Assembly: GCA_016790285.1 (NCBI GenBank)
Contig: JAEUPJ010000091.1
Coordinates: forward strand, 1 to 64,000
Reading direction: 5' to 3'
From: Roseateles sp.
Lineage (GTDB): Bacteria > Pseudomonadota > Gammaproteobacteria > Burkholderiales > Burkholderiaceae_C
DNA length: 64,000 nucleotides
Shown: one piece after another, positions 1-64,000 of the stretch
Numbering within the stretch: position 1 is the first letter of the stretch
Layout of the letters: the number at the start of each line of letters is the position of its first letter
Notes under the pieces: model-generated
The model's input: the letters and a program-made list of their open reading frames with translations, nothing else
What the model was told of the DNA's origin: nothing
Database searches by the model: none
Program-made: the position numbers and the translations under genes

Positions 1-140
1 CGAACCTCCTTGGTACCGGCACTAGGCCTGCCTATCGAGCCCAGCGCGGAACGCACCCCACGCCTGCAACGCCCATGTCTCGCTTTTCCCATCTCAACTC
101 CCTGGTATGAAGGTGTTGCGATGACCGGTTGAATCCGCCC

Positions 141-764
141 ATGAACCGCCGCCTGATCCTCACCACGCTCGCCGCCGCCTCGGTGGCCGCCCTGGCCGGC
201 TGTGCCGGCCCGTACACCGTCTCCGCCGACGTGTCCAGTTATGGCAACTGGCCGGCGGACCGCAAGCCCGGCACCTACGCCTTCGACCGCCTGCCCTCGC
301 AGCAGCAGAGCGAGGAAGCCGCCAAGCGCCAGGCCACGCTGGAAGAGGCCGCGCGGGGTGCGCTGGAGCGCGCCGGCTTCAAGCCCGCTGCCGACGCCAA
401 GACGGCCGATGTGCTCGTGACGCTGGGCGCCCGCGTCACCGCCTACGACCCCGTGCCCTGGGACGACCCGCTGTGGTGGCGCTGGCGCGGCCGCCTGTAC
501 GCGCCGCGGTATGGGTATGCCCCGGGCTTGGGCAGCTGGGGCTGGCGCCAGGACCCCTTCTTCGACCGCCGCTATGACCGCGCCGTCGCCCTGCTCATGC
601 GCGACCGCGCCAGCGGCGAGGCCTTGTTCGAAGCGCATGCCAGCAACGAGGGCATGACCATGGGCAGCGACGCCATGCTCACGATCCTGTTCGACGCGTC
701 GCTGGCCGAGTTCCCCAAGGTCAACCCCAAGTCCCACCGCGTCTCGGTGCAGGCGGTGCGCTGA
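141..764 (+). CDS. DUF4136-type outer-membrane lipoprotein
   Basis: A predicted lipoprotein of 207 aa. It opens with a short basic n-region, a hydrophobic stretch and a lipobox (LAGC), so the mature protein should start at the Cys near residue 21 and be lipid-anchored. The body has the spacing of DUF4136 proteins: an early YGNW/TYAFDRLP segment, an alanine-rich helix, then a strand reading DVLVTLGARV. A Trp/Tyr/Gly/Arg-rich middle (WWRWRGRLYAP) is followed by a last domain with LLMRDRASGEALFEAHA. The ATG at 141 is preferred over an in-frame TTG at 129 because it places the basic residues directly before the hydrophobic core. The molecular role of this family is unknown. It stands alone upstream of glmU. 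Confidence 0.75.
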   Translation: MNRRLILTTLAAASVAALAGCAGPYTVSADVSSYGNWPADRKPGTYAFDRLPSQQQSEEAAKRQATLEEAARGALERAGFKPAADAKTADVLVTLGARVTAYDPVPWDDPLWWRWRGRLYAPRYGYAPGLGSWGWRQDPFFDRRYDRAVALLMRDRASGEALFEAHASNEGMTMGSDAMLTILFDASLAEFPKVNPKSHRVSVQAVR

Positions 765-822
765 GCGTCACGCCGGCCTGCTGATAATCGCGGCTTCGTT
801 CCAACGTAGTCGCAAGGCAGGC

Positions 823-2202
823 ATGGCGCTGAATATCGTGATCATGGCGGCGGGCAAAGGCACCCGCATGAAGTCCGCCACCCCCAAGGTGCTGCACAAG
901 CTCGCGGGCCGCTCGCTGCTGGCCCACGTGCTCAAGAGCTGCGAGCCCCTGGCCGCTGCTGCACGCATCGTCATCACCGGCCACGGCGCCGAGCAGGTGG
1001 AGGCGGCCGTCGCGGCCGACGGCATCGGCTTCGTGCGCCAGATGCCGCAGCTGGGCACGGGCCACGCCATCCAGCAGGTCGTGCCGGTGCTGCAGGGCGA
1101 GGGCACGACGCTCATCCTGAACGGCGACGTGCCCCTCATCGAGACGGCCACCGCCAAGGCCCTCATCGACGCCTGCGCCGGCCACGCCCTCGTGCTGCTG
1201 ACCGTCGACCTCTTCGACCCCACCGGCTACGGCCGCATCATCCGCAACGCCGACGATGGCGGCGTGCTCGCCATCGTCGAGCACAAGGACGCCACACCCG
1301 AGCAGCGCCTCATCCACGAGGGCTACAGCGGCATGATGGCCGCCCCCACCGGCGCGCTCAAGCGCTGGGTCGGCCAGCTCACCAACAACAACGCCCAGGG
1401 CGAGTACTACCTCACCGACATCGTCGCCATGGCCGTGGCCGAAGGCCTGCCCGTGCTGGGCATCAAGGCCGGCAGCGAGACCGAGGTGCTCGGCGTGAAC
1501 GACCCCGTGCAGCTCGCCCAGCTGGAGCGCGCCTTCCAGGCCCAGCAGGCCGAACGCCTCATGCGTGCCGGCGTGCGGCTGGCCGACCCGGCGCGCTTTG
1601 ACCTGCGCGGCACGCTGGTGCACGGGCAGGACGTCGAGATCGACGTGAACTGCGTGTTCGAAGGCACCGTCGAGCTCGGCGACGGCGTGCGCATCGGCGC
1701 CAACTGCGTGATCCGCAACGCGAAGATCGCCGCCGGTGCCCGCATTCACGAGTTCACGCACGTCGACGGTGAAGCCGCAGGCGTGAGCGTCGGCGAGGGA
1801 GCGCTGATCGGCCCCTTCGCGCGTCTGCGCCCCGGCGCGCAACTGGGCGCGGAGGTGCACATCGGCAACTTCGTCGAGGTCAAGAACGCCACGCTCGCCA
1901 AGGGCGCCAAGGCCAACCACCTGGCCTACCTCGGCGACGCAACGGTGGGCGAGCGCGTGAACTACGGCGCCGGCTCCATCACCGCCAACTACGACGGTGC
2001 CAACAAGCACCGCACCACCATCGGCGACGACGTGCACGTGGGCTCCAACTGCGTGCTCGTGGCCCCGGTGACGCTGGGCAAGGGCGCCACCATCGGCGGC
2101 GGCTCCACCATCACCAAGGACGTCAGCCCCGGCGAGCTGGCCGTGGCGCGCGGCAAGCAGGTCACGCTCACCGGTTGGACCCGCCCGACCAAGAAGCGTT
2201 GA
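823..2202 (+). CDS. glmU: Bifunctional GlcNAc-1-phosphate uridylyltransferase / glucosamine-1-phosphate acetyltransferase
   Basis: GlmU performs the last two steps of UDP-N-acetylglucosamine synthesis, acetylating GlcN-1-P and then coupling it to UTP in the cytoplasm. The product feeds peptidoglycan and lipopolysaccharide. The 459 aa length is normal for the family. The N-terminal pyrophosphorylase motif MAAGKGTRMKS and the following PKVLHKLAG are intact, as are GTGHAIQQ and NGDVPL. The C-terminal half is a left-handed beta-helix of hexapeptide repeats with the trimer/acetyltransferase signatures KNATLAKGAKANHLAYLGD and NYGAGSITANYDG. The ATG at 823 is preceded by AAGGCAGGC. glmS is not adjacent. 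Identification is secure. Confidence 0.97.
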   Translation: MALNIVIMAAGKGTRMKSATPKVLHKLAGRSLLAHVLKSCEPLAAAARIVITGHGAEQVEAAVAADGIGFVRQMPQLGTGHAIQQVVPVLQGEGTTLILNGDVPLIETATAKALIDACAGHALVLLTVDLFDPTGYGRIIRNADDGGVLAIVEHKDATPEQRLIHEGYSGMMAAPTGALKRWVGQLTNNNAQGEYYLTDIVAMAVAEGLPVLGIKAGSETEVLGVNDPVQLAQLERAFQAQQAERLMRAGVRLADPARFDLRGTLVHGQDVEIDVNCVFEGTVELGDGVRIGANCVIRNAKIAAGARIHEFTHVDGEAAGVSVGEGALIGPFARLRPGAQLGAEVHIGNFVEVKNATLAKGAKANHLAYLGDATVGERVNYGAGSITANYDGANKHRTTIGDDVHVGSNCVLVAPVTLGKGATIGGGSTITKDVSPGELAVARGKQVTLTGWTRPTKKR

Positions 2203-2341
2203 AGCCGCGTTGAAGAAGCTTTGAATAGGGCCGGCTTCGTGACTTAGTTCCTGCGATGGGGTCACGCAGCCCGCTTCCGGGGGACATCGCCCTGGCCGGC
2301 GCACCGTTAGGATCACTCCACTCACGACGCCGCAGTACGCC

Positions 2342-2770
2342 ATGGCCCACGAACTCGACTTTGCCGCGCTCTCGCTCGACGACGCCATCCCGGCCGACCT
2401 GGGCGCGTTCGAGATCGCCAACGCCCAGCGCGAGCGCTCGGAAGCCGACGCCCGCAACCGGGCCCTGGAGCTCAAGGCCCAGGCCTGCGACAACGCCGCC
2501 GACGCCTGCTGGTACCTCGCCCGCAGCCTCGGCGCTGCCCGGGACCTGCCGCAGGACGGCGAAGCCAGCCTCGAGCTGCTGTTCCAGCTGATCGGCGCGC
2601 TGGCCGACCTGCCCACCGACATCGCCTCGGCGCCCCTGCCCGACGTCGTCGGCGGCCGCGACGACGGCATCACCGAACTCTGCCTGCAGCTCGAAGCCGC
2701 CCGCGAAGTGACCGAGGACGCCTTGATCGAGGCCGAGCTGGCCCCGGCCCGCAGCCAGCACTGTCACTGA
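2342..2770 (+). CDS. Small acidic hypothetical protein
   Basis: A 142 aa acidic, alanine- and leucine-rich protein that I do not recognise. It has no signal peptide or membrane segment and looks almost entirely helical. One stretch combines Cys and Trp (ACDNAADACWYLARSL). The codon use matches the surrounding genes and the gene ends in a strong stem-loop, so it is probably a real cytoplasmic protein. It stands alone, about 140 bp after glmU. Confidence 0.6.
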   Translation: MAHELDFAALSLDDAIPADLGAFEIANAQRERSEADARNRALELKAQACDNAADACWYLARSLGAARDLPQDGEASLELLFQLIGALADLPTDIASAPLPDVVGGRDDGITELCLQLEAAREVTEDALIEAELAPARSQHCH

Positions 2771-2794
2771 ACGCCCCAGGCGGGGCACTAAAAC

Positions 2795-2825
2795 AAATGG
2801 CGCCACAGGGCGCCATTTGCTTTTT
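2795..2825. terminator. Bidirectional rho-independent terminator
   Basis: A perfect 10-bp stem (AAATGGCGCC, loop ACAG, GGCGCCATTT) is followed by GC and TTTTT on the plus strand. On the minus strand the same stem is followed by GTTTTAG. It sits between convergent genes (stops at 2770 and 2841), so it can end transcription from both sides. Confidence 0.85.
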
Positions 2826-2840
2826 CAGGGCTGAGGTCGC

Positions 2841-3476
2841 TCAGCGGTTGCGGCGACGGCCCGCTGCACCAACAGCCAGCAATGCCATACCCACCAGCAC
2901 GACGCTGGCCGGCTCAGGCACCGTGTTCGCCAGACGCATCGTCGGGCCAAAGATGGGGAAGTTGAACTGCGCCGTCGGATCCGCCAGGCCGGTCGTGGTG
3001 CTTTGAACACCACCCGTCAGGGCCACACCGGCGATCGTGGTGTACGGGCTGCCGACCTGCGCCAGCGGCGTGGCGGAAGTGAACACCGCGCCAATGCGAT
3101 AGTCGCCCGCCGCCAGGGTGAGGTTGGCGATCGACTCGAAGAGCCATTCACCGGCGAGGTTCGCAGATGCGATCTGCGTGCTGCCATTGGTCACGGTCGT
3201 CGACGCCAGCAGGGCGCCTGCGCTGGACCACAGACCGATCTGCACGGAAGGCTGGCCCAGGCCATCGGCGCCCGCATCCCACATGCCCAGGCCGTCGATC
3301 GTGATGGCATCCCGAACCGTGAAGGACCAGCCATAGGTCACGCCGCCGCTGCAGCCGCCGCACGGGGTAGCCGTGCCGCCGGGCGTCAGGTCGAGGACGA
3401 GATCGGCTTGTGCAGGAGACACCAGGGCGGCCGCCAGAACCGCAATGCTGGCCAACGACTTGATCAGATTTCGCAT
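2841..3476 (-). CDS. PEP-CTERM sorting-domain protein (DUF4082-like)
   Basis: A 211 aa exported protein. A Sec signal peptide ends around PAQA (residues 22-25), leaving a beta-rich domain. The C-terminus has the tripartite PEP-CTERM signal: VPEPAS, a hydrophobic helix (VVLVGMALLAVGAAG) and a basic tail RRRNR. Such proteins are processed by an exosortase and displayed at the surface or in exopolysaccharide; no exosortase gene lies in this window. The central segment GWSFTVRDAITIDGLGMWD resembles DUF4082/jelly-roll type modules. It has four cysteines-like positions only in one CGGC pair near residue 38. The start has GGGGAAGC upstream. It ends at the bidirectional terminator it shares with the preceding gene. 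Confidence 0.8.
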   Translation of the reverse strand: MRNLIKSLASIAVLAAALVSPAQADLVLDLTPGGTATPCGGCSGGVTYGWSFTVRDAITIDGLGMWDAGADGLGQPSVQIGLWSSAGALLASTTVTNGSTQIASANLAGEWLFESIANLTLAAGDYRIGAVFTSATPLAQVGSPYTTIAGVALTGGVQSTTTGLADPTAQFNFPIFGPTMRLANTVPEPASVVLVGMALLAVGAAGRRRNR

Positions 3477-3621
3477 GATGCTTCCCCGTCAAAAAAGGTA
3501 GAAGCCATCAAGCAACATCCGCGCCACCCAGCGCCCTTCATGGTAGGGGGCACGGGACAGAGGCGATAGACGCCCTGCAAGTGTCAAGTGCACCGACACC
3601 CCCGAGCTGCCACGACAACGA

Positions 3622-3649
3622 TAAAAAAGGGCCGGCAGCGCCGGCCCTT
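3622..3649 (-). terminator. Rho-independent terminator of the BON-domain gene
   Basis: On the minus strand a perfect 10-bp stem (AAGGGCCGGC, loop GCT, GCCGGCCCTT) runs straight into TTTTTTAT. It lies 19 bp beyond the stop codon of the BON-domain gene at 3669. Confidence 0.88.
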
Positions 3650-3668
3650 GGTTGCTTCAAAGGTGCCG

Positions 3669-4991
3669 TTACCGCCCGGCGCCAGCCTGGGCCACCACCC
3701 GCGAAGGGATTTGCTCGGAGACCGCCACCGGCGGCAACGTCAGCCGGTTGTCGACCGCCTTCACACCGCTGGTGTTGGCCGCCACGACCGTGGCGCGCTC
3801 GCGGGCCTGGGCGTCGGGGGCCTGCCCTTCGAGCTTGACCACGCCGTGGTCCGTGCTCACCGCGATGGGCACCGTGGCCAGCGTCGCGTCGGCCGCCAGG
3901 GCCTGGCGCACCTGCACCGTGATGCTCGTGTCGGCCGGGTCCGGCGTGGCCGGGGCTGGGGCGGGCGCCTGCTGGGCCACGACCGGGGGCGTCAAGGGGG
4001 CCGTCGCCACGGGCGGCGTGGATGGCGTCACCGGGGGCGCCAGCTGGGGCACCGTCGCTGCCGAGGCTGCTGCCACCGGGGCCGCCGGCTGGGGCGACGG
4101 CAGGGCGGACGGCGCCGTGGAGGGCGACGTCGCAGGCGGCGAGATCACGGTCGGCGTCACCGAGGACGGCATCGGGGCAGGCGCCGGGCTCACCACCGGC
4201 GGCGAGACCTGGGCCAGCACCTCCGGCTGCGGCGTCAGCGTGCGGATCACGGGCGCGTCGACCTTGGCCGGCTTGTCCGCGGGCTTGGCCGCCCAGACCT
4301 GCGGCTGCGGCTGTGCGGGGGCCGGCGCCTGGGCGATGCGCGTCTCGGCCGGAGCGGGCTTCGCCACGGGCGGCTCGGCCGCCGCCTTGGGCGCCGGAGC
4401 CGTCGCCTCTGCGGCCGGCGGCGTGTTCGTCGACGGGGTCTCGGCCTCGGTGGCCGGGGTCGTCTGCGGCACAGCTTCCGACGTCACACCTGCGGCGCCC
4501 GCGCTCGGCGGCGCGTTCTGCAGCTGGGCGTCTTCCGGCGACGGCGTGGCCTGGCCGACAACCACCGGCGTGCTCGCATCGGGCGAGGTCGGTGCGGTGT
4601 TGCGCGACATCACCATCGCGCCGCCAATCATCAGCACGCCCACGCCTGCACCCACCACCCACGGCACGCTGCTGCCGCGCGGCGGTGGCGCCGCGACCGA
4701 TGCCCCGGCCGCGGGCCGCACGGCCGGCGCGGCGGCATGTGCATAGCCAGCGGCGGCGGCGGTTGCTGGCGCCACTTGCGGGCGGATGCTCGGCGCTGCG
4801 ACCGCAGGGCGCACGGGCGCCGTGAACGCGGGCGCATCCCCATGCAGCGGGGTGTGCAGCGACACCGGCTTCGCACCGGCCTTGAAGCCGCGCTTCAGGT
4901 TCAGGGCCGGGTTGTTCGTCTTGACTGGGTTGCCGCTGCCATAAACCTGTTGGTCCCAGCCTTCGGCGTGCACGGATTTCGGAAATTTCAT
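3669..4991 (-). CDS. BON-domain membrane protein with long Pro/Ala-rich linker
   Basis: A protein of about 440 aa. The first ~115 residues are soluble, beginning MKFPKSVHAEGWDQQVYGSG. One membrane segment follows (VPWVVGAGVGVLMIGGAMVM), then a ~200-residue linker of Pro, Ala, Thr and Val. The C-terminus is a BON domain (VRQALAADATLATVPIAV, then GVVKLEGQAPDAQARERA and GVKAVDNRLTL). BON domains bind lipid or envelope surfaces. With no signal peptide, the likely topology is N-in with the BON domain in the periplasm. The start is fixed by AGGAGG on the minus strand 6-7 nt before ATG 4991; a 30-codon upstream extension has no support. It is divergent from the PEP-CTERM gene at 5316. Confidence 0.82.
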   Translation of the reverse strand: MKFPKSVHAEGWDQQVYGSGNPVKTNNPALNLKRGFKAGAKPVSLHTPLHGDAPAFTAPVRPAVAAPSIRPQVAPATAAAAGYAHAAAPAVRPAAGASVAAPPPRGSSVPWVVGAGVGVLMIGGAMVMSRNTAPTSPDASTPVVVGQATPSPEDAQLQNAPPSAGAAGVTSEAVPQTTPATEAETPSTNTPPAAEATAPAPKAAAEPPVAKPAPAETRIAQAPAPAQPQPQVWAAKPADKPAKVDAPVIRTLTPQPEVLAQVSPPVVSPAPAPMPSSVTPTVISPPATSPSTAPSALPSPQPAAPVAAASAATVPQLAPPVTPSTPPVATAPLTPPVVAQQAPAPAPATPDPADTSITVQVRQALAADATLATVPIAVSTDHGVVKLEGQAPDAQARERATVVAANTSGVKAVDNRLTLPPVAVSEQIPSRVVAQAGAGR

Positions 4992-5315
4992 CACTGCCTC
5001 CTGGGTCGTGATCGACCGGTTCGTGATGAATCCATTGTTGAGATGACGCACGGCGCGCCGTGCCGGCCTGTGCGCGGTCACCCTGTAGGACAGCGGGCAG
5101 TGGGCGTAGCCAGATGTGAGCGTCGTAAGGCCGACCGGCAGTTTCGGGCGCGGCGCAACGTCCTGTCACACCGCTCCAGCGGCCGCAGCTCCGCGGAAAG
5201 CACCCCCCATCTAGGGGGCAGGTTCATCCCCAGGCGCCAACAGGTGCCGCCGTCATCGGGTCCTAGACTGCCCGGCGTCAGAAAAGCCGCACGCCGGCAA
5301 CCCAGGGAGAAGCTC
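4992..5315. other. Divergent intergenic region (324 bp) with two palindromic elements
   Basis: No credible gene is seen here. It separates the BON-domain gene (minus) from a PEP-CTERM gene (plus). It contains a perfect 16-bp palindrome, GCACGGCGCGCCGTGC, at 5048-5063, which carries an AscI-like core. A second inverted repeat, CCCCC-ATCTA-GGGGG, lies at 5204-5218. A possible -10 (TAGACT, 5264-5269) lies 47 bp before the downstream ATG. No good -35 is visible, which would fit an activator-dependent promoter with the 5204 element upstream of it. That reading is inference. Confidence 0.45.
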
Positions 5316-5975
5316 ATGAAACGTGCCATGTCGGCGGTCGCGGCCGCCTTGTTGTCCATCGCCTTCGCGGCCCCTGCCTCGGCGGGCACCGTGCTGCAGT
5401 ACGACGAAGGGATCGACGGAGACCTGACCCCCGCGAGCACGGTGACCGAGCTGATGCTCGGAGCCGGCCACAACACGGTCAAGGGCCAGATGCACGTCGT
5501 CACGCACATCGAGCTGCCCGACGCGCCGACCGATCTCGACCTCGACGCGATGAACCTGCTGTTGCCTGCTGGCCTTCAGATCACCGGGATGCGCGTCGAT
5601 TTCTCCTTCGCGGACACCACCCAGAACACCCTGAATGCCGCATGGGCCTGGATGGTCACCGCCTGGCCGGCGAACCTCTCCAGCAGCAACTGCTTTGTCG
5701 TTCTCGGCAGCGAACCGTACTGCTCTGGCGCCGTGTACTCCGCCACCGGCGGCGAGCTGATGGGCAGCCTGCCCACCACCGAACAGCGCTACCTCATCAC
5801 GCAGGGCAGCGGCATGCTGTGGAACGACGGCCTGAAGCCGGTTGGCGGCACGCTGACCTACACGCTCAGCATCGACGTCGCGGCCGTTCCCGAGCCGGCG
5901 ACCGCCCTCCTCGCGCTCCTCGGCCTGCCCCTGCTGGGCCGCGCGGTGCGCGCCCGCCGGGCGCGCGGCGCCTAA
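5316..5975 (+). CDS. PEP-CTERM sorting-domain protein
   Basis: A 219 aa exported protein. The signal peptide is MKRAMSAVAAALLSIAFA with cleavage after ASA. The mature part is beta-rich and lacks catalytic motifs; its only cysteine pair (SNCFVVLGSEPYC) could form a disulphide. The C-terminus has the PEP-CTERM signal VPEPATALLALLGLPLLG followed by the basic tail RAVRARRARGA. ATG 5316 is preceded by AGGGAGAAG at good spacing; longer in-frame extensions upstream are open only because of the GC content. It is convergent with, and overlaps by 4 bp, the dioxygenase gene. The function of the mature domain is unknown. Confidence 0.82.
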   Translation: MKRAMSAVAAALLSIAFAAPASAGTVLQYDEGIDGDLTPASTVTELMLGAGHNTVKGQMHVVTHIELPDAPTDLDLDAMNLLLPAGLQITGMRVDFSFADTTQNTLNAAWAWMVTAWPANLSSSNCFVVLGSEPYCSGAVYSATGGELMGSLPTTEQRYLITQGSGMLWNDGLKPVGGTLTYTLSIDVAAVPEPATALLALLGLPLLGRAVRARRARGA

Positions 5976-6817
5976 AAACCCTGCACGGGCAGCGCGTCAC
6001 CGCGCTGCAGCCAGTTGCGCGGCGAGTAGTGGCTGGCCGCGTCGGTCACGTGCAGCGTGTAGGCGTGGCGTGACTTCTCGGAGCGGTTGGCGGCCGAGTA
6101 GTGCGGCAGCAGGCCGTGGAAGACGACGAGCGAGCCCGCCTCGACTTCCAGCGGCACCGCTTCCTTGGCATCTGCCGCCGGCCAGGGCGTGGGGTCGACC
6201 TGTTCCATCCAGGCCTTGCGCCCTTCGCGCACAAAGCGCTCGCGCAGCACGCCGCGCGCGCCGCGGTGGCCGCCCGGTTCGGCCCAGAGGCAGCCGTTGT
6301 GCAGCGTGGCGTCTTCCAGGGCGAACCAGAAGGTCGTCACGGTGATGGGGTCGCTCTCGAAGAAGCTCGCGTCCTGGTGCCAGCGCACCTCGCCGCCGAT
6401 GCCCGGCTGCTTGAAGATGAACATGCTCTGCCAGACCTGGGGCCGCGCCAGGCCCAGGCCGGCGGCCACGCCGCGCAGCGCCTCGCCCTTGGAGAAGGCG
6501 CTGAAGACGGGGTCCAGGTCATGCATGGCGTGGCCGATCTTGTTGATGGCCAGCTCCTTGGGCACGCGCAGCCGGCCCTCGGCGTCGAAGGCCTCCTCCT
6601 CGAAGAAGCAGCGCACCTGGTCGCCGCTGTCCAGGAAGTAGTCGTCCACGTGGCGCTGCTGCTCCTCGGTCGTGAACACGGGGCGCTGCTCGCCGGGGTC
6701 GAAGTCGTCCACGATCTGCAGTGCCCGCTCGCGCAGGGCCGCGATCTCGGCGGCGCTCTTGAAACCGGGGATGACGAGGAAGCCTTGTTCGGCGTAGCGG
6801 GCAGTGTCGACAGTCAT
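5972..6817 (-). CDS. Phytanoyl-CoA dioxygenase (PhyH) family protein
   Basis: A non-haem Fe(II)/2-oxoglutarate dioxygenase-like protein of about 281 aa. The double-stranded beta-helix signatures are visible. The metal-binding HxD is in RWHQDASFF, the distal His in VVFHGLLPHYSAANRS, and an Arg for 2-oxoglutarate follows in EKSRHAYTLH. The N-terminus (YAEQGFLVIPGF) and NGCLWAEPGGHR are also typical of PhyH. The substrate cannot be told; family members hydroxylate phytanoyl-CoA, ectoine, phosphonates and others. I chose ATG 6817 because homologues begin at this point; an upstream ATG at 6886 is possible. It is divergent from the SRPBCC gene. Confidence 0.85.
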   Translation of the reverse strand: MTVDTARYAEQGFLVIPGFKSAAEIAALRERALQIVDDFDPGEQRPVFTTEEQQRHVDDYFLDSGDQVRCFFEEEAFDAEGRLRVPKELAINKIGHAMHDLDPVFSAFSKGEALRGVAAGLGLARPQVWQSMFIFKQPGIGGEVRWHQDASFFESDPITVTTFWFALEDATLHNGCLWAEPGGHRGARGVLRERFVREGRKAWMEQVDPTPWPAADAKEAVPLEVEAGSLVVFHGLLPHYSAANRSEKSRHAYTLHVTDAASHYSPRNWLQRGDALPVQGF

Positions 6818-6903
6818 GGCATTGGGGGAAGGAGTTGTGCCGATTGTGTCGCCGCCGCGGCGCTTCGACAGTCCCGACATCGCCACTGCCCGGGAGAGTC
6901 CCG

Positions 6904-7434
6904 ATGAAAGCCGTCAAAGCCCTGCTGGTCCTCGTCATCGTGCTGGCCGCCGTGCTGCTGGCCGGGGGCCTGATGCTCTCGCCGAAGTTCGCGGTCGCAC
7001 GGTCCATCACGATCAACGCCGCGCCCGAGAAGATCTACCCGCTCATCGCCGACCCGCGCGCCTGGAAGCAATGGAGCGTCTGGACGCAGCGCGACCCCGC
7101 CATGACGATCGAGTACACCGGCACGCCCTCGGGCTCCGGCGCGGTGTGGGCCTGGAAGAGCAAGAGCCAGGGCGATGGCCGCATGACCTTCACCGCGGCT
7201 CAGCCTCCTCAGCAGTTGGGCTACGAGCTGTTCTTCCCCGACTTCGGATCCACGTCCACCGGCGAATTCCGGCTGGCGGCGCAAGGCGGCGCCACGCAGG
7301 TCACCTGGACGATGAACGGCGACATGGGCGCCAACCCGCTGTACCGCTGGATGGGCCTGTTCATGGACAAGCTCACCGGGCCGGACTTCGACGCCGGGCT
7401 GGCCAACCTGAAGGCGATCGCCGAGAAGCCCTGA
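6904..7434 (+). CDS. SRPBCC family protein (polyketide cyclase/dehydrase-like), membrane-anchored
   Basis: A 176 aa protein with one N-terminal hydrophobic segment (residues 5-25, ALLVLVIVLAAVLLAGGLML). It is followed by a START/Bet v 1-like fold in the SRPBCC family. Typical strands are SITINAAPEKIYPLIADPRAWKQW and TQVTWTMNGDMG, with the C-terminal helix MDKLTGPDFDAGLANLKAIAEK. Such proteins bind hydrophobic ligands; the partner here is unknown. ATG 6904 has GGGAGAG before it and gives the short hydrophobic leader usual in this subgroup. Confidence 0.83.
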   Translation: MKAVKALLVLVIVLAAVLLAGGLMLSPKFAVARSITINAAPEKIYPLIADPRAWKQWSVWTQRDPAMTIEYTGTPSGSGAVWAWKSKSQGDGRMTFTAAQPPQQLGYELFFPDFGSTSTGEFRLAAQGGATQVTWTMNGDMGANPLYRWMGLFMDKLTGPDFDAGLANLKAIAEKP

Positions 7435-7446
7435 CGCCGGCTTCGC

Positions 7447-8124
7447 TCAGGCCGGCTCCCACACCAGGGCCACGGCCAGCGCGGCCTCGGTGACGGCACG
7501 CCCGAGCGGCGTGGCCGCATCCGGGCGGCGCAGGTGGGGCACGCCACGGCTCAGGTCCACGCTGCCCACCACCTGCTCGCCCTGCAGGAATTCATAACCC
7601 ACGGCGCTGGCCGTCGCCATGCCGCTGCCCTCCAGCCGGTGCACGGAGCGCACCGTGAGCACAACGTCGCCACGCCGGTAGCGGCCCTCGCGCGTCTGCT
7701 GGCCCCACTGCACGCGGCCCTCGCCCACGTCCATGACGGCGTCGGAGGCGCCCGTCCAGCGGCAGTTCAGTGTCCAGGGCTTGGTGGCAACGGCCAGCAC
7801 GCCGCGGGCGACCTCGGTCTGCCGCGCTGTGCACTCGGCCTGGCTCTCGCCCGACGGGCCCGCCCAGCTGTAGCGCAGGGGCGCGCGGCCCGTGGCCAGC
7901 GTGTCAAAGAGCGACAGCCGGTCGGCGCCGCGGTCGTAACGCACACGTTGCCCTGACAGCTGGAACTCGCCCTGGCGCCCCCATCCGGGCTTGCCGAAGG
8001 ACTCTTCCGGCACCGAGGCCAGCGCCGCCGGCTGCGCCATGCGCGCCTCGCGCACCACACCACAACCCGCCAGCAGCGCCTGCACTGCCACGAGCGCCGC
8101 ACCCATCATCGTCGACCACCGCAT
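7447..8124 (-). CDS. Hypothetical lipoprotein, paralogue A of a tandem pair
   Basis: A 225 aa predicted lipoprotein. The leader MRWSTMMGAALVAVQALLAGC has a clear lipobox and the mature protein is about 205 aa. It is plainly homologous to the adjacent gene at 8231-8941. Shared blocks in the same order are FGKxxWGRQGEF, GQRVRYxRGAxRLxLFD, LxCRWG/T and EGxYRRGxxxL. They continue with VGYExLxxxxVVxxxDLS and the nearly identical end LRRPDxxTPLGRAVTEAAL. Two to three cysteines are conserved. I do not recognise the family. ATG 8124 was chosen over an upstream GTG/ATG because it gives a proper lipoprotein leader. Confidence 0.72.
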   Translation of the reverse strand: MRWSTMMGAALVAVQALLAGCGVVREARMAQPAALASVPEESFGKPGWGRQGEFQLSGQRVRYDRGADRLSLFDTLATGRAPLRYSWAGPSGESQAECTARQTEVARGVLAVATKPWTLNCRWTGASDAVMDVGEGRVQWGQQTREGRYRRGDVVLTVRSVHRLEGSGMATASAVGYEFLQGEQVVGSVDLSRGVPHLRRPDAATPLGRAVTEAALAVALVWEPA

Positions 8125-8230
8125 GGCCACCCCTTCACAACGAGAACAACACGACGGGGCGCACTGTAGAAGGGCGGGAGTGCCCCTGCCGGTCCTCACC
8201 GTGCCGGGGGTCATGCCCCGCTCGGGCAGG

Positions 8231-8944
8231 TCAGCGGGCGTCGGACACGAGGGCGAGCGCGAGGGCAGCCTCGGTCACCGCGCGGCCCAGCGGCGTGCCG
8301 GGGTCGGGCCGGCGCAGGCGCGGCAGCGGGCCGCTCAGGTCCAGCGTCGCCACGACCGTGCCCTGGTGCAGCATCTCGTAGCCCACCGCCGTCGATTGCG
8401 CGCTCGCCACGCCCTCCAGCTGATGGGCCGAGCGCAGGCCCAGCGTCAGCTCACCACGCCGGTAGGCCCCTTCACGGCTGAGCTGCCCGCCTCGCGGCTG
8501 GCCCTCACCGATCTGCAGCATGGCCGCAGGCGCACTGCCCCAGCGGCAGCTCAGCACCCAGGGCCGTGGGCCGCCGTTGCGCGACGCAGCGCTCGCGGCG
8601 GGCGTCCAGCCCTCGCAAACTGCCGCGCTGTCGCCGGCAGGCGCCGCCCAGCTGAAGCGCAGCGGCGTGGCCACGCCCGCCGGCAGCGCGTCGAAGAGCG
8701 CCAGGCGCTCGGCCCCGCGCTCGTAGCGCACGCGCTGGCCATGCAGGTTGAACTCGCCCTGCCGGCCCCAGGCGGCCTTGCCGAAGGTCTCCTCCGCCAC
8801 CCCGGCCACGGACGGCGGCTGGGCCATGCGCGCGTCGCGGCTGTCCCGAACGTCGCGGGTGGCAACCGAGGGCTCGCGCACCGCTGCACAGCCGGCGAGC
8901 AGGGCGATCAACGACAGTGCGGCACAGAGACGGCGCATGGGCAT
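8231..8944 (-). CDS. Hypothetical lipoprotein, paralogue B of a tandem pair
   Basis: A 237 aa predicted lipoprotein with leader MPMRRLCAALSLIALLAGC. Its mature part aligns throughout with the downstream neighbour at 7447-8124, so the pair arose by tandem duplication. A second in-frame ATG two codons later (8938) would give the same mature protein. Differences from the neighbour are an insertion after the lipobox (RDVRDSRDARMAQ) and a divergent middle around the first conserved Cys. Function unknown; probably an outer-membrane or periplasmic surface protein. Confidence 0.72.
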   Translation of the reverse strand: MPMRRLCAALSLIALLAGCAAVREPSVATRDVRDSRDARMAQPPSVAGVAEETFGKAAWGRQGEFNLHGQRVRYERGAERLALFDALPAGVATPLRFSWAAPAGDSAAVCEGWTPAASAASRNGGPRPWVLSCRWGSAPAAMLQIGEGQPRGGQLSREGAYRRGELTLGLRSAHQLEGVASAQSTAVGYEMLHQGTVVATLDLSGPLPRLRRPDPGTPLGRAVTEAALALALVSDAR

Positions 8945-9101
8945 CCAGGGAGAGACGGTGGTGCGTGCACTCTAGGGCCGCGCGCGCCGTCCGCTGTTAC
9001 CTGACGTTGCTTTCGTGAGCGGGCGCCACCTGTCCCTGGCGGCTGCTGCGGCCCGGCTTCAGTCGTGATGCAATCCCCCGCACCCCTTTACGGAGGCTCC
9101 C

Positions 9102-9488
9102 ATGAAACGCGTGACTGGCATCGGCGGCATCTTCTTCAAGGCCCGCGACCCGGCGGCCCTGGCCGAGTGGTATCGGCGGCACCTCGGCGTGGACGTGCAG
9201 CCCTGGGGCGGCGCGGCCTTCAGCTGGGTGACGCCCGACAACCCCGGCGGCGTAGGCACGACGATCTGGACGGCCTTCAAGGCCGAGACCGAGTACTTCG
9301 CGCCGAGCACCGCGCCCTTCATGGTGAACTTCCGCGTGGCCGACCTGCATGGCCTCGTGCAGGCCTTGCGCGACGAAGGCTGCGAGGTGGTCGGCCAGCC
9401 CGAGGACTCCGAGTACGGCAAGTTCGGCTGGGTGCTGGACCCCGAGGGCAACAAGATCGAGCTCTGGGAGCCTCCGGCGGGTCAGTAG
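9102..9488 (+). CDS. VOC (glyoxalase/bleomycin resistance) family protein
   Basis: A 128 aa single-domain protein of the vicinal oxygen chelate superfamily. The N-terminus reads VTGIGGIFFKARDPAALAEW and the C-terminus holds the usual WVLDPEGNKIELWEP. The metal-ligand Glu in IELWEP is present, and the paired betaalphabetabetabeta modules can be followed. The substrate is not predictable; relatives are often called glyoxalase or extradiol dioxygenase-like. ATG 9102 is preceded by a strong GGAGG. Its last 7 bases overlap the 3' end of the convergent penicillin-binding protein gene. Confidence 0.88.
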   Translation: MKRVTGIGGIFFKARDPAALAEWYRRHLGVDVQPWGGAAFSWVTPDNPGGVGTTIWTAFKAETEYFAPSTAPFMVNFRVADLHGLVQALRDEGCEVVGQPEDSEYGKFGWVLDPEGNKIELWEPPAGQ

Positions 9489-11731
9489 CCCTTGACCGGG
9501 TCGGAGGCGGCGCCCTCGGGCGCGGAGGCCGCGGCTTCCGGCGCTGGCAGGCCGATGCGGGCGATGGCGAGATCGCCGGCGAACTCGCTGTAGAACCACT
9601 CGTTGCCTTCCTGCACCAGCCCTTCGGCGGGCGGGGCGAGCTGGGTGTTGGGCTGGCCCTTGAGCGCCACCGCCATCGTCGCGGCCCACACCGGCAGGGC
9701 CAGGCCGCCGCCGCTCTCGCGCTCGCCGAGCGATTTGGGCTGCGGGTAGCCAATCCACACCGCGCCGGCACGCGTGGCCTGGAAGCCGCAGAACCACGCG
9801 TCGACGGCGTCGTTGGTCGTGCCCGTCTTGCCGTACAGGTCCCAGCGGCCGAGCATGGCGCTGGCGCGCGCCGCGGTGCCCTCGCGCGCGACCGCTGCCA
9901 GCAGTTGCGACGTCATGAAGGCATTGCGCGCGCTCACCGCCTGGCGGGGCTTGGGCGGGTCGGCCTTCCAGATCACCTCGCCCTGGGCATCTTGCACGCG
10001 CTGGATCAGCCAGCCGGTGGGCTGCTGCCCCTGGTTGGCGAACGCCGCATAGGCCTGCGCCATCTGCAGCGGCGTGACGCTGCCGGTGCCCAGTGCGATG
10101 GTCAGGTTCAGCGGCTGCTTGTCCTCGTCCAGCCCGAAGCGCGCCGCCCAGGCCCGCGCGCGCTGCGGGCCCAAGGCCTGCGCCACACGGATGGTGACCA
10201 TGTTCTTGGACTTGGCGAGCGCCTGGCGCAGCGTGAGCGCCTCCTCGTACTGGCCGTCGTAGTTGCGCGGCGCCCAGTCGCCCTGCTCGAAGGGCTGGTC
10301 GCTCACCAGCGTGCCGGCCCAGGCGCCCTGCTCGATGAGGCCCGAGTAGATGAAGGGCTTGAATGCCGAGCCCGGCTGGCGCCAGGCCTGCGTGGCCGAG
10401 TTGAACTGGTTGCGCGTGAAGTCGAACCCGCCCACCAGCGCGCGGATCGCCCCCGTGGCCGGGTCCAGCGTCACGACGGCGCCTTCGGCCTGCGGCGTCT
10501 GGCTGACCTGCCACTGCTTGTTGGACTCCAGCACGCGCAGCACCGCCCCGCGCTTGAGGTTCTGCAGCGGCCGCACCGCCGCACCCTTGAGCGTGAAGCG
10601 CTCGCCGTCGGCCAGCACCAGCTCGGCCACGCCCTTGTCGAGCTTGAGCAGCACGGCCGTGCGCAGCTCGCCCAGGTCGGGGTGGGCGTCGAACGCCGCG
10701 TCCAGCGCGTCGTCCTGGCCGTCGCCGCCGGGCAGCTCGATGGTGGCCTCGGGCCCGCGGAAGGGCTGGCGGCGCTCCAGCTCGAACAGGGCATGGCGCA
10801 GCGCCTCCTGCGCGGCGGCCTGCTCGGCATACAGCAGGGTGGTCGTCACCGTCAGGCCGCGCGTGTAGGCCTCCTCGCCGAAGCGGGTCAGCATCTCCTG
10901 GCGCACCTGCTCGGCGGCGTGGTCGGCAATGCCGGCCAGGCGCTTGGGGCGCTGGATGGCGAGCGGCTTCTCGCGCGCGGCCTTGGCCTCCTCGGCGGTG
11001 ACGAGGCCCACGCTGGTGAGCCGCTCCAGCACCACGGCCTGGCGGCGCTTGGCACGCTCGGGGTAGACGGCCGGATTCAGGCGGTTGGGGTCCTTGGGCA
11101 GGCCGATGAGCAGTGCCATCTCGGCGGTGCCGAGCTTGTCCAGCGACTTGCCGAAGTAGCGCTCGGCGGCTGCCGCGAAGCCGTAGGCGCGGTTGCCCAG
11201 GTAGATCTGGTTCATGTAGATCTCGAGGATCTGCTCCTTGCTCAGCGCATGCTCGATCTTGATGGCCAGCAGTGCTTCCACGACCTTGCGTGACCAGCGC
11301 TGTTCCTTGGTGAGGTAGGTGTCGCGCGCCAGCTGCTGGGTGATGGTGGAGCCGCCATGCAGCGGACCGGCGTGGGTGAGGTTGCGGAAGAAGGCGCGCA
11401 GGATGCCGCTGAAGTCGATGCCCGAGTGCGTCCAGAAGTCGGCATCCTCCAGCGCGACCAGCGCGTCCTGCATGGGCTTGGGGATGTCCTTGAGCGGGAC
11501 GAACCGGCGGCGCTCGGCGCCGAACTCGCCCAGCAGCTGGCCGTCGGCGCTCATCACGCGCAGGGGCTGGTGGGGTTGGTAGTCGGTGAGCACGTCCAGT
11601 GCGGGCAGCTGTTGCCACAGCACGATGGCGATGACCGCGCCGAGCAGCGCAAGCACGAAGGGCAGGCCGAGCAGGGCCAGCAGCCAGGGGCGGCCCAGCA
11701 GGGCCTGGGCGAGGGCGGAACGGCGCAGCAC
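9482..11731 (-). CDS. mrcA: Class A penicillin-binding protein (PBP1a-type transglycosylase/transpeptidase)
   Basis: A bifunctional peptidoglycan synthase anchored in the inner membrane. After a short cytoplasmic tail and one membrane helix (WLLALLGLPFVLALLGAVIA) comes a GT51 glycosyltransferase domain. It shows EDADFWTHSGID (catalytic Glu), GGSTITQQLARD and KIEHALSKEQILEIYMNQIYLG. The transpeptidase domain has the active-site serine in PGSAFKPF, then SKN and KTGTTN. The length of about 749 aa is typical. The GTG at 11731 has GAGAAG before it; a GTG at 11788 would add 19 residues. It is not next to the pilMNOPQ genes that often flank mrcA in betaproteobacteria, so it may be a second class A enzyme. 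Confidence 0.93.
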   Translation of the reverse strand: MLRRSALAQALLGRPWLLALLGLPFVLALLGAVIAIVLWQQLPALDVLTDYQPHQPLRVMSADGQLLGEFGAERRRFVPLKDIPKPMQDALVALEDADFWTHSGIDFSGILRAFFRNLTHAGPLHGGSTITQQLARDTYLTKEQRWSRKVVEALLAIKIEHALSKEQILEIYMNQIYLGNRAYGFAAAAERYFGKSLDKLGTAEMALLIGLPKDPNRLNPAVYPERAKRRQAVVLERLTSVGLVTAEEAKAAREKPLAIQRPKRLAGIADHAAEQVRQEMLTRFGEEAYTRGLTVTTTLLYAEQAAAQEALRHALFELERRQPFRGPEATIELPGGDGQDDALDAAFDAHPDLGELRTAVLLKLDKGVAELVLADGERFTLKGAAVRPLQNLKRGAVLRVLESNKQWQVSQTPQAEGAVVTLDPATGAIRALVGGFDFTRNQFNSATQAWRQPGSAFKPFIYSGLIEQGAWAGTLVSDQPFEQGDWAPRNYDGQYEEALTLRQALAKSKNMVTIRVAQALGPQRARAWAARFGLDEDKQPLNLTIALGTGSVTPLQMAQAYAAFANQGQQPTGWLIQRVQDAQGEVIWKADPPKPRQAVSARNAFMTSQLLAAVAREGTAARASAMLGRWDLYGKTGTTNDAVDAWFCGFQATRAGAVWIGYPQPKSLGERESGGGLALPVWAATMAVALKGQPNTQLAPPAEGLVQEGNEWFYSEFAGDLAIARIGLPAPEAAASAPEGAASDPVKGY

Positions 11732-11985
11732 GGGCGGTGTCTTCTCGGAGTTGCAAGGTCTGGCGCCGAGCGTGCGGCGCAGGGGCACACCACCGCGTCG
11801 GGCCGGGCAGCAGCTTAGCGCCCCGGCAGGCGTTGGCCCGGCGGGTGGCGTAAGTCATGGCGCCGTCGCGTCGTCGGCGCAGGCCGCGGCTCCGTCGGCT
11901 CGCAGCCCGGCTTCGTCGGGCGAGCGCTGACCCGCGCCAGGCGGTTTCCTATCGTGCTGCCATGCCTCACCCCCCGGAGATCCTC

Positions 11986-12363
11986 ATGAAAGCCCTGCTC
12001 CCCCTGTTGCTCGTGGCCGCGCAGCCGGCCTTCGCCCAGACGGCCGACGCCGCGCGCTGCCCGCAGGCCGGCGAACAGCTCAGCGAGTACCTCGCCAGCG
12101 CCCGCCAGCGCATCGGAGACGACGGCGAGGTGCGCGTCGAGTTCGACGTGGACGCCCGCGGCCGGGCGCAGCTGCGCTCGGTCGACGGCACGCGGCGCTA
12201 CCTCACGCCCGTGCGCATCGCGGTGGACTCGCTGGACTGCCAGGCCGGCGCGCCGCAGCGTTACGTCCTGCACGTCCGCTTCGCCGACCGCAGCCCCACA
12301 CTCGCATCCCAGCCCGCCTCGGCCGCGTCGGCCACCGTGGCCCGCGCGGATGCCTCGCGCTGA
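11986..12363 (+). CDS. Small secreted hypothetical protein
   Basis: A 125 aa protein with a signal peptide (MKALLPLLLVAAQPAFA) and a short beta-rich domain. The domain has the pattern GEVRVEFDVDARGRAQLRSV found in many TonB-C-like or energy-transducing folds, though the match is too weak to assign. Two cysteines (RCPQAG and LDCQAG) could pair. A low-complexity Ala/Ser tail follows. ATG 11986 has GGAGATC upstream. The stop codon lies within the first unit of a tandem 13-bp repeat. I do not recognise the family. Confidence 0.6.
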   Translation: MKALLPLLLVAAQPAFAQTADAARCPQAGEQLSEYLASARQRIGDDGEVRVEFDVDARGRAQLRSVDGTRRYLTPVRIAVDSLDCQAGAPQRYVLHVRFADRSPTLASQPASAASATVARADASR

Positions 12364-12409
12364 AGCCTGGCACTGAAGCCTTGCACTGAGGCCTTGCACT
12401 GAGGCCTTG
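12358..12409. repeat. Four tandem copies of a 13-bp unit at a gene end
   Basis: Starting in the last codons of the preceding gene are CGCTGAAGCCTGG, CACTGAAGCCTTG, CACTGAGGCCTTG and CACTGAGGCCTTG, head to tail with no gaps. Copies 3 and 4 are identical, copy 2 differs by one base, and copy 1 by a few. Every unit carries TGA, and 13 is not a multiple of 3, so the array puts stop codons in all three frames. It looks like slippage expansion of the stop-codon region. Confidence 0.9.
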
Positions 12410-12438
12410 AGATTCGGCCTGAACACCTGCCCCTGCCC

Positions 12439-13512
12439 TTGTCGCGTCCCTCCCGCCCCCCGCTGCTGCAGCGCCCCGCCCTGGCGCTGGCGGCAGCGGT
12501 GTGCCTGCTGCTGACCGCCGGGCTGATGCTGCCCACGCTGGTGCAGTGCAAGTTCGCCAGCGAGGACAACGTCTGCCTGCGCCTGCCCGGCCTGCGCGCG
12601 TGGTTCTCGGTGGCCTGCATGCTCTTCGTGATGTGGTGCGGCACCGCCCTCACCCATGGCTGGCTGCCCCGGGCGCCGCGGTGGCGGCCCTGGGGGCTGG
12701 GCGTGCAGATCAGCGCGTTGACGGTGCTGGGCACCTTCGTCGGCCTCGTGCTGCACCGCCGCCTGGCCGGGCCGGAGATCAACTTCTCGCCCTACAGCCT
12801 GCAGGTCCAGGCCACGATCGCGGCCTGCGCCTGCCTGGCGCTGGAGTACCACGATCGCGGGCGACGCCAGCAGGCCGACGTCGAGGTGCTGCGCCAGCGC
12901 GAGCAGGCTCAGGCGCGCCAGCTCGACGAGGCCCGCGCGGCGCTGCTGCAGGCGCAGGTGGAGCCGCATTTCCTGTTCAACACCCTCGCCCACCTGCGCC
13001 GCCTGGCCCACACCGACCCGCGGGCCGCGCGCGGCATGCTCGCCGAGCTGCGGCACTACCTGGCCGCCGCCCTGCCCGAGCTGCGCCAGGCCCAGACGCC
13101 GTTGGCACGCGAGCTCGACCTGGTGCGGGCCTTCCTCGCCCTGCACCAGCGGCGCATCGGCCCCGAACGCCTGAGCCTGCGCTACGACATCGCGCCGGGG
13201 CTGGAGGACGTCATCGTGCCCTCGACCTGCCTGCTGACCCTGGCGGAGAACGCCGTCAAGCACGGCATCGGGCCGCAGGTGGCCGGCGGCGAGATCTGCG
13301 TGCGCGCCGGCCCCGACCCGGACGACCTCGGGCGGCTGCGCCTGGAGGTGGCCGACACCGGCGCCGGCATGGGCAGCGCCAGCGGCGGCGGCACCGGCCT
13401 GGCGACGCTACGCGCGCGCCTGGCCTCGGCCTACGGTGGCGCGGCCCACCTGAGCCTGCACCTCAATCAGCCGCAAGGCCTCATCGCCCGCGTGCAGCTG
13501 CCATGGCTGTGA
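12439..13512 (+). CDS. LytS-like sensor histidine kinase (His_kinase/HATPase)
   Basis: A 357 aa membrane histidine kinase that probably phosphorylates the LytTR regulator two genes downstream. Four hydrophobic segments fill residues ~12-135, and a coiled helix rich in Gln, Arg and Ala follows. The His_kinase motif QVEPHFLFNTLAHLRRL comes next, with phospho-acceptor His about 177. The ATPase part has an intact N-box (ENAVKHGIG), DTGAGMG and a glycine-rich loop GGGTGLATLRARL. There is no recognisable periplasmic sensor domain. The start is a TTG at 12439, just after the tandem repeats; no ATG lies at the N-terminus. It overlaps the next gene by 10 bp. Confidence 0.88.
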   Translation: MSRPSRPPLLQRPALALAAAVCLLLTAGLMLPTLVQCKFASEDNVCLRLPGLRAWFSVACMLFVMWCGTALTHGWLPRAPRWRPWGLGVQISALTVLGTFVGLVLHRRLAGPEINFSPYSLQVQATIAACACLALEYHDRGRRQQADVEVLRQREQAQARQLDEARAALLQAQVEPHFLFNTLAHLRRLAHTDPRAARGMLAELRHYLAAALPELRQAQTPLARELDLVRAFLALHQRRIGPERLSLRYDIAPGLEDVIVPSTCLLTLAENAVKHGIGPQVAGGEICVRAGPDPDDLGRLRLEVADTGAGMGSASGGGTGLATLRARLASAYGGAAHLSLHLNQPQGLIARVQLPWL

Positions 13513-14528
13513 ACGCACGCATCGGCCCGGGCACCTTCGGCTGGATGCTGCTGGTGGGCGCCGCCACGCTCGTGGCCAACGGCACGCCGCTGAGCAACGA
13601 CATGTCGCTGGCCGAGATGACCAACGCGCTCAGCTACAACGTGCTGCAGTTCGGCATGCCGGCGGTGCTGCTGCTGCGCCTGGCCGATGCGCTGGTCGAC
13701 GCGCGGCGCGCGCCGCCCTGGCTGGCCTACGGCGCCGTCGTGCCGGCCACCGTGATCGGCGGTGTCTGGGTCATCGCGCCGCGCCTGTACCCGCTGCTGG
13801 GCAAGGCGGACTGGTGGGACAGCGCCAGCGACTACGCCCTGGCCAGCACCACCCTCGTCTGGCATGCCCTGGGTGTGGCCGTGTACGTGCAGCTGCGCTT
13901 CTCGCTGCGCGCCCAGGCCCGGCTTCAGACCCTGCAGGACGCCGCCGCGAAGCGCGAGCGCCAGCTCGCCGCCACGCAGCTGCTGGCGCTGCAGGCCCGC
14001 GTGGACCCGGCGCTGCTGTCCGAGCGGCTGGCAGCCATCGACGCCGAGCTGGAGGCGGCGCCGCAGCGCGCCCAGGCGCGGCTGGCCGCGCTGATCGAGC
14101 TGCTGCGCGCGCTGCAGCCCCACGTGCAGGCCGAGGTGTCGACGCTGGCGCGGGAGATCGCCGCGCTGCGGGCCTACGCCCGGCTCGTGAGCGCTGATGC
14201 CGAGCACACCGAGCGGCTGCACCTGGCCCACCTGGCGGAGCCGGCCGAGTGGCCGCTCGCCCCGCTGGTGCTGCTGCCCCTCGTGCGGCCCCTGCTCGAG
14301 GAGGCCGGCACGTTCTGGAGCCTGTCGCTGCACACCGGCACGGGCACGGCCGAGTTGCGGCTGCAGGCCCTCGGGCCGGATGCCACGCGCACACGGCACG
14401 CCGCCGCCCAGGTGCCGCTCGCCGAACTCGCCGCGCGGCTGCGCGCCGTGCACGGCGAGGCGGCATCGCTGAGCCTGCAGGGCGAAGATATGCCGATGTT
14501 CACGCTGACCTGGCCGGTGCCCGCATGA
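13503..14528 (+). CDS. Degenerate LytS-like membrane protein (predicted pseudokinase)
   Basis: A 341 aa protein with the layout of its upstream neighbour: hydrophobic segments in the first ~130 residues, then a charged helix, then a kinase-like region. Where an active enzyme has QVEPHFLFNTL this one reads RVDPALLSERLAAID, so the acceptor His, Phe and Asn are all gone. No N-box or glycine-rich ATP loop can be found. The fold outline is kept (LAREIAALRAYARLV matches the LxxELxLVxxYLxLx helix of the active kinase). It starts inside the end of the kinase gene and its stop overlaps the regulator start (ATGA), so all three are co-translated. A role as a regulatory partner of the true kinase is inferred. 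Confidence 0.75.
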   Translation: MAVNARIGPGTFGWMLLVGAATLVANGTPLSNDMSLAEMTNALSYNVLQFGMPAVLLLRLADALVDARRAPPWLAYGAVVPATVIGGVWVIAPRLYPLLGKADWWDSASDYALASTTLVWHALGVAVYVQLRFSLRAQARLQTLQDAAAKRERQLAATQLLALQARVDPALLSERLAAIDAELEAAPQRAQARLAALIELLRALQPHVQAEVSTLAREIAALRAYARLVSADAEHTERLHLAHLAEPAEWPLAPLVLLPLVRPLLEEAGTFWSLSLHTGTGTAELRLQALGPDATRTRHAAAQVPLAELAARLRAVHGEAASLSLQGEDMPMFTLTWPVPA

Positions 14529-15265
14529 CCCGCGTGCTGATCGCCGAAGACGAACCCCTGCTCGCCGCCGAGATCCGCGAGGAGCTGCTGCGCCAGTGGC
14601 CACAGGCCCAGGTCGTGGGCATGGCGCGTGACGGCCACGAGGCGCTGCGGCTGGTGGAGCAGCTGGCGCCCGAGGTGTGTTTCCTGGACGTGCAGATGCC
14701 CGGGCTCACCGGCCTGGCCGTGGCGCAGCTGATCGGGCGGCGCGCGCACGTCGTGTTCATCACCGCCCACGAGCGCTATGCCGTGCAGGCCTTCGACGAA
14801 GGCGCGGTGGGCTACCTGCTCAAGCCGCTGGACCCGGTGCGCATGGCCAAGACGCTGCTGCGCCTGAAGGAGCGGCTGCCCCAGCCACCTGCCGACCTCG
14901 GCGGCCTGGCGGCCCGCACCGCGCCGGCTGCGGCGGTGGAGCCGCTGCGCTGGATCACGGTGCAGCGCGGTCGTGAGCTGCAGCTCATCACCGTGGAGGA
15001 CGTCGTCTACTTCCGCGCCGACCACAAGTACGTCGCCGTCGTCACTGCCGACACCGAGGCGCTGATCTCGCTGCCGCTCAAGGAGCTGGTCGCGCGGCTG
15101 GACAGCGAGCACTTCTGGCAGGTGCACCGCTCCACCATCGTGAACGCGCGGGCGATCAAGTCGGTGAGCCGCAGCCTGAGTGGCAAGCTCGGCATCGCGC
15201 TGAAGGACCGGCCCGAGACGCTGGAGGTCTCGCCGAGCTACGCCCACCGCTTCAAGCAGCTGTAG
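14525..15265 (+). CDS. LytTR-family response regulator
   Basis: A 246 aa two-component regulator. The receiver domain has the acidic pair in IAEDEP, the phospho-acceptor Asp55 in CFLDVQMPG, the switch residue in [10 protein letters not shown] and Lys in YLLKPLD. The C-terminal LytTR DNA-binding domain starts near residue 143 ([21 protein letters not shown]) and ends with the family pattern [18 protein letters not shown]. It should bind DNA as a dimer at direct repeats. Its ATG overlaps the stop of the degenerate kinase gene. The 3' end overlaps the convergent amidohydrolase gene by 14 bp. Target genes cannot be told from this window. Confidence 0.94.
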
Positions 15266-16115
15266 GCGCGGCCAGCCCGAAGAGTGCCGCCGCATTGCCC
15301 CAGGCGATGCGCTGCGCCACCTCGCGCGGGAGCTGGCCGAGCCAGCCGCGGTAGTCGGCAAACAGTGCCTCGTAGTGCTGCCAGCGCTGCGTGACCCAGG
15401 TGTCGGAGCCGATCAGGAAACGGTCGGCGTGCCGGGAGAGCAGCGCGCGCCAGTCGTCTGACAGCCGGCCGTCCTGCGTGAGACCGGGCCGGTAGGACAG
15501 CTCCCCGCGCAGCCCCGGGTGCTTGTGCAGCAGGGCCTGCACGCGCGCCACGGGCTCGCCGGAGATGCCGGCGTGCGCCCAGATCAGCGCGGCGCCCGGG
15601 GCGTGGCCGAGCAGCTTGTCCACCGCCACGTCGTCCACGTGGGCGAGCACCGTGAGCCCGCGCTCGCGGGCGAGCTTCATCAGCGCGACGGCGGTGGACC
15701 CGTCCGCGTTGGCGCTGTCGTAGAGGTGGAATTCCCCCAGGCCGCGGAAGGGCCCGGCGGGGCTGCCGGCCTCCAGCATCGCGAGCACCATGCGGCGGAT
15801 GCTGTCGTCGGCGAACCAGCCGGTGTAGTCGGCCCGGTTGCGGTACAGGCGCACGAAGGGCACCCACGCCGGCCCGCCCTCGGCCACGAGGCGCAGCGTG
15901 CCGTCGTTGGGGCGGCTGTTGACGAGGGCGCCGCGCACACCGGCGCGTGCCATGCGGGCCAGCACGTCGGCCGGCGGGTGGGGCTGCTGGGCGTCGTCGT
16001 TGTAGTGCAGGTGGGCGTCGAAGAGCGGGCCGGCATAGGCGGCCTCGGCCTGGGCGGCCCATGGCGCCCCACCCAGCGGCAGGGCGGCCAGCACAAGCGC
16101 GCGCCGACGCAGCAT
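15252..16115 (-). CDS. Exported amidohydrolase-family (PF04909-like) protein
   Basis: A 287 aa protein with an N-terminal signal peptide ([22 protein letters not shown]), so it is probably periplasmic. The metal-dependent TIM-barrel hydrolase pattern is present: DAHLHY for the HxH pair, LAHVDD and IWAHAG for further His ligands, and IGSDTW for the catalytic Asp. The substrate is unknown. ATG 16115 shares one base with the stop codon of the upstream transposase-like gene (TGATG), which argues for this start and for translational coupling. The two products have no obvious functional link. Confidence 0.8.
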
Positions 16116-16981
16116 CAGACCGCCCGCTCCGCCGCCGCGATGAGGCGGCTGATGCGCGACACCGACAGACCGAGCTGCTCGGCCAGCGCCGTCATGGCGA
16201 TGCCGCCTTCGGTGTGGGCGAGCCACAGCGCCTGCTCGCGGATGCCGCCGGCGCGGCGCAGCCATTCGGCATAGCCCGCGCGCGAGGGGCGGCGCGGCAC
16301 GGCCGCTGCGGCGCGCATGCGGGCGGCGAAGTCGGCGTCGCCCAGGAAGATCTGCTGGCGCAGCCGGCCGGGCCACAGCTGCAGCCCCGGCTCGGCGGCC
16401 ACGAGCCGCGCGTACTTCTCGCCCGCCAGGCGGTGCTGCCCCGGCGTGGTGGCCGGCCGGCCGAGCAAGAAGGTGTGCAGGCCGTCCACGTCCAGCCACT
16501 CAGGGGCGGGCTCCATGCCGGCCAGCGCGCGAAAGCTCGACGCCGGCCACTCGGCCGCGCCGCGCACCAGGCCCATGCGCACGGGGTTGAGGTCGATGTA
16601 GCGGCAGGCGTCCAGCAGGTGGCGGTCGCGGTCCACCAGCACGGCATGAAAGCGCCCCTGGAACAGCGGGCCGACCGCCCCGTGGCGGCGCTGGTGATGC
16701 TGCGTGTAGACGCCGTTGATGTGGCGCATGAGCTGCGACAGGTTGGCGCGCCGGGTGAACAGCAGCAGGTGGTAATGGTCCGGCAGCAGGCAGTAGGCCA
16801 GGGCCTGGGCGTCGAAGCGGTGCAGGGCCTGGGCGATGAGGGCGCGCATCTCGGCACGATCGGTCTCGTCGGCGAAGGCCAGCGGCCCGCCACCCGCACC
16901 CCGGCCCGCCACGCCGTAGGGGCAGTGGGCACCGATCAGGTAGACCGCACCGGCGATCTCGAGTCGAGGGGGCCGCGCCAT
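16115..16981 (-). CDS. REP-associated tyrosine transposase (RAYT, Y1_Tnp family)
   Basis: A 288 aa single-strand DNA transposase-like protein of the HUH/Y1 class. The metal-binding HxH is in [11 protein letters not shown] (residues ~66-76). The candidate nucleophile Tyr is in [18 protein letters not shown]. The typical [33 protein letters not shown] block follows. The C-terminal ~100 residues end in a helix-turn-helix ([19 protein letters not shown]), as in longer RAYTs. No flanking terminal inverted repeats or target duplications are seen, so this is a resident gene rather than a mobile copy. A perfect 12-bp palindrome (16996-17007) lies just upstream. RAYTs are thought to propagate REP hairpins. 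Confidence 0.9.
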
Positions 16982-17043
16982 GCGCGGACCTTATGCCCGC
17001 CGGCGGGGAATGGCAAGATCGGGGTCTGCCGGACGCACCTCTC

Positions 17044-17283
17044 ATGAAGACGTATCAGATCGAAATCCAGAAATTCAAGGCCGCCGCCAACAACCTGCAC
17101 GGCCAGGTGGTGTTCAAGGTGGACACGCTCGTCGCCCCCCGCACGCCCCCCGAGGGCATCGAGCCCAGCACCTTGCTGGTCATGACGGAAGAGAATGCCC
17201 GTGTGCTCATGGTCCTGCTCAAGGCCCAGATCGCCGAATTCGACAGCAAGAAGCCCAAGAGCCGCCACGGCCGCCACGGCTGA
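17044..17283 (+). CDS. Small conserved hypothetical protein
   Basis: A 79 aa cytoplasmic protein, MKTYQIEIQKFKAAANNLHG at the start and a basic SKKPKSRHGRHG tail. Two beta strands are followed by a helix (EENARVLMVLLKAQIAEF). I have no functional assignment. ATG 17044 is chosen because it fits the compact domain; earlier in-frame codons lie within the divergent promoter region. It is followed 23 bp later by the UPF0149 gene on the same strand, so the two may be co-transcribed. Confidence 0.7.
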   Translation: MKTYQIEIQKFKAAANNLHGQVVFKVDTLVAPRTPPEGIEPSTLLVMTEENARVLMVLLKAQIAEFDSKKPKSRHGRHG

Positions 17284-17306
17284 ACCCGCGAGCCCCAGGA
17301 CCCACC

Positions 17307-17930
17307 ATGCAGTACCCCCACTACAACCCCGCCTCCGACAACCGCCCCCTGGCCGACGAGGAGCTCGACGACCTCGACGAGTTGCTCGCCGCGCTGCCCC
17401 ATGAGGGCGCCATGAACATCGAGGCGCTGGACGGCTACCTCGCCGGCCTGCTCCTGACCCCCGGGCGGGCCCTGGCCGACGTGCCGGGCCAGGACTGGCT
17501 GCCGGTCATCTGGGGTGGCGACGGCGACGCCGACCCGGCGCCCTTCGTGAGCGGCAAGCAGCGCAAGAAGGTGATGATGCTGGTGCTGCGCCACCTGCAC
17601 TCCATCGCCACCGCGTGGGCCGAGCGCCCGCAGGCCTGGGAGCCCATCTTCAGCTTCGCCGACGGCGACGACGAGGACACCGAGTACGCCGACGCCGAAG
17701 ACTGGGCAGCCGGCTTCCTGATGGCCGTGGAACTGGCCCCCGAGGCCTGGGCGCCCTGGTTCGACAGCGGGGAGACCGCCGAGCTGCTGGCCCCCGTGGC
17801 CGCCCTGGGCAGCGAAGGCGGCGCCCTGGCCGACGCTTCGCCCGCCGAGCGCGACGAAGCCAGCCGGAAGGTTCCTGACGCCATGCTGGCGCTGTGGGCC
17901 GCCCGCCAAAAGTTCGGCGACAAGGCGTAA
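17307..17930 (+). CDS. UPF0149 / YecA-YgfB family protein
   Basis: A 207 aa, very acidic, helical protein of the YgfB/YecA family. Recognisable segments are MNIEALDGYLAGLLLTP, DWLPVIWGG and EDWAAGFLMAVELAPEAW. The C-terminal zinc-binding SEC-C motif found in some YecA proteins is absent; the protein ends in a plain helix (MLALWAARQKFGDKA). Function in the cell is unclear. The N-terminal MQYPHYNPASDNRPL is preceded by CCAGGA. It follows the small hypothetical gene on the same strand. Confidence 0.85.
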   Translation: MQYPHYNPASDNRPLADEELDDLDELLAALPHEGAMNIEALDGYLAGLLLTPGRALADVPGQDWLPVIWGGDGDADPAPFVSGKQRKKVMMLVLRHLHSIATAWAERPQAWEPIFSFADGDDEDTEYADAEDWAAGFLMAVELAPEAWAPWFDSGETAELLAPVAALGSEGGALADASPAERDEASRKVPDAMLALWAARQKFGDKA

Positions 17931-17982
17931 CGCCCCCTCAAAACAGGTGGTCGGCCGCGGCGGTTTGGTTCACACTCGGGCC

Positions 17983-18306
17983 ATGTTCCAGACCTTGCTC
18001 GCCGCCACCGGCCTTGTCGTCTGCGTCGCGATGGCCATCCACATGGCCCTGCCCTACCGGCTGAAAACGCGCGTGGACGCGGGCCTGCGCGCCTTGGCGG
18101 GCTGGTTCCGGCTGCAGGCCGCCCGGCTGACCGGCTGGCGCCGCCAGCAGCGCCAGACGCGCGCCGCGGCGCTGGAAGCCGAGCGCGTCATCCGCCGCGC
18201 ACGCGAGTCGGCGCTGCACGACGCACGCGACAGCCGGGTCGATGGCGCCTGGGACGGCAACGTCTACCGGCCCAAGAGCTTCGAGAAGCCGAAAAAACCG
18301 CATTGA
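17983..18306 (+). CDS. Small membrane-anchored hypothetical protein
   Basis: A 107 aa protein with one N-terminal membrane segment (FQTLLAATGLVVCVAMAIHMAL). A strongly basic, Arg- and Ala-rich cytoplasmic helix follows (WRRQQRQTRAAALEAERVIRRARESAL), then a C-terminal tail with WDGNVYRPKSFEKPKKPH. ATG 17983 is preferred; a GTG at 17947 would add 12 residues. No family recognised. It is convergent with the ABC exporter; a short GGGCCC-GTCA-GGGCCC stem (18307-18322) without a T-run lies between. Confidence 0.6.
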   Translation: MFQTLLAATGLVVCVAMAIHMALPYRLKTRVDAGLRALAGWFRLQAARLTGWRRQQRQTRAAALEAERVIRRARESALHDARDSRVDGAWDGNVYRPKSFEKPKKPH

Positions 18307-18334
18307 GGGCCCGTCAGGGCCCGCCAGCGTTGGC

Positions 18335-20128
18335 TCACTCGCCGCCGGACTGCTGCAGGCGCCACATCTCCGCATAGCGGCCGTTGCGGGCCAGCAGTTC
18401 GTCATGGCGGCCGCGCTCGAGGATGCGGCCCTGCTCCAGCACCAGGATCTCGTGCGCATCCACCACCGTGGACAGGCGGTGGGCGATGACGAGCACGGTC
18501 TTGTCCTGGCCGACGGCTTCGAGCTCGGCCTGGATGGCGCGCTCGTTGGTGGAGTCCAGCGCCGAGGTCGCCTCGTCGAAGATCAGGATGGGCGGGTTCT
18601 TCAGCAGCGTGCGGGCGATGGCCACGCGCTGCTTCTCGCCGCCGGAGAGCTTGAGCCCGCGCTCGCCCACCATGGTGTCGTAGCCCAGCGGCGTGGCGGC
18701 GATGAAGCCGTGGACGTGGGCGGCCCGCGCCGCCGCCTCGACCTCGTCCTGCGAGGCCCCCGGCCGGCCGTAGGCGATGTTGTAGGCCACCGTGTCGTTG
18801 AAGAGCACGGTGTCCTGCGGCACGATGCCGATGGCCCGGCGCAGGCTGGACTGCGTCACGGCACGGATGTCCTGGCCGTCGATGCGGATGCTGCCGGTGT
18901 CGATGTCGTAGAAGCGGTAGAGCAGCCGCGCCAGCGTGCTCTTGCCCGAGCCGCTCGGGCCCACCACGGCCACCTTCTTGCCGGCCGGGATTTCAAAGCT
19001 GACGCCGTGCAGGATGGGCCGCGCCGGGTCGTAGGCAAAGCGCACGTCGTCGAACACGACGGCGGCCCCGCGCACCTGCAACTGCGCAGCCCCCGGCGCA
19101 TCGGCCACCTCGCGCTCGCGGTCCAGCAGCACGAAGAGCTTCTCGATGTCGGTGAGGCTTTGCTTGATCTCGCGGTAGATCACGCCGAGAAAGTTCAGCG
19201 GGATGTAGAGCTGGATCATGAACGCGTTGACCATGACGAGATCGCCCAGGCTCATGCGCCCGTCGACCACGCCCTGCGTGGCGCGCCACAGCATCAGCAC
19301 CAGCGCCGTGGCGATGATGAGCTGCTGGCCGGTGTTGAGCATGGACAGCGTGCTCTGGCTCTTGAGCTGGGCGCGGCGCAGCTTCTCCAGGCTCTCGTCG
19401 TAGCGGCGGGCCTCGAAGTCCTCGTTGTTGAAGTACTTCACCGTCTCGTAGTTCAGCAGCGAGTCGATGGCTTTGCTGTGCGCCACCGAGTCCAGCTCGT
19501 TGAGCGTCTTGCGGAACTTGGTGCGCCACTCGGTGATGACGACGGTGAAGCCGATGTAGACGACGAGCGCAGCCACGGTGATGCCGGCAAACCAGACGTC
19601 GAACTTCACGCCCAGCAGCGTCAGCACCAGCACCACCTCGATGAGCGTGGGCACGATGCTGTAGAGCGAGTAGCTGATGAGGGAATGCACCGCGCGCGTG
19701 CCGCGCTCGATGTCGCGCGTCATGCCGCCGGTCTGGCGCTCCAGGTGAAAGCGCAGCGAGAGCTCATGCAGGTGGCGGAAGACCTGCAGCGAGATGCTGC
19801 GCGCCGTGCCCTCGGTGGCCTTGGCGAAGATGAGCTCGCGCAGCTCCGTGAAGAGCGAGGTGGACAGACGCAGCGCGCCGTAGGCCACGAGCAGCCCCAG
19901 TGGCACCACCAGCAGCGCCTGCGGCTGGCCGGGCTTGAGGTCGAGGTGGTCGATGAGCGACTTCAGCAGCAGCGGCACGCCCACGTTGCTGAGCTTGGCG
20001 CCCACCATGAAGGCGAGCGCCAGGCCGACACGCCAGCGGTAACGCCACAGGTAGGGCAGCAGGCGGCGGACCGTGCCCCAGTCGCCGCGCACGGCAGCCG
20101 CCTGCCCCGCCTGCGGGTTCGATGGCAC
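18335..20128 (-). CDS. ABC transporter permease/ATPase of the ATM1/HMT (ABCB) type
   Basis: A half-transporter of about 597 aa: six-helix type I exporter domain, then a nucleotide-binding domain with Walker A GPSGSGKST, signature LSGGEKQ, Walker B ILIFDEATSALDS and the H-loop VIAHRLST. The membrane-domain stretch DSLLNYETVKYFNNEDFEARRYD is the hallmark of the mitochondrial Atm1 / bacterial heavy-metal exporter group. That group moves glutathione-linked compounds. It should work as a homodimer in the inner membrane. The start is uncertain: GTG 20128 avoids overlap with the divergent thioesterase gene, while TTG at 20170 or 20215 is also open. Confidence 0.9.
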   Translation of the reverse strand: MPSNPQAGQAAAVRGDWGTVRRLLPYLWRYRWRVGLALAFMVGAKLSNVGVPLLLKSLIDHLDLKPGQPQALLVVPLGLLVAYGALRLSTSLFTELRELIFAKATEGTARSISLQVFRHLHELSLRFHLERQTGGMTRDIERGTRAVHSLISYSLYSIVPTLIEVVLVLTLLGVKFDVWFAGITVAALVVYIGFTVVITEWRTKFRKTLNELDSVAHSKAIDSLLNYETVKYFNNEDFEARRYDESLEKLRRAQLKSQSTLSMLNTGQQLIIATALVLMLWRATQGVVDGRMSLGDLVMVNAFMIQLYIPLNFLGVIYREIKQSLTDIEKLFVLLDREREVADAPGAAQLQVRGAAVVFDDVRFAYDPARPILHGVSFEIPAGKKVAVVGPSGSGKSTLARLLYRFYDIDTGSIRIDGQDIRAVTQSSLRRAIGIVPQDTVLFNDTVAYNIAYGRPGASQDEVEAAARAAHVHGFIAATPLGYDTMVGERGLKLSGGEKQRVAIARTLLKNPPILIFDEATSALDSTNERAIQAELEAVGQDKTVLVIAHRLSTVVDAHEILVLEQGRILERGRHDELLARNGRYAEMWRLQQSGGE

Positions 20129-20199
20129 GGATGATGCTGATGAGAGGGATCGCAAGTTCAGGCCCGACAATGAATACCGGATTCTCCCTACTGAGCACC

Positions 20200-20607
20200 A
20201 TGCCCGCTGACGCAAGCCCTTCCATCTCCGGCCAACCCGACCAGCGCGAGCTCGTGTTGCGGGTCATGCCCATGCCGGCGGACGCCAATGCCAATGGCGA
20301 CATCTTCGGTGGCTGGATCATGGCGCAGGTCGACATCGCCGGCTCAGTGCTGCCCGCGCGGCGTTCTCGCGGACGCGTCACCACGGTGGCCGTCAATGAG
20401 TTCGTGTTCAAGCAGCCGGTGTCCATCGGCGACCTGTTGAGCTTCTACGCGACCGTCACGCGCATCGGGCGCACGTCCATCACCGTGCACGTCGAGGTGT
20501 TCGCCGAGCGCGACCCGGAGAACCTGCACGTGGTCAAGGTGACGGAAGCCAACCTGACCTACGTGGCCATCGACCGCGAAGGCAAGCCCCGGCCGATCAC
20601 GACCTGA
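20200..20607 (+). CDS. Acyl-CoA thioesterase, YciA-like hotdog fold
   Basis: A 135 aa hotdog-fold thioesterase that hydrolyses acyl-CoAs. Characteristic segments are RVMPMPADANANGDIFGGWIM (central helix region with NGDIFGGW), GRVTTVAVNEFVFKQPVSIGD and VKVTEANLTYVAID. This pattern is that of YciA/cytosolic acyl-CoA hydrolases. Two ATGs are possible: 20200 (MPADAS) and 20170 (10 residues longer); neither has a good ribosome-binding site. It is divergent from the ABC exporter. Confidence 0.9.
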   Translation: MPADASPSISGQPDQRELVLRVMPMPADANANGDIFGGWIMAQVDIAGSVLPARRSRGRVTTVAVNEFVFKQPVSIGDLLSFYATVTRIGRTSITVHVEVFAERDPENLHVVKVTEANLTYVAIDREGKPRPITT

Positions 20608-20632
20608 GCGGGCCTGCCCCGCCGTCAGCGCA

Positions 20633-22465
20633 TCACGGCGTCACGACGAGATCGATGGCGTCGTACGACCAACCCGGGCTCAGGAAGCCCGTGCCGCTGG
20701 TGCCGCTGACGGCGTTGATCGTCAGCGTGTTGGTGCCGGCCACGAGGGCGCTGGACGGGATGTCGTAGCTGTACAGCCGGTTCACGCCACGGTAGGTGCC
20801 CACCGTCAGGTTGCGCGTGCCCTTGGACGGCGCGGGCGGGATGGCCGACGTCCAGCCGTTGACCGTGATCTGCGGGCGCGCGCCGTTGAAGTCGGTCGTC
20901 GTGCCCAGGCGCAGCGTGAGGTTGCGCACCTGGGCGGCAGTCAGGTTGAACTGGATGACGCGGCCATTGTTGACGTCCTTCCACTGGCAGGCCGGGAAGC
21001 CGCTGCCCGGGCTGGACGTGCCGACGACATAGGTCGACGCGAGCCAGCTGTTCATGCGCACGTCCGACGGGTGCATGGTGGTCAGCTTGCCGCCGTTGAG
21101 GAACTCGGCGGGCGAGCCGTCCCAGTTGCCGATGCGCCAGAGGGCGCTGGTGCTGGCGGGGTCGGCGTTGAGCGTGAGCGTGTTCAGGCTGGTGGTGCTG
21201 CCGGCCGTCACGGTCACGCTGCCCGTGTAGACAGCCAGTTCGTTCTTGTACACCGTCAGCGTGTAGGTGCCCGGGCGCATGCCGGTGCTCTTGAAGAAGC
21301 CATTGCTCGCCAGGTTGGCGCCGGCCCAGTACTGGGCCTGGGCGTTGGCAAAACCAACCGTGTAGCTGTAGGCAGGGTCGGTACCGGCCAGGCCCACGCC
21401 CGCGACCGTGCCGCGGCCGGCCGCCGGCACATAACCGTCCAGCCCCATCACGGAGAACCAGTTGGTGTCGGGCGCCGCTGGTGCGCCGCCGGCGGTGAAC
21501 ATCAGCGTGTAGCTGTTGAGCACGCCCAAGCGGAAGGCCTCGGTCTGGCCCTCGCCATAGTTGACGATGTAGGTCAGCTCGTTGTTGGTCGACGTGATCT
21601 GGTTGAGCAGGCTGCGGTAGAACGGGCCGCCGGAGTTGCCCTCGTTGTTGTCGCGGTAGAACCAGAGCCCCACGCTGCCCGCGCTGTTCGTGCCGCCGAA
21701 GTACTGCCAGTCCTTCAGGCGCAGGTTCGAGTAATGCTTGGAGCGCGTCTGGCCGGCGTTGGCGCTGCCGCTGGCAAAGCCGAAGACATCACTGGCCTCG
21801 ACGGTGGTGTCGGTGCCGCGCAGGTCCTGCGGCCAGCTGCCGTTGGCGGCCAGGCCGCCCGGCGTGCCCGCGGGCCCGCCCTTGCCGAGCGCGCCGATGG
21901 GCACCCGCAGGATGTAGCGCACGAGGTTGAGGGTGTCGGGCTCCTCGGTGAAGTAGGTGCCCATGTAGACGCGCGGCTCACCCGCCTTGGCCATGTAGTA
22001 GTGGCGCAGCACCTTGCCGCTGCTGCTGAAGACGGTCACCGTGACCTTGACGTAGGCGCCCCCCGTCACTGCGCCGCCGTTGGCCGTCGAGGCCGGTGTC
22101 GCCACACCCGTGCTGCTGAGCATCTGCGCCTGCACATCCACGGCAGACACGTTGCTGTAGAGGAAGTCGAAGCCCGAGTTCAGCTGGGAGCCGCGCGTGC
22201 CGTCCGTGTATTGCACGCCGTTGTAGAGCAGGCTTGAGATGTCGCCCTTGGACTGCGTGCTGGAGCCGCTGTCATAGGCCATGACCTTGAACACCAGCCC
22301 ACCGCCGGTGTCCACCTGGTACTGCACCTTGGCGGCGTTGCCGCCGTCGTGCAGCGTCGTGAGGCTGAGGGCGGCCGAGGCCGGGGCGGCCGCTGCGATG
22401 AACCCGCCCGCGAGGGCGAGCGCAGCCAGCCGGCGAGCCTGCCGGCAGAGGTTGTCGATCCACAT
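20633..22465 (-). CDS. Secreted rhamnogalacturonan lyase (polysaccharide lyase family 4-like)
   Basis: A 610 aa secreted protein with a Sec signal ending at PASA (about residue 31). The domain order matches PL4 rhamnogalacturonan endolyases. First comes an N-terminal beta-sandwich catalytic domain (LHDGGNAAKVQYQVDTGGGL to GLWFYRDNNEGNSGGPFYRSL). Next is a fibronectin III-like module (GMRPGTYTLTVYKNELAVYTG). Last is a C-terminal carbohydrate-binding-like domain. The second-to-third domain junction LWRIGNWDGSPAEFLNG and MHPSDVRMNSW is the strongest family hallmark. The enzyme cleaves the pectin backbone by beta-elimination outside the cell. AGGAGA lies before ATG 22465. No uptake system for pectin fragments is visible nearby. 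Confidence 0.87.
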   Translation of the reverse strand: MWIDNLCRQARRLAALALAGGFIAAAAPASAALSLTTLHDGGNAAKVQYQVDTGGGLVFKVMAYDSGSSTQSKGDISSLLYNGVQYTDGTRGSQLNSGFDFLYSNVSAVDVQAQMLSSTGVATPASTANGGAVTGGAYVKVTVTVFSSSGKVLRHYYMAKAGEPRVYMGTYFTEEPDTLNLVRYILRVPIGALGKGGPAGTPGGLAANGSWPQDLRGTDTTVEASDVFGFASGSANAGQTRSKHYSNLRLKDWQYFGGTNSAGSVGLWFYRDNNEGNSGGPFYRSLLNQITSTNNELTYIVNYGEGQTEAFRLGVLNSYTLMFTAGGAPAAPDTNWFSVMGLDGYVPAAGRGTVAGVGLAGTDPAYSYTVGFANAQAQYWAGANLASNGFFKSTGMRPGTYTLTVYKNELAVYTGSVTVTAGSTTSLNTLTLNADPASTSALWRIGNWDGSPAEFLNGGKLTTMHPSDVRMNSWLASTYVVGTSSPGSGFPACQWKDVNNGRVIQFNLTAAQVRNLTLRLGTTTDFNGARPQITVNGWTSAIPPAPSKGTRNLTVGTYRGVNRLYSYDIPSSALVAGTNTLTINAVSGTSGTGFLSPGWSYDAIDLVVTP

Positions 22466-22565
22466 GTTTGTCTCCTGGGATCCGACCGTCTATACGGCTG
22501 CGCGGCCGGTAACGCCGCGTCATTGCGGCGGCGCAGTCTAGGAGGCAGGGGCACGGCCCCGGTGC

Positions 22566-23303
22566 TCAAGTTCTTGAGTGATTCGGCCCTGGCAGGCCCA
22601 GCCGCCGGTGCTCTTGCATGAGCCGGTGCGCGAGGGCCTCGGCCCAGAGCGCGTAGCCGGCCGGGTTGGGATGAAAGCCGTCGGCCGCCATCAGCCGCGC
22701 GGCATCGCGCTGCATGGCCTCGGGCAGGTGCAGCAGGTGGCGGTGGGGCTGGCCGTGCAGGGCGCGGGCCAACGCGGCGTTCAAGCGAGCCGCCTGCCGA
22801 CCGAAGAACCAGCGCAGGGGCTGCGGCAGCAGCGGGAAGCGGTGCATGGGCGGGGCCGCGCAGTGGATGCACACGCGCACGCCCGCACGTGCGCTGGCCA
22901 GGGCATGGATGCGGTCCAGTGCGGCGAGGGTCTCGGCGTGGCGCACCTGCTCCACCACGTCGTTCACGCCGAGGGCCGTGATCAGCACGTCAGCCGGGGC
23001 CACGTCGGCCTGCTCCAGCGCAGCAAGTGCTTGCGCGCTGCGGTGCCCGCTGGCGGCGACGAGCTGCCAGCCCACGGGCTGGCCCAGCCGGGCGGCCAGC
23101 ACGCGGGCCAGTTGGCCCGCGAGGGCTTCGTCCTGGTGGGCGGCGCCGACCCCGGCGGCGGAGGAATCGCCCACGATGAGCAGGCGCAGCGCCGCACCCG
23201 GCGCCGCGCGGGGCCCGGTGGCTTCGGGCAGGCGCAATGCGGTGGCCCGCACGCGCCGCCCCTGCCAGAGCAGCACCGGCCCCAGCAGAACCTTGGCGAT
23301 CAC
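22566..23303 (-). CDS. SGNH/GDSL hydrolase family protein
   Basis: A 245 aa esterase/lipase-like protein. The four SGNH blocks are present: block I LLIVGDSSAAGVG (Ser), the Gly block in AASGHRSAQ, block III ITALGVNDV (Asn) and block V MAADGFHPNPAGY (Asp and His). The N-terminus has a weak hydrophobic segment (VLLGPVLLWQ). The start is a GTG at 23303 that overlaps the stop of the enoyl-CoA hydratase gene (GTGA). The two are therefore translated together, and the natural substrate may be acyl-linked. Longer upstream extensions lie inside the hydratase gene. Confidence 0.85.
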   Translation of the reverse strand: MIAKVLLGPVLLWQGRRVRATALRLPEATGPRAAPGAALRLLIVGDSSAAGVGAAHQDEALAGQLARVLAARLGQPVGWQLVAASGHRSAQALAALEQADVAPADVLITALGVNDVVEQVRHAETLAALDRIHALASARAGVRVCIHCAAPPMHRFPLLPQPLRWFFGRQAARLNAALARALHGQPHRHLLHLPEAMQRDAARLMAADGFHPNPAGYALWAEALAHRLMQEHRRLGLPGPNHSRT

Positions 23304-24064
23304 TGGAACTTGGAGAAGTCCGGCGCGCGCTTCTGGAAGAAGGCCTGGAAGGCTTCCATGGCCTCGGGGCTGCGCAGGCGGGCGCCGAAGATCTCGGCCT
23401 CGCGGGCGATGGCGGCCTTGACGGCCTCCTGCTGCGGCTCGCGGATCAGCCGCTTGCTGTCGCGCACGGCACCCGGGGCGAGGTTGTTGAAGCGCTCGGC
23501 CACGCGGCGGGCGTGGTTGACGACCTCGCTGCCCGGCAGCACGCGGTTGGCGATGCCGCACTCCACGGCCTGCTCGCCGGTGAAGGGGTCGCCCAGCAGC
23601 AGCTTCTCGGCCGCGCGGCGGTTGCCCATCAGCTGCGGCACGACGAGGCTGGAGGCGAACTCCGGCACCAGGCCCAGGCCCACGAAGGGCATGGCCAGGC
23701 GGGCGTCGTCAGCCACGAAAACGAGATCGCAATGCAGCAGCAGCGTCGTGCCGATGCCGATGGCCGCACCCGTCACGGCGGCGACCACGGGCTTGGTGCT
23801 GTTGACCAGCGCGTGCATGAACTGGAAGACCGGCGCATCGGCACCGCGCGGCGGCGCCGCCATGAAGTCCTCCAGGTCGTTGCCGGACGTGAAGATGCCC
23901 GGCTGACCCATGATCAGCACGGCACGCACAGCCGCGTCGTCGTCTGCCGCGCGCAGCGCGTCGGCCATGGCCTGGTACATGGCCTGGGTGATGGCGTTCT
24001 TCTTCTCGGGGCGGGCGATCTCGATGGTCGCCACGCCGTTGACGGTGTAGGTCTTGATGGTCAT
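23300..24064 (-). CDS. Enoyl-CoA hydratase/isomerase family protein
   Basis: A 254 aa crotonase-fold enzyme. ARPEKKNAIT, the oxyanion-hole segments SGNDLEDF and AVTGAAIGIGTTLLLHCDLVF, and PFVGLGLVPEFASSLVVPQLMG are all characteristic. The second catalytic Glu is in LVPEFASS, while the first Glu position (hydratase type) reads GIGTTLLL, as in the delta3-delta2-enoyl-CoA isomerase branch. Isomerase activity is therefore as likely as hydratase activity. ATG 24064 has AGGATCC before it. It is coupled to the downstream SGNH hydrolase. A 27-bp inverted repeat lies just upstream. Confidence 0.88.
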   Translation of the reverse strand: MTIKTYTVNGVATIEIARPEKKNAITQAMYQAMADALRAADDDAAVRAVLIMGQPGIFTSGNDLEDFMAAPPRGADAPVFQFMHALVNSTKPVVAAVTGAAIGIGTTLLLHCDLVFVADDARLAMPFVGLGLVPEFASSLVVPQLMGNRRAAEKLLLGDPFTGEQAVECGIANRVLPGSEVVNHARRVAERFNNLAPGAVRDSKRLIREPQQEAVKAAIAREAEIFGARLRSPEAMEAFQAFFQKRAPDFSKFQ

Positions 24065-24095
24065 GAGTGGATCCTGGTGCGAAGGGCCATGAACA

Positions 24096-24167
24096 CAGCC
24101 ACAGAGGCACTGAGGCACAGAGGGCGCATCACGCAATTCTCTCTGTGGCTCTGTGCCTCTGTGGCTG
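24096..24167. repeat. Imperfect 27-bp inverted repeat (extragenic)
   Basis: The left arm at 24096-24122 begins CAGCCACAGAGGCAC and ends CACAGAG. The right arm at 24141-24167 reads the same in reverse complement at 25 of 27 positions, with an 18-bp loop between. The purine-rich CACAGAGGCACAGAG theme is typical of dispersed extragenic repeats found in many Burkholderiales genomes. It lies between the DUF1569 gene and the enoyl-CoA hydratase gene, both minus strand, so it would be transcribed as a strong hairpin. Confidence 0.85.
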
Positions 24168-24183
24168 AATCCTGCGGTGAACG

Positions 24184-24729
24184 TCAGGCCGTGGCCGTCT
24201 TGGCCTGGAACTGGGTCCAGTGGTTGGCGAGGTGCATGAGGTGGGCTCGCTCGTACTGTGCCTTGGTCAGCTCGCCATACGCGAAGTGGGGCCGAAGCGC
24301 GCCCTGGAAGCCGGCGAAGGCCTCCATGGCATCCAGCAGGCGCTGGACCGACAGCTTGAGCGCCTGTGCGCCGTCCAGCGCGGGTGCGCCGGGGATGGGC
24401 TCCGAGAGGTCGTGGCTCATCGCGCCGCGCGCATTGAACACCGCGAACGCGGCCGAGCCGACGGTGGAGCGGAACCAGGCGCCCTTGAGCGCCGGGAAGC
24501 CCTGCATCGAGAACTCGATGCTCTGCGCCAGATGCTGCAGCACCTGGCTCAGGTTCCAGGGGTTGCCCTGGACGACCTTCTCGCTGAAGAGCAGGTCCAG
24601 CACCGCCTGCTGGCCCTGCTGCCACGTGACGAAGGTGCTGAGGCGGCCACTGCAGCCCGTGAGCTGGGTGGCCGCGACCGGCGTCGCGAGCAAGACCGCG
24701 GACGAACGGAGGAGTTTTCGACGGTTCAT
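24184..24729 (-). CDS. DUF1569 domain protein with Tat/lipoprotein-like leader
   Basis: A 181 aa protein. The leader MNRRKLLRSSAVLLATPVAA has twin arginines and ends in LTGC, so it may be a Tat-exported lipoprotein. The domain is DUF1569, a DinB-related four-helix bundle, ending in the typical HFAYGELTKAQYERAHLMHLANHWTQF; His residues there could bind metal. Role unknown. ATG 24729 gives the clean leader. It lies between the thiolase gene and the enoyl-CoA hydratase gene on the same strand. Confidence 0.8.
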   Translation of the reverse strand: MNRRKLLRSSAVLLATPVAATQLTGCSGRLSTFVTWQQGQQAVLDLLFSEKVVQGNPWNLSQVLQHLAQSIEFSMQGFPALKGAWFRSTVGSAAFAVFNARGAMSHDLSEPIPGAPALDGAQALKLSVQRLLDAMEAFAGFQGALRPHFAYGELTKAQYERAHLMHLANHWTQFQAKTATA

Positions 24730-24787
24730 GCGAGGTCTTGTCTCTCGTTGGGCAGCATCCTGCGCAGGATAGTGCCTTCCCCAGCGG

Positions 24788-24852
24788 CCCTCGCGGATCC
24801 GGCTTTGCCGGGCCAACGAGGGCGCTCCCTTGAAGGTGGCCGGCGAAGCCGG
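24788..24852. repeat. Pair of extragenic palindromes after the thiolase gene
   Basis: Hairpin 1 has an outer stem CCCTCG (24788-24793) / CGAGGG (24817-24822) around the inner palindrome CCGGCTTTGCCGG (24799-24811). Hairpin 2 is CCGGCGAAGCCGG (24840-24852), followed by TAGGGG. The two inner hairpins share the CCGGCNNNGCCGG form. They follow the thiolase stop on the minus strand and may protect or terminate its mRNA. They resemble REP-like elements, but copy number cannot be judged here. Confidence 0.7.
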
Positions 24853-24866
24853 TAGGGGTGGGCCGT

Positions 24867-26081
24867 TCAGAGCCTTTCGAAAATGCCGGCGGCGCCTTGG
24901 CCGGCGCCAACGCACATGGTCACCATGCCGTACTTGCCGCCCGTGCGGCGCAGGCCGTGGATGACGGAAGCCGCGCGGATGGCACCGGTGGCGCCCAGCG
25001 GGTGGCCCAGGGCGATGGCGCCGCCGTTGGGGTTGACCTTGGCGCGGTCGAGCTCGAAGCCCTTGCTGTCCAGGTCGTTGAGCACGGCCAGGCTCTGCGC
25101 GGCGAAGGCTTCGTTGAGCTCCACCCAGTCCAGGTCCTTGGCGCTGATGCCAGCGGCCTTCAGCGCCGCCGGGATGGCTTCGATCGGGCCGATGCCCATG
25201 ATCTCGGGCGGCACGCCGCGCACGGCGAAGGACACGAAGCGGGCCAGCGGCGTCAGGTTGTAGCGCTTGAGCGCGGCTTCGCTGACGATGATCAGGCCGC
25301 CGGAGCCGTCCGACGTCTGCGAGCTGTTGCCGGCGGTGACGCTGCCCTTGGCGGCGAACACGGGCTTGAGCTTGGCCAGGCCTTCCAGCGACGTGTCGGG
25401 GCGGGCGCCTTCGTCGAGCTTGACGGTGCGGGTCTTGATGTTGACGGTGCCGTCCGCCAGGTTGGGCGTGCGCTCGATGACGTCGAAAGGCGTCATCTCG
25501 GCGTCGAAGTAGCCCGCCTGCATGGCGGCCACGGCACGGCGGTGCGATTCCACCGAGAAGGCGTCCTGCGCCTCACGGCTGATCTTCCACTGCGCGGCGA
25601 CCTTCTCGGCCGTCAGGCCCATGCCGTAGGCGATGCCGATGTTCTCGTCCTTCTCGAAGATCAGCGGCGACAGGCTCGGCTTGTTGCCGCCCATCGGGAT
25701 CATGGACATCGACTCCACGCCACCGGCGAACATCACGTCGGCCTCGCCCACGCGGATGCGGTCGGCGGCCATCTGCACGGCGGTGATGCCGGAGGCGCAG
25801 TAGCGGTTGATCGTCACGCCGCCCACCGTCGGGCCGAAGCCGGCCAGCACGGAGGCCACGCGGGCGATGTTCATGCCCTGCTCGCCTTCGGGGAAGGAGC
25901 AGCCGACGATGGCGTCTTCAATCGCCTTGGCTTCCAGGCCCGGGGCCTGGGCGAGTGCCGCCTGCATCACCTTGACGAGCATCTCGTCAGGGCGCGTGTT
26001 CTTGAAGTAGCCCCGGCCGCTCTTGCCGATAGGCAGACGGGTGGCGGCGACGATGTAGGCGTCTTGGACTTGCTTGCTCAT
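24867..26081 (-). CDS. fadA: Acetyl-CoA C-acyltransferase (3-ketoacyl-CoA thiolase)
   Basis: A 404 aa thiolase performing the last step of beta-oxidation, releasing acetyl-CoA from 3-ketoacyl-CoA. The active-site Cys is in INRYCASGI, the His in NPNGGAIALGHPLGATGA and the second Cys in CVGAGQGAAG. The length is normal. ATG 26081 is preceded by AAAGGAAAG; 14 upstream codons are in the leader. It is the last gene of the operon that starts with the TetR regulator. Presumably it forms the trifunctional beta-oxidation complex with the FadB/FadJ-like protein encoded two genes earlier. Confidence 0.94.
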   Translation of the reverse strand: MSKQVQDAYIVAATRLPIGKSGRGYFKNTRPDEMLVKVMQAALAQAPGLEAKAIEDAIVGCSFPEGEQGMNIARVASVLAGFGPTVGGVTINRYCASGITAVQMAADRIRVGEADVMFAGGVESMSMIPMGGNKPSLSPLIFEKDENIGIAYGMGLTAEKVAAQWKISREAQDAFSVESHRRAVAAMQAGYFDAEMTPFDVIERTPNLADGTVNIKTRTVKLDEGARPDTSLEGLAKLKPVFAAKGSVTAGNSSQTSDGSGGLIIVSEAALKRYNLTPLARFVSFAVRGVPPEIMGIGPIEAIPAALKAAGISAKDLDWVELNEAFAAQSLAVLNDLDSKGFELDRAKVNPNGGAIALGHPLGATGAIRAASVIHGLRRTGGKYGMVTMCVGAGQGAAGIFERL

Positions 26082-26119
26082 GGTCTTTCCTTTCAAGGCC
26101 CTCGCGGGCCTCTCGTTGT

Positions 26120-26611
26120 TCAAGCCTGGGGCTTCTCTTTGGGCACCCAGGCCCAGACAAATTCACACTGGATCGGCTCGATGCCGGCTTCATCGGTGAC
26201 CGTGACGGCGACGGTCACTTCACCCTTGGTCTCGCGGGCGAGCAGCGCGCGCTGCTCGGCGGTCAGGTGCGCCTGGGCACGCAGGGCCCCGGTCGCGCGC
26301 TTCTTGAACGCGACGTTCAGGCTCTTGCACAGCGGCAGGCAGTCGTCGCGCACATTCATGCCGACGACCATGCCGGTGGCGGTTTCGGCCACCAGCGTCA
26401 TGGCCGCCGCGTGCACGCCGCGGATGTGGTTCTGCACCGGCCGCCGGTTGGCGATGCGGATGTCGCTGCGCTCGGGCGTGAGCGCGACGAAATCCAGCCC
26501 CGCGGTGCCGGTGAGCGGCACCGCGCGGCGCAGCGCGAAGTTGCGCGCGGCGCTGCGCAGCGGGGCGGGCAGGCCGTCCAGCTTGGCGAGGGTGCGTTGA
26601 AGCCGGTTCAT
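26120..26611 (-). CDS. DUF4442 hotdog-fold thioesterase-like protein
   Basis: A 163 aa protein with the DUF4442 hotdog pattern. Visible segments are FVALTPERSDIRIANRRPVQNHIRGVHAAAM and CKSLNVAFKKRATGALRA, then a last strand reading CEFVWAWVPK. It lies between the beta-oxidation bifunctional enzyme gene (8 bp gap) and the thiolase gene. It may hydrolyse stalled acyl-CoA intermediates; this is inferred from the operon. No signal peptide, so cytoplasmic. Confidence 0.83.
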   Translation of the reverse strand: MNRLQRTLAKLDGLPAPLRSAARNFALRRAVPLTGTAGLDFVALTPERSDIRIANRRPVQNHIRGVHAAAMTLVAETATGMVVGMNVRDDCLPLCKSLNVAFKKRATGALRAQAHLTAEQRALLARETKGEVTVAVTVTDEAGIEPIQCEFVWAWVPKEKPQA

Positions 26612-26619
26612 GACCTGGC

Positions 26620-29016
26620 TCAGTTGCGGACGGGCTTGCCCGTTTGCAACATGCCCATGATCCGCTCTTGCGTCTTGGGGTTGTCCAGCAGCGAGCAGAA
26701 GTGCTTGCGCTCCAGGGCCATCAGGTACTCCTCGGTCACCAGGGAACCCGCCTCGACCTCGCCACCGCAGACCACGTCGGCGATCGCCGCGGCCAGGTGG
26801 TAGTCGTGCGCGCTGACGAAGCCGCCGTCACGCATGTTGGCGACCTGGCCCTTGATGGTGGCGATGCCGCTGCGGCCCGCGACCGGGAACACGGCCTTGT
26901 GCGGCGGGCGGTAGCCGGCCTCGGCCATGCCCTTCACGGTGGCCGTGGCCACGTGCAGCAGCTCGTCCTTGTGCGGGACGATGATGTCGCTGTCCAGCAG
27001 GAAGCCGTTCTTCTTCGCCTCGTGCGCCGAGGTCGCGACCTTGGCGGTGGCGGCGGTCAGGAAGCCGTCCTTCAGGAAGCTCAGGATGTCGGCACCGGCA
27101 TTGCCGGCGGCGGCCATCTCGGCGGCACGGCGGGCGATGTAGGTCAGGCCGCCGGCACCCGGCACGAGGCCGACGCCGACTTCCACGAGGCCCACATAGC
27201 TCTCGACGTGCGCCACGCGGCGCGCGCAGTGGATGGCCAGCTCGCAGCCACCCCCCAGCGCCAGGCCGCGCATCGCGGCGACGACCGGCACGCTGGCGTA
27301 GCGGATGCGCAGCATGGCGTCCTGCAGCTTCTTCTCTTCCGGGGCGATGCCCTTGCTGCCCATCTTCATGAAGACGGGCATCAGGCTTTCCAGGTTGGCG
27401 CCCGCCGAGAACACGTCGTCCGGCGACCAGACCACGAGGCCCTTGTACTGGCTTTCAGCAATCTCGACCGCCTTGAGCAGGCCCTCGGTCACGGCCGGGC
27501 TGATCAGGTGCAGCTTGGCGGTGATGGAGGCGATGACGACCTCGCCGTCCAGCGTCCAGACGCGTACTTCATCGTTCTTGAACAGCTCGGTGCCGCTCTT
27601 GAGCGGGTCGGCCGCGCCGGATCCCAGCAGGGCCTCGGGGAAGGCCTGGCGCTGGTAGACGGGCAGCGCGCTGCGCGGCTTGAAGACGCCTTCGGCGGCG
27701 CTCCACGAACCCTGCGGCGTGTGCACGCCACCGGCCTCGGCCACGGGGCCTTCCGTCACCCAGGCGGGCAGCGGGGCGCTGGAGAGGGTCTTGCCGTCGG
27801 CGATGTCGGCCGAGATCCACTCGGCGACCTGCTTCCAGCCGGCGGCCTGCCACAGCTCGAACGGGCCTTGGCTGCTGCCGAAGCCCCAGCGCATCGCGAA
27901 GTCGATCTCGCGGGCGGTGTCGGCGACGGTGGCCAGGTGCACGGCGCAGTAGTGGAAGCTGTCACGCAGGATGGCCCACAGGAACTGGGCCTGCGGGTTG
28001 GTCGATTCGCGCAGCAGCTTCAGGCGGTCGGCCGGGGCCTTCTTGAGCATGCGCGCGACGATCTCGTCGGCCTTCTTGCCGCCGGCCACGTACTCGCCGG
28101 TGGCGAAGTCCAGGCGCTGGATGTCCTTGCCGACCTTCTTGTAGAAGCCCGCGCCCGTCTTCTGGCCGAGCGCGCCCTTCTGGATCAGGCCCGCCAGCAC
28201 GGCCGGGGTGGCATAGGTGCTGTAGAAGGGGTCGTCCTTCAGGTTGTCCTGCATCGTCTTGACGACGTGGGCCATGGTGTCCAGGCCGACGACGTCTGCG
28301 GTGCGGAATGTGCCGGAGCTGGCGCGGCCGAGCTTCTTGCCGGTCAGGTCGTCCACCACGTCCACCGTCAGGCCGAACTTCTCGGCCTCGATCATCGTGG
28401 CCATCATGCCGGCGATGCCGACGCGGTTGGCGACGAAGTTGGGCGTGTCATGGGCGCGCACGACGCTCTTGCCGAGCGACGTCGTCACGAAGGCCTCGAG
28501 CTCGTCGAGGATGTGCGGCTGCGTGGTGGGCGTGTTGATCAGCTCCACCAGCGCCATGTAGCGCGGCGGGTTGAAGAAGTGGATGCCGCAAAAGCGCGGC
28601 TTGATGTCTTCCGGCAGCACCTCGGAAAGCTTGGTGATGGACAGGCCCGAGGTGTTGGACGCCACGATGGCGTGCGGCGCCACGAACGGCGCGATCTTGG
28701 TGTAGAGGTCGAGCTTCCAGTCCATGCGCTCGGCGATGGCCTCGATGACGAGGTCGCAGCCCTTGAGCAGCTCCAGGTGCTCCTCGTAGTTGGCGGGCTG
28801 GATCAGCGCGGCTTCCGACGCATCACCCAGCGGGGCCGGCTTGAGCTTCTTCAGGCCATCGACGGCCTTGGTCACGATGCCGTTCTTCGGGCCTTCCTTG
28901 GCAGGCAGGTCGAACAGCACGACGGGCACCTTGCAGTTGACGAGGTGGGCGGCGATCTGCGCGCCCATCACGCCGGCGCCCAGCACGGCGACCTTGCGGA
29001 CTTGGAATCGACTCAT
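26620..29016 (-). CDS. 3-hydroxyacyl-CoA dehydrogenase / enoyl-CoA hydratase (FadB/FadJ-like)
   Basis: A 798 aa bifunctional beta-oxidation enzyme, but with the dehydrogenase first and the hydratase last. The N-terminal NAD-binding motif is VAVLGAGVMGAQIAAHL, followed by CGIHFFNPPRYM, which holds the 3HCDH active-site His, and TPNFVANRVG. The crotonase-fold half begins near residue 490 and contains SAGANLESL and MRGLALGGGCELAIHC. This arrangement is that of the large proteobacterial relatives sometimes annotated fadB-like or HadH fusion, not the E. coli FadB order. AAGGAG lies ahead of ATG 29016. It is the central gene of the beta-oxidation operon. Confidence 0.92.
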   Translation of the reverse strand: MSRFQVRKVAVLGAGVMGAQIAAHLVNCKVPVVLFDLPAKEGPKNGIVTKAVDGLKKLKPAPLGDASEAALIQPANYEEHLELLKGCDLVIEAIAERMDWKLDLYTKIAPFVAPHAIVASNTSGLSITKLSEVLPEDIKPRFCGIHFFNPPRYMALVELINTPTTQPHILDELEAFVTTSLGKSVVRAHDTPNFVANRVGIAGMMATMIEAEKFGLTVDVVDDLTGKKLGRASSGTFRTADVVGLDTMAHVVKTMQDNLKDDPFYSTYATPAVLAGLIQKGALGQKTGAGFYKKVGKDIQRLDFATGEYVAGGKKADEIVARMLKKAPADRLKLLRESTNPQAQFLWAILRDSFHYCAVHLATVADTAREIDFAMRWGFGSSQGPFELWQAAGWKQVAEWISADIADGKTLSSAPLPAWVTEGPVAEAGGVHTPQGSWSAAEGVFKPRSALPVYQRQAFPEALLGSGAADPLKSGTELFKNDEVRVWTLDGEVVIASITAKLHLISPAVTEGLLKAVEIAESQYKGLVVWSPDDVFSAGANLESLMPVFMKMGSKGIAPEEKKLQDAMLRIRYASVPVVAAMRGLALGGGCELAIHCARRVAHVESYVGLVEVGVGLVPGAGGLTYIARRAAEMAAAGNAGADILSFLKDGFLTAATAKVATSAHEAKKNGFLLDSDIIVPHKDELLHVATATVKGMAEAGYRPPHKAVFPVAGRSGIATIKGQVANMRDGGFVSAHDYHLAAAIADVVCGGEVEAGSLVTEEYLMALERKHFCSLLDNPKTQERIMGMLQTGKPVRN

Positions 29017-29038
29017 TGATTTCTCCTTGGGTGTTCGT

Positions 29039-29464
29039 TCACTCGACGCGGATCCACGTCTGTGTGCGGTAGAAGGGGCCGATGTAGCCGCGCATCTCCA
29101 GTTTCTTGCCACCGTCCACGGGCTTCAGGCGCGTGCGGTAGGTCTTGCCGTTGTTGGGATCGAGGATCTCGCCATGCCCCCAGATGCCTTCACCGTCGGG
29201 CTTCACGCCGCGGATGATCTGCAAGCCCAGCACCGGCTGGTTCTTGCGGTCGTCCGTGCACTTGTCGCATTTGGCATCGCCGGTGTCCTTGGGGTCCAGC
29301 AGTTTCTCGATGCTGCCCACGAGGGCGCCCCCCTGTTCGCTGATGCGAACCAGCGACTTCGCGGTTTTGCCGTCGTCGTCGATGGTCTTCCACAGGCCCA
29401 CGGGTGAGGTCTGCGCGAACGCAAACGCGGGCATCAGCAGGGCAGCAGCGAACAGGAATTTCAT
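29039..29464 (-). CDS. DUF2147 periplasmic protein
   Basis: A 141 aa secreted protein. The signal peptide MKFLFAAALLMPAFAFAQ is followed by the DUF2147 pattern: VGLWKTIDDDGKTAKSLVRI, GIWGHGEILDPNNGKTYRTRL and a last strand FYRTQTWIRVE. A CDKC pair (residues ~66-69) could bind metal or form a disulphide. The fold is lipocalin-like, and a role in binding a fatty or hydrophobic compound is only a guess. It sits inside the beta-oxidation operon between the acyl-CoA dehydrogenase and bifunctional enzyme genes. AAGGAT precedes the ATG. Confidence 0.87.
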   Translation of the reverse strand: MKFLFAAALLMPAFAFAQTSPVGLWKTIDDDGKTAKSLVRISEQGGALVGSIEKLLDPKDTGDAKCDKCTDDRKNQPVLGLQIIRGVKPDGEGIWGHGEILDPNNGKTYRTRLKPVDGGKKLEMRGYIGPFYRTQTWIRVE

Positions 29465-29502
29465 CGGGGCATCCTTGTCGTCAGGCAGTGGTGGATGGGC
29501 GC

Positions 29503-31293
29503 TCAGAACAGCGCTTCGTCCATTTCCATCAGCGGCTTCAGGCCAGCGCGGCAGGTGCGGATCAGCGAGGCCGTCTCGGGCAGCAGCTTGGCGAAGTAGA
29601 AGCGCGCCGTGGCCAGCTTGGCGGTGTAGAACGGGTCGCCGGAGTCCTTCTTGGCCAGCGCGATCTTGGCGGCCTGGGCGAAGAAGTAGGCAAAGCACAT
29701 GTGGCCCACCACGCGCAGGTAGTCCACGGCCGCGGCGCCGACTTCGTCGGGGTTGCCGAAGGCCTTCATGCCGATTTCCTGCGTGAGCTTGTTGACCTTG
29801 TCGCCGAGGTCGGCGAGCGGGTTCACGAACTCCTGCATGGCCTCGTTGGTGCCCTCTTCCTCGATGAAGGCGGCGATCTTCTTGCCGAACTTCTTCAGCG
29901 TGGCGCCGTTGTTGCCCAGCACCTTGCGGCCCAGCAGGTCCAGCGACTGGATGGTGTTGGTGCCCTCATAGATCATGTTGATGCGCGCATCGCGCACGTA
30001 CTGCTCCATGCCCCACTCGTGGATGAAGCCGTGGCCGCCGTACACCTGCATGCAGTGCGACGTGGCGAGCCAGCCGTTGTCGGTGATGAAGGCCTTGATG
30101 ATGGGCGTGAGCAGCGCGACTTCGGCGTCGCATTCCTTGCGCTCGTCCTCGTCGTCGCTCTTGAGCGCCTTGTCCAGCTGCAGCACGGTGTAGCCCTGCA
30201 GCATGCGGCCGCCTTCGGCGAAGGCGCGGGCGGTCAGCAGCATCTTGCGCACGTCGGGGTGCACGATGATGGGATCGGCCGCCTTCTCGGGCGCCTTCGG
30301 GCCGGACAGCGCGCGCATTTGCAGGCGGTCCTTGGCGTAGGCCACGGCGTTCTGGTAGGCCACTTCGGTCAGGCCGAGGGACTGGTTGCCCACGCCCAGG
30401 CGGGCGGCGTTCATCATCACGAACATGGCGGCCAGGCCCTTGTTGGGCTCGCCGACCAGGGTGCCGGTGGCGCCTTCCAGCACGATCTGGGCGGTGGCGT
30501 TGCCGTGGATGCCCATCTTGTGCTCGAGGCCCGCGCAGAAGACCCGGTTGCGCTCACCGAGGCTGCCGTCGGCGTTCACGTGGAACTTGGGCACGATGAA
30601 GAGCGAGATGCCCTTGGAGCCGACGGGCGCGTCCGGCAGGCGGGCCAGCACGAGGTGGACGATGTTGTCCGCCAGGTCGTGCTCACCGGCCGAGATGAAG
30701 ATCTTGGCGCCGGTGATCTTGTAGGTGCCGTCGGCTTGCGGCTCGGCCTTGGTGCGCAGCAGGCCCAGGTCGGTGCCGCAGTGCGGCTCGGTCAGGCACA
30801 TCGTGCCCGTCCACTCGCCGCTGGTCAGCTTGGGCAGGTAGAGCGCCTTTTGCTCGGGCGTGCCATGGGCGTGCAGGGCCTCGTAGGCGCCGTGCGAGAG
30901 GCCGGGATACATCGTCCAGGCCTGGTTGGCCGAGTTCAGCATCTCGTAGAAGAACTGGTTAACGAGGTGCGGCAGGCCCTGGCCGCCGTACTCGGGGTCG
31001 CAGGACAGAGCTGGCCAGCCGCCTTCGACGTACTGCTTGTAGGCTTCCTTGAAGCCCTTGGGCGCCGTCACCTCGTGCGTGGCCTTGTCGAGGGTGCAGC
31101 CCTCGGCGTCGCCGCTCAGGTTGATCGGGGCGATGACTTCGGCGGCGAACTTGCCACCTTCCTCGAGCACCGCGTTGATCGTGTCGGCGTCGATGTCCTC
31201 GTGGCCGGGCAACATCTTCAGCTCGTCGACGACGTTCAGCAGCTCGTGCATGACGAACTGCATGTCACGCATGGGCGGGGTGTACTGGGGCAT
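29503..31293 (-). CDS. Acyl-CoA dehydrogenase (long FadE-like / C-terminal extension type)
   Basis: A 596 aa flavoenzyme catalysing the first step of beta-oxidation. Typical segments are WTGTMCLTEPHCGTDLG, KITGAKIFISAGEHDL, the catalytic-region YGGHGFIHEWGMEQYVRDARINMIYEGTN and a C-terminal DUF-type extension ending KPLMEMDEALF. The length places it in the ~600-residue class common in beta- and gammaproteobacteria. Substrate chain length is not predictable. AGGAGT lies before ATG 31293. It follows the TetR gene by 39 bp and is the first enzyme gene of the operon. Confidence 0.94.
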   Translation of the reverse strand: MPQYTPPMRDMQFVMHELLNVVDELKMLPGHEDIDADTINAVLEEGGKFAAEVIAPINLSGDAEGCTLDKATHEVTAPKGFKEAYKQYVEGGWPALSCDPEYGGQGLPHLVNQFFYEMLNSANQAWTMYPGLSHGAYEALHAHGTPEQKALYLPKLTSGEWTGTMCLTEPHCGTDLGLLRTKAEPQADGTYKITGAKIFISAGEHDLADNIVHLVLARLPDAPVGSKGISLFIVPKFHVNADGSLGERNRVFCAGLEHKMGIHGNATAQIVLEGATGTLVGEPNKGLAAMFVMMNAARLGVGNQSLGLTEVAYQNAVAYAKDRLQMRALSGPKAPEKAADPIIVHPDVRKMLLTARAFAEGGRMLQGYTVLQLDKALKSDDEDERKECDAEVALLTPIIKAFITDNGWLATSHCMQVYGGHGFIHEWGMEQYVRDARINMIYEGTNTIQSLDLLGRKVLGNNGATLKKFGKKIAAFIEEEGTNEAMQEFVNPLADLGDKVNKLTQEIGMKAFGNPDEVGAAAVDYLRVVGHMCFAYFFAQAAKIALAKKDSGDPFYTAKLATARFYFAKLLPETASLIRTCRAGLKPLMEMDEALF

Positions 31294-31332
31294 CGGGTAC
31301 TCCTGGGACTACGGTGGGGTGGTGAATCGGTG

Positions 31333-32055
31333 TCAGCGCCGCGCGGCGCCGTTCTTGGATGCGGGGCGGCTGCGGTCGACCTCCAGCCCCAGCGGTGTGG
31401 CGTAGAACTGGATGGTTCGCTCGAAACCGTTGCCGGCCCGCGACAGCGCGCCGGGGATGCGCATGAAGCGCGCGTCGTGATGCAGGGACAGGATCAGGCC
31501 GTGCAGCTCGAAGACGATCTGGTCGACGTCGGCGTCCGCGCGCAGGTGACCTTCCTGCACCGACAGCACGATCGCCTTGTGCAGCGCCGCATGCCAGGCC
31601 TTGACCATGCCGACGAGGGCGTCGCGCACGGGGCCGGGCCGGTCGTCGAACTCGACGGCGCCGCTGATGTAGATGCAGCCCGAGTCCACCTCGACCGACA
31701 CGCGGCGCACCCAGCGCTCGAACATCGCGCGCAGGCGCGGCAGGCCGCGCGGCTCGCGGATGGCGGTGAAAAAGACTTCTTCCTCGAACTTGGCGTGGTA
31801 CTCGGTCACCACGGCAATCTGCAGCTCCTCGCGGGAGCCGAAGTGCGCGAAGACGCCGGACTTGCTCATGGCCGTCACGTCCGCCAGCGCGCCGATGGAC
31901 AAGCCCTCCAGGCCCATGTGCGAGGCCAGCCCCAGCGCCGCTTCGAGGATGGCCGCGCGGGTCTGCTGGCCCTTTTGCAGCGAACGCGCAACGCGCGCCG
32001 GCTTGGGCGAGCGCAGCGGGGCGGCTTTCTTGGCAGGGACGGGCAGCGTGCTCAC
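31333..32055 (-). CDS. TetR-family regulator of the beta-oxidation operon
   Basis: A 240 aa repressor. After a basic, Pro/Lys-rich tail the helix-turn-helix domain runs from about residue 32 (TRAAILEAALGLASHMGLEGLSIG to MSKSGVFAHFGSREELQIAVV). The C-terminal ligand-binding domain is of the TetR_C type. It probably senses an acyl-CoA, as do FadR/PsrA-like TetR proteins heading fatty acid operons, but that is inferred from position. The start is a GTG at 32055. A perfect 12-bp palindrome in its promoter is the likely operator, giving autoregulation and control of the genes behind it. Confidence 0.88.
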   Translation of the reverse strand: MSTLPVPAKKAAPLRSPKPARVARSLQKGQQTRAAILEAALGLASHMGLEGLSIGALADVTAMSKSGVFAHFGSREELQIAVVTEYHAKFEEEVFFTAIREPRGLPRLRAMFERWVRRVSVEVDSGCIYISGAVEFDDRPGPVRDALVGMVKAWHAALHKAIVLSVQEGHLRADADVDQIVFELHGLILSLHHDARFMRIPGALSRAGNGFERTIQFYATPLGLEVDRSRPASKNGAARR

Positions 32056-32071
32056 GAACAGACGGGCAGGA

Positions 32072-32100
32072 ATAAAACGAACGATCGTTCTATTTTGCAG
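32072..32100 (-). promoter_or_regulatory. Promoter of the tetR/beta-oxidation operon
   Basis: Read on the minus strand: -35 CTGCAA (32095-32100), a 17-bp spacer, and -10 TTTTAT (32072-32077). The operator palindrome fills most of the spacer, so a bound repressor would block polymerase. The AT-rich stretch stands out from the GC-rich surroundings. The hexamers match the sigma-70 consensus only partly. Confidence 0.6.
32079..32090. promoter_or_regulatory. TetR operator palindrome
   Basis: A perfect 12-bp palindrome, GAACGATCGTTC, flanked by A/T-rich sequence. It lies 24 bp upstream of the regulator's GTG start. The ACGANCGTT-type core is common for TetR proteins controlling fatty acid genes. 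Its place between the -35 and -10 elements supports repression. Confidence 0.8.
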
Positions 32101-32212
32101 GTCGCTCCCGCGACAGCGCCAGCGCAGTCCGACTAAATCCTAGGGTGATGTGCCTAAAACTGCCTGCAACCTAGGGTTCACCCGAGGGAGATCGCTTGTC
32201 ATGACCCTGCGC

Positions 32213-32241
32213 TTGAGCCCTGGCCCGGATCTCGCTAGGCT
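32213..32241 (+). promoter_or_regulatory. Sigma-70-type promoter of the HNH nuclease gene
   Basis: TTGAGC at 32213-32218, a spacer of exactly 17 bp, and TAGGCT at 32236-32241. The start codon lies 22 bp further on, after a good AGGAGG. The -10 has the TAnnnT form common in this GC-rich genome. Confidence 0.55.
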
Positions 32242-32262
32242 CCGGGCAGGAGGTGTTTCCCT

Positions 32263-32820
32263 GTGGATGTGCTCCAACTCGATGTCTCTGGCCGGCCCCA
32301 GTCCTGGATCACGACGCGCGAAGCGGCCGTGCTCTATGCCAGCGATGGCGTGGCGTGGACGCTGGGGGACCCCTGCCAGGTGCTGCGCGGCGGCATGCAG
32401 CGCATCACCGGGCGGCAGTCGCGCATCGAGGTGCACCCCATCATCGCCGTGCGCGGGGCCGTGCCCAGCCGGGCGTGGCGCCAGGCACCCGCGCTCACCA
32501 ACGGCAAGCTCTTCGTGCGCGACCGCTTCATCTGCGCCTACTGTGGCCACCGCTTCCTGCCCGAAGACCTCACCCGCGAGCACATCCAGCCCACGTCGCG
32601 CGGCGGGCAGGACAGCTGGATGAACTGCATCACCGCCTGCAAGTCGTGCAACGGCCGCAAGGGCAGCCGGCTGCCGGAAGAGGCGCACATGAGCCTGCTC
32701 TACCTGCCCTATGTGCCCAGCCTCCATGAGGACATGATCCTCAGAGGCCGCCGCATCCTAGTCGACCAGATGGAATTCCTGCTCGCCAGCGTCCCCCGAA
32801 CTTCGCGTTTGCACGGTTGA
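32263..32820 (+). CDS. HNH endonuclease domain protein
   Basis: A 185 aa protein with an HNH nuclease domain in its second half. It shows the first zinc knuckle FICAYCGHRF, the catalytic EHIQPTSRGGQDSWMN (His and Asn) and the second zinc knuckle TACKSCNGRKG. The N-terminal ~75 residues (LQLDVSGRPQSWITTREAA onward) are typical of housekeeping HNH proteins widespread in betaproteobacteria. No restriction or phage genes lie nearby, so it is probably a resident nuclease rather than part of a defence system. The start is a GTG at 32263 behind AGGAGG. Confidence 0.88.
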   Translation: MDVLQLDVSGRPQSWITTREAAVLYASDGVAWTLGDPCQVLRGGMQRITGRQSRIEVHPIIAVRGAVPSRAWRQAPALTNGKLFVRDRFICAYCGHRFLPEDLTREHIQPTSRGGQDSWMNCITACKSCNGRKGSRLPEEAHMSLLYLPYVPSLHEDMILRGRRILVDQMEFLLASVPRTSRLHG

Positions 32821-32845
32821 CACCGTACGCGTAAAGAGTTGTAGC
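32817..32845 (+). promoter_or_regulatory. Possible promoter of the glycine-zipper lipoprotein gene
   Basis: A perfect consensus -35 (TTGACA, 32817-32822) overlaps the stop codon of the HNH gene. With a 17-bp spacer the -10 would be TGTAGC (32840-32845), a poor match. The leader would be about 65 nt. Confidence 0.4.
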
Positions 32846-32917
32846 CCGGCGCACCAAGCCGTCAACGCGCGGACAATTCGACACGTTGGGCACCTGCCTT
32901 GCCCCTAGGAGATTCGA

Positions 32918-33409
32918 ATGTCCAAGCTCATGACTTCCCTCACCCTCGCCGTCGCTGCCCTGCTGTCGGCCTGCTCCACGACCAGCCCCGATGTGGTCCA
33001 GCGCGGTGACGCGCAGCGCCTGTCGCAGGTGCAGGACGCCACCGTGCTGTCGTCCCGCCCCGTCACCGTCGACGGCTCGCAAAGCGGCATCGGCGGCGTG
33101 GCCGGCGGCGTGACGGGCGCCATTGCCGGCAGCTCGGTCGGTGGCCGCCGCGAGGGCCAGGTCGTTGGCGTGCTGGGTGCCGTGGCCGGCGCCGTCATCG
33201 GCAACGCCATCGAGCGCTCCGCCACGAAGGAAGAAGCGCTCGAGATCATCGTCCAGCTGCGCAACGGCGAGCGCCGCGCCATCATCCAGGCCAAGGGTGC
33301 CGAGAACTTCAACAGTGGAGACCCGGTCGTGCTCGTCACCACCGGCGGCAAGACCCGCGTGACGCGCGCCCCGGCCGTCACGCCCGCCGCACCGGCCAGC
33401 AACGGCTGA
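32918..33409 (+). CDS. Glycine-zipper outer-membrane lipoprotein (SlyB/Pcp-like)
   Basis: A 163 aa lipoprotein with lipobox LLSAC at residues 16-20. The middle is a glycine-zipper pair of helices (GGVAGGVTGAIAGSSVGG and VLGAVAGAVIGNAIERSATK), as in SlyB and Pal-cross-reacting proteins. A small beta domain follows (EIIVQLRNGERRAIIQAKG to GDPVVLVTTGGKTRVTR). Such proteins sit in the outer membrane and help stabilise it; SlyB is under PhoPQ control in enteric bacteria. TAGGAGATTC precedes the ATG. It stands in its own transcription unit. Confidence 0.88.
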   Translation: MSKLMTSLTLAVAALLSACSTTSPDVVQRGDAQRLSQVQDATVLSSRPVTVDGSQSGIGGVAGGVTGAIAGSSVGGRREGQVVGVLGAVAGAVIGNAIERSATKEEALEIIVQLRNGERRAIIQAKGAENFNSGDPVVLVTTGGKTRVTRAPAVTPAAPASNG

Positions 33410-33430
33410 CCCGGCCGCCAACAGGCACAC

Positions 33431-33455
33431 AATGGCGGGCTTCCTGCCCGCCATT
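33431..33455. other. Perfect 10-bp stem-loop directly before a start codon
   Basis: AATGGCGGGC (33431-33440), loop TTCCT, GCCCGCCATT (33446-33455). It lies 21 bp after the lipoprotein gene stop and 3 bp before the next ATG (33459). No T-run follows. It could be a terminator without a tail, an mRNA end protector, or a structure that hides the downstream ribosome-binding region. Confidence 0.6.
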
Positions 33456-33458
33456 GCC

Positions 33459-33944
33459 ATGTCTGAAATCGACTCCGACCCCATTTTTGAAGCGCGCCTG
33501 TGGCGCGACAACGGCTGGACCGCCCAGGTCATCAAGAACGAAGACGATGAAGGCTGGGCGGTGGCCATGTTCAAGGCGGGCGAAAGCGAGCCGGCGCTCG
33601 TCGGCCCCTGGACGATGGGGCGCGACAAGAAGAACCCCAAGCCGCTGGACGTCAATGCGTTCAACACGCTGGTCAAGACGGCCTCCGAGGTCATCCGCCG
33701 GCACGAGCAGCAGCTGCACGCACAGCTGAACAAGGCGCTGTACGTCGCCCGCGAGGGCAACTGGCTGAAGATCTCGCTGGAGATCGTGCCGGCCGAAGAC
33801 GACCCCTACGCCTGGCTGCGCGCCCACGACGCCGCGGGCGAGCAGCTGGCGCAGGTCAAGGTCTCCGCCGGTTTCCGGCTCAGCCAGAGCGCCGCCGAAA
33901 GCTGGGTCGACGGCGGCTTCGAACGCCCCGCCGGGCGGGACTGA
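33459..33944 (+). CDS. Conserved hypothetical protein
   Basis: A 161 aa soluble protein with no motif I recognise. The N-terminus MSEIDSDPIFEARLWRDNGW is followed by DEGWAVAMFKAGESEPALVGPWTMGRDKKNPKPLD, a helix (AFNTLVKTASEVIRRHEQQLHAQLNK) and a C-terminal beta domain with VSAGFRLSQSAAESWVDGGF. An in-frame ATG at 33432 would add nine residues encoded by the hairpin; ATG 33459 gives the more natural N-terminus. It is convergent with the nitrilase-like gene, with a 1-bp gap. Confidence 0.7.
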   Translation: MSEIDSDPIFEARLWRDNGWTAQVIKNEDDEGWAVAMFKAGESEPALVGPWTMGRDKKNPKPLDVNAFNTLVKTASEVIRRHEQQLHAQLNKALYVAREGNWLKISLEIVPAEDDPYAWLRAHDAAGEQLAQVKVSAGFRLSQSAAESWVDGGFERPAGRD

Positions 33945-33945
33945 C

Positions 33946-34698
33946 TCAGGCGAGCTCCACCACCACCAGCGCCGCCTCGTCGCGCGGCAGCGCCTGCATC
34001 CGGGCGCCGTCCGGCGCGATGACGACGCTGCCTCCAAAACCCTGCGGCCCCGGCAGGTTCAGGCCCTCGGGCCAGTTGCTTTGCACCACCCATGCCCCGA
34101 GCGCCATGGCCAGCCTGCGCGCACCGGCGCGGTAGGCCTCGCACAGCGCCGCCTGCTCGGCGTCGGACTCCCCGATGTAGCTGGGCCAGAAGATCACGCG
34201 CGGGCCCGCCTCGCCCGCACCACCTGCAAGCTCGGCGAGCAGGGCATCCACGTCCAGCATCTCGCGGCACAGCACCGACGTGACCTGCAGCCCCGCCAGC
34301 GAAGTCCAGCCGCGGGCGCCGCCCGCCGCAAAAAAAGTCGCCTCGCTCGGCGTGAGCCCGCGCTTGTGCACCCGGCCGACCTCCCGGCCCTGCGCATCGA
34401 TGTAAACGTGGCTGTTGAACACCGCGCCGTCCGCCGTGACCGTCGGCAGGCCCACAGCCGCGGCCACCCCGAGCCGGCCACACGCCGCACGCAACTGCGC
34501 CTCGGCATCGGCCAGGGCCGTCGCATCGACGAGTTCAGGCAACCGGCGGTGAAACCCCGTCACTGCCAACTCCGTGCACACACAGCCGGCGGCCCCCGCA
34601 GCCGCCGCCGCGTCCAGCGCCGCCAGCGTCTCGCCGAGGTTGCCCGCCAGCGTCCAGTGCATGCGCGGCTGGGCGATGGCCCAGCGCGGCGCCGTCAC
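33946..34698 (-). CDS. Carbon-nitrogen hydrolase (nitrilase superfamily)
   Basis: A 250 aa amidase-like enzyme. The catalytic triad can be read: Glu in CTELAVTGF, Lys in GRVHKRGLTP and Cys in TSVLCREML. The substrate is unknown; relatives hydrolyse amides of small acids or act as omega-amidases. The GTG start at 34698 overlaps the stop of the upstream reductase gene (GTGA). It is the last gene of a three-gene overlapping unit. Confidence 0.85.
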   Translation of the reverse strand: MTAPRWAIAQPRMHWTLAGNLGETLAALDAAAAAGAAGCVCTELAVTGFHRRLPELVDATALADAEAQLRAACGRLGVAAAVGLPTVTADGAVFNSHVYIDAQGREVGRVHKRGLTPSEATFFAAGGARGWTSLAGLQVTSVLCREMLDVDALLAELAGGAGEAGPRVIFWPSYIGESDAEQAALCEAYRAGARRLAMALGAWVVQSNWPEGLNLPGPQGFGGSVVIAPDGARMQALPRDEAALVVVELA

Positions 34699-35927
34699 GC
34701 AGCGATCTCGAAGGTCAGCCCGGCCCGCGCATGCAGGCGGCGTACCAGAGCCAGGCCCATGGCGCTGCCCGGGGTCCAGACACCGCCCGGCGTGGCCGCG
34801 CGGTCCACGTCACGCAGCAGGCACAGCGCCGCTTCGCTGATGAGTTTGCAGGTCGAGCCGTAGCCCGGGTCCCGGTCGCCCTTGACGACGGCCCGCAGCG
34901 TCTGCCCGCCCGCTGCCTTCCCCGTGAACCACACCTCGTAGCGCCCGGCCTCGCGCGCCGCTGCATTCGGCCCGTCGCCCGGCTGCGTCAGCACGAAGCG
35001 GCGCAGCAGCGCCCGCGTCGGCGTGAAGCCCAGCGCCAGGTTCTGCAACTTGGTGAAGCGCGCGAGTGCATGGGCCTTCTTGCGCCCCTTGTCGCCCTGA
35101 CCCGGCTTGCCGGTGAGCATCTTCTCGCTGTAGATGAAGCCCTCGCCCCAGGGGTGGCCCCGCAGCGCGTTGCTGCGGTGCACGTTCTTCGTGTTGATGG
35201 TGGCCATCACGAAAGGGCCGGTCCAGGCGTCCGCCCAGTCGTCGAAATCGGCGCCCTGGTCGCCAGGCTGCTTGGGGCCCTTGAAGCCACCCGACAGCGA
35301 GAACGGGTTGACCATCACCTTGATCAGCCCCGGCTCACGACGAATGGCCTCGATGGTCTCCATCATGCTGGCCAGCGTGCCGCCCGACGCCCCGCCCTTG
35401 AGCCGCGCCACGCGGCCTCGCACCTCGGCCAGGGGCGCGCCGAAGCGCGCCTGAGCCTCGGCCTGCAGGTAGACCACGCCGAGGTCGAAGGGAATGGAGT
35501 CGAAGCCGCAGGAGAACACGATGCGCGCGCCGCTCTGGCGGGCCAGCGGCGTGAGCTTGTCGATCATGCGCGCCATCCACAGCGGTTCGCCGCAGAGGTC
35601 GACGTAGTCCGTGCCAGCCTCGGCGCAGGCCGTCGCCAGCGGCTCGCCGTGCAGCTGGTAGGGGCCGACGGTCGTGATGACGACCTTCGTGCGCGCGACC
35701 AGCGCCTTCAGCGACGCCGCGTCAGCCGCATCGGCCTTGAGCAGCGCGACGGACGGCGGCAGGTGCAGCGCATCGCGCACCTGGCCGAGCTTGTCCAGGC
35801 TGCGCCCGGCGATGGCCCAGCGGGCCCCGTCGGCGCCGCTCAGGTGCAGGTACTCGGCCACCAACCGGCCGGTGAAGCCGGTGGCGCCGAAGACGACGAG
35901 ATCGAACTCCCGGGCGTCGCGGCTCAT
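34695..35927 (-). CDS. Saccharopine dehydrogenase NADP-binding domain oxidoreductase
   Basis: A 410 aa protein. The N-terminal Rossmann fold begins FDLVVFGATGFTGRLVAEYL and contains TVGPYQLHGEPLATACAEAG and YVDLCGEP. The C-terminal half (SGGTLASMMETIEAIRREP, then GHPWGEGFIYSEKML) matches the group that includes mycobacterial trans-acting enoyl reductases and eukaryotic SCCPDH. It is therefore more likely to reduce a lipid-type enoyl or keto group than to act on saccharopine. It overlaps both neighbours by 4 bp (ATGA upstream, GTGA downstream). The last domain has a hydrophobic stretch consistent with membrane contact. Confidence 0.85.
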   Translation of the reverse strand: MSRDAREFDLVVFGATGFTGRLVAEYLHLSGADGARWAIAGRSLDKLGQVRDALHLPPSVALLKADAADAASLKALVARTKVVITTVGPYQLHGEPLATACAEAGTDYVDLCGEPLWMARMIDKLTPLARQSGARIVFSCGFDSIPFDLGVVYLQAEAQARFGAPLAEVRGRVARLKGGASGGTLASMMETIEAIRREPGLIKVMVNPFSLSGGFKGPKQPGDQGADFDDWADAWTGPFVMATINTKNVHRSNALRGHPWGEGFIYSEKMLTGKPGQGDKGRKKAHALARFTKLQNLALGFTPTRALLRRFVLTQPGDGPNAAAREAGRYEVWFTGKAAGGQTLRAVVKGDRDPGYGSTCKLISEAALCLLRDVDRAATPGGVWTPGSAMGLALVRRLHARAGLTFEIAA

Positions 35928-36469
35928 TCGGCCCTCCCCTTCATGGCCAGCCAGTCGCTGCGCAGCAGGCTCAGCGCATGGCAGTCGACGTACTCGCCCG
36001 CGACGAACACGATGCCGCGCTGGATGCCCTCGTGCTTGAAGCCGCACTTCTCGGCCACGCGCCGCGAGGCATGGTTGTGCACCGACATGCCGCACGACAG
36101 CCGGTTCACCGGCCAGTTCTCGAACAGGTAGTCCACCAGCAGGCCGGCGGCCTCGGTGGCCAGGCCTTGGCCGCGCATGGACACGTCGGCCAGCGTCCAG
36201 CCGATCTCGCGGGCGGTGGTGTAGCGCGCCGCCGCGAAGTGCACGACGCTGCCGATGACGCTGTCGTCCAGCAGGTGGCAGATCAGCAGCCGCTCGGCGT
36301 CCTCGTTGGCGAAGCCGTTGTCCTTCCAGCGCTGCTCGATCGCGTGGGGCGTGGTCATGCGCGAGCCCATGAACGGCCCCTGCACCTGCGGGTCGCTCAC
36401 CGTGCGCTTGAGCCAGGGCAGGTCTTCTTCGGTCACGTAGCGCAGGCCGACGCGTTGTCCTCTGAGCAT
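35924..36469 (-). CDS. GNAT family N-acetyltransferase (RimJ/RimL-like)
   Basis: A 181 aa acetyltransferase. It opens MLRGQRVGLRYVTEEDLPWL. The acetyl-CoA binding motif is DVSMRGQGLATEAAGLLVDYLF (motif A, R/Q-x-x-G-x-A), followed by LSCGMSVHNHASRRVAEKCGFKHEG. The order and spacing are those of the RimJ/RimL group that acetylates protein N-termini or small amines. It opens a three-gene overlapping unit on the minus strand. The ATG 36469 has a weak ribosome-binding site. Target unknown. Confidence 0.88.
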   Translation of the reverse strand: MLRGQRVGLRYVTEEDLPWLKRTVSDPQVQGPFMGSRMTTPHAIEQRWKDNGFANEDAERLLICHLLDDSVIGSVVHFAAARYTTAREIGWTLADVSMRGQGLATEAAGLLVDYLFENWPVNRLSCGMSVHNHASRRVAEKCGFKHEGIQRGIVFVAGEYVDCHALSLLRSDWLAMKGRAE

Positions 36470-36487
36470 GCAGTGGTTCCTTGAACG

Positions 36488-36510
36488 AAAAAGCCCGGCC
36501 GAAGCCGGGC
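36488..36510 (-). terminator. Rho-independent terminator of the acyl-CoA reductase gene
   Basis: On the minus strand a 7-bp stem (GCCCGGC, tetraloop TTCG, GCCGGGC) is followed by TTTTTCG. It lies 20 bp after the stop codon at 36531 and ahead of the GNAT gene. Confidence 0.85.
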
Positions 36511-36530
36511 CGGATGCAGAGTGTGCCTCG

Positions 36531-38522
36531 TCAGAAGTGAATGCCGCGCATCATCTGCTGCAGCGCGATCGCCTCGGGCGACAGGCCGCCCTTGCCCTTC
36601 TCGCCCTTGGCCGCGTCGCTGTCCGGGAACATGCGGAAGGTCGTGTTCATGACGATCTGCGCGATGCGCGGCGCCGCGGCGTGCAGCAGCTCGCCCGAGA
36701 TGCCCAGACGCGTGGCGATGCGCACCGGCTTGCTGATGCAGGCCTGCGCGATCATGTCGCCGGCCTCCTCCGGCGACAGCGTCGGCACGTTGTTGTAGAT
36801 CTTGGTAGGCGCGATCATCGGCGTGCGCACCAGCGGCATGTTGATGGTGGTGAAGGTGATGCCGGTGTCCGCGAACTCGCTGGAGGCGCAGCGCGTCCAG
36901 GCGTCCAGCGCGGCCTTGGAGGCCACGTAGGCGCTGAAGCGCGGCGCGTTCGTCAGCACGCCGATGGAGCTGATGTTCACCACATGGCCGCGGCGCTTGG
37001 CCACCATGCCGGGCAGCAGGCCCATGGTCACGCGCAGGCAGCCGAAGTAGTTGAGGTCCATCGTCCGCTGGAAGTCGTGGAAGCGGTCGTAGCTGCTCTC
37101 GATGGCGCGGCGGATGGAGCGGCCGGCGTTGTTGATGAGGAAATCCACGCCGCCGAAGTTGGTCGTGCACCACTCGATCAGCGACGCGCAACCTTCCTCG
37201 TCGGCGATGTCGCAGGCAAAGGCGTGGATCTGGGCGTTCTTGCCAGCCTTGTCCTTGATCTCCTTGACGGCCTCGTCGAGCTTGATCTGGTCGCGTGCAC
37301 AGATCAGCGTGATGGCGCCCGCCTCGGCGAACTTGGTGGCTGCCGCCAGGCCGATGCCCGACGAGCCGCCGGTGACGAGCACCACCTTGCCGCCGGTCGC
37401 GCCGCGCAGGCTGCGGTCGATGAAGAGGTCGGGGTCGAGATGACGCTCCCAGTAGTCCCACAGACGCCAGGCGTAGTCGTTCAGGTCGGGGCAGGCGATG
37501 CCCGAGCCCTTGAGCGCGGCCTCGGTGTCACGGCAGTCGAAGCGCGTGGGGTAGTTGATGAAGGTGAACATGTCCTCGGGCAGGCCGAGGTCCTTCATGA
37601 CGGCGTTGCGGATGCGGCGCACCGGCGCCAGCGCCATCAGGCCCTTCTTGACGCTCTTGGGGATGAAGCCCATCAACGCGGCGTTGATGAAGAGGTTCAT
37701 CTTGGGCGCGTGCGCAGCCTTGCTGAAGATGTCCAGCACGTCGCCGACGCGGTAGCCCTTCGGGTCCACGAGGTGGTAGCAGCCCTGGCCCTTGGTGACC
37801 TTGTGCGAGATGTGGTCGAGCGCGTTGACGACGAAGTCCACCGGCACGATGTTGATGCGGCCACCCTCCAGGCCGATGCTGGGCATCCAGGGCGGCAGGA
37901 TCTGGCGCATGCGCTGGATCAGCTTGAAGAAGTAGTAAGGCCCGTCGATCTTGTCCATCTCGCCGGTGGTGGAGTCGCCCACCACGAGCGCGGGGCGGTA
38001 GACCGTCCAGGGCCGCTTGCACTCCTTGCGCACGATCTTCTCGCTCTCGTGCTTGGTCATGAAGTACGGGTGGTCGAGGTTCTCGGCCTCGTCGAACATG
38101 TCCTCGCGGAACACGCCTTCGTACAGGCCCGCCGCGGCGATGGAGCTCACGTGGTGCACATGACCCGCGTCGATCGCCTGCGCGAACTCGACCATGCTGC
38201 GGGTGCCCTCGATGTTCACGGCCACCTGCGAGTCTTCATCAGCGCCGAGGTCGTACACGGCGGCCAGGTGGTAGAGGTGGTCGATCTGGCCCTTCAGGCT
38301 CTTGATGACGTCGCTGGCCACGCCGAGCTTCTTGCTCGTGAGGTCGCCGTAGATGGGAATCGCCCGCGTCTTGCTGACGCCCCAGTAGGCCAGCAGGTCC
38401 GGCAGCTTGCCCGCGCTTTCCTCGCGCATCAGGAAGTAGACCGTGCTGCCGCGGCGGGCCAGCAGCTTCTTGACGAGCCGCTTGCCGATGAATCCGGTGG
38501 CGCCAGTGACGAAATACTGCAT
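36531..38522 (-). CDS. Two-domain fatty acyl-CoA reductase (alcohol-forming type)
   Basis: A 663 aa fusion of two SDR domains. The first is an extended SDR (MQYFVTGATGFIGKRLVKKL, HLYHLAAVYDLGADED, HHVSSIAAAGLYEG, catalytic-type YFMTKHESEKIVRKE). The second is a classical SDR from about residue 372 (VVLVTGGSSGIGLAAATKFA, NNAGRSIRRAI, INMPLVRTPMIAPTKIYNN with YVASKAALDAW). From memory the length, order and many segments match the Marinobacter fatty acyl-CoA reductase of ~661 aa that turns acyl-CoA into fatty alcohol using NADPH. Candidate role: fatty alcohol or wax ester formation. AGGAGA precedes ATG 38522. The gene is divergent from the phasin gene. Confidence 0.87.
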   Translation of the reverse strand: MQYFVTGATGFIGKRLVKKLLARRGSTVYFLMREESAGKLPDLLAYWGVSKTRAIPIYGDLTSKKLGVASDVIKSLKGQIDHLYHLAAVYDLGADEDSQVAVNIEGTRSMVEFAQAIDAGHVHHVSSIAAAGLYEGVFREDMFDEAENLDHPYFMTKHESEKIVRKECKRPWTVYRPALVVGDSTTGEMDKIDGPYYFFKLIQRMRQILPPWMPSIGLEGGRINIVPVDFVVNALDHISHKVTKGQGCYHLVDPKGYRVGDVLDIFSKAAHAPKMNLFINAALMGFIPKSVKKGLMALAPVRRIRNAVMKDLGLPEDMFTFINYPTRFDCRDTEAALKGSGIACPDLNDYAWRLWDYWERHLDPDLFIDRSLRGATGGKVVLVTGGSSGIGLAAATKFAEAGAITLICARDQIKLDEAVKEIKDKAGKNAQIHAFACDIADEEGCASLIEWCTTNFGGVDFLINNAGRSIRRAIESSYDRFHDFQRTMDLNYFGCLRVTMGLLPGMVAKRRGHVVNISSIGVLTNAPRFSAYVASKAALDAWTRCASSEFADTGITFTTINMPLVRTPMIAPTKIYNNVPTLSPEEAGDMIAQACISKPVRIATRLGISGELLHAAAPRIAQIVMNTTFRMFPDSDAAKGEKGKGGLSPEAIALQQMMRGIHF

Positions 38523-38710
38523 GCGGGTCTCCTGCTTGTTGAGGTTGTCAGGTCGATTCTTCACCAGGGTTTCAGCGCGCCCGGTGGGCACTTTCCCCAG
38601 GAAATGACGGAGCCTAGCGTAGAGCGCCCACACTAGGAATCGGCGTGCCATGCCGAAGTGCGCCCGCTACAGTCCCGTCAGCAATTCGCTCAACTGCAAG
38701 GACACTCCCC

Positions 38711-39451
38711 ATGGTCAAGAAGCTCCAGAAGATGGCAGACAAGAAGAAGGCTGCGGCCGCCACCGGCTTCCCGGCCGGCCTGCTCGACAGCGCAATGGCA
38801 CACAACGTCAAGGACAGCGCCCAGCAGATCTGGGCCGCCGGTCTCGCCTCCTTCGCCAAGGCCCAGGGCGAAGGCTCCAAGGTCTTCGAGGCCCTCGTCT
38901 CGGAAGGACTCAAATTGCAGAAGAAGACCCAATCCGCCGCTGAAGAAAAGCTCAGCGCCGTCGCCACCAAGGTCAGCGGCATGGCCGGTGATGTCGGCTC
39001 CAAGGCCGGCCAGCACTGGGACAAGCTGGAATCCATCTTCGAGCAACGCGTCGCCAAGGCCCTGAAGAGCCTGGGCGTGCCGTCCGCCGGTGATGTCGAG
39101 AGCCTGATCAAGCGCATCGACGCCCTGGCCGTGTCGGCCGGCCTCAAGAAGGCCACGCCCGCCAAGGCGGCCAAGAAGGCCGTCGTCAAGAAGGCGGCTG
39201 CCGTGAAGAAGGCCGTGGCCAAGAAGGCCCCGGCTGCCAAGAAGGCCGTTGCCAAGGCTGCCGCCCCCGTGAAGGCAGCCGTCAAGACCGTCGCCAAGAA
39301 GGCCGCCCCGGCCAAGAAGGCGGCTGCCACACCCGCCAAGAAGGCCGCCGCCACCCCGGCGAAGAAGGCAGCTCCCGCCAAGAAGGCCCCGGCCGCCAAG
39401 AAGGCCGCCCCCGCCGCCGCCCCGGCCACCGAGACCTCGGCCCAGGCCTGA
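38711..39451 (+). CDS. PhaF-like polyhydroxyalkanoate granule protein (phasin) with histone-like tail
   Basis: A 246 aa phasin. The first ~145 residues form the granule-binding helix (SAQQIWAAGLASFAKAQGEG, then WDKLESIFEQRVAKALKSLG and GVPSAGDVESLIKRIDAL), as in Pseudomonas PhaF/PhaI. From ~150 on, the tail is built of KKA/PAKKAA repeats like histone H1 and AlgP. In PhaF that tail binds DNA and spreads granules between daughter cells. The tail contains over 30 lysines. ATG 38711 was chosen because homologues start here. The patatin gene follows 26 bp later. Confidence 0.9.
   Translation: MVKKLQKMADKKKAAAATGFPAGLLDSAMAHNVKDSAQQIWAAGLASFAKAQGEGSKVFEALVSEGLKLQKKTQSAAEEKLSAVATKVSGMAGDVGSKAGQHWDKLESIFEQRVAKALKSLGVPSAGDVESLIKRIDALAVSAGLKKATPAKAAKKAVVKKAAAVKKAVAKKAPAAKKAVAKAAAPVKAAVKTVAKKAAPAKKAAATPAKKAAATPAKKAAPAKKAPAAKKAAPAAAPATETSAQA
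39160..39430 (+). repeat. Degenerate KKA/PAKKA-coding repeats inside the phasin gene
   Basis: Irregular repeats of AAGAAGGCC and GCCAAGAAGGCC encode the basic tail. Unit lengths vary and no block is perfectly conserved, as is usual for histone-like tails. The tract is prone to slippage in frame. Confidence 0.8.
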
Positions 39452-39477
39452 TCCCGTCTGACTGACCTTTCTGCACC

Positions 39478-40707
39478 ATGAGCCAACCACGCATCGGGTT
39501 GGCCCTGGCCGGCGGAGGCCCACTGGGCGCCATCTACGAAGTTGGCGCCCTTTGTGCTTTGGAGGAGGCCGTCGAGGGCCTGGACTTCACCGCCTGCGAT
39601 GGCTACATCGGCGTCAGCGCCGGCGGCTTCATGGCCGCTGGCCTGGCCAACGGCATGACGCCGCGCCAACTCTGCGCCGCCTTCATCGAGAACACCGCCG
39701 AGCCGCCGGACCGCTTCGACCCCGCCGAGCTGCTGCAGCCCGCCTGGACCGAATTCGGCCAGCGCCTGCGCCTGCTGCCCAGCCTGCTGCGTGACGCGGC
39801 GCGCGAGGTGCTGGTGGAAGGCCGCTCGGTACTGGGCGCCGTCGAGCGGCTGGGGCGCGTGCTGCCGACCGGGCTGCTGTCGAGCGACCGCTTCGGCGAG
39901 GCACTCGACCGCGTCTTCGCCCTGCCCGGGCGCAGCAACGACTTCCGCAAGCTCCGCCACCGCCTCATCCTCGTCGCGACCGACCTGGACAGCGGCGAGG
40001 CCATTCCCTTCGGCGCCGAGGGCTGGGACCACGTGCCCATCTCGCAGGCCGTGCAGGCCAGCGCCGCGCTGCCGGGCCTGTTCCCGCCCGTGGAGATCGA
40101 GGGCCGCTATTTCGTGGACGGCGCGCTCAAGAAGACGCTGCACGCCTCCGTGCTGCTGGACCGCGGCCTGGACCTGCTCATCTGCCTGAACCCGCTCGTG
40201 CCCTACGCCAGCAACCGCCTGTCCTCGCGCGACGCCCGCTCGCGCCGGGCCCGCAAGCTCGCCAGCCGCCTGGGCCGCGCGCCGCAGCCGCGCATCCACC
40301 GCCTGGTGGATGGCGGCCTGCCGCTGGTGCTGTCGCAGACCTTCCGCTCCCTCATCCACTCGCGCCTGGAGCTGGGCATCCGCGGCTACGAACTGAGCCA
40401 TCCGCAGACCGACATCGTGCTGTTCGAGCCCGACCCGCGCGACGCCGAGCTCTTCATGGCCAACACCTTCAGCTACCGCCAGCGCCGCCACCTCGCCGAG
40501 CACGCCTACCAGGCCACGCGCGAGCTGCTGCGCGAGCGTGCGGCCGACCTGGCGCCCAAGTTCGCGCGCGCCGGCCTGCGCCTGCGCGAGGACGTGCTGG
40601 CCAGCCGCGAGGCGCGCCTGCTGCCCGCACCGGGCGAGACGCGCATGCAGGAAGCCCTGCGCACGCTGCGCAGCACCCTCAGCGTGCTCGAGGCCCGCGC
40701 CCGCTAG
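39478..40707 (+). CDS. Patatin-like phospholipase
   Basis: A 409 aa serine lipase-like protein. The glycine-rich oxyanion motif is LALAGGGPLGAIYEVGAL, the nucleophile elbow is GVSAGGF (GxSxG) and the catalytic Asp is in YFVDGALK (DGA/G). Patatins hydrolyse acyl esters of glycerolipids; a few are PHA depolymerases. The C-terminal ~150 residues are basic and helical. It lies 26 bp after the phasin gene, so a role in mobilising stored lipid or PHA is plausible but unproven. It is convergent with ubiM, with a 4-bp overlap. Confidence 0.9.
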   Translation: MSQPRIGLALAGGGPLGAIYEVGALCALEEAVEGLDFTACDGYIGVSAGGFMAAGLANGMTPRQLCAAFIENTAEPPDRFDPAELLQPAWTEFGQRLRLLPSLLRDAAREVLVEGRSVLGAVERLGRVLPTGLLSSDRFGEALDRVFALPGRSNDFRKLRHRLILVATDLDSGEAIPFGAEGWDHVPISQAVQASAALPGLFPPVEIEGRYFVDGALKKTLHASVLLDRGLDLLICLNPLVPYASNRLSSRDARSRRARKLASRLGRAPQPRIHRLVDGGLPLVLSQTFRSLIHSRLELGIRGYELSHPQTDIVLFEPDPRDAELFMANTFSYRQRRHLAEHAYQATRELLRERAADLAPKFARAGLRLREDVLASREARLLPAPGETRMQEALRTLRSTLSVLEARAR

Positions 40708-41873
40708 GCATCGACCAGGCGGCGCGTGATGGCCGCCCGCAGCGGCGGCAGGTGGCGCGCCACATCGATCACGGCCCGGCGCAGCGCCAGCACCGGCGCA
40801 CGGTCGTCGGTGAAGAAGCGCACCAGCGCGTTCGTGCCGGCGTACAGCGGCCCCGCAGCACGCCGGTGCTCGGCTTCGAACGCCAGCAGCGCGTCCATCC
40901 CGCCCGGGTCACAGCCCGGCTCGAGCCGGCGCGACAGCGCCTCGATGCCGTAGAGCCCAAGGTTGTAGCCATGCGCCGTGACCGGGTGCATGCCCACCGC
41001 CGCGTCGCCGATCAGCGCCAGGCGCGGCGCCACGAAACGCTCGGCCCACACGGCCACGAGCGGGTACACGTGGCGGGCCCCGTCCACGCGCATCGGCCCG
41101 AGGCGCCCCTCGGCCGCGGCCTCGATGGCCAGCGCCAGCTCCACGTCATCCATCGCGGCCAGCCGCGGCAGTTCCGCATTGGCCACGGTCCACACGGCCG
41201 AGGTGCGCCGCCCCGTCTTGGGCAGCAGGGCCAGCGTGTGGCCGGCCAGGAAGCACTCCTGGGCCACGCCGTCGTGGTCGCGCTCGTGGGACATCGGCAC
41301 CAGCAGCGCGCTGCGACCGAAATCGTGGTGACACGCGCCGATGCCGGCCAGCCGGCGCAAGGGCGAGAAGCGGCTGTCGGCCGCCACGACGAGGGGCGCT
41401 GCGTGGCGCTCGCCGGCCCGCGTATCCACGCAGGCCGTGCCGTCCCGCCGCTCGAAGCCCACCACCACCTGCCCGCAGCGGATGTCGATGCCGCGCTGCT
41501 GCGCGCCGGCCCAGGCCGCGGCCCGCAACCGGTGGTTGGCGACCAGCCATCCCAGGTCCTGGCCACCGGCCTCGAAGGGCAGCGGCGTGCGCGAGCCGCT
41601 GGAGCGCACGCTGGCGCGGCGCAGCGGTGCGACGTCGCTCAGGCGCTGCCACAGGCCCAGCCGTTCCAGCAGGCGGCGCGAGCGGTGCGTGAGCGCGATC
41701 TCGCGCCCGTCATCGCCCGGCGCCGCCAGCGTGGCGGCATCGCCCTGCTCCAGCACGCGCACGGCCAGGCCGCGGTCGTGCAGGGCGCAGGCCAGGGCCA
41801 GGCCCGCCGGGCCGGCCCCGCAGATGAGGACCTGGGGCGGCGGCGGGGGTGAGGTGCGGGCGAGGGAATGCAT
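40704..41873 (-). CDS. ubiM: UbiM-type FAD-dependent ubiquinone hydroxylase
   Basis: A 389 aa class A flavin monooxygenase. The FAD motif is VLICGAGPAGLALACAL; the NAD/FAD motif GDAAVGMHPVTAHGYNLGL holds the second GD motif. EIALTHRSRRLLERLGLW, DLGWLVANHRLR and HVYPLVAVWAERFV match UbiM proteins such as the Neisseria enzyme, as I recall them. UbiM hydroxylates ring positions of the ubiquinone precursor. It is divergent from DUF393-coq7-ubiG, which also act in ubiquinone synthesis. ATG 41873 gives the standard N-terminus; an upstream 18-residue extension is unlikely. Confidence 0.88.
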   Translation of the reverse strand: MHSLARTSPPPPPQVLICGAGPAGLALACALHDRGLAVRVLEQGDAATLAAPGDDGREIALTHRSRRLLERLGLWQRLSDVAPLRRASVRSSGSRTPLPFEAGGQDLGWLVANHRLRAAAWAGAQQRGIDIRCGQVVVGFERRDGTACVDTRAGERHAAPLVVAADSRFSPLRRLAGIGACHHDFGRSALLVPMSHERDHDGVAQECFLAGHTLALLPKTGRRTSAVWTVANAELPRLAAMDDVELALAIEAAAEGRLGPMRVDGARHVYPLVAVWAERFVAPRLALIGDAAVGMHPVTAHGYNLGLYGIEALSRRLEPGCDPGGMDALLAFEAEHRRAAGPLYAGTNALVRFFTDDRAPVLALRRAVIDVARHLPPLRAAITRRLVDA

Positions 41874-41983
41874 GGCCGGGCAGCCTAGGCTCGGTACAGC
41901 GCGGGCGCCTTGACGCACGTCAGCCACAGCGCGCGATTCCCGACGGCGGTGTGGGGTTCCCCGCCTGCAGGCAGCATGTGGCC

Positions 41984-42376
41984 ATGCCCACGCCCCCGCG
42001 CGAACCCCAGCCTGCCCACCGCCCCACCGTCTACTTCGACGGCGCCTGCCCCGTGTGCCGGCGCGAGATCGCCGTCTACCAGCGCGGTGCCGGTGCCGAA
42101 GCCGTGTGCTGGGTCGACGCCAGCGCCTGCCCGCCCGAAGCCCTGGGGGGCGACCTGCCGCGCGAGCAGGCCCTGGCCCGGCTGCACCTGCGCCAGGCCG
42201 ACGGCCGGCTCGTGCGCGGCGCCGCGGCCTTCCTGGCCATGTGGACCGCCCTGCCCCAGCACCCCGGGCTGGCCCGGCTGGCCCGCGTGCTGGACCGCCC
42301 GGCGCTCGTGCGCCTGCTGGACCTGGCCTACGGCGGCTTCCTGCGCCTGCGCCGCCTGTGGCGCCCGGCCCGATGA
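41984..42376 (+). CDS. DUF393 (DCC family) thiol-disulphide oxidoreductase-like protein
   Basis: A 130 aa protein with the DUF393 signature YFDGACPVCRREI: CxxC preceded by DG, as in thioredoxin-like DCC proteins. It has FLAMWTALPQHPGLARLARVL and ends with a basic LRRLWRPAR tail. Presumably a cytoplasmic redox protein. Its stop overlaps the coq7 start (ATGA), so it is translated together with a ubiquinone hydroxylase; this suggests a link to that enzyme, but none is established. Confidence 0.85.
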   Translation: MPTPPREPQPAHRPTVYFDGACPVCRREIAVYQRGAGAEAVCWVDASACPPEALGGDLPREQALARLHLRQADGRLVRGAAAFLAMWTALPQHPGLARLARVLDRPALVRLLDLAYGGFLRLRRLWRPAR

Positions 42377-42909
42377 GCGCCGTCTGGGTGCCGGCCGCGA
42401 TGCCGGCCTGGTTGGTGGCCGACCTGCGCAGCGACCACGCCGGCGAGACCGGCGCCGTGTGGATCTACCGCGGCGTGCTCGCGCTCAGCCGTGACCGCGC
42501 CTTGCGGGCCTTTGCGCAGCGGCACCTGGCGACCGAACAGCGCCACCTCGGCCTCATCGACACCTGCCTGCCAGCGACCGCGCACAGCCGCTTGCTGCCC
42601 CTGTGGCGGGTGGCGGGCTGGCTCACCGGCGCCCTGCCCGCCCTTTTGGGGCCGCGTGCCGTGTACGCGACCGTCGCCGCCGTCGAGACCTTCGTGGACC
42701 GCCACTACCAGGCCCAGATCGACCGCCTGGCGGGCGAAGCTGCGCAGGCGCCGCTGCGCGAGTTGCTGGACAGCTGCCGCCGCGACGAAGTGGCCCACCG
42801 GGACGAAGCCGCGCGCCACGCCGGGCCGCCCGGGCCGCTGCTGCGCGCCTGGTGCACGCTGGTGGGCGCCGGCTCCGCAGCGGCCGTGAAGGTGTGCCGG
42901 CATGTCTGA
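42373..42909 (+). CDS. coq7: Demethoxyubiquinone hydroxylase, Coq7/UbiF-type di-iron
   Basis: A 178 aa di-iron hydroxylase for the C6 step of ubiquinone synthesis. The iron ligands can be read: Glu in DHAGETGAVWIYRG, the E..H pair in ATEQRHLG, Glu in AAVETFVDRHYQ and the E..H pair in RRDEVAHRDEA. The length is normal for bacterial Coq7. It is peripheral to the inner membrane in other species. Start and stop are coupled to its neighbours: ATGA with DUF393 and an 8-bp overlap with ubiG. UbiM upstream can also act at C6 in some species, so the two may be redundant or specialised. Confidence 0.92.
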   Translation: MSAVWVPAAMPAWLVADLRSDHAGETGAVWIYRGVLALSRDRALRAFAQRHLATEQRHLGLIDTCLPATAHSRLLPLWRVAGWLTGALPALLGPRAVYATVAAVETFVDRHYQAQIDRLAGEAAQAPLRELLDSCRRDEVAHRDEAARHAGPPGPLLRAWCTLVGAGSAAAVKVCRHV

Positions 42910-43657
42910 GGCCCGCGCCGCGACCACCACCCGCGCCGACGAGATCGCCCGCTTCGACGCCTGGAGCGCGACCTGGTGGGACGCCCGCGGGCCCATGCGC
43001 CCGCTGCACGTCACGCAGGCGCTGCGCGGCGGCTGGGTGCAGGAGGCCGCCGAGCGCCACTTCGGCCGGCCGCTCGCGGGCCTGCGCGTGCTGGACGTGG
43101 GCTGCGGCGGCGGCCTGATGAGCGAGGCGCTGGCCCGTGCGGGCGCCCAGGTCGTGGGGCTGGACGCGTCGGCCGGCAACATCGGCGCGGCCCGGCGCCA
43201 CGCCAGTGCCGACCCCGCCGTCAGCGCGCGGCTGGACTACCGCCATGGTGAGCCCGGCACGGCCCTGCAGCCGGGCGAGCGCTTCGACCTCGTGCTGGCG
43301 CTGGAGGTGGTGGAGCATGTCGACGACGTGCCGGCCTTCCTCGCCCAGGTGGCCGCTGCCGTCGCGCCCGGCGGGCTGCTGGTGGCTTCCACGATCAACC
43401 GCACCGCGCGCAGCTGGCTGCTGGCCATCGTCGCCGCCGAGTACGTGCTGCGCGTGCTGCCCATCGGCACGCACCGCTGGCGCCAGTTCGTCACGCCCGA
43501 TGAGATGCAGGCCGCCGCCGTGCGTGCCGGGCTGCGGCCGCTGCAGCGCCTGGGCATGCGCTACCTGCCCGTGCTGCACCGTGCGCACTGGACGCGCGAC
43601 ACCTCGGTCAACTACCTGGCGAGCTTTGCCCGCCCGCCCCTGGGGCCTGACGCATGA
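42902..43657 (+). CDS. ubiG: Ubiquinone biosynthesis O-methyltransferase
   Basis: A 251 aa SAM-dependent methyltransferase that adds both O-methyl groups of ubiquinone. Motif I is VLDVGCGGGLMSEALA; post-I residues are GLDASAGNIGAAR. The UbiG-specific block reads ASTINRTARSWLLAIVAAEY followed by LPIGTHRWRQFVTPDEM, a membrane-binding region in E. coli UbiG. The C-terminal DTSVNYLASFARP is also typical. It overlaps coq7 by 8 bp. The whole DUF393-coq7-ubiG unit is a compact ubiquinone operon. Confidence 0.95.
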   Translation: MSEARAATTTRADEIARFDAWSATWWDARGPMRPLHVTQALRGGWVQEAAERHFGRPLAGLRVLDVGCGGGLMSEALARAGAQVVGLDASAGNIGAARRHASADPAVSARLDYRHGEPGTALQPGERFDLVLALEVVEHVDDVPAFLAQVAAAVAPGGLLVASTINRTARSWLLAIVAAEYVLRVLPIGTHRWRQFVTPDEMQAAAVRAGLRPLQRLGMRYLPVLHRAHWTRDTSVNYLASFARPPLGPDA

Positions 43658-43764
43658 CCGGTGCGCCGATGACGGCTGCACAGGTGGCCGACGTGGTAGC
43701 CAACGTGATGGTCCGGCCGCTTTCGAACAGCGCGAGCGTCTCACCGGCCGGATGCCGCCGGTGA
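43654..43764 (+). CDS. Possible 36-residue microprotein coupled to ubiG
   Basis: An ATG at 43654 overlaps the ubiG stop (ATGA) and opens a 36-codon frame (MTGAPMTAAQVADVVANVMV, then RPLSNSASVSPAGCRR). The first half could form one amphipathic helix. The stop lies in a stem-loop (43741-43764). It may be a real small protein of the ubiquinone operon, a decayed gene end, or chance. Confidence 0.25.
   Translation: MTGAPMTAAQVADVVANVMVRPLSNSASVSPAGCRR
43741..43764. other. Stem-loop between ubiG and the ABC exporter genes
   Basis: TCACCGGC (43741-43748), an 8-nt loop, and GCCGGTGA (43757-43764). A perfect 8-bp stem but no T-run on either strand, so termination is possible only weakly. It lies between convergent transcription units. 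Confidence 0.45.
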
Positions 43765-43782
43765 ACAGCGCCGCCACGCGCA

Positions 43783-45561
43783 TCAGGCCTCGGGTTCGCC
43801 AGGCGCCTCTTCCAGCGTCTGCAGCTCCACCAGGCGGCGGTACAGGCCGCCCTCCAGGCCCATCAGCGCCTCGTGCGTGCCGCGCTCCTGCAGCCGCCCG
43901 TGGTTGAGCACCAGGATCTGGTCGGCGGCGCGGATGGTGGACAGGCGGTGGGCGATGGCCACCACCGTCACGCGGCCATGCAGGGCCGACAGCGCCTCGC
44001 CCACGAGGCGCTCAGTCGCGCTGTCGATGTTGCTGGTGGCTTCGTCGAGGAACAGGATGCGCGGCGAGCCGGCCAGCGCGCGCGCCATGGCGATGAGTTG
44101 CTTCTGCCCGGTGGACACGCGCGCGCCGCCTTCGCCCAACATCGTGGCGTAGCCCTGCGGCAGCGCCTCGATGAACTCGTGCGCACGCGCCGCGCGCGCC
44201 GCCGCCTGCACGTCGGCCTCGGTGATGCCGGGGCGGCCCATGGCGATGTTGTCGCGTACGCTGGCCGACATCAGGTAGGGCTCCTGAGGCACGAGGCCCA
44301 CCGCGTCGCGAAACGCCGCGTCGGGCACGGCCGCCAGCGGCTGGCCGTCCACCGTGATGCGCCCTTGCTGCGCCGTGTAGAAGCGCAGCAGCAGCGACAG
44401 CAGCGTGCTCTTGCCACTGCCGGTGTGGCCGACGATGCCCGTGAAGCTGCCGGCGGGCATCTCCACGTCCAGCCCGTGCAGCACGGGGCGAGCGGGGTCG
44501 TAGCCGAAGGTCAGGCCCGATACGTGCAGCGCGCCGGCGCTCACCGGCTGCCCGTCCTGGGCCGGGCCGCGGTGCTCGTCTTCGTCGAGCAGCGTGCGCA
44601 CGCGCGAGGCCGCCACCATGGCCTGCTGCAACTGGCCGAACTGCATGGTGATCTGGATGAGGGGCTCGACGACTCGCGCGATGTAGCTCAGGAACGCATA
44701 CAGCAGGCCCACCTCGATGACGCCCAGCGGCCCGACCAGCTCGCGCCGGCTGAAGCTGTAGATGACCGTCACGAGCAGCAGCACGTTCATCAGGTCCAGC
44801 GCCGGGCGCAGCAGCCAGGCGTTGGCGCGCAGCTCGGCGATGCGCGAGAGGCGGTGCTCGGCATTCGTCGCCTCGAAGCGCGCGCCGAAGCGGCCCGCCG
44901 CGCCGCTGGCCTGCAGCACGGCCATGCCGGCCATGCTCTCGGCCATCTGCGCGTTGATGTCGCTGCGCAGCTGGCGCGTGCGCGCCACCGCCGGTGCGGA
45001 CAGCTTCTGGTAGCCCAGGATGATGAGCACCATGGCCGGCACGAGGGTGGCGACGATGAACATGAGCCGCCAGTCCAGGAAGGCCATGGCCACCAGCGAG
45101 CCGGCCACGACGATGGACGAGTCCAGCATCACGTACAGCACCTGGCGGTAGAGCTGGTTGACCGCCTCGGTGTCGTTGGTGACGCGGCTGACGAGCTGGC
45201 CGGTGATGGCCTTGTCGAAGAAGGCCATGGGCAGGGCCAGCACATGCGCGTAGACGCGCTCGCGCAGGCGCAGCACCGAGCGCCGCGCCACGCCGGCCAT
45301 GCGCGACAGCTGGGCGTAGCGCACCCAGCTGGCGGCCCAGCCCGTGCCCAGCATCAGCGCCAGCAGCGTGGCCATCTCGAAGAGGTCGTAGCGGCCGGGC
45401 AGCAGGTGGTGGTCGATGTAGCGCTTGCCGAGGATGGGGCCCAGCACCTCCAGGCCCGCCGCCGCCAGCAGCCACAGGCCGCCGCGGATGAGCTGCTGGC
45501 GCTCGGGGCGCGCGGCGTCCAGCAGCAGGCCGACGCTTTGCCAGGGGCGCTCGGCCTTCAT
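43783..45561 (-). CDS. ABC exporter half-transporter, MdlB-like partner
   Basis: A 592 aa type I exporter subunit. A six-helix membrane domain (residues ~25-310, with VARRSVLRLRERVYAHVLALPMAFFD) is followed by an ATPase domain. Walker A is VGHTGSGKSTLL, Walker B ILFLDEATSNIDS, and the H-loop VVAIAHRLST. The signature motif is VSTGQKQ rather than LSGGQ, a degenerate form as in E. coli MdlB. It overlaps the MdlA-like gene by ATGA, so the two surely form a heterodimer. The exported substrate is unknown. Its start is set by that overlap. Confidence 0.92.
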   Translation of the reverse strand: MKAERPWQSVGLLLDAARPERQQLIRGGLWLLAAAGLEVLGPILGKRYIDHHLLPGRYDLFEMATLLALMLGTGWAASWVRYAQLSRMAGVARRSVLRLRERVYAHVLALPMAFFDKAITGQLVSRVTNDTEAVNQLYRQVLYVMLDSSIVVAGSLVAMAFLDWRLMFIVATLVPAMVLIILGYQKLSAPAVARTRQLRSDINAQMAESMAGMAVLQASGAAGRFGARFEATNAEHRLSRIAELRANAWLLRPALDLMNVLLLVTVIYSFSRRELVGPLGVIEVGLLYAFLSYIARVVEPLIQITMQFGQLQQAMVAASRVRTLLDEDEHRGPAQDGQPVSAGALHVSGLTFGYDPARPVLHGLDVEMPAGSFTGIVGHTGSGKSTLLSLLLRFYTAQQGRITVDGQPLAAVPDAAFRDAVGLVPQEPYLMSASVRDNIAMGRPGITEADVQAAARAARAHEFIEALPQGYATMLGEGGARVSTGQKQLIAMARALAGSPRILFLDEATSNIDSATERLVGEALSALHGRVTVVAIAHRLSTIRAADQILVLNHGRLQERGTHEALMGLEGGLYRRLVELQTLEEAPGEPEA

Positions 45562-47336
45562 GCGGCCTCCAACGAAGCTTCGATCTGCTGATATCGCCAT
45601 TGCGACGCGTACCAGCCGCCCAGCGCGAGCAGCTCGGCATGGGTGCCGCGCTCGATGACGTGGCCCTGGCGCAGCACGACGATCTCGTCGGCGTCCATCA
45701 CGGCCGAAAGCCGGTGGGCGATGACGATGACGCTGCGGTCCGGCCGCGCCGCACGCAGCTCGCGCAGGTGCTCGAGGATGGCCGTCTCGGTGCCGGTGTC
45801 CACCGCCGACAGGGCGTCGTCGAGCACCAGCAGTGCCGCGTCGGACAGCAGCGCGCGGGCGATGGCCACCCGCTGGCGCTGGCCGCCCGACAGCGTCACG
45901 CCGCGCTCCCCCACCTCGGTGGCGTAGCCGGCGGGCAGCCGCGCGATGTCGTCGTGGACCGCTGCCAGGCGTGCCGCGGCCTCGATCTCCTGCGGGGTCG
46001 CGCCGGGCCGGGCCAGCGCGATGTTCTCGCCCACGGTGGCCGAGAACAGGAAGGGCTCCTGCGGCACCCAGGCGATGTGCGCGCGCAGCGCCTGCAGCGG
46101 CAGCTCGGGCAGCGGCACGCCGCCGAGCGTGAGGCGGCCGGCTTGCGGCTCCGCCTGGCGCAGCAGCAGCCGCACGAGGGTGGACTTGCCGGCCCCCGTG
46201 GCCCCGACCACGCCCAGCGTGCGACCGGGCGCGAGGCTGAGCGCCACGTCCTGCAGCGCCGCGCGCCTGGCCCCCGGGAAGGTGAAGCCCAGGCCCTCGG
46301 CGCGCAGCGTGGTGTCGGCGGGCAGCACCGCGCGCCCCTCGTCGGCCAGCGTCAATGGCGCGTCCAGCACCGGCGCCAGGCGCGCCCAGGCCGCGCGGCC
46401 GCGCTCCAGCAGGGCCATGACCCAGCCGGCCGCGAACATCGGCCAGATCAGCTGGCCGAGGTACATCGTGAAGGCCGTCAGCTGGCCGATCGTGATCTCG
46501 CCGCGGGCCACGAGCCAGCCGCCCACCGCCAGCGCGATGACGGTCGCCGCGCCGAGCGTCATGCCCACGGCCGGCTCGTACGCCGCCTCCCAGCGCTGGG
46601 AGCGAAAGCTCGCCTCGGCCGCCCGCTCGGCCAGCTCGGCGAACTGGCCCTGGCTGCGCCCCACCAGGCCCAGCGCCCGCACGGTGCGCACGCCCGAGAG
46701 GCTTTCCTGCACCTGCTGATTCAAGCCGCTGAAGGCCCCGAGCGAATCCTGCGCGGCGGTGTGCAGGTGGTTGGAGATCCACCAGAAGGCCAGCCCCATC
46801 AGCGGGAAAGGCAGCAGTGCCGCCAGCCCCAGGCGCCAGTCGATGCCGATGGTCATCATGGCCAGCACCAGCAGCAGCGTCTGCGTGCCGTCGAAGCCCG
46901 CGAGCATGGCCTCGCCCGCGGCCTGCTCCACGGTGTCGATGTCGTTGGTGGCCAGGGCCATCAGGTCGCCCGTGCGCTGGGCCTGGAAGTATGCCGGCCC
47001 CTGCAGCGCCAGCCGCGCGAAAAGCCGCGTGCGAAGCCTCGCGCCCAGCCGGAAGGACGCCTTGAAAAGGGTGAGCCGCCAGCCGGCGCGCAACAGGTAG
47101 ATGACGATGCCGGCGAGCACCAGAAGCGCCAGCTGGCGCAGCAGCGCGTCACCCCGCAGCTGGCCGGCCACCAGGGCGTCCACCACCTGCCCCACCTGGC
47201 GCGGGATCCACACCGTCATCAGCGCAATGCAGCTGAGCATGGCGCCCGCGGTGGCGTAGGCGCGCCAGTGCTCGCGCACGAAGGCGGCGAGCATGCGCCA
47301 GAGGCTGGACGGCATGGACAACGGGGGGAGCGGCAT
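45558..47336 (-). CDS. ABC exporter half-transporter, MdlA-like partner
   Basis: A 592 aa type I exporter subunit. The membrane domain includes RTGDLMALATNDIDTVEQAAGE and QVQESLSGVRTVRALG. The ATPase domain has Walker A VVGATGAGKSTLVR, a good signature LSGGQRQ, and Walker B LLVLDDALSAVD. There the catalytic Glu is replaced by Asp, as in E. coli MdlA. Together with the MdlB-like protein it should give one consensus and one impaired ATP site. It starts 8 bp after the symporter stop, in the same operon, so its ribosome-binding site lies within the end of the symporter gene. Confidence 0.93.
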   Translation of the reverse strand: MPLPPLSMPSSLWRMLAAFVREHWRAYATAGAMLSCIALMTVWIPRQVGQVVDALVAGQLRGDALLRQLALLVLAGIVIYLLRAGWRLTLFKASFRLGARLRTRLFARLALQGPAYFQAQRTGDLMALATNDIDTVEQAAGEAMLAGFDGTQTLLLVLAMMTIGIDWRLGLAALLPFPLMGLAFWWISNHLHTAAQDSLGAFSGLNQQVQESLSGVRTVRALGLVGRSQGQFAELAERAAEASFRSQRWEAAYEPAVGMTLGAATVIALAVGGWLVARGEITIGQLTAFTMYLGQLIWPMFAAGWVMALLERGRAAWARLAPVLDAPLTLADEGRAVLPADTTLRAEGLGFTFPGARRAALQDVALSLAPGRTLGVVGATGAGKSTLVRLLLRQAEPQAGRLTLGGVPLPELPLQALRAHIAWVPQEPFLFSATVGENIALARPGATPQEIEAAARLAAVHDDIARLPAGYATEVGERGVTLSGGQRQRVAIARALLSDAALLVLDDALSAVDTGTETAILEHLRELRAARPDRSVIVIAHRLSAVMDADEIVVLRQGHVIERGTHAELLALGGWYASQWRYQQIEASLEAA

Positions 47337-47343
47337 GACCCCG

Positions 47344-48744
47344 TCAGTGTCGCCGCTGGGCGGCGAGCCACAGGCCCGCCCATGTCAGCAGCCCGTTGAG
47401 CAGCAGCAGCTCCAGGCCGATCTGGTACCCACCCCAGGGCTGCCCGAAGTCCAGCACGGCGCACAGCGCCGGAGCGGCCAGGCATACCGCGACGAGCGCC
47501 CGTGCGGACACAGGCCGCGGCGTGAACAGGGCGAAGGCGAAGAGGCCCAGCAACGGCCCGTAGGTGTAGCCCGCCAGCTTCAGGATGAGGTAGATCATGC
47601 TGGCGCTGTCCAGCGCCTTGAAACCCAGCACCAGGGCCAGGAAGAGAGCCGCAAAGGCCAGGTGCACACGGCGGCGCGTGCGCACGTCTTCGCGCGGCAG
47701 GCGCAGCAGGTCCAGGCAGGTGCTGGCCGTCAATGCGGTCAGCGCGCCATCGGCGCTGGGCAGCAGCGCCGACACCAGCGCCAGCACGAACACCACCTGC
47801 ACCCACGCGGGCAGGTGCTGCATGACGACCGCAGGGAAAAGCGCGTCGCCCTTGGCGGCGAGACCCTGCGACTGTGCGTACAGCGTCAGCAGGCCGCCCA
47901 GCAGCAGGAAGGCGCCGATGACGACCACCAGCAGGCCCGCCAGCAGCAGCAGGTTCTTCTGCGCGTCCCGCAGCCGCGCGACCGACAGGCTCTTCTGCAT
48001 CATCTCCTGGTCCAGCCCCGTCATCGCGATGGTGATGAAGGCCCCGGCCAGCAGCGCCTTGACGGAGAAGTCGCGCGAGAGCGGGTCCGCCACCCACACG
48101 CGGGACAGGCCCGCGGCGTCCAGCTGCGCGAAGGCGTCCGGCCGCCACAACAGCACCGTGCAGACGACGAGGCCGGTCAGCATGCCCAGCGTCTGCAGCG
48201 TGTCGGTCCAGACCAGCGCCTTCACGCCGCCGTCCACCGTGTAGAGCAGGATCATGGCCAGCACCACCGCGGCGCCCACGGCGAAGGGCAGGCCCAGCGG
48301 CGCGAGGATCAGCGTGTGCAGTACCTGCACGACGAGGTAGAGCCGCGCCGTGGCGCCCACGGTGCGCGACAGCACGAAGTAGGCCGACCCGAGGCGCCGC
48401 GCGCCGCTGCCCAGGCGCTCCTCCAGCAGCTCGTAGATCGACGACAGCCCGAGGCGGTGGTAGTGCGGCAGCAGCACGAAGGCGATGGCCACGTAGCCCG
48501 CCACATAGCCGAGGGTGACCTGCAGGTAGGTGAAGCCGCTGGTCGCCACCGAGCCGGGCACGCTGATGAAGGTGACGCCCGACAGCGACGTGCCCACCAT
48601 GCCGAAGGCCACCACCGGCCAGGGGCTTGCGCGCCCGCCGACGTAAAAGCCCTCGGCCCCCGAGCCGCGCGAGACGCGGCGGGCCAGCAGCAGCAGCAGG
48701 GCGAAGTAGGCGAGGACGCCGATGAGGAGGAGTGCAGGCGACAT
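47344..48744 (-). CDS. Sodium:solute symporter (SSS family)
   Basis: A 466 aa transporter with about 13 membrane helices. Family marks are GTSLSGVTFISVPGSV, the Na+-site region, and a central SVARLRDAQKNL stretch. ALVSALLPSADGALTALTAS, the helix-8 Na+ site, is also present. The group moves sugars, amino acids, proline, pantothenate, or sialic acid with sodium; the solute cannot be assigned. It is the first gene of a unit with the MdlA/MdlB-like exporter genes. Its ATG has AGGAGG-like sequence upstream on neither strand within good range, so the start at 48744 rests on the N-terminus fit. Confidence 0.9.
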   Translation of the reverse strand: MSPALLLIGVLAYFALLLLLARRVSRGSGAEGFYVGGRASPWPVVAFGMVGTSLSGVTFISVPGSVATSGFTYLQVTLGYVAGYVAIAFVLLPHYHRLGLSSIYELLEERLGSGARRLGSAYFVLSRTVGATARLYLVVQVLHTLILAPLGLPFAVGAAVVLAMILLYTVDGGVKALVWTDTLQTLGMLTGLVVCTVLLWRPDAFAQLDAAGLSRVWVADPLSRDFSVKALLAGAFITIAMTGLDQEMMQKSLSVARLRDAQKNLLLLAGLLVVVIGAFLLLGGLLTLYAQSQGLAAKGDALFPAVVMQHLPAWVQVVFVLALVSALLPSADGALTALTASTCLDLLRLPREDVRTRRRVHLAFAALFLALVLGFKALDSASMIYLILKLAGYTYGPLLGLFAFALFTPRPVSARALVAVCLAAPALCAVLDFGQPWGGYQIGLELLLLNGLLTWAGLWLAAQRRH

Positions 48745-48853
48745 GGGCCGCGATCATGCCCCAGGCCTTCCCCCGCAAACGGGGTGACACGAGCGCGCAA
48801 GCGGCAACCCCCGCACCATCCCGGCCCTTCAGGACCTCCCGCCCCGGATCGCC

Positions 48854-51800
48854 ATGCGCCTCACCCCCTGGTTGCCCTTCCTCGCCGCGCTGCTCGCCGC
48901 TCCGGCCGCGCTGGCCTCGCCCAGCGGCGTCGTCATCAGCCAGGTCTATGGCGGTGGTGGCAACGGCGGTGCCGTCTACCGGCAGGACTACATCGAACTG
49001 TTCAACGCCGGGGCGGCCCCCGTGGCCATCGGCGGCTGGTCGGTGCAGTACGCATCGGCCACCGGCACCAGCTGGTCCACCACCGCCATCCCGGCGGGCG
49101 TGACATTGCAGCCAGGCCAGTACTACCTCATCCGCGAAGCCGCCGGCACGGGCGGCACGACCGATGTCCCCGGCGACCTGCTGACCGGCACCATCGCGAT
49201 GTCGGGCACCACAGGCAAGGTCGCCCTCGTGCGCAGCACCACCGCCCTCACGGGCGCCGCACCCACCGGCTACGAAGACCTGATCGCCTGGGGCCCCACG
49301 GCCACCGGCGCCGAAGGCGGCACACCCGCCGCCGCCCTCACCAACACCACCGCCCAGCTGCGCGCCGCGGGCGGCTGCACCGACACCGACCGCAACGCCG
49401 CCGATTTCACGGCCGGCGCACCCGCACCGCGCAATGGCACGAGCCCGCTGAACGCCTGTGGCGGCGTCGCCAATGCCCCCATCGTCCCGAGCTGCGCCGA
49501 CCAGGCTGCCGTCGCAGGCAGCGCCAGCAGCTTCACCGTCAGCGCCACCGACGCTGACAGCCGCGTCAATGCGGCCACCGTCGTGGGCAACCTGCCCGCG
49601 GGTGTGAGCCTCGGCAGTTTCAGCGCGGCAACGGGCGATGCCGCGCCGGCGACACAGGCCTTCACCGTAGGCGCCAGCGTCGCAGCCGGCAACTACACGC
49701 TGGGCCTGGCCTGGGCCAACGACGAAGCCCAGACCGCCAGCTGCAGCTTCAAGCTCGCGGTGAGCGGCCTCGTGAAGATCCCGGCCATCCAGGGCTCGGG
49801 CGCCAGGAGCGCGCTGGACGGCACGACCGTCACCACCGGCGGCATCGTCACGCACCTCATCAGCAACGGCTTCTACCTGCAGGACCCCGACGGCGATGGC
49901 GACCCCGCCACGTCCGACGGCATCTTCGTCTTCACGAGCACCGCACCGACGGTCGCCGTCGGCGACAAGGTCACGGTCTCCGCCACCGTGCAGGAGTACA
50001 CCGTCTCCACGAGCGCCGCGAGCCAAGCCAACCCGCTGACGGAGCTCGCCAACGTGACGGCCCTCGCCGTGATCAGCCGTGGCAACGCCGTGCCGCTGCC
50101 CGTCGAAGTGAGCCTGGCCACGCTGGCCAGCGCATCCGACATGGAGCGCTTAGAGGGCATGCTGGTGCGCGTCACCGATGAGCTCACCGTCAACCAGACC
50201 CGCTTCGTCGGCAGCTGGGGCCAGCTGACCGTATCGGCCGGCGGCCGCACGCTCACGCCCACCAACGTGCTGCGCCCCGGCCCCGCCGCGCTGGCCCTGC
50301 AAGCCGCCAACCAGGCCCGCAGCCTCGTGCTGGACGACAGCAGCGCCGCCAAGTTCCCCAACCCCACGCCCTACCTCTGGCAGGACGGCACGGTGCGTGC
50401 GGGAGACACGCTCGGCGGCGTGACCGGGGTGGTCGATTTCGGCCCCTCGACCGACGCCGCCACCGGCCCGTTGGCCTACCGCATCCACCCCACGGCCGCC
50501 CCCGTCTTTGCCCGCCCCGTGGCGCGGCCGGTCACCCCGCCCGTCGTGGGCGGCAACGTGCGCGTGGCCAGCGCCAACGTGCTGAACTTCTTCACCACCT
50601 TCACCGATGGCAACGCCGTGCCGGGCGGCAGCAGCACCTGCACCGTGGGCTGCCGCGGCGCCGACAACCTGAACGAGTTCAACCGCCAGCGCACCAAGAT
50701 CCTCGCGGCGCTGGCGGCGCTGGACGCTGACGTCGTCGGCCTGATGGAGGTGCAGAACAACGGCAACTTCGCCGTGCAGAACCTCGTCAACGGGCTGAAC
50801 GCGCTGAAGGGGCCCGGCACCTACGCCGCCGTGCCGCTGCCCACCGTGCTCTCCGCGGGCGGTGCCGGCACGGGGACGGACGCCATCCGCGTGGCCATGA
50901 TCTACAAGCCCGCCCGAGTCTCGCTCACCGGCGCCACGCTGGCCGACACCGACGCCGTCAACAGCCGCCCGCCGCTGGCCCAGGGCTTCGCGCTGCCCAA
51001 CGGCGAGAGGTTCGCGGTCGTCGTGAACCACCTCAAGTCCAAGGGCAGCTGCGGCAGCGGCGCCAACGGCGACACCGGCGACCTGCAAGGCTGCTGGAAC
51101 CTGCTGCGCCAGCAGCAGGCCCAGCGGCTCCTGGACTGGCTGCCGACCGTGACCGCCACCGCGGGCACCGACCGCGTCGTGCTGCTCGGCGACTTCAACG
51201 CCTACGCGCAGGAAGACCCGATCGACCTGCTCCAGCGCGGCGGCCTCGTCGACCTCGTGGGCCGCTTCGACCCGGCCGACTACAGCTACGTCTTCGACGC
51301 CGCCGCTGGCCGCCTGGACCACGGGCTGGGCACAGCCGCCATCGCAAGCCTCGTGACCGGCGCCACCAGCTGGCACATCAATGCCGACGAGCCTGAATGG
51401 ACCGACTACAACACCGAGGACAAGGCCGCCGGCAACGACTGGTACCAGCCCACGGCCTTCCGTGCGTCCGACCACGACCCCCTGCTGATCGGGCTGCGGC
51501 TCGTGAAGACCGTGCGCGGCGGCCAGGGCAACGACACCCTCGTCGGCACGCCGGGTGACGACGTCATCGAAGGCGGCCAGGGCCGCGACACGCTGACGGG
51601 CAACGGCGGCCGCGACCAGTTCGTCTTCCGCAGCGGCAGCGACGGCCTGGACACGATCACCGACTTCAAGCCGGGCATCGACCGCCTCGTCTTCACGGAG
51701 CTGCTGCGCAGCGTCGGCATCACGAGCGCCACGCCGCTGGCCACCGGTCATGTCACCTGCACCCAGCAGACCGACGGCGCCCTGGTGGGCTACGACCCCG

Positions 51801-51892
51801 ACGGTGCCACCGGCCCTGCGGTGTCGCGCCCGGTGGCGAAGCTCAAGGCCGTGGCCTGCAGCGCCGTCAACGCCGACTCCTTCCAGTTCTGA
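48854..51892 (+). CDS. ExeM/NucH-type extracellular endonuclease
   Basis: A 1012 aa secreted nuclease. A signal peptide (residues 1-20, ending ALA) is followed by a lamin-tail-like domain (VVISQVYGGGGNGGAVYRQD), an Ig/cadherin-like stretch and an OB-fold region. The endonuclease/exonuclease/phosphatase domain starts near residue 570 (VRVASANVLNFFTTF). Its metal and catalytic residues lie in LMEVQNNG (Glu ~632), GDFNAYAQED (Asp ~779) and ASDHDPLLIGLRL (Asp/His ~872). The end has two calcium-binding nonapeptide-like repeats (GGQGNDTL, GGQGRDTL). It likely degrades extracellular DNA. The PEP-CTERM gene follows 14 bp later. Confidence 0.93.
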   Translation: MRLTPWLPFLAALLAAPAALASPSGVVISQVYGGGGNGGAVYRQDYIELFNAGAAPVAIGGWSVQYASATGTSWSTTAIPAGVTLQPGQYYLIREAAGTGGTTDVPGDLLTGTIAMSGTTGKVALVRSTTALTGAAPTGYEDLIAWGPTATGAEGGTPAAALTNTTAQLRAAGGCTDTDRNAADFTAGAPAPRNGTSPLNACGGVANAPIVPSCADQAAVAGSASSFTVSATDADSRVNAATVVGNLPAGVSLGSFSAATGDAAPATQAFTVGASVAAGNYTLGLAWANDEAQTASCSFKLAVSGLVKIPAIQGSGARSALDGTTVTTGGIVTHLISNGFYLQDPDGDGDPATSDGIFVFTSTAPTVAVGDKVTVSATVQEYTVSTSAASQANPLTELANVTALAVISRGNAVPLPVEVSLATLASASDMERLEGMLVRVTDELTVNQTRFVGSWGQLTVSAGGRTLTPTNVLRPGPAALALQAANQARSLVLDDSSAAKFPNPTPYLWQDGTVRAGDTLGGVTGVVDFGPSTDAATGPLAYRIHPTAAPVFARPVARPVTPPVVGGNVRVASANVLNFFTTFTDGNAVPGGSSTCTVGCRGADNLNEFNRQRTKILAALAALDADVVGLMEVQNNGNFAVQNLVNGLNALKGPGTYAAVPLPTVLSAGGAGTGTDAIRVAMIYKPARVSLTGATLADTDAVNSRPPLAQGFALPNGERFAVVVNHLKSKGSCGSGANGDTGDLQGCWNLLRQQQAQRLLDWLPTVTATAGTDRVVLLGDFNAYAQEDPIDLLQRGGLVDLVGRFDPADYSYVFDAAAGRLDHGLGTAAIASLVTGATSWHINADEPEWTDYNTEDKAAGNDWYQPTAFRASDHDPLLIGLRLVKTVRGGQGNDTLVGTPGDDVIEGGQGRDTLTGNGGRDQFVFRSGSDGLDTITDFKPGIDRLVFTELLRSVGITSATPLATGHVTCTQQTDGALVGYDPDGATGPAVSRPVAKLKAVACSAVNADSFQF

Positions 51893-51906
51893 ACACGGGG
51901 ATCCCC

Positions 51907-52386
51907 ATGCGAAGCCACCCTTCCCTCATCGCCGCCGCCGCGCTGCTGGCCACGGCGGCCCAGGCTGCCACCGGCACCTTGCAGGGCCTGCTGGACGCCG
52001 GTCCGCTGGCCGGCACCACCTTCACCGGCAGCTACAGCTACGACGACAGCGGCCTGACCGGCGCGACCTTCGAGCAGATCGCGCTGACCGGCTTCTCGCT
52101 GACGCTGCTGTCCGACGTCTTCTCGTTGAACACCAGCGCCACGGCAGACTTCGGCAGCGGCGTCTTCCTGGGCCTGAGCTACACGGACGCGCGCACCGGC
52201 TACACCCTGACCCTCTCCTCGGGCAGCGTGGATGCGAGCGATGCGTTCGTGCACTACCAACCCACGACGGGCCTGGAAAGCAGCGGCGGCTACACCGTCA
52301 GCGCGGTGCCGGAACCGGCCAGCTATGCGCTGCTGATCGGGGGGCTGTGTTCCCTGAGCCTGATGGCGCGGCGCCGGCAACGCTGA
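51907..52386 (+). CDS. PEP-CTERM sorting-domain protein
   Basis: A 159 aa exported protein. The signal peptide runs to AQA (residue ~20). A short Gly/Thr/Ser-rich beta domain follows (GTFTGSYSYDDSGLTGATFEQ-like region), then the sorting signal VPEPASYALLIGGLCSLSLM and tail ARRRQR. There are no enzymatic motifs. It lies 14 bp downstream of the ExeM-type nuclease gene and is probably co-transcribed with it. It may be a surface or matrix component. Confidence 0.83.
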   Translation: MRSHPSLIAAAALLATAAQAATGTLQGLLDAGPLAGTTFTGSYSYDDSGLTGATFEQIALTGFSLTLLSDVFSLNTSATADFGSGVFLGLSYTDARTGYTLTLSSGSVDASDAFVHYQPTTGLESSGGYTVSAVPEPASYALLIGGLCSLSLMARRRQR

Positions 52387-52446
52387 ACCGCCGCTGCGCG
52401 ACCGCCCGGTCGCTGCGCGCCAGCCGTACGCACCGCTCAGTAGCGC

Positions 52447-52995
52447 TCAGTAGGTGCGCCCGCCCTTGAACTGCGCGTGCTGGCGGCGCTGCAGCGTGGT
52501 GCTGCGGCTCATGGCCTCGAAGCTCACGCGGGCATGGGCATGCATGATGGCCAGGCCCAGGGCGTCGGCCGCGTCCTTGCCGGGCACGCCGGGCAGGTTC
52601 AGCAGGCGCTGCACCATGGCCTGGATCTGCTCCTTCTTGGCATGGCCATGGCCGACGATGGCCTTCTTCATCTGCAGCGCGGTGTACTCGCTCACCAGCA
52701 GGTCGGCCGACACCAGCGCCGTGAGCGCCGCGCCCCGGGCCTGCCCGAGCAGCAGCGTGGACTGCGGGTTGACGTTCACGAAGACGATCTCCACCGCCGC
52801 GCACTGCGGCTGGTAGCGCGCCACCACCTCGCGGATGCCGTCGAACAGGATCTTCAGCCGCGCGGGCAGGTCGCCGGTCGCCACGGCGCTGGTCTTGATG
52901 GTGCCGCTGGCCACATAGGCCAGGCGCGGGCCGTCGGCGTCGATGACGCCGAATCCCGTCGTCTGCAGGCCCGGGTCGATGCCGAGGATGCGCAT
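52447..52995 (-). CDS. ruvC: Crossover junction endodeoxyribonuclease RuvC
   Basis: A 182 aa Holliday-junction resolvase that cuts crossed DNA strands during recombination repair. The first catalytic Asp is in [15 protein letters not shown]. The Glu is in [20 protein letters not shown], and the last acidic pair is in [16 protein letters not shown]. The length is normal. Its ATG shares one base with the cdsA-like stop (TGATG), so it is translated after the phospholipid genes. ruvA and ruvB are not present in this window. A 10-bp duplication (CGCTCAGTAG twice, 52434-52453) spans the stop. Confidence 0.95.
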
Positions 52996-53996
52996 CAGCG
53001 GTAGCCCAGCGGCAACTGGAAGTACCAGCGCACCGAGTGGAAGAGCACCGGCGCGGCAAAGCACAGCACGGCAATGCGGTCCAGCAGGCCGACGGCGCCG
53101 GTGATGGAGCTGCGGTTGCCCCAGTAGCGCACGCCGGCGTCCTTCTTGAGCGCCTTCATGACCAGGCCGCCGAAGCCCGCCGCACCCGCCGTCAGGAAGG
53201 CCATGGCCAGGGCCTGGCCGGCCTTGAAGGGCGTGATCCAGAACAGGCACAGGCCCGCGACGGAGCCGGTGGCCGTGCCGATCCACCAGGCGCGCATCGA
53301 GAAGCTGCGGCTGATGCGCCGCGCCACCGGGCGGCGGCGCAGCGTGCGGGTGGCGATCTCCTGCGCAATCTGCGACGACGCGACCACCATCACGAGGAAG
53401 AACAGCAGGAAGGCGCCGCGGCCCGTGAAGCCGGGGAAGTCCAGCAGCAGCAGGGCCGGCGCGTGGCTCAGGCCGTAGACGCAGACCATCACGCCCCACT
53501 GGATCTTGGCGTTGCGCTCCAGGAAGGCGCGCGGGTCGTCCGCCAGCGCGCTGACGATGGGCAGCACGAGGAAGCCGTAGACCGGCAGGAAGACCGTGAA
53601 CAGGTCGAAGAAGCGTGTGCCGCAGACCATGTACTGCAGCGGCAGCAGGACGAAGAAGGCGACGATGAGGGTGCGGTGGTCGCCGCGCTGGGTGTGCACG
53701 AGGGTGATGAACTCGCGCAGCGCCAGGAAGGAGAACAGCGCGAACAGCAGCGTCGCGCCGAGCGGCCCGGAGATCCAGGCCACCCAGAACATGCAGCCGC
53801 CGATCCACGCGGCGCGCAGGTCGCGGCGCACGCGCTCCCAGGTGAGCTGGGAGGCGACACGCTCGTCCTCGCTTTCGCGCTCGCGCAGCGAGTTCAGGAA
53901 GAGGCCGGCCGTCAGCAGCGTCAGGAAGCCGAACAGCACGACGAAGAGCAGCGCGACCTGCTCGCTGGAGTTGAGTTGCTTGAGCCAGGCCACCAT
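52995..53996 (-). CDS. cdsA: Phosphatidate cytidylyltransferase (CdsA-like)
   Basis: A 333 aa integral membrane protein that makes CDP-diacylglycerol from phosphatidate and CTP. About eight membrane helices are visible. The CTP_transf_1 motif region reads [35 protein letters not shown], in which the usual S-x-x-KR-x-x-K-D-x-x-x-x-x-x-x-HGG pattern is altered: [10 protein letters not shown] then LDR. This is the variant family seen next to plsC genes. It may therefore be a CdsA paralogue with a different preference. ATG 53996 shares one base with the plsC stop (TGATG). Confidence 0.88.
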
Positions 53997-54646
53997 CAGT
54001 CGGCCTCCACCGCGTGGCCCACGGCCAGCGGGTCGGGCCGCTGCTCCATGACCGCCTCGCGGGCGCGGCACAGGAAGTCGGCCTTGGTCTCGCCCGGGCG
54101 CAGCTGGATGGGCGCGCCGAACGTCACCGTGCACAGGATGGGCACCGGCACGACCTCGCCCTTGGGCATGACGCGCTGCACGTTGTCGATCCAGGTCGGG
54201 ATCAGCTGCACGTGCGGGAACTGCTCGGCCAGGTGGAAGATGCCGCTCTTGAAGGGCATGGGGTTGCCCTTGTTGGAGCGCGTGCCCTCGGGAAAGATGA
54301 CCAGCGAATCGCCGTTGGCCAGCGCCTCCACCAGAGGCTCCAGCGGGTCTTCGTCGGGGTTGCTGCGGGTGCGGCTGACGTAGATGGCGTTGAAGACCTC
54401 GGTCGTCAGCCAGCGCCGGAAGGCGCTCTTGGTCCAGTAGTCGCGCGCGGCAATGGCGCGCGTGGAAGCCCTCAGCTCATGCGGGAAGGCGGCCCAGATC
54501 AGGACGAGGTCGAAGTGACTCTGGTGGTTGGCGATGTAGATCCGCTGCTCAGCTTTTGGCGGGCAGCCCTTCCAGTGGCCCTGCGCGCCGGTGATGAGCC
54601 GGGCGATGAAGGCGAGCAACTGGCCGGTGAAGGCGGCGAGCGTCAT
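53996..54646 (-). CDS. 1-acyl-sn-glycerol-3-phosphate acyltransferase (PlsC-like)
   Basis: A 216 aa acyltransferase making phosphatidic acid. The HX4D motif is in [14 protein letters not shown]; the third-block glycerophosphate-binding motif is [13 protein letters not shown]. The N-terminal helix is hydrophobic ([16 protein letters not shown]) and should anchor it to the inner membrane. It is the first gene of a unit in which plsC, cdsA and ruvC are linked by TGATG overlaps. The main housekeeping plsC may be elsewhere, so no symbol is given. Confidence 0.9.
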
Positions 54647-54690
54647 GGGGGCGGATTATCAGGGCCCCCAGGCGCTCGCCCGGGCCGGGC

Positions 54691-55602
54691 TTACCAGTCG
54701 TCGCTGCCGCCGCCGCCACCGCCACCGCCACCGCCAGAGTCTGCGCCACTGCCGCCGCTGTCCCAGCCGTCACCCGTGCCGAAGTCGATGCTGCGGCGGC
54801 TCAGCTCGTCGGCAGCACTGCCGGCGTCACTGTCAAAGCTCCCAGGCAGCAGGCCGCCGCCCGTGCTGCCTCCACCATCGCGCGGCAGACTGCGTTCGTC
54901 GTGGCCGCCATGGAGCATGCGCTCGGCCAGCATGCCGGCCGCCACGCCGCCGGCAGCGGCCAGGCCCACACCCATCAGTCCGGGCCCGCCGGACGTGGGC
55001 GCCTGCGGCACGCCATAGCCGCCCGGCCCATAACCACCCGCGCCGTAGCTCGGGCCGCCCATGCCACCCGCGTAGGCCGGCTGCGGCTGCACGGCCGTGC
55101 GGTTGCGCATCCAGCGCACCGCCAGCGCGATGAAGATCACCACGCCGACGACGAGCAGCCAGACCGGCACCCCGCCGCTTTCACTGCGCTCGACTGGCGC
55201 GGCACGCGGCGGCGGGGCCGCCTGGCCTGCCGTGACCGGCGCGACTGGTGCTGCCGCCGACGTGGCGCTCGCATGCTGGCGCTCCAGCAACTGCTCGAAG
55301 GCGCTGAACTTGGCGGGGTCGGTGAACTTGATGGCCGGGTCCAGCGTGCGGGCGCGGCTGGCGTGCTCGCGGGCTTCGCCGAACTTGCGCTCGTGCGCGA
55401 GGATCTCGGCCAGCACGTAATGCGCACGGGCGCTGTCGGGCTTGGCCGCCAGCACCTCGCGCATCATTTTCTCGGCACCGGCGTAGTCGCCGCGCTGCGT
55501 CGCGGCCTGGACCTCGTCGACATTGGGCAGGGCCTGCGCCGCGCCCAACCAGAGCGAGGACACCAGGGCCATGCACAGGAGCAGGAACCGGGGGAATTTC
55601 AT
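54691..55602 (-). CDS. TPR protein with C-terminal membrane segment and Gly-rich tail
   Basis: A 303 aa exported protein. The signal peptide is MKFPRFLLLCMALVSSLWLG. Two tetratricopeptide-type helical repeats follow (residues ~28-100, AATQRGDYAGAEKMMREVLA and AHYVLAEILAHERKFGEARE). A Pro/Ala linker and one membrane helix (GVPVWLLVVGVVIFIALAV) lead to a Gly/Tyr-rich region. The end reads SGGSGADSGGGGGGG and then SDDW. The order resembles TPM-like/YgcG-type proteins with Gly-rich ends, but the TPM domain is missing. It has the best ribosome-binding site in the area (AAGGAGG). Role unknown. Confidence 0.8.
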   Translation of the reverse strand: MKFPRFLLLCMALVSSLWLGAAQALPNVDEVQAATQRGDYAGAEKMMREVLAAKPDSARAHYVLAEILAHERKFGEAREHASRARTLDPAIKFTDPAKFSAFEQLLERQHASATSAAAPVAPVTAGQAAPPPRAAPVERSESGGVPVWLLVVGVVIFIALAVRWMRNRTAVQPQPAYAGGMGGPSYGAGGYGPGGYGVPQAPTSGGPGLMGVGLAAAGGVAAGMLAERMLHGGHDERSLPRDGGGSTGGGLLPGSFDSDAGSAADELSRRSIDFGTGDGWDSGGSGADSGGGGGGGGGGSDDW

Positions 55603-55745
55603 GGGCAACCTCCTTGAACGGCAGCGCCCCGCCTCAGGCGGGCACGCAAACACCAGTCTGCGCCGCGGATCTGGCGCCGGGCTGTCGGGTTTCAAGGCTT
55701 CGGCTGTAGGACGTCAGGCCGGCGCCAGCCTGCTGACAGGCCGGC

Positions 55746-56135
55746 TCAGAACCAGTAGTCCTTCACGCAGCGCCCGTCTCGCGGCAGGTCGTCGAAGCTG
55801 TCCAGGCCGTCGAAGTGGTCGATGGGGATGTCGGCCACGGCGTCGGGCTCGGCCAGGCGCAGGTTGACGGCGATGCGGCGCCGGCCGTCGGCCTCCAGCC
55901 GCAGGCCGCGCCAGAAGGCCGTGCAGCCGCACGTGGGGCAGAAGTGGAACTCCAGCGCCTGGCCCCGGGCATACGCCCGGGTGGGGCCGCTCACGTGGAT
56001 GCCTTCGTCCACATAGTCGTAGGCCCACAGCACGCCGTAGCGGCGGCAGGCGGTGCAGTTGCAGGCGGTGGCGCCCTCGGGCTGGCCGTCAAAACGCCAG
56101 CGCACGGCGCCGCACAGGCAAGACCCTTCGATCAT
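55746..56135 (-). CDS. GFA (glutathione-dependent formaldehyde-activating) family protein
   Basis: A 129 aa zinc-binding protein. Ligand cysteines fall in CLCGAVRW, CNCTACRR and FCPTCGCTAFW. The family binds zinc through four to seven cysteines and was named for an enzyme that speeds glutathione-formaldehyde addition. Most members have no known reaction. It overlaps the upstream GNAT gene by ATGA (start 56135), so the two are translated together. Confidence 0.9.
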   Translation of the reverse strand: MIEGSCLCGAVRWRFDGQPEGATACNCTACRRYGVLWAYDYVDEGIHVSGPTRAYARGQALEFHFCPTCGCTAFWRGLRLEADGRRRIAVNLRLAEPDAVADIPIDHFDGLDSFDDLPRDGRCVKDYWF

Positions 56136-56665
56136 GACGTCTCCTCAGGCACGGCAGCGGCGTAGATGGGGTCGCTGTAGATGCGCCCGCCGAACAGGAA
56201 TTCGCTGACCCCCACCTGGGCAAAACCGAAGCGGCGGTAGAACTCGACGGCCCGCACGTTGCGATCGTAGACGCCCAGCCACAGCGTGCCGGCGCCCTGG
56301 CGGCGCGCCTCGGCCTGGGCTGCCTGCATCAGGCGCACGCCGAGCTTCTGGCCGATGAAGCCCTGCCCGAGGTAGAGCCGCCACAGCTGCAACGCCGGGC
56401 CCCTGACGCAGGGCGGCGGCGGCTTGTCGCGCACGATGGCATAACCCGCCAGTTGCTCGCCCACCACGGCCAGCAGCGTCCGGCATGCGGGGTCGGCGAT
56501 GACGCCCGCCATCACCTCGGGCTGGAAATGCTCGGCGCAGTAGTCGGCGATGTCCTGGGCATCGTCCAGGTCGCGGTAGGTGTCGGTGAAGGCTTGCGCT
56601 GCGAAGGCGGCCAGCGTTGCCGCGTCGTCAGCGCGGGCGGGGCGGAGGTGCGCGGTCGGGGTCAT
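56132..56665 (-). CDS. GNAT family N-acetyltransferase
   Basis: A 177 aa acetyltransferase. The acetyl-CoA motif is LYLGQGFIGQKLGVRLMQAA (Q-x-x-G-x-G/A variant), followed by LGVYDRNVRAVEFYRRFGFAQVG. This tail (VY..N..A..FY...GF) is typical of small-molecule and protein N-acetyltransferases such as RimI-like enzymes. Substrate unknown. The gene is coupled to GFA, and lies 42 bp after the monooxygenase-like gene on the same strand. Confidence 0.9.
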   Translation of the reverse strand: MTPTAHLRPARADDAATLAAFAAQAFTDTYRDLDDAQDIADYCAEHFQPEVMAGVIADPACRTLLAVVGEQLAGYAIVRDKPPPPCVRGPALQLWRLYLGQGFIGQKLGVRLMQAAQAEARRQGAGTLWLGVYDRNVRAVEFYRRFGFAQVGVSEFLFGGRIYSDPIYAAAVPEETS

Positions 56666-56707
56666 GCGTCAGGGCGAAAGTGCAGCCCCGCATGTTCGCA
56701 CTGGCGC

Positions 56708-57019
56708 TCAGCCGGCCTGCAGCCCCGGGCCAGCCGCCGCCTCGTAGTGCAGCACCGTGGGGAAAGGGTCGTAGAAGTGGTGCAGCAGCTGGCGCCAGCG
56801 CTGGTAGCCCTCAGACTGCCGGAAGCCCACCTCATGCGCCTCCACGCTCGCCCAGCGCACGAGCAGCACGTAGTGGCCCGGGCGCTCCAGGCAGCGCTGC
56901 AGCTCATGGCCGAGGTAGCCCGGCATGGACGCGATGATGGGCTGTGCCTCGGCGAAGGCCGCCTCGAACGCGGCGCTGCGATCGGGCGCCACCTGCAACT
57001 GGGCGATTTCCAGGATCAT
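56708..57019 (-). CDS. Antibiotic biosynthesis monooxygenase (ABM) family protein
   Basis: A 103 aa ferredoxin-like fold protein of the ABM family. Segments IAQLQVAPDRSAAFEAAFAEAQ, GYLGHELQRCLERPGHYVLLVRW and VGFRQSEGYQRWRQLLHHF are standard. Such proteins act as cofactor-free oxygenases, haem-degrading enzymes or just binding proteins. It starts 2 bp after the stop of the GMC oxidoreductase gene, so it belongs to that operon. ATG 57019 fits the domain exactly. Confidence 0.88.
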   Translation of the reverse strand: MILEIAQLQVAPDRSAAFEAAFAEAQPIIASMPGYLGHELQRCLERPGHYVLLVRWASVEAHEVGFRQSEGYQRWRQLLHHFYDPFPTVLHYEAAAGPGLQAG

Positions 57020-57021
57020 GC

Positions 57022-58671
57022 TCAGGCGGCGTGGGCCAGTTGGGCGACCACCTCGGGTTGCCGCGCCGCAGCCTGCATCATCTGCGCGGCCTTCTCGCCG
57101 ATCATCATGGCCGGCGCGTTGGTGTTGCCGCTGATGAGGTTGGGCATGATGGAAGCGTCCACCACGCGCAGGCCCTGCAGGCCGTGCACGCGCAGCTCGG
57201 GGTCCACGACGGCCATGGCGTCCACGCCCATCTTGCAGGTGCCCACCGGGTGGTAGATGGTGTCCACGCGCTGGCGCAGCAGGGCCTCGATCTCGGCGTC
57301 GGTGCGGGCCTCGGCGCCCCACATCTCGTGGGTCCAGTGGGCGCGCAGGGACGGCTGGTTGAGCAGCTCACGCGTCTTCTTGAAGCCGGCCACCATCTGC
57401 GCGAGGTCGTCCGGGTGCTGGAAGAAGGCCGGGTCGATCAGCGGCGCTGCGCCCACCTCGCGGCTCGCCAGCTTGAGCGTGCCCCGGCTCCTGGGCCGCA
57501 GCAGACAGACGTGGCACGACAGGCCGTGGCCCACGCCGAGCTTGCGGGCGTGGTCTTCCACGGCGGCCACGACGAAGTGCAGCTGCACATCGGGCCGCTC
57601 GGCGTCGGGCGAGGCGCGCAGGAAGCCGCCGCCCTCGGCGAAGTTGCTTGTCAGCATGCCGCGGCGCTCCTGGCGGTAGCGCTTCAGGGCGCGCCAGAAG
57701 GCCAGCCCGCCGCCCAGGGACACGCCGAAGCTGTCCAGGCTCTTGCTGCGCAGGCCGAAGACGAAGTCGGGGTGGTCTTGCAGGTTGGCGCCGACGCCCG
57801 GCAGGTGGTGGCGCACCTCGATGCCGTGGGCCTGCAGTTGAGCGGCGTCGCCCACGCCCGAGAGCATCAGCAGCTGGGGCGACTGGATGGCCCCGGCCGC
57901 CAGCACCACCTCGCGGCGGGCCTGCAGCCGGCGCAGCTCGCCGCCCACCTTGACCTCCACGCCGATGGCGCGGCGGCCCTCGAACAGGATGCGCTGGACC
58001 TGGGCGTTCGCCGTGACGCGCAGGTTGGGCCGGTGCAGGTGCGGGCGCAGGTAGGCGCGGGCCGCATTGCAGCGCTCGCCGCGGTCCTGCGTCACCTGGT
58101 AGATGCCAATGCCTTCTTGCGATTCCCCGTTGAAGTCGTGGTTGATGGCGTGGCCTGCCTCACGGCCCGCCGCCACCCAAGCCTGCTGCAGCGGGTTGTC
58201 GCTGCGCAGCTGGCTCACCTTGAGCGGGCCGGCCTGGCCGTGCAGCGGCGCGCCGAAGCTGTCGTTGCACTCACTCTGGATGAAGTACGGCAGCACGTCG
58301 TCCCAGCCCCAGCCGGTGTTGCCCAGCGCCGCCCACTCGTCGTAGTCCTCGCGCTGGCCTCGGATGTAGACCATGGCGTTGATGCCGGATGAGCCGCCCA
58401 GCATCTTGCCGCGCGGCACATAGCCGCGCCGGCCGTTCAGGCCGGGCTGCGGCACGGTCTCGAAGGCGTAGTTGTGCAGCTTGCTCGGCACCATCAGCAC
58501 CGCGGCGGTGGGCACGTTGGCCAGCCAGTTGTTGACATCGGCCCCCGCCTCCAGCACGAGCACGGCGGTGGCGGGGTCTTCGCTCAGTCGGCCGGCCAGG
58601 GCCGAGCCCGAGGAGCCGGCGCCGATGACGATGACGTCGTGGGATTCGTCGAAGCGTTGGGAGTCTTGCAT
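57022..58671 (-). CDS. GMC-family FAD-dependent alcohol/choline dehydrogenase
   Basis: A 549 aa flavoprotein of the glucose-methanol-choline family. The FAD motif is VIVIGAGSSGSALAGRL. GKMLGGSSGINAMVYIRG is GMC signature 1, and GAIQSPQLLMLSG signature 2. The catalytic His/Asn block near the end reads IYHPVGTCKMG and ISGNTNAPAMMIGEKAA. The nearest groups are alkane-derived alcohol dehydrogenases (AlkJ-like) and choline dehydrogenase. The aldehyde dehydrogenase gene 7 bp upstream points to two-step alcohol oxidation. Membrane association is likely but no helix is obvious. Confidence 0.92.
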   Translation of the reverse strand: MQDSQRFDESHDVIVIGAGSSGSALAGRLSEDPATAVLVLEAGADVNNWLANVPTAAVLMVPSKLHNYAFETVPQPGLNGRRGYVPRGKMLGGSSGINAMVYIRGQREDYDEWAALGNTGWGWDDVLPYFIQSECNDSFGAPLHGQAGPLKVSQLRSDNPLQQAWVAAGREAGHAINHDFNGESQEGIGIYQVTQDRGERCNAARAYLRPHLHRPNLRVTANAQVQRILFEGRRAIGVEVKVGGELRRLQARREVVLAAGAIQSPQLLMLSGVGDAAQLQAHGIEVRHHLPGVGANLQDHPDFVFGLRSKSLDSFGVSLGGGLAFWRALKRYRQERRGMLTSNFAEGGGFLRASPDAERPDVQLHFVVAAVEDHARKLGVGHGLSCHVCLLRPRSRGTLKLASREVGAAPLIDPAFFQHPDDLAQMVAGFKKTRELLNQPSLRAHWTHEMWGAEARTDAEIEALLRQRVDTIYHPVGTCKMGVDAMAVVDPELRVHGLQGLRVVDASIMPNLISGNTNAPAMMIGEKAAQMMQAAARQPEVVAQLAHAA

Positions 58672-58678
58672 GGGGGCC

Positions 58679-60088
58679 TCAGACGATGCGTTTGAGAAGG
58701 CCGAGCAGGCGTTCGAAGGTCGCGCCGTAGGGCGGCTGAAAGAGACGGGTGCCGGCGAAGCGCGACTGGATGAACAGGGGCTTTTCCTTGCTGAAGGTGC
58801 GAAAGCCCCATTCGCCGTGGTACGCGCCCATGCCGCTGGCGCCGACGCCGCCGAAGGGCTGCTCTTCCTGTCCGAGGTGCCACAGGCAGTCGTTGACGGT
58901 CACGCCACCGGCGTGGGTCTCGCGCATGACGCGGTCCCGGGCGGCGGTGTCCTGGCCGAACCAGTACAGCGCCAGCGGCCGGTCGCCCGCATTGACGTGG
59001 GCGAGCGCCTCCTCGACGCGGTCGTAGGGCACGACGGGCAACAGCGGGCCGAAGATCTCTTCCTGCATGACGGTCGCATCGAGCGGCACGTCCAGCAACA
59101 GGGCCGGCACAAGGCGGCGGTCGTCGGGTTGGTCGACGTGGCTGCGCAGCACCCGCGCGCCGCGCTGGGCGGCGTCGTCCACCAGGCCTTGCAGGCGTGC
59201 CAGGTGCCGCGGCGAGACGATGCTGGTGTAGTCCGGGTTGCCGGCAATCGTCGGGTACATGCGGCGCATCTCGGCCAGCACCCGTTGTGCGAGGGGCTCC
59301 GCCAGTTCGCGCGGCACGAGCAGGTAGTCGGGCGCGACACAGGTCTGCCCGGCGTTGAAGAGCTTGCCGAAGGCCAGGCGTGACGCGGTCAGCGCCAGGT
59401 CGGCGCTGCGGTCGACGATGGCCGGCGACTTGCCGCCGAGCTCCAGCGTCACCGGCGTGAGGTGTTTGGCGGCGGCCTGCGCAACGATGCGGCCCACGGG
59501 CGTGGAGCCGGTGAAGAAGAGATGGTCCAGGGGCAGCGTCGTGAAGGCCTTGCCGACCTCGGCATCGCCCGTGATGACGTGCATCTCCTCGGGCGCGAAG
59601 TGCTCGGCGACGATGCGCGCCATCAGCTCGCTCGTGGCCGGGGTCAGCTCCGACGGCTTGATCAGCACGCGGTTGCCCGCCGCCAGCGCCGCGACCGCGG
59701 GCTCCATGGCCAGGTAGTAGGGGTAGTTCCAGGGCGCGACGATGCCCACGACGCCCAGCGGCTGGCGCATCAGCACGTTGCGCCCGGGCAGGAAGTGCAG
59801 CGGCGTCTCGACGCGGCGCGGCTTCATCCAGCGGCGCAGGCGCTTGATCGCATGCCGCGCGCCGGCCTCGACCGTGAAGATGTCGGCCAGCAGCGACTCC
59901 TGCCGCGCGCGGTGACCGAAATCCTGCGCCATGGCAGCCGCCAGGGCTTCGCCATGCTGCCGCGTCATGGCCAGCAGGCGCTGCAGGCGGTCGCGGCGCA
60001 CCTCGTAGGTGGGCATGCGCTCCGCCTCGAAGGCGCGTCGCTGCGCCGTCAGCGCCAGGTGCAAGCGTTCCTGCAGCGCGATGTCCAT
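58679..60088 (-). CDS. Coniferyl-aldehyde-dehydrogenase-like ALDH
   Basis: A 469 aa NAD(P)+-dependent aldehyde dehydrogenase. The catalytic Cys is in FNAGQTCVAPDY, the Glu in TLELGGKSPAIV and the Asn in IVAPWNYPYYLAM. The C-terminal MGAYHGEWGFRTFSKEKPLF is typical of the coniferyl/fatty aldehyde branch (CalB, class 3 ALDH). It may oxidise fatty or aromatic aldehydes made by the GMC enzyme. CGGAGAC lies before ATG 60088; a 21-residue upstream extension is unlikely. It opens the operon and a long inverted repeat lies upstream. Confidence 0.91.
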   Translation of the reverse strand: MDIALQERLHLALTAQRRAFEAERMPTYEVRRDRLQRLLAMTRQHGEALAAAMAQDFGHRARQESLLADIFTVEAGARHAIKRLRRWMKPRRVETPLHFLPGRNVLMRQPLGVVGIVAPWNYPYYLAMEPAVAALAAGNRVLIKPSELTPATSELMARIVAEHFAPEEMHVITGDAEVGKAFTTLPLDHLFFTGSTPVGRIVAQAAAKHLTPVTLELGGKSPAIVDRSADLALTASRLAFGKLFNAGQTCVAPDYLLVPRELAEPLAQRVLAEMRRMYPTIAGNPDYTSIVSPRHLARLQGLVDDAAQRGARVLRSHVDQPDDRRLVPALLLDVPLDATVMQEEIFGPLLPVVPYDRVEEALAHVNAGDRPLALYWFGQDTAARDRVMRETHAGGVTVNDCLWHLGQEEQPFGGVGASGMGAYHGEWGFRTFSKEKPLFIQSRFAGTRLFQPPYGATFERLLGLLKRIV

Positions 60089-60164
60089 GGGGCTGTCTCC
60101 GGTACTTCTTGTGAATGCACCGAGGCTAAACCCATCTGAAAGCCCCTCCATCGGGGCCGGCCCT

Positions 60165-60188
60165 CGACTAGAGGATTGCGTCTAGTCG
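60165..60188. promoter_or_regulatory. Inverted repeat, likely activator site for the ALDH-GMC operon
   Basis: CGACTAGA (60165-60172), an 8-bp spacer GGATTGCG, and TCTAGTCG (60181-60188). The arms are perfect 8-bp reverse complements. The CTAG core is rare in this genome, so chance is unlikely. It is 77-100 bp upstream of the ALDH start, a suitable place for an activator. No regulator gene is nearby. Confidence 0.65.
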
Positions 60189-60255
60189 CGCAAGTGACAC
60201 CCCGCGACGTCCACCCCGGGCCGAGCGCCGGGCCGCTCCCAAGCCGGCCCGGTCT

Positions 60256-60327
60256 GGCGATGTGCGAGCGGGGCACGCCCCGCGAGCATCGCCGCCCCCT
60301 CGGGGGACGGACCAGCGTTCACGCTGG
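60256..60327. repeat. Cluster of three extragenic hairpins after purH
   Basis: An imperfect hairpin spans 60256-60293 (outer arms GGCGATG / CATCGCC, inner GGGGC / GCCCC). CCCCC-TC-GGGGG follows at 60295-60306, and CCAGCG-TTCA-CGCTGG at 60312-60327. The last lies 15 bp beyond the purH stop on the minus strand. No T-run follows, so they may act as mRNA end protectors or dispersed repeats. Confidence 0.75.
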
Positions 60328-60341
60328 GCCGGGGGCTCACA

Positions 60342-61922
<1,581 letters not shown>

Positions 61923-61930
61923 GTGAAGGC

Positions 61931-62197
61931 TCAGAGGTTGTGATCGGTCAGCTTGCGGCGCAGCGTGTTGCGGTTGATGCCCAGCCATTGCGCGGCCTTG
62001 CTCTGGTTGCCGCCGGCCTCGCGCATGACGATCTCGAACAGGGGCTTCTCCACGAGCTTGATGAGCATCTCGTGCATGGAGTGCGGCTCCTGGCCGTCCA
62101 GGTCACGGAAGAAGGCTTCGAGGTTGTCTCGGACGCAGGCGTCGATGGGGTTGGGCGGGGTGTTCTTCTGGGCGCTCATGGCGGGCAGTTCTGTCAT
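61931..62197 (-). CDS. fis: DNA-binding protein Fis
   Basis: An 88 aa nucleoid protein that bends DNA and regulates rRNA and many other genes. The N-terminal beta-hairpin region is short, and the C-terminal helix-turn-helix reads [20 protein letters not shown], identical in plan to E. coli Fis. The ATG at 62197 overlaps the dusB stop (ATGA). A second ATG six codons later (62179) would also give a full domain. The dusB-fis order is conserved in proteobacteria. Confidence 0.95.
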
Positions 62198-63246
62198 GCA
62201 GCACAGGCTTCGTCGGCCTGGGCTTCGTCGTCGTTGGCAGCGGCCGCGGCAGGCGGCAGCCGTTCAAAGGTCTGGCCGAGTTCGTCGAACCAGTCGCGCA
62301 GCGCCTGCAACTGCTGGTCGCAGCACTCGAGGGTGTTCATGTGCTGGCGAAAGGCCTCGCCGCCGGGCAGGCCGCGCACGGCCCAGCCGATGTGCTTGCG
62401 GGCGCTGCGCACACCGCTGAGTTCGCCGTACAGGCCGTAGTGGTCGTGCAGGTGCTCGGTGAGCACGTCGCGCGCCTCAGCCACCGAGGGGGCCGGCAGG
62501 TGCTCGCCGGTGGCCAGGAAATGGGCGACTTCCCGGAAGATCCACGGTCGGCCCTGCGCGGCGCGGCCGATCATCAGCGCGTCGGCACCGGTGTAGGCGA
62601 GCACGTCGCGCGCCTTCTCGGGCGAGTCGATGTCGCCGTTGGCCACGACGGGGATGGTCAGCGCTGTCTTCACGGCAGCGATGGTGTCGTATTCGGCCAG
62701 GCCCTTGTAGCCCTGCTCGCGGGTGCGGCCGTGGATGGTGAGCATCGCGATGCCGGCGGACTCGAACAGCCGCGCCAGGTGCAGCGCATTGCGCTCGTCG
62801 GCGCTCCAGCCGGTGCGCATCTTGAGCGTGACGGGCACGCCCCGCGGCGCACAGACGGCCACCACAGCGTCCACGATCTCCAGCGCGAGCGCCTCGTTGC
62901 GCATCAGCGCCGAGCCGGCCCACTTGTTGCAGACCTTCTTGGCCGGGCAGCCCATGTTGATGTCGATGATCTGGGCGCCGCGGTCGATGTTGTAGGCCGC
63001 GGCCTCGGCCATCATGGCGGCATCGGTGCCGGCGATCTGCACGGCGATGGGCCCGGGCTCGCCGGTGTGGTCGGCGCGGCGGGAGGTCTTGAGGCTGCCC
63101 CAGAGCTCCTTGCGCGAGGTCACCATCTCGCTGACCGCATAGCCCGCGCCCAGGCGGCGGCAGAGCTGGCGGAAGGGCCGGTCCGTCACCCCTGCCATCG
63201 GCGCCACGAAGAGCCGGTTGGGGAGAAGGTGGGGGCCGAGGTGCAC
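62194..63246 (-). CDS. dusB: tRNA-dihydrouridine synthase B
   Basis: A 350 aa flavoenzyme that reduces uridines in the D-loop of tRNA. NRLFVAPMAGVTDRPFRQLC and SEMVTSRKELW begin the TIM barrel. The catalytic Cys lies in IDINMGCPAKKVCNKWAGSAL; NGDIDSPEKA and GADALMIGRAAQGRPWIF bind FMN. The C-terminal helical domain holds RKHIGWAVRGLPG. GTG 63246 gives the normal N-terminus (xHLGPHLLPNRL); a GTG at 63288 would add 14 residues. Operon with fis and purH. Confidence 0.95.
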   Translation of the reverse strand: MHLGPHLLPNRLFVAPMAGVTDRPFRQLCRRLGAGYAVSEMVTSRKELWGSLKTSRRADHTGEPGPIAVQIAGTDAAMMAEAAAYNIDRGAQIIDINMGCPAKKVCNKWAGSALMRNEALALEIVDAVVAVCAPRGVPVTLKMRTGWSADERNALHLARLFESAGIAMLTIHGRTREQGYKGLAEYDTIAAVKTALTIPVVANGDIDSPEKARDVLAYTGADALMIGRAAQGRPWIFREVAHFLATGEHLPAPSVAEARDVLTEHLHDHYGLYGELSGVRSARKHIGWAVRGLPGGEAFRQHMNTLECCDQQLQALRDWFDELGQTFERLPPAAAAANDDEAQADEACAA

Positions 63247-63324
63247 GAGGGATCTGCTCAAAAAAGAGGCGGGATTGTAGCCACCCACCCCGGACGGCTT
63301 TCCGGCTCACCCCACAATGGTGGA

Positions 63325-63822
63325 ATGGAAGCCTGGCTCTCACAGTTCATCACCAGCCTGCTCGGCGCCCTCGCCCTGCCCCAGGTCGGCCTCGTCGCGG
63401 TGTTCGTCGTCGCCTTCATCTCGGCCACGCTGCTGCCGCTGGGGTCGGAGCCTGCCGTCTACCTCGTCGTCAAGGCGGACCCCGGCATGTTCTGGCCCGT
63501 CATCGCGGTGGCGACCATCGGCAACACGCTGGGCGGCATGGTGTCGTGGTGGATGGGCTATGCGGCCGAGCGCGCCGTGGAAGCCGTGCGCCACCGCGAG
63601 CCGCCCAACCCGCGGGCGCTCGCCTGGCTCAAGCGCTTCGGCCCCAAGGCCTGCGTGATGAGCTGGCTGCCGGTGGTGGGCGACCCGCTGTGCGCCGTGG
63701 CCGGCTGGCTCCGGCTGCCCTTCTGGCCCTGCGTGGGCTGGATGGCCATCGGCAAGTTCCTGCGCTTCCTGCTCTACACCATCGCCCTCCTGTGGCTCAT
63801 CCCGGAATCCTGGCTGCAATGA
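63325..63822 (+). CDS. YqaA/DedA-type small membrane protein
   Basis: A 165 aa integral membrane protein with the YqaA-family pattern. It opens with a hydrophobic helix, then FISATLLPLGSEPAVYL, GNTLGGMVSWWMGY, and the conserved LAWLKRFGPKACVMSWLPVVGDPLCAVAGWLRLPFW (Gly-Asp-Pro in the re-entrant loop). These proteins are related to the SNARE-associated/DedA superfamily, which moves lipids. Function of YqaA itself unknown. Divergent from dusB. The stop overlaps the next gene's ATG. Confidence 0.88.
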   Translation: MEAWLSQFITSLLGALALPQVGLVAVFVVAFISATLLPLGSEPAVYLVVKADPGMFWPVIAVATIGNTLGGMVSWWMGYAAERAVEAVRHREPPNPRALAWLKRFGPKACVMSWLPVVGDPLCAVAGWLRLPFWPCVGWMAIGKFLRFLLYTIALLWLIPESWLQ

Positions 63823-64000
63823 ACACCACCGCCTACCGAGACCTCGCCGCGCGACAGCAGCGGCTGCACCGCCTGGGCCACCTCCAGGCCATCGCCCAGT
63901 GGGACCAGGCCGCCAACATGCCCGCCAAGGGCAACGAGGCGCGCAGCCTGGCCCTGGCCGAGATGGACGGCCTGCTGCACCAGCTCGCCACCGACCCGGC
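63819..64000 (+). CDS. Carboxypeptidase M32 (Taq family), 5' part
   Basis: The gene runs off the window; only the first 60 residues can be read. ATG 63819 overlaps the previous stop (ATGA). The start, with YRDLAARQQRLHRLGHLQAI, AQWDQAANMP and a following ARSLALAEMDGLLHQLAT, matches the N-terminus of the thermostable carboxypeptidases of family M32. These zinc enzymes remove C-terminal residues. The HEXXH zinc site would be beyond the window. Confidence 0.85.
   Translation, partial: MNTTAYRDLAARQQRLHRLGHLQAIAQWDQAANMPAKGNEARSLALAEMDGLLHQLATDP

Follow-up and report, generated by a model that had tools for sequence, protein, structure and literature searches.

Alcohol-forming fatty acyl-CoA reductases (FAR) of the AcrB type, for which PRK07201 served as the profile, are accompanied by a WS/DGAT 94% of the time in the excerpted part of a published survey of acrB (PMC11948995). 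On Burkholderiales ws/dgat scaffolds from sediment metagenomes, an acyl-CoA-binding protein (ACBP) and a Maqu_2507-like reductase lie near ws/dgat and one scaffold also holds a phasin, which the excerpts of that study used here take as PHA metabolism (PMC10351704). In our own assessment, Maqu_2507 of Marinobacter is probably of the AcrB type. A TetR gene heading beta-oxidation genes is likewise found in Burkholderiales in the FadP regulon of beta-proteobacteria (excerpts of PMC5343134 and PMC12543098).

Here we analyse a stretch of 64,000 nucleotides (the window) from a genome of the Roseateles/Pelomonas type, in which a FAR gene, a phasin gene and a patatin gene adjoin. An earlier note on this DNA had suggested that these genes share a role in the storage or turnover of neutral lipid or wax esters. 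Co-occurrence, synteny and a shared palindrome support this suggestion, and we estimate at roughly three in four the probability that the locus forms part of a system by which Burkholderiales store and turn over wax esters (neutral lipid), including the steps and the regulation proposed below. The basis of this reading is family membership, co-occurrence, synteny and a conserved palindrome.

The reductase, phasin and patatin genes

The core of the locus comprises the following features:

36492..36514, minus strand: terminator-like hairpin directly 3' of the FAR gene (hairpin scan, weak)
36531..38522, minus strand: FAR, AcrB-type alcohol-forming fatty acyl-CoA reductase by sequence match, 663 aa, two SDR domains (NF005539/PRK07201; PF07993 and PF00106)
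38711..39451, plus strand: PF05597 phasin, 246 aa, helical domain and Lys/Ala-rich tail (Pfam; AF2 model)
39478..40707, plus strand: patatin-like lipase of 409 aa; the motifs GGGPLG, GVSAG and DGA are present (PF01734; motifs from sequence)

For FAR we chose the ATG at 38522 as start, the longest open reading frame being 706 aa. The protein matches NCBIfam NF005539/PRK07201 over residues 1-663 with 996.6 bits (cut-off 549), and Pfam places NAD_binding_4 at 5-234 and adh_short at 379-571, in line with the two-domain alcohol-forming reductase proposed earlier. SDR domains carry a cofactor motif and Y-x-x-x-K. By sequence reading, both motifs are present in both SDR domains of the window's FAR, and each of these four patterns recurs in 96 of 97 FAR open reading frames, duplicate loci included. 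Judged by its full-length PRK07201 match, the window's FAR is of the AcrB type. It shares with the described AcrB-type reductases (PMC11948995, in excerpt) this whole-length match, the two SDR domains and, in 32 of 32 FAR-bearing genomes, the accompanying WS/DGAT; it differs in that it is divergent from a phasin gene. Roseateles puraquae, a cultured relative with both FAR and WS/DGAT, encodes a FAR that is 96% identical. No solved structure covering both domains is found among the best 60 of 625 matches.

The phasin scores 139 bits against PF05597 (gathering score 28.8), and falls below the curated cut-off of TIGR01837 PHA_granule_1 (89.5 versus 94.7 bits). Its AF2 model (mean pLDDT 68, pTM 0.28) shows helices at 3-17, 24-54, 56-120 and 126-142, followed by a tail of low confidence. 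The phasin stop codon ends at 39451 and the patatin ATG lies at 39478, which leaves the 26 bp gap reported before. The patatin reaches 104 bits against PF01734 (cut-off 27.7); among 57 patatin open reading frames across the loci, the GxSxG nucleophile elbow is present in 55 and the DG[AG] dyad motif in 53, and the only solved relative is PlpD (5fqu). A consensus scan for sigma-70 promoters found none in the locus. The evidence for the hairpin behind FAR is weak because the region holds four hairpins compared to 2.3 in shuffled sequences.

Co-occurrence with wax ester synthases

To compare gene content we used 60 genomes, i.e. the window's own and 59 relatives, with presence thresholds of E 1e-60 for FAR, 1e-30 or better for patatin, 1e-25 for the TPR protein described below and 1e-3 for Pfam families. 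Hereby, FAR occurs in 32 and WS/DGAT in 34 genomes, and FAR without WS/DGAT in none. At the level of 41 genera, with G018 representing the window's genus, 14 hold both, one holds WS/DGAT only, none holds FAR only and 26 hold neither, tests of such co-occurrence being optimistic because the genome rows are phylogenetically related.

Gene order was followed in 80 FAR loci, drawn from at least 585 FAR relatives; the loci come from Roseateles, Acidovorax, Polaromonas, Hydrogenophaga and others. Among all loci compared in this work, L137 duplicates L072. The divergent FAR-phasin pair of the earlier note is kept in 72 of these 80 loci; since it recurs so often among the loci listed, the arrangement is not due to chance. 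Of the 73 loci with 3 kb or more of upstream sequence, 48 contain patatin, which in 47 of these 48 lies directly behind the phasin (gap ≤600 bp), both counts among the matches listed. Nine of the 32 FAR-bearing genomes lack patatin.

The alcohol made by FAR might instead serve a non-storage purpose such as ether lipids or the envelope, which would account for the clustering near rfb genes: an RfbB-like gene is present in 23 FAR-bearing loci that also hold the phasin. The same rfb genes are found in seven FAR-free phasin loci, however, and are therefore background; together with the observation that FAR never occurs without WS/DGAT in the 60 genomes, this makes a non-storage purpose most improbable.

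The earlier note had described the window as lacking a wax ester synthase. With the PF03007 profile, contig C23, to which the window belongs, yields no WS/DGAT; three are encoded on other contigs, with the HHxxxDG motifs HHAAVDG, HHAVADG and HHCIADG. Two of the three pass the TIGR02946 cut-off; the third reaches 300.3 versus 309.95 bits. In several genera, WS/DGAT, ACBP, a TetR regulator and a TPR protein form one cluster with the FAR-phasin pair. The window's genome has this WS/DGAT-ACBP-TetR-TPR half on a contig other than that of the FAR-phasin half, namely C4, where the best matches of the four cluster genes lie together. A WS/DGAT resides within the FAR-phasin cluster in 7 of the 80 loci listed, and adjoins the phasin or FAR in six further genomes. 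The other two WS/DGAT loci (ten neighbouring genes scanned) show no module genes: one (L160) is flanked by transport-binding proteins, ClpP and alpha/beta hydrolases, the other (L161) by thiolase, MFS transporter, GTPase, chemotaxis and cytochrome genes. The ordered cluster, the co-occurrence test, the TPR protein and the palindrome described below go unmentioned in the excerpts of PMC10351704.

The TPR protein is present in 33 of the 34 WS-bearing genomes and in 1 of the 26 others. In a structural search with it, the first three chains are of BstC (PDB 7t1s), a sterol carrier (PMC10942540, in excerpt), and of the TPR domain of PTPIP51 (7cc7), with TM-scores of 0.62-0.63 of the query at 15-19% identity and an rmsd of 4.8-6.2. 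Further structural matches are generic TPR proteins.

Affiliation of the phasin

The gene divergent from FAR had been called a PhaF-like granule protein. PhaF of Pseudomonas, for which a link between inclusions and nucleoid has been proposed, shares the PF05597 domain and the Lys/Ala-rich tail with the window's phasin. In place of a PHA synthase gene, the window's phasin has FAR and patatin as neighbours, which sets it apart from PhaF and PhaI of Pseudomonas, and phasins of its type track FAR and WS/DGAT instead of PhaC in other families. That phasins can coat TAG inclusions is seen with PhaP1 (PMC6273058, in excerpt). Among 24 genomes of other families, all 5 with FAR have the PF05597 phasin and none of the 19 without FAR does, so that it matches FAR/WS in 24 of 24, whereas another phasin family, PF09361, matches PhaC exactly (16 of 16 PhaC-bearing, 0 of 8 PhaC-free genomes). 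Hereby, the PF05597 phasin is missing from 11 of the 16 PhaC-bearing genomes and was not found in any of the 11 that have PhaC and lack FAR. As the phasin tracks FAR/WS and not PHA synthase in these families, the label "PhaF-like granule protein" is not to be equated with a protein of PHA granules; the assignment to the PF05597 phasins holds.

Within the window's own family the picture is less uniform. The PF05597 phasin is kept in 7 of 7 FAR-free genera examined at the locus (6 of 7 with PhaC, 4 of 7 with the palindrome), and likewise in a WS-bearing genome in which FAR was not found (G028), so that it may also serve PHA or something else; a second role beside the wax pathway may thus exist. 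The phasin could accordingly be an ordinary PHA (PHB) granule protein that merely neighbours a wax-ester gene of a separate storage system. Its family name, its retention in these FAR-free genera and the presence of PHA synthase in 19 of 19 congeners searched speak for this possibility, as does the ability of phasins to associate with different kinds of inclusion, shown by the binding of PhaP1 to TAG inclusions (PMC6273058, in excerpt). The exact partition in the other families, the missed PHA_granule_1 cut-off and the lack of a PhaC_N match in the window's assembly speak against it, although loss of PHA synthase and an assembly gap are indistinguishable here because the draft is 95% complete and all 19 congeners have PhaC. 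Moreover, the phasin is more diverged where FAR is gone, even though PhaC is found in six of these seven genomes: median identity of phasins at FAR-less loci to FAR-linked phasins is 38-70%, compared to 70-83% (median 80%) of FAR-linked phasins among themselves, while the neighbouring RfbB is not diverged where FAR is missing. Identity relative to RfbB was used since the FAR-free rows do not form one clade in the phasin tree (3 changes) and several of them sit on very long branches. Taken together, we regard an ordinary PHA phasin as unlikely; a PHA-granule unit as sole explanation is weakened by the co-occurrence, and retains some probability within the window's own family.

A phasin of dual use, which would coat PHB granules as well as wax-ester/TAG droplets and tie these inclusions to the nucleoid by its Lys/Ala-rich tail, is a real possibility, yet one to which we give less than even odds. 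The window-type phasin is kept with PhaC in FAR-free genera, and the share of K, A and P beyond residue 140 ranges over 0.44-0.93 across 94 rows linked to FAR or WS, compared to 0.17-0.67 across the 7 FAR-free rows; its absence from the 11 genomes of other families with PhaC and without FAR is at odds with dual use. Such a dual role is compatible with the wax-ester storage reading for the remainder of the locus. From its distribution, the putative droplet-coat gene of the locus, labelled as PHA-granule protein, appears to belong with the wax pathway.

A shared palindrome and the proposed pathway

A TAG-N10-CTA palindrome and a beta-oxidation operon, which the earlier note had placed 5 kb away and whose near end lies roughly 4.5 kb from the 3' end of FAR, connect the locus to further genes of the window:

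24867..26123, minus strand: acetyl-CoA C-acyltransferase (thiolase; NF006553, 704 bits, cut-off 567)
26620..29112, minus strand: FadB-like 3-hydroxyacyl-CoA dehydrogenase/enoyl-CoA hydratase (NF052272, 599 bits, below cut-off 999)
29503..31293, minus strand: acyl-CoA dehydrogenase-like protein, 596 aa (matches several acyl-CoA dehydrogenase families, each with a score short of the curated cut-off)
31333..32055, minus strand: TetR regulator heading the beta-oxidation genes (PF00440 and PF16925)
32080..32089, unstranded: palindrome AACGATCGTT in the promoter of the fad TetR gene; AACGANCGTT occurs nowhere else in the window (motif search)
32141..32156, unstranded: second TAG-N10-CTA palindrome, upstream of the TetR/fad genes (motif search)
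38620..38635, unstranded: TAG-N10-CTA palindrome TAGAGCGCCCACACTA in the FAR-phasin intergenic region, a predicted operator (motif search)
57022..58671, minus strand: GMC oxidoreductase of 549 aa that resembles choline dehydrogenase and may act on long-chain alcohols (PF00732 and PF05199)
58679..60151, minus strand: aldehyde dehydrogenase (ALDH), 490 aa, candidate fatty aldehyde oxidiser, substrate inferred (PF00171)
60169..60184, unstranded: third TAG-N10-CTA palindrome, upstream of ALDH at 17 bp from its start codon (motif search)

Between FAR and phasin, TAG-N10-CTA occurs in 81 of 85 regions (these include L155-L157, duplicates of L060, L065 and L051, which a set of 82 excludes) and ranks first among 1344 palindromes tested. 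One may suspect a phylogenetic relic or a promoter feature rather than an operator, since the genome rows are related and the palindrome was first spotted by eye in these very regions. Nevertheless, 30 of 33 mutually diverged intergenic regions retain it, compared to a simulated mean of 0.57 and a maximum of 5. A matrix built from the FAR-phasin regions alone (chance matches at score 12 about 0.14 per 10 kb) detects a site in 26 of 33 sequences upstream of the fad TetR gene, and in 9 of 13 from outside the genus; here, the TetR set consists of 30 TetR matches as loci, the window's own included, and four loci of the FAR set, one upstream region of less than 200 bp being excluded from the 33. 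The palindrome also precedes ALDH in 14 of 14 congeners in which ALDH was found, and these 304 kb contain one further match. A relic or promoter feature is, in view of these data, very unlikely. Within the window, a tightened form occurs three times (FAR-phasin, beta-oxidation operon, ALDH) versus 0.16 expected. No matrix site ≥12 and no TAGD-N8-HCTA was found at the WS/DGAT half on contig C4 (L162) or at L160 and L161.

Among 10 distinct FARs that are not beside the main phasin, 9 are without the palindrome and the tenth adjoins a second phasin, while 4 of 7 FAR-free phasins keep it. The palindrome thus travels with the phasin rather than with FAR, and control of FAR is therefore uncertain. 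The three FAR-free genomes that could be compared at the fad TetR promoter have no TAG-N10-CTA at that site. By gene context, this TetR is a probable FadP. Of 34 regions upstream of TetR, 23 carry its promoter palindrome exactly and 32 the looser form NACGRYCGTT; compared to the FadP regulon, the window-type promoter has TAG-N10-CTA as a second palindrome beside NACGRYCGTT. Co-occurrence, synteny and the shared palindrome support that the beta-oxidation operon is tied to the locus by more than proximity.

For ALDH, no NCBIfam model reaches its cut-off, and the GMC oxidoreductase falls below that of NF002550 (587 versus 605 bits). Of 13 congeners whose sequence extends far enough, only 6 have the GMC gene behind ALDH and 7 lack it. 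We therefore rejected the two as a conserved alcohol-oxidation unit, which slightly lowers the probability that we give to both readings below.

From these observations we infer substrates, droplet coating, the palindrome-binding protein and the direction of regulation as follows. FAR would reduce acyl-CoA to fatty alcohol with NADPH, and WS/DGAT (here the C4 copy) would join the alcohol to acyl-CoA delivered by the neighbouring ACBP. The phasin would coat the resulting droplets and the patatin would hydrolyse the stored lipid, whereupon ALDH (here with the GMC oxidoreductase) and the beta-oxidation operon would recover alcohol and fatty acid. A repressor on TAG-N10-CTA, probably one of the two TetR proteins, would tune phasin(-patatin), the fad operon, ALDH and perhaps FAR. 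A bolder version, which we advance tentatively and hold somewhat likelier to fail than to stand, is that the "PHA-granule" phasin lineage in Burkholderiales is a dedicated wax-droplet coat, that an undescribed TAG-N10-CTA operator co-ordinates coat, beta-oxidation and aldehyde oxidation, and that an unrecognised TPR carrier of BstC/PTPIP51 fold passes lipid to or from WS/DGAT.

Should the phasin lineage prove to belong to the wax pathway, many genes annotated as "PHA granule" would need a new label. With the TPR protein, a new candidate emerges for neutral-lipid traffic within the cell, and FAR, WS/DGAT, ACBP, phasin, patatin, TPR protein and ALDH, together with the predicted operator, represent a compact testable set for the choice between PHB and wax in environmental bacteria.

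The FAR locus as half of a divided cluster

The window, the first 64 kb of contig C23, belongs to a bacterium of the Roseateles/Pelomonas type; among named FARs the closest to its own, at 96% identity, is that of Roseateles puraquae. The draft assembly comprises 5.88 Mb in 107 contigs and is 95% complete. The FAR, an alcohol-forming fatty acyl-CoA reductase, is divergent from a phasin that is followed by a patatin:

36531-38522, minus strand: FAR, full-length match to NF005539/PRK07201 (996.6 bits)
38711-39451, plus strand: phasin, PF05597 (139 bits)
39478-40707, plus strand: patatin, with the motifs GGGPLG, GVSAG and DGA present in the sequence

PRK07201 is the profile for the alcohol-forming reductase AcrB in an excerpt of a 2025 study (PMC11948995). 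The phasin scores below the PHA_granule_1 cut-off, and its AlphaFold2 model (mean pLDDT 68, pTM 0.28) has long helices and a tail of low confidence; this would suit a protein that coats surfaces but is no proof of it. Convergent with the patatin, a UbiH/UbiM-like FAD hydroxylase gene (40704-41927, minus strand) overlaps the patatin stop by 4 bp.

This arrangement is widely conserved. The phasin is divergent from FAR within 800 bp in 72 of 80 named FAR loci; among the remaining eight it lies 1.9-6.1 kb away in four, and four are without a phasin in the available sequence, which extends 12 to 1722 bases upstream. Where at least 3 kb upstream of FAR is available, a divergent phasin is found in 69/73 loci and a patatin in 48/73, in 47 of these 48 no more than 600 bp behind the phasin. 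WS/DGAT, the wax ester synthase, shares the locus in 7 of the 73.

The earlier note had found no wax ester synthase in the window, which holds, and a search of the genome recovered three WS/DGAT genes, with the motifs HHAAVDG, HHAVADG and HHCIADG. The one at C4:164120 is 62% identical to the cluster-type WS/DGAT of another genome (G020), the other two 27% and 25%. Its neighbour is an acyl-CoA-binding protein gene (ACBP); a TetR gene and the following gene are located 5-6 kb away:

L162:14841-15611 (contig C4, outside the window): uncharacterised TPR protein, 257 aa

In four loci of other genera (L131, L144, L090, L105) the order is undivided, namely ACBP, WS/DGAT, TPR, TetR, patatin, phasin and divergent FAR. 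Variants occur at L145, L147, L141 (FAR on another contig) and L136 (no FAR found in the genome). Since other genera have all these genes together, the window locus represents half of a cluster.

PTPIP51 transfers lipid, and its TPR domain (7cc7) is, together with two chains of BstC (7t1s), among the first three chains retrieved in a PDB structural search with the confident AlphaFold2 model of the L105 TPR orthologue (pLDDT 94.9); later matches are generic TPR proteins. In sequence, four TPR orthologues match the RMD1-3 family weakly (E 0.0007 to 0.07, all below cut-off), in agreement with the PTPIP51-like structural match, and in a profile search designed TPR proteins and O-GlcNAc transferases rank ahead of 7cc7 (E 0.006). 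BstC is a bacterial sterol carrier according to an excerpt of PMC10942540. The TPR protein is a candidate lipid carrier.

A shared palindrome at three sites in the window

A palindrome, TAG-N10-CTA, was first spotted by eye in the FAR-phasin intergenic regions and tested afterwards. It is present in 81 of 85 such regions, compared to 2.25 in shuffles; each of the other spacings of TAG/CTA between 0 and 15 is found in no more than six of the 85. After removal of three duplicate loci it is found in 78/82 regions and ranks first of 1344 palindromes (64 half-sites at 21 spacings), the runner-up occurring in 41. For mutually diverged regions the count is 30 of 33, whereas 500 Markov simulations gave 0.57 on average and never more than 5.

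Where phasin and FAR lie apart or FAR is not found, it is the phasin that keeps the palindrome: the site precedes five of nine such phasins (L080, L084, L136, L141, L147), and it is kept in 4/7 FAR-free phasin loci. Ten distinct FARs lie away from the main phasin; nine of them are without the palindrome, and the tenth (L147) adjoins a second phasin. The genome concerned, G057, has two PF05597 phasins (L147:14722-15135 and 3693-4148), of which one is divergent from FAR and the other lies near WS/DGAT; the palindrome precedes both. At the WS/DGAT loci of the window's genome, scans with a matrix built from the FAR-phasin sites (cut-off score 12) and with the pattern TAGD-N8-HCTA did not find the palindrome.

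Within the 64-kb window the matrix yields two sites scoring at least 12, at 38617 (a training site) and 32138. The pattern occurs three times, versus 0.16 expected (0/100 shuffles had three), namely at these two sites and at a third one. The promoter of the TetR gene heading the beta-oxidation (fad) operon, which site 32138 precedes, carries a second palindrome:

32080-32089: AACGATCGTT, fad TetR promoter, single occurrence in the window
60169-60184: third TAG-N10-CTA site, 17 bp upstream of the start of an aldehyde dehydrogenase (ALDH) gene

A matrix site precedes the fad TetR in 26 of 33 regions, the window's included (0.46 in shuffles), and in 9/13 outside the genus; no TAG-N10-CTA site was found there in the three testable FAR-free genomes or in FAR-bearing G020. 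The exact sequence AACGANCGTT is present in 23 of 34 fad TetR upstream regions; NACGRYCGTT occurs in 32 of the 34, among them regions of FAR-free genomes. The AACGANCGTT palindrome may be an autoregulatory site of FadP, the TetR regulator described in excerpts of PMC5343134 and PMC12543098.

With a matrix score of ~12.0 the third site is just short of the cut-off. Downstream of the ALDH gene by 7 bp lies a GMC oxidoreductase gene, the whole stretch spanning 57022-60184. Sixteen 19-kb stretches from relatives were compared: ALDH was found in 14, all of them congeners, and in each of these 14 the palindrome is located 29-33 bases ahead of the alignment-implied start, with one further match in those 304 kb. 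The GMC gene follows ALDH in 6/13 congeners with room for it.

Phasin assignment across genomes

A phasin near bacterial ws/dgat has previously been interpreted as part of PHA metabolism (PMC10351704, in excerpt). A PF07167 profile search did not find the PHA synthase PhaC in the window's 95% complete draft genome, in which a congener's phaC region (6 kb) has matches at paralogue level only; either an assembly gap or gene loss would account for this. PhaC is present in 19/19 congeners.

Co-occurrence was examined in 60 genomes from 41 genera, namely that of the window and 59 relatives. FAR is present in 32 of them, WS/DGAT and the TPR protein in 34 each, patatin in 24, PF05597 in 40, PF09361 in 51 and PhaC in 50; as the genomes are phylogenetically related, test values are indicative only. 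Neither FAR nor patatin ever occurs without WS/DGAT, and the two WS-only genomes (G010, G028) are 83% and 89% complete. The TPR protein accompanies 33/34 WS-bearing genomes versus 1/26 others.

The two readings of the phasin, wax ester or PHA, are discriminated by the 24 genomes of other families. There, PF05597 occurs in 5/5 FAR-bearing and 0/19 FAR-free genomes, 11 of the latter having PhaC, and PF09361 follows PhaC (16/16 PhaC-bearing, 0/8 PhaC-free). Counting against a wax-only phasin, PF05597 is retained in seven FAR-free genera examined in the window's own family, six with PhaC and the seventh represented by a 65% complete genome. From their seven loci FAR, WS/DGAT and patatin are absent, by loss or because they were never gained; TetR is kept in 6/7 and ACBP in 3/7. 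Compared with FAR-linked phasins, those of these loci have median identities of 38-70%, whereas 23 FAR-linked ones reach 70-83% (median 80%) among themselves, the ranges touching at 70%. RfbB, which these loci also encode, is as well conserved in FAR-free loci (80-86%) as otherwise (median 84%). Judged by sequence identity, it seems to be mainly the FAR/WS pathway that constrains the phasin.

Proposed wax ester pathway

In the open-licence literature searched for phasins, wax esters and the genera concerned, we found no report of a wax-ester-dedicated phasin, the palindrome or the TPR protein. The enzymes are of known kinds; the gene combination, the reassigned phasin and the predicted operator appear to be new. 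FAR would convert acyl-CoA to alcohol, probably to be esterified by WS/DGAT with ACBP as acyl-CoA carrier, and the phasin would coat the storage droplets. Patatin may mobilise the stored lipid. ALDH would recover the alcohol together with a partner that oxidises alcohols, in this genome perhaps the GMC oxidoreductase, and beta-oxidation would recover the acid. A putative repressor binding the palindrome would coordinate the coat, aldehyde oxidation and acid oxidation.
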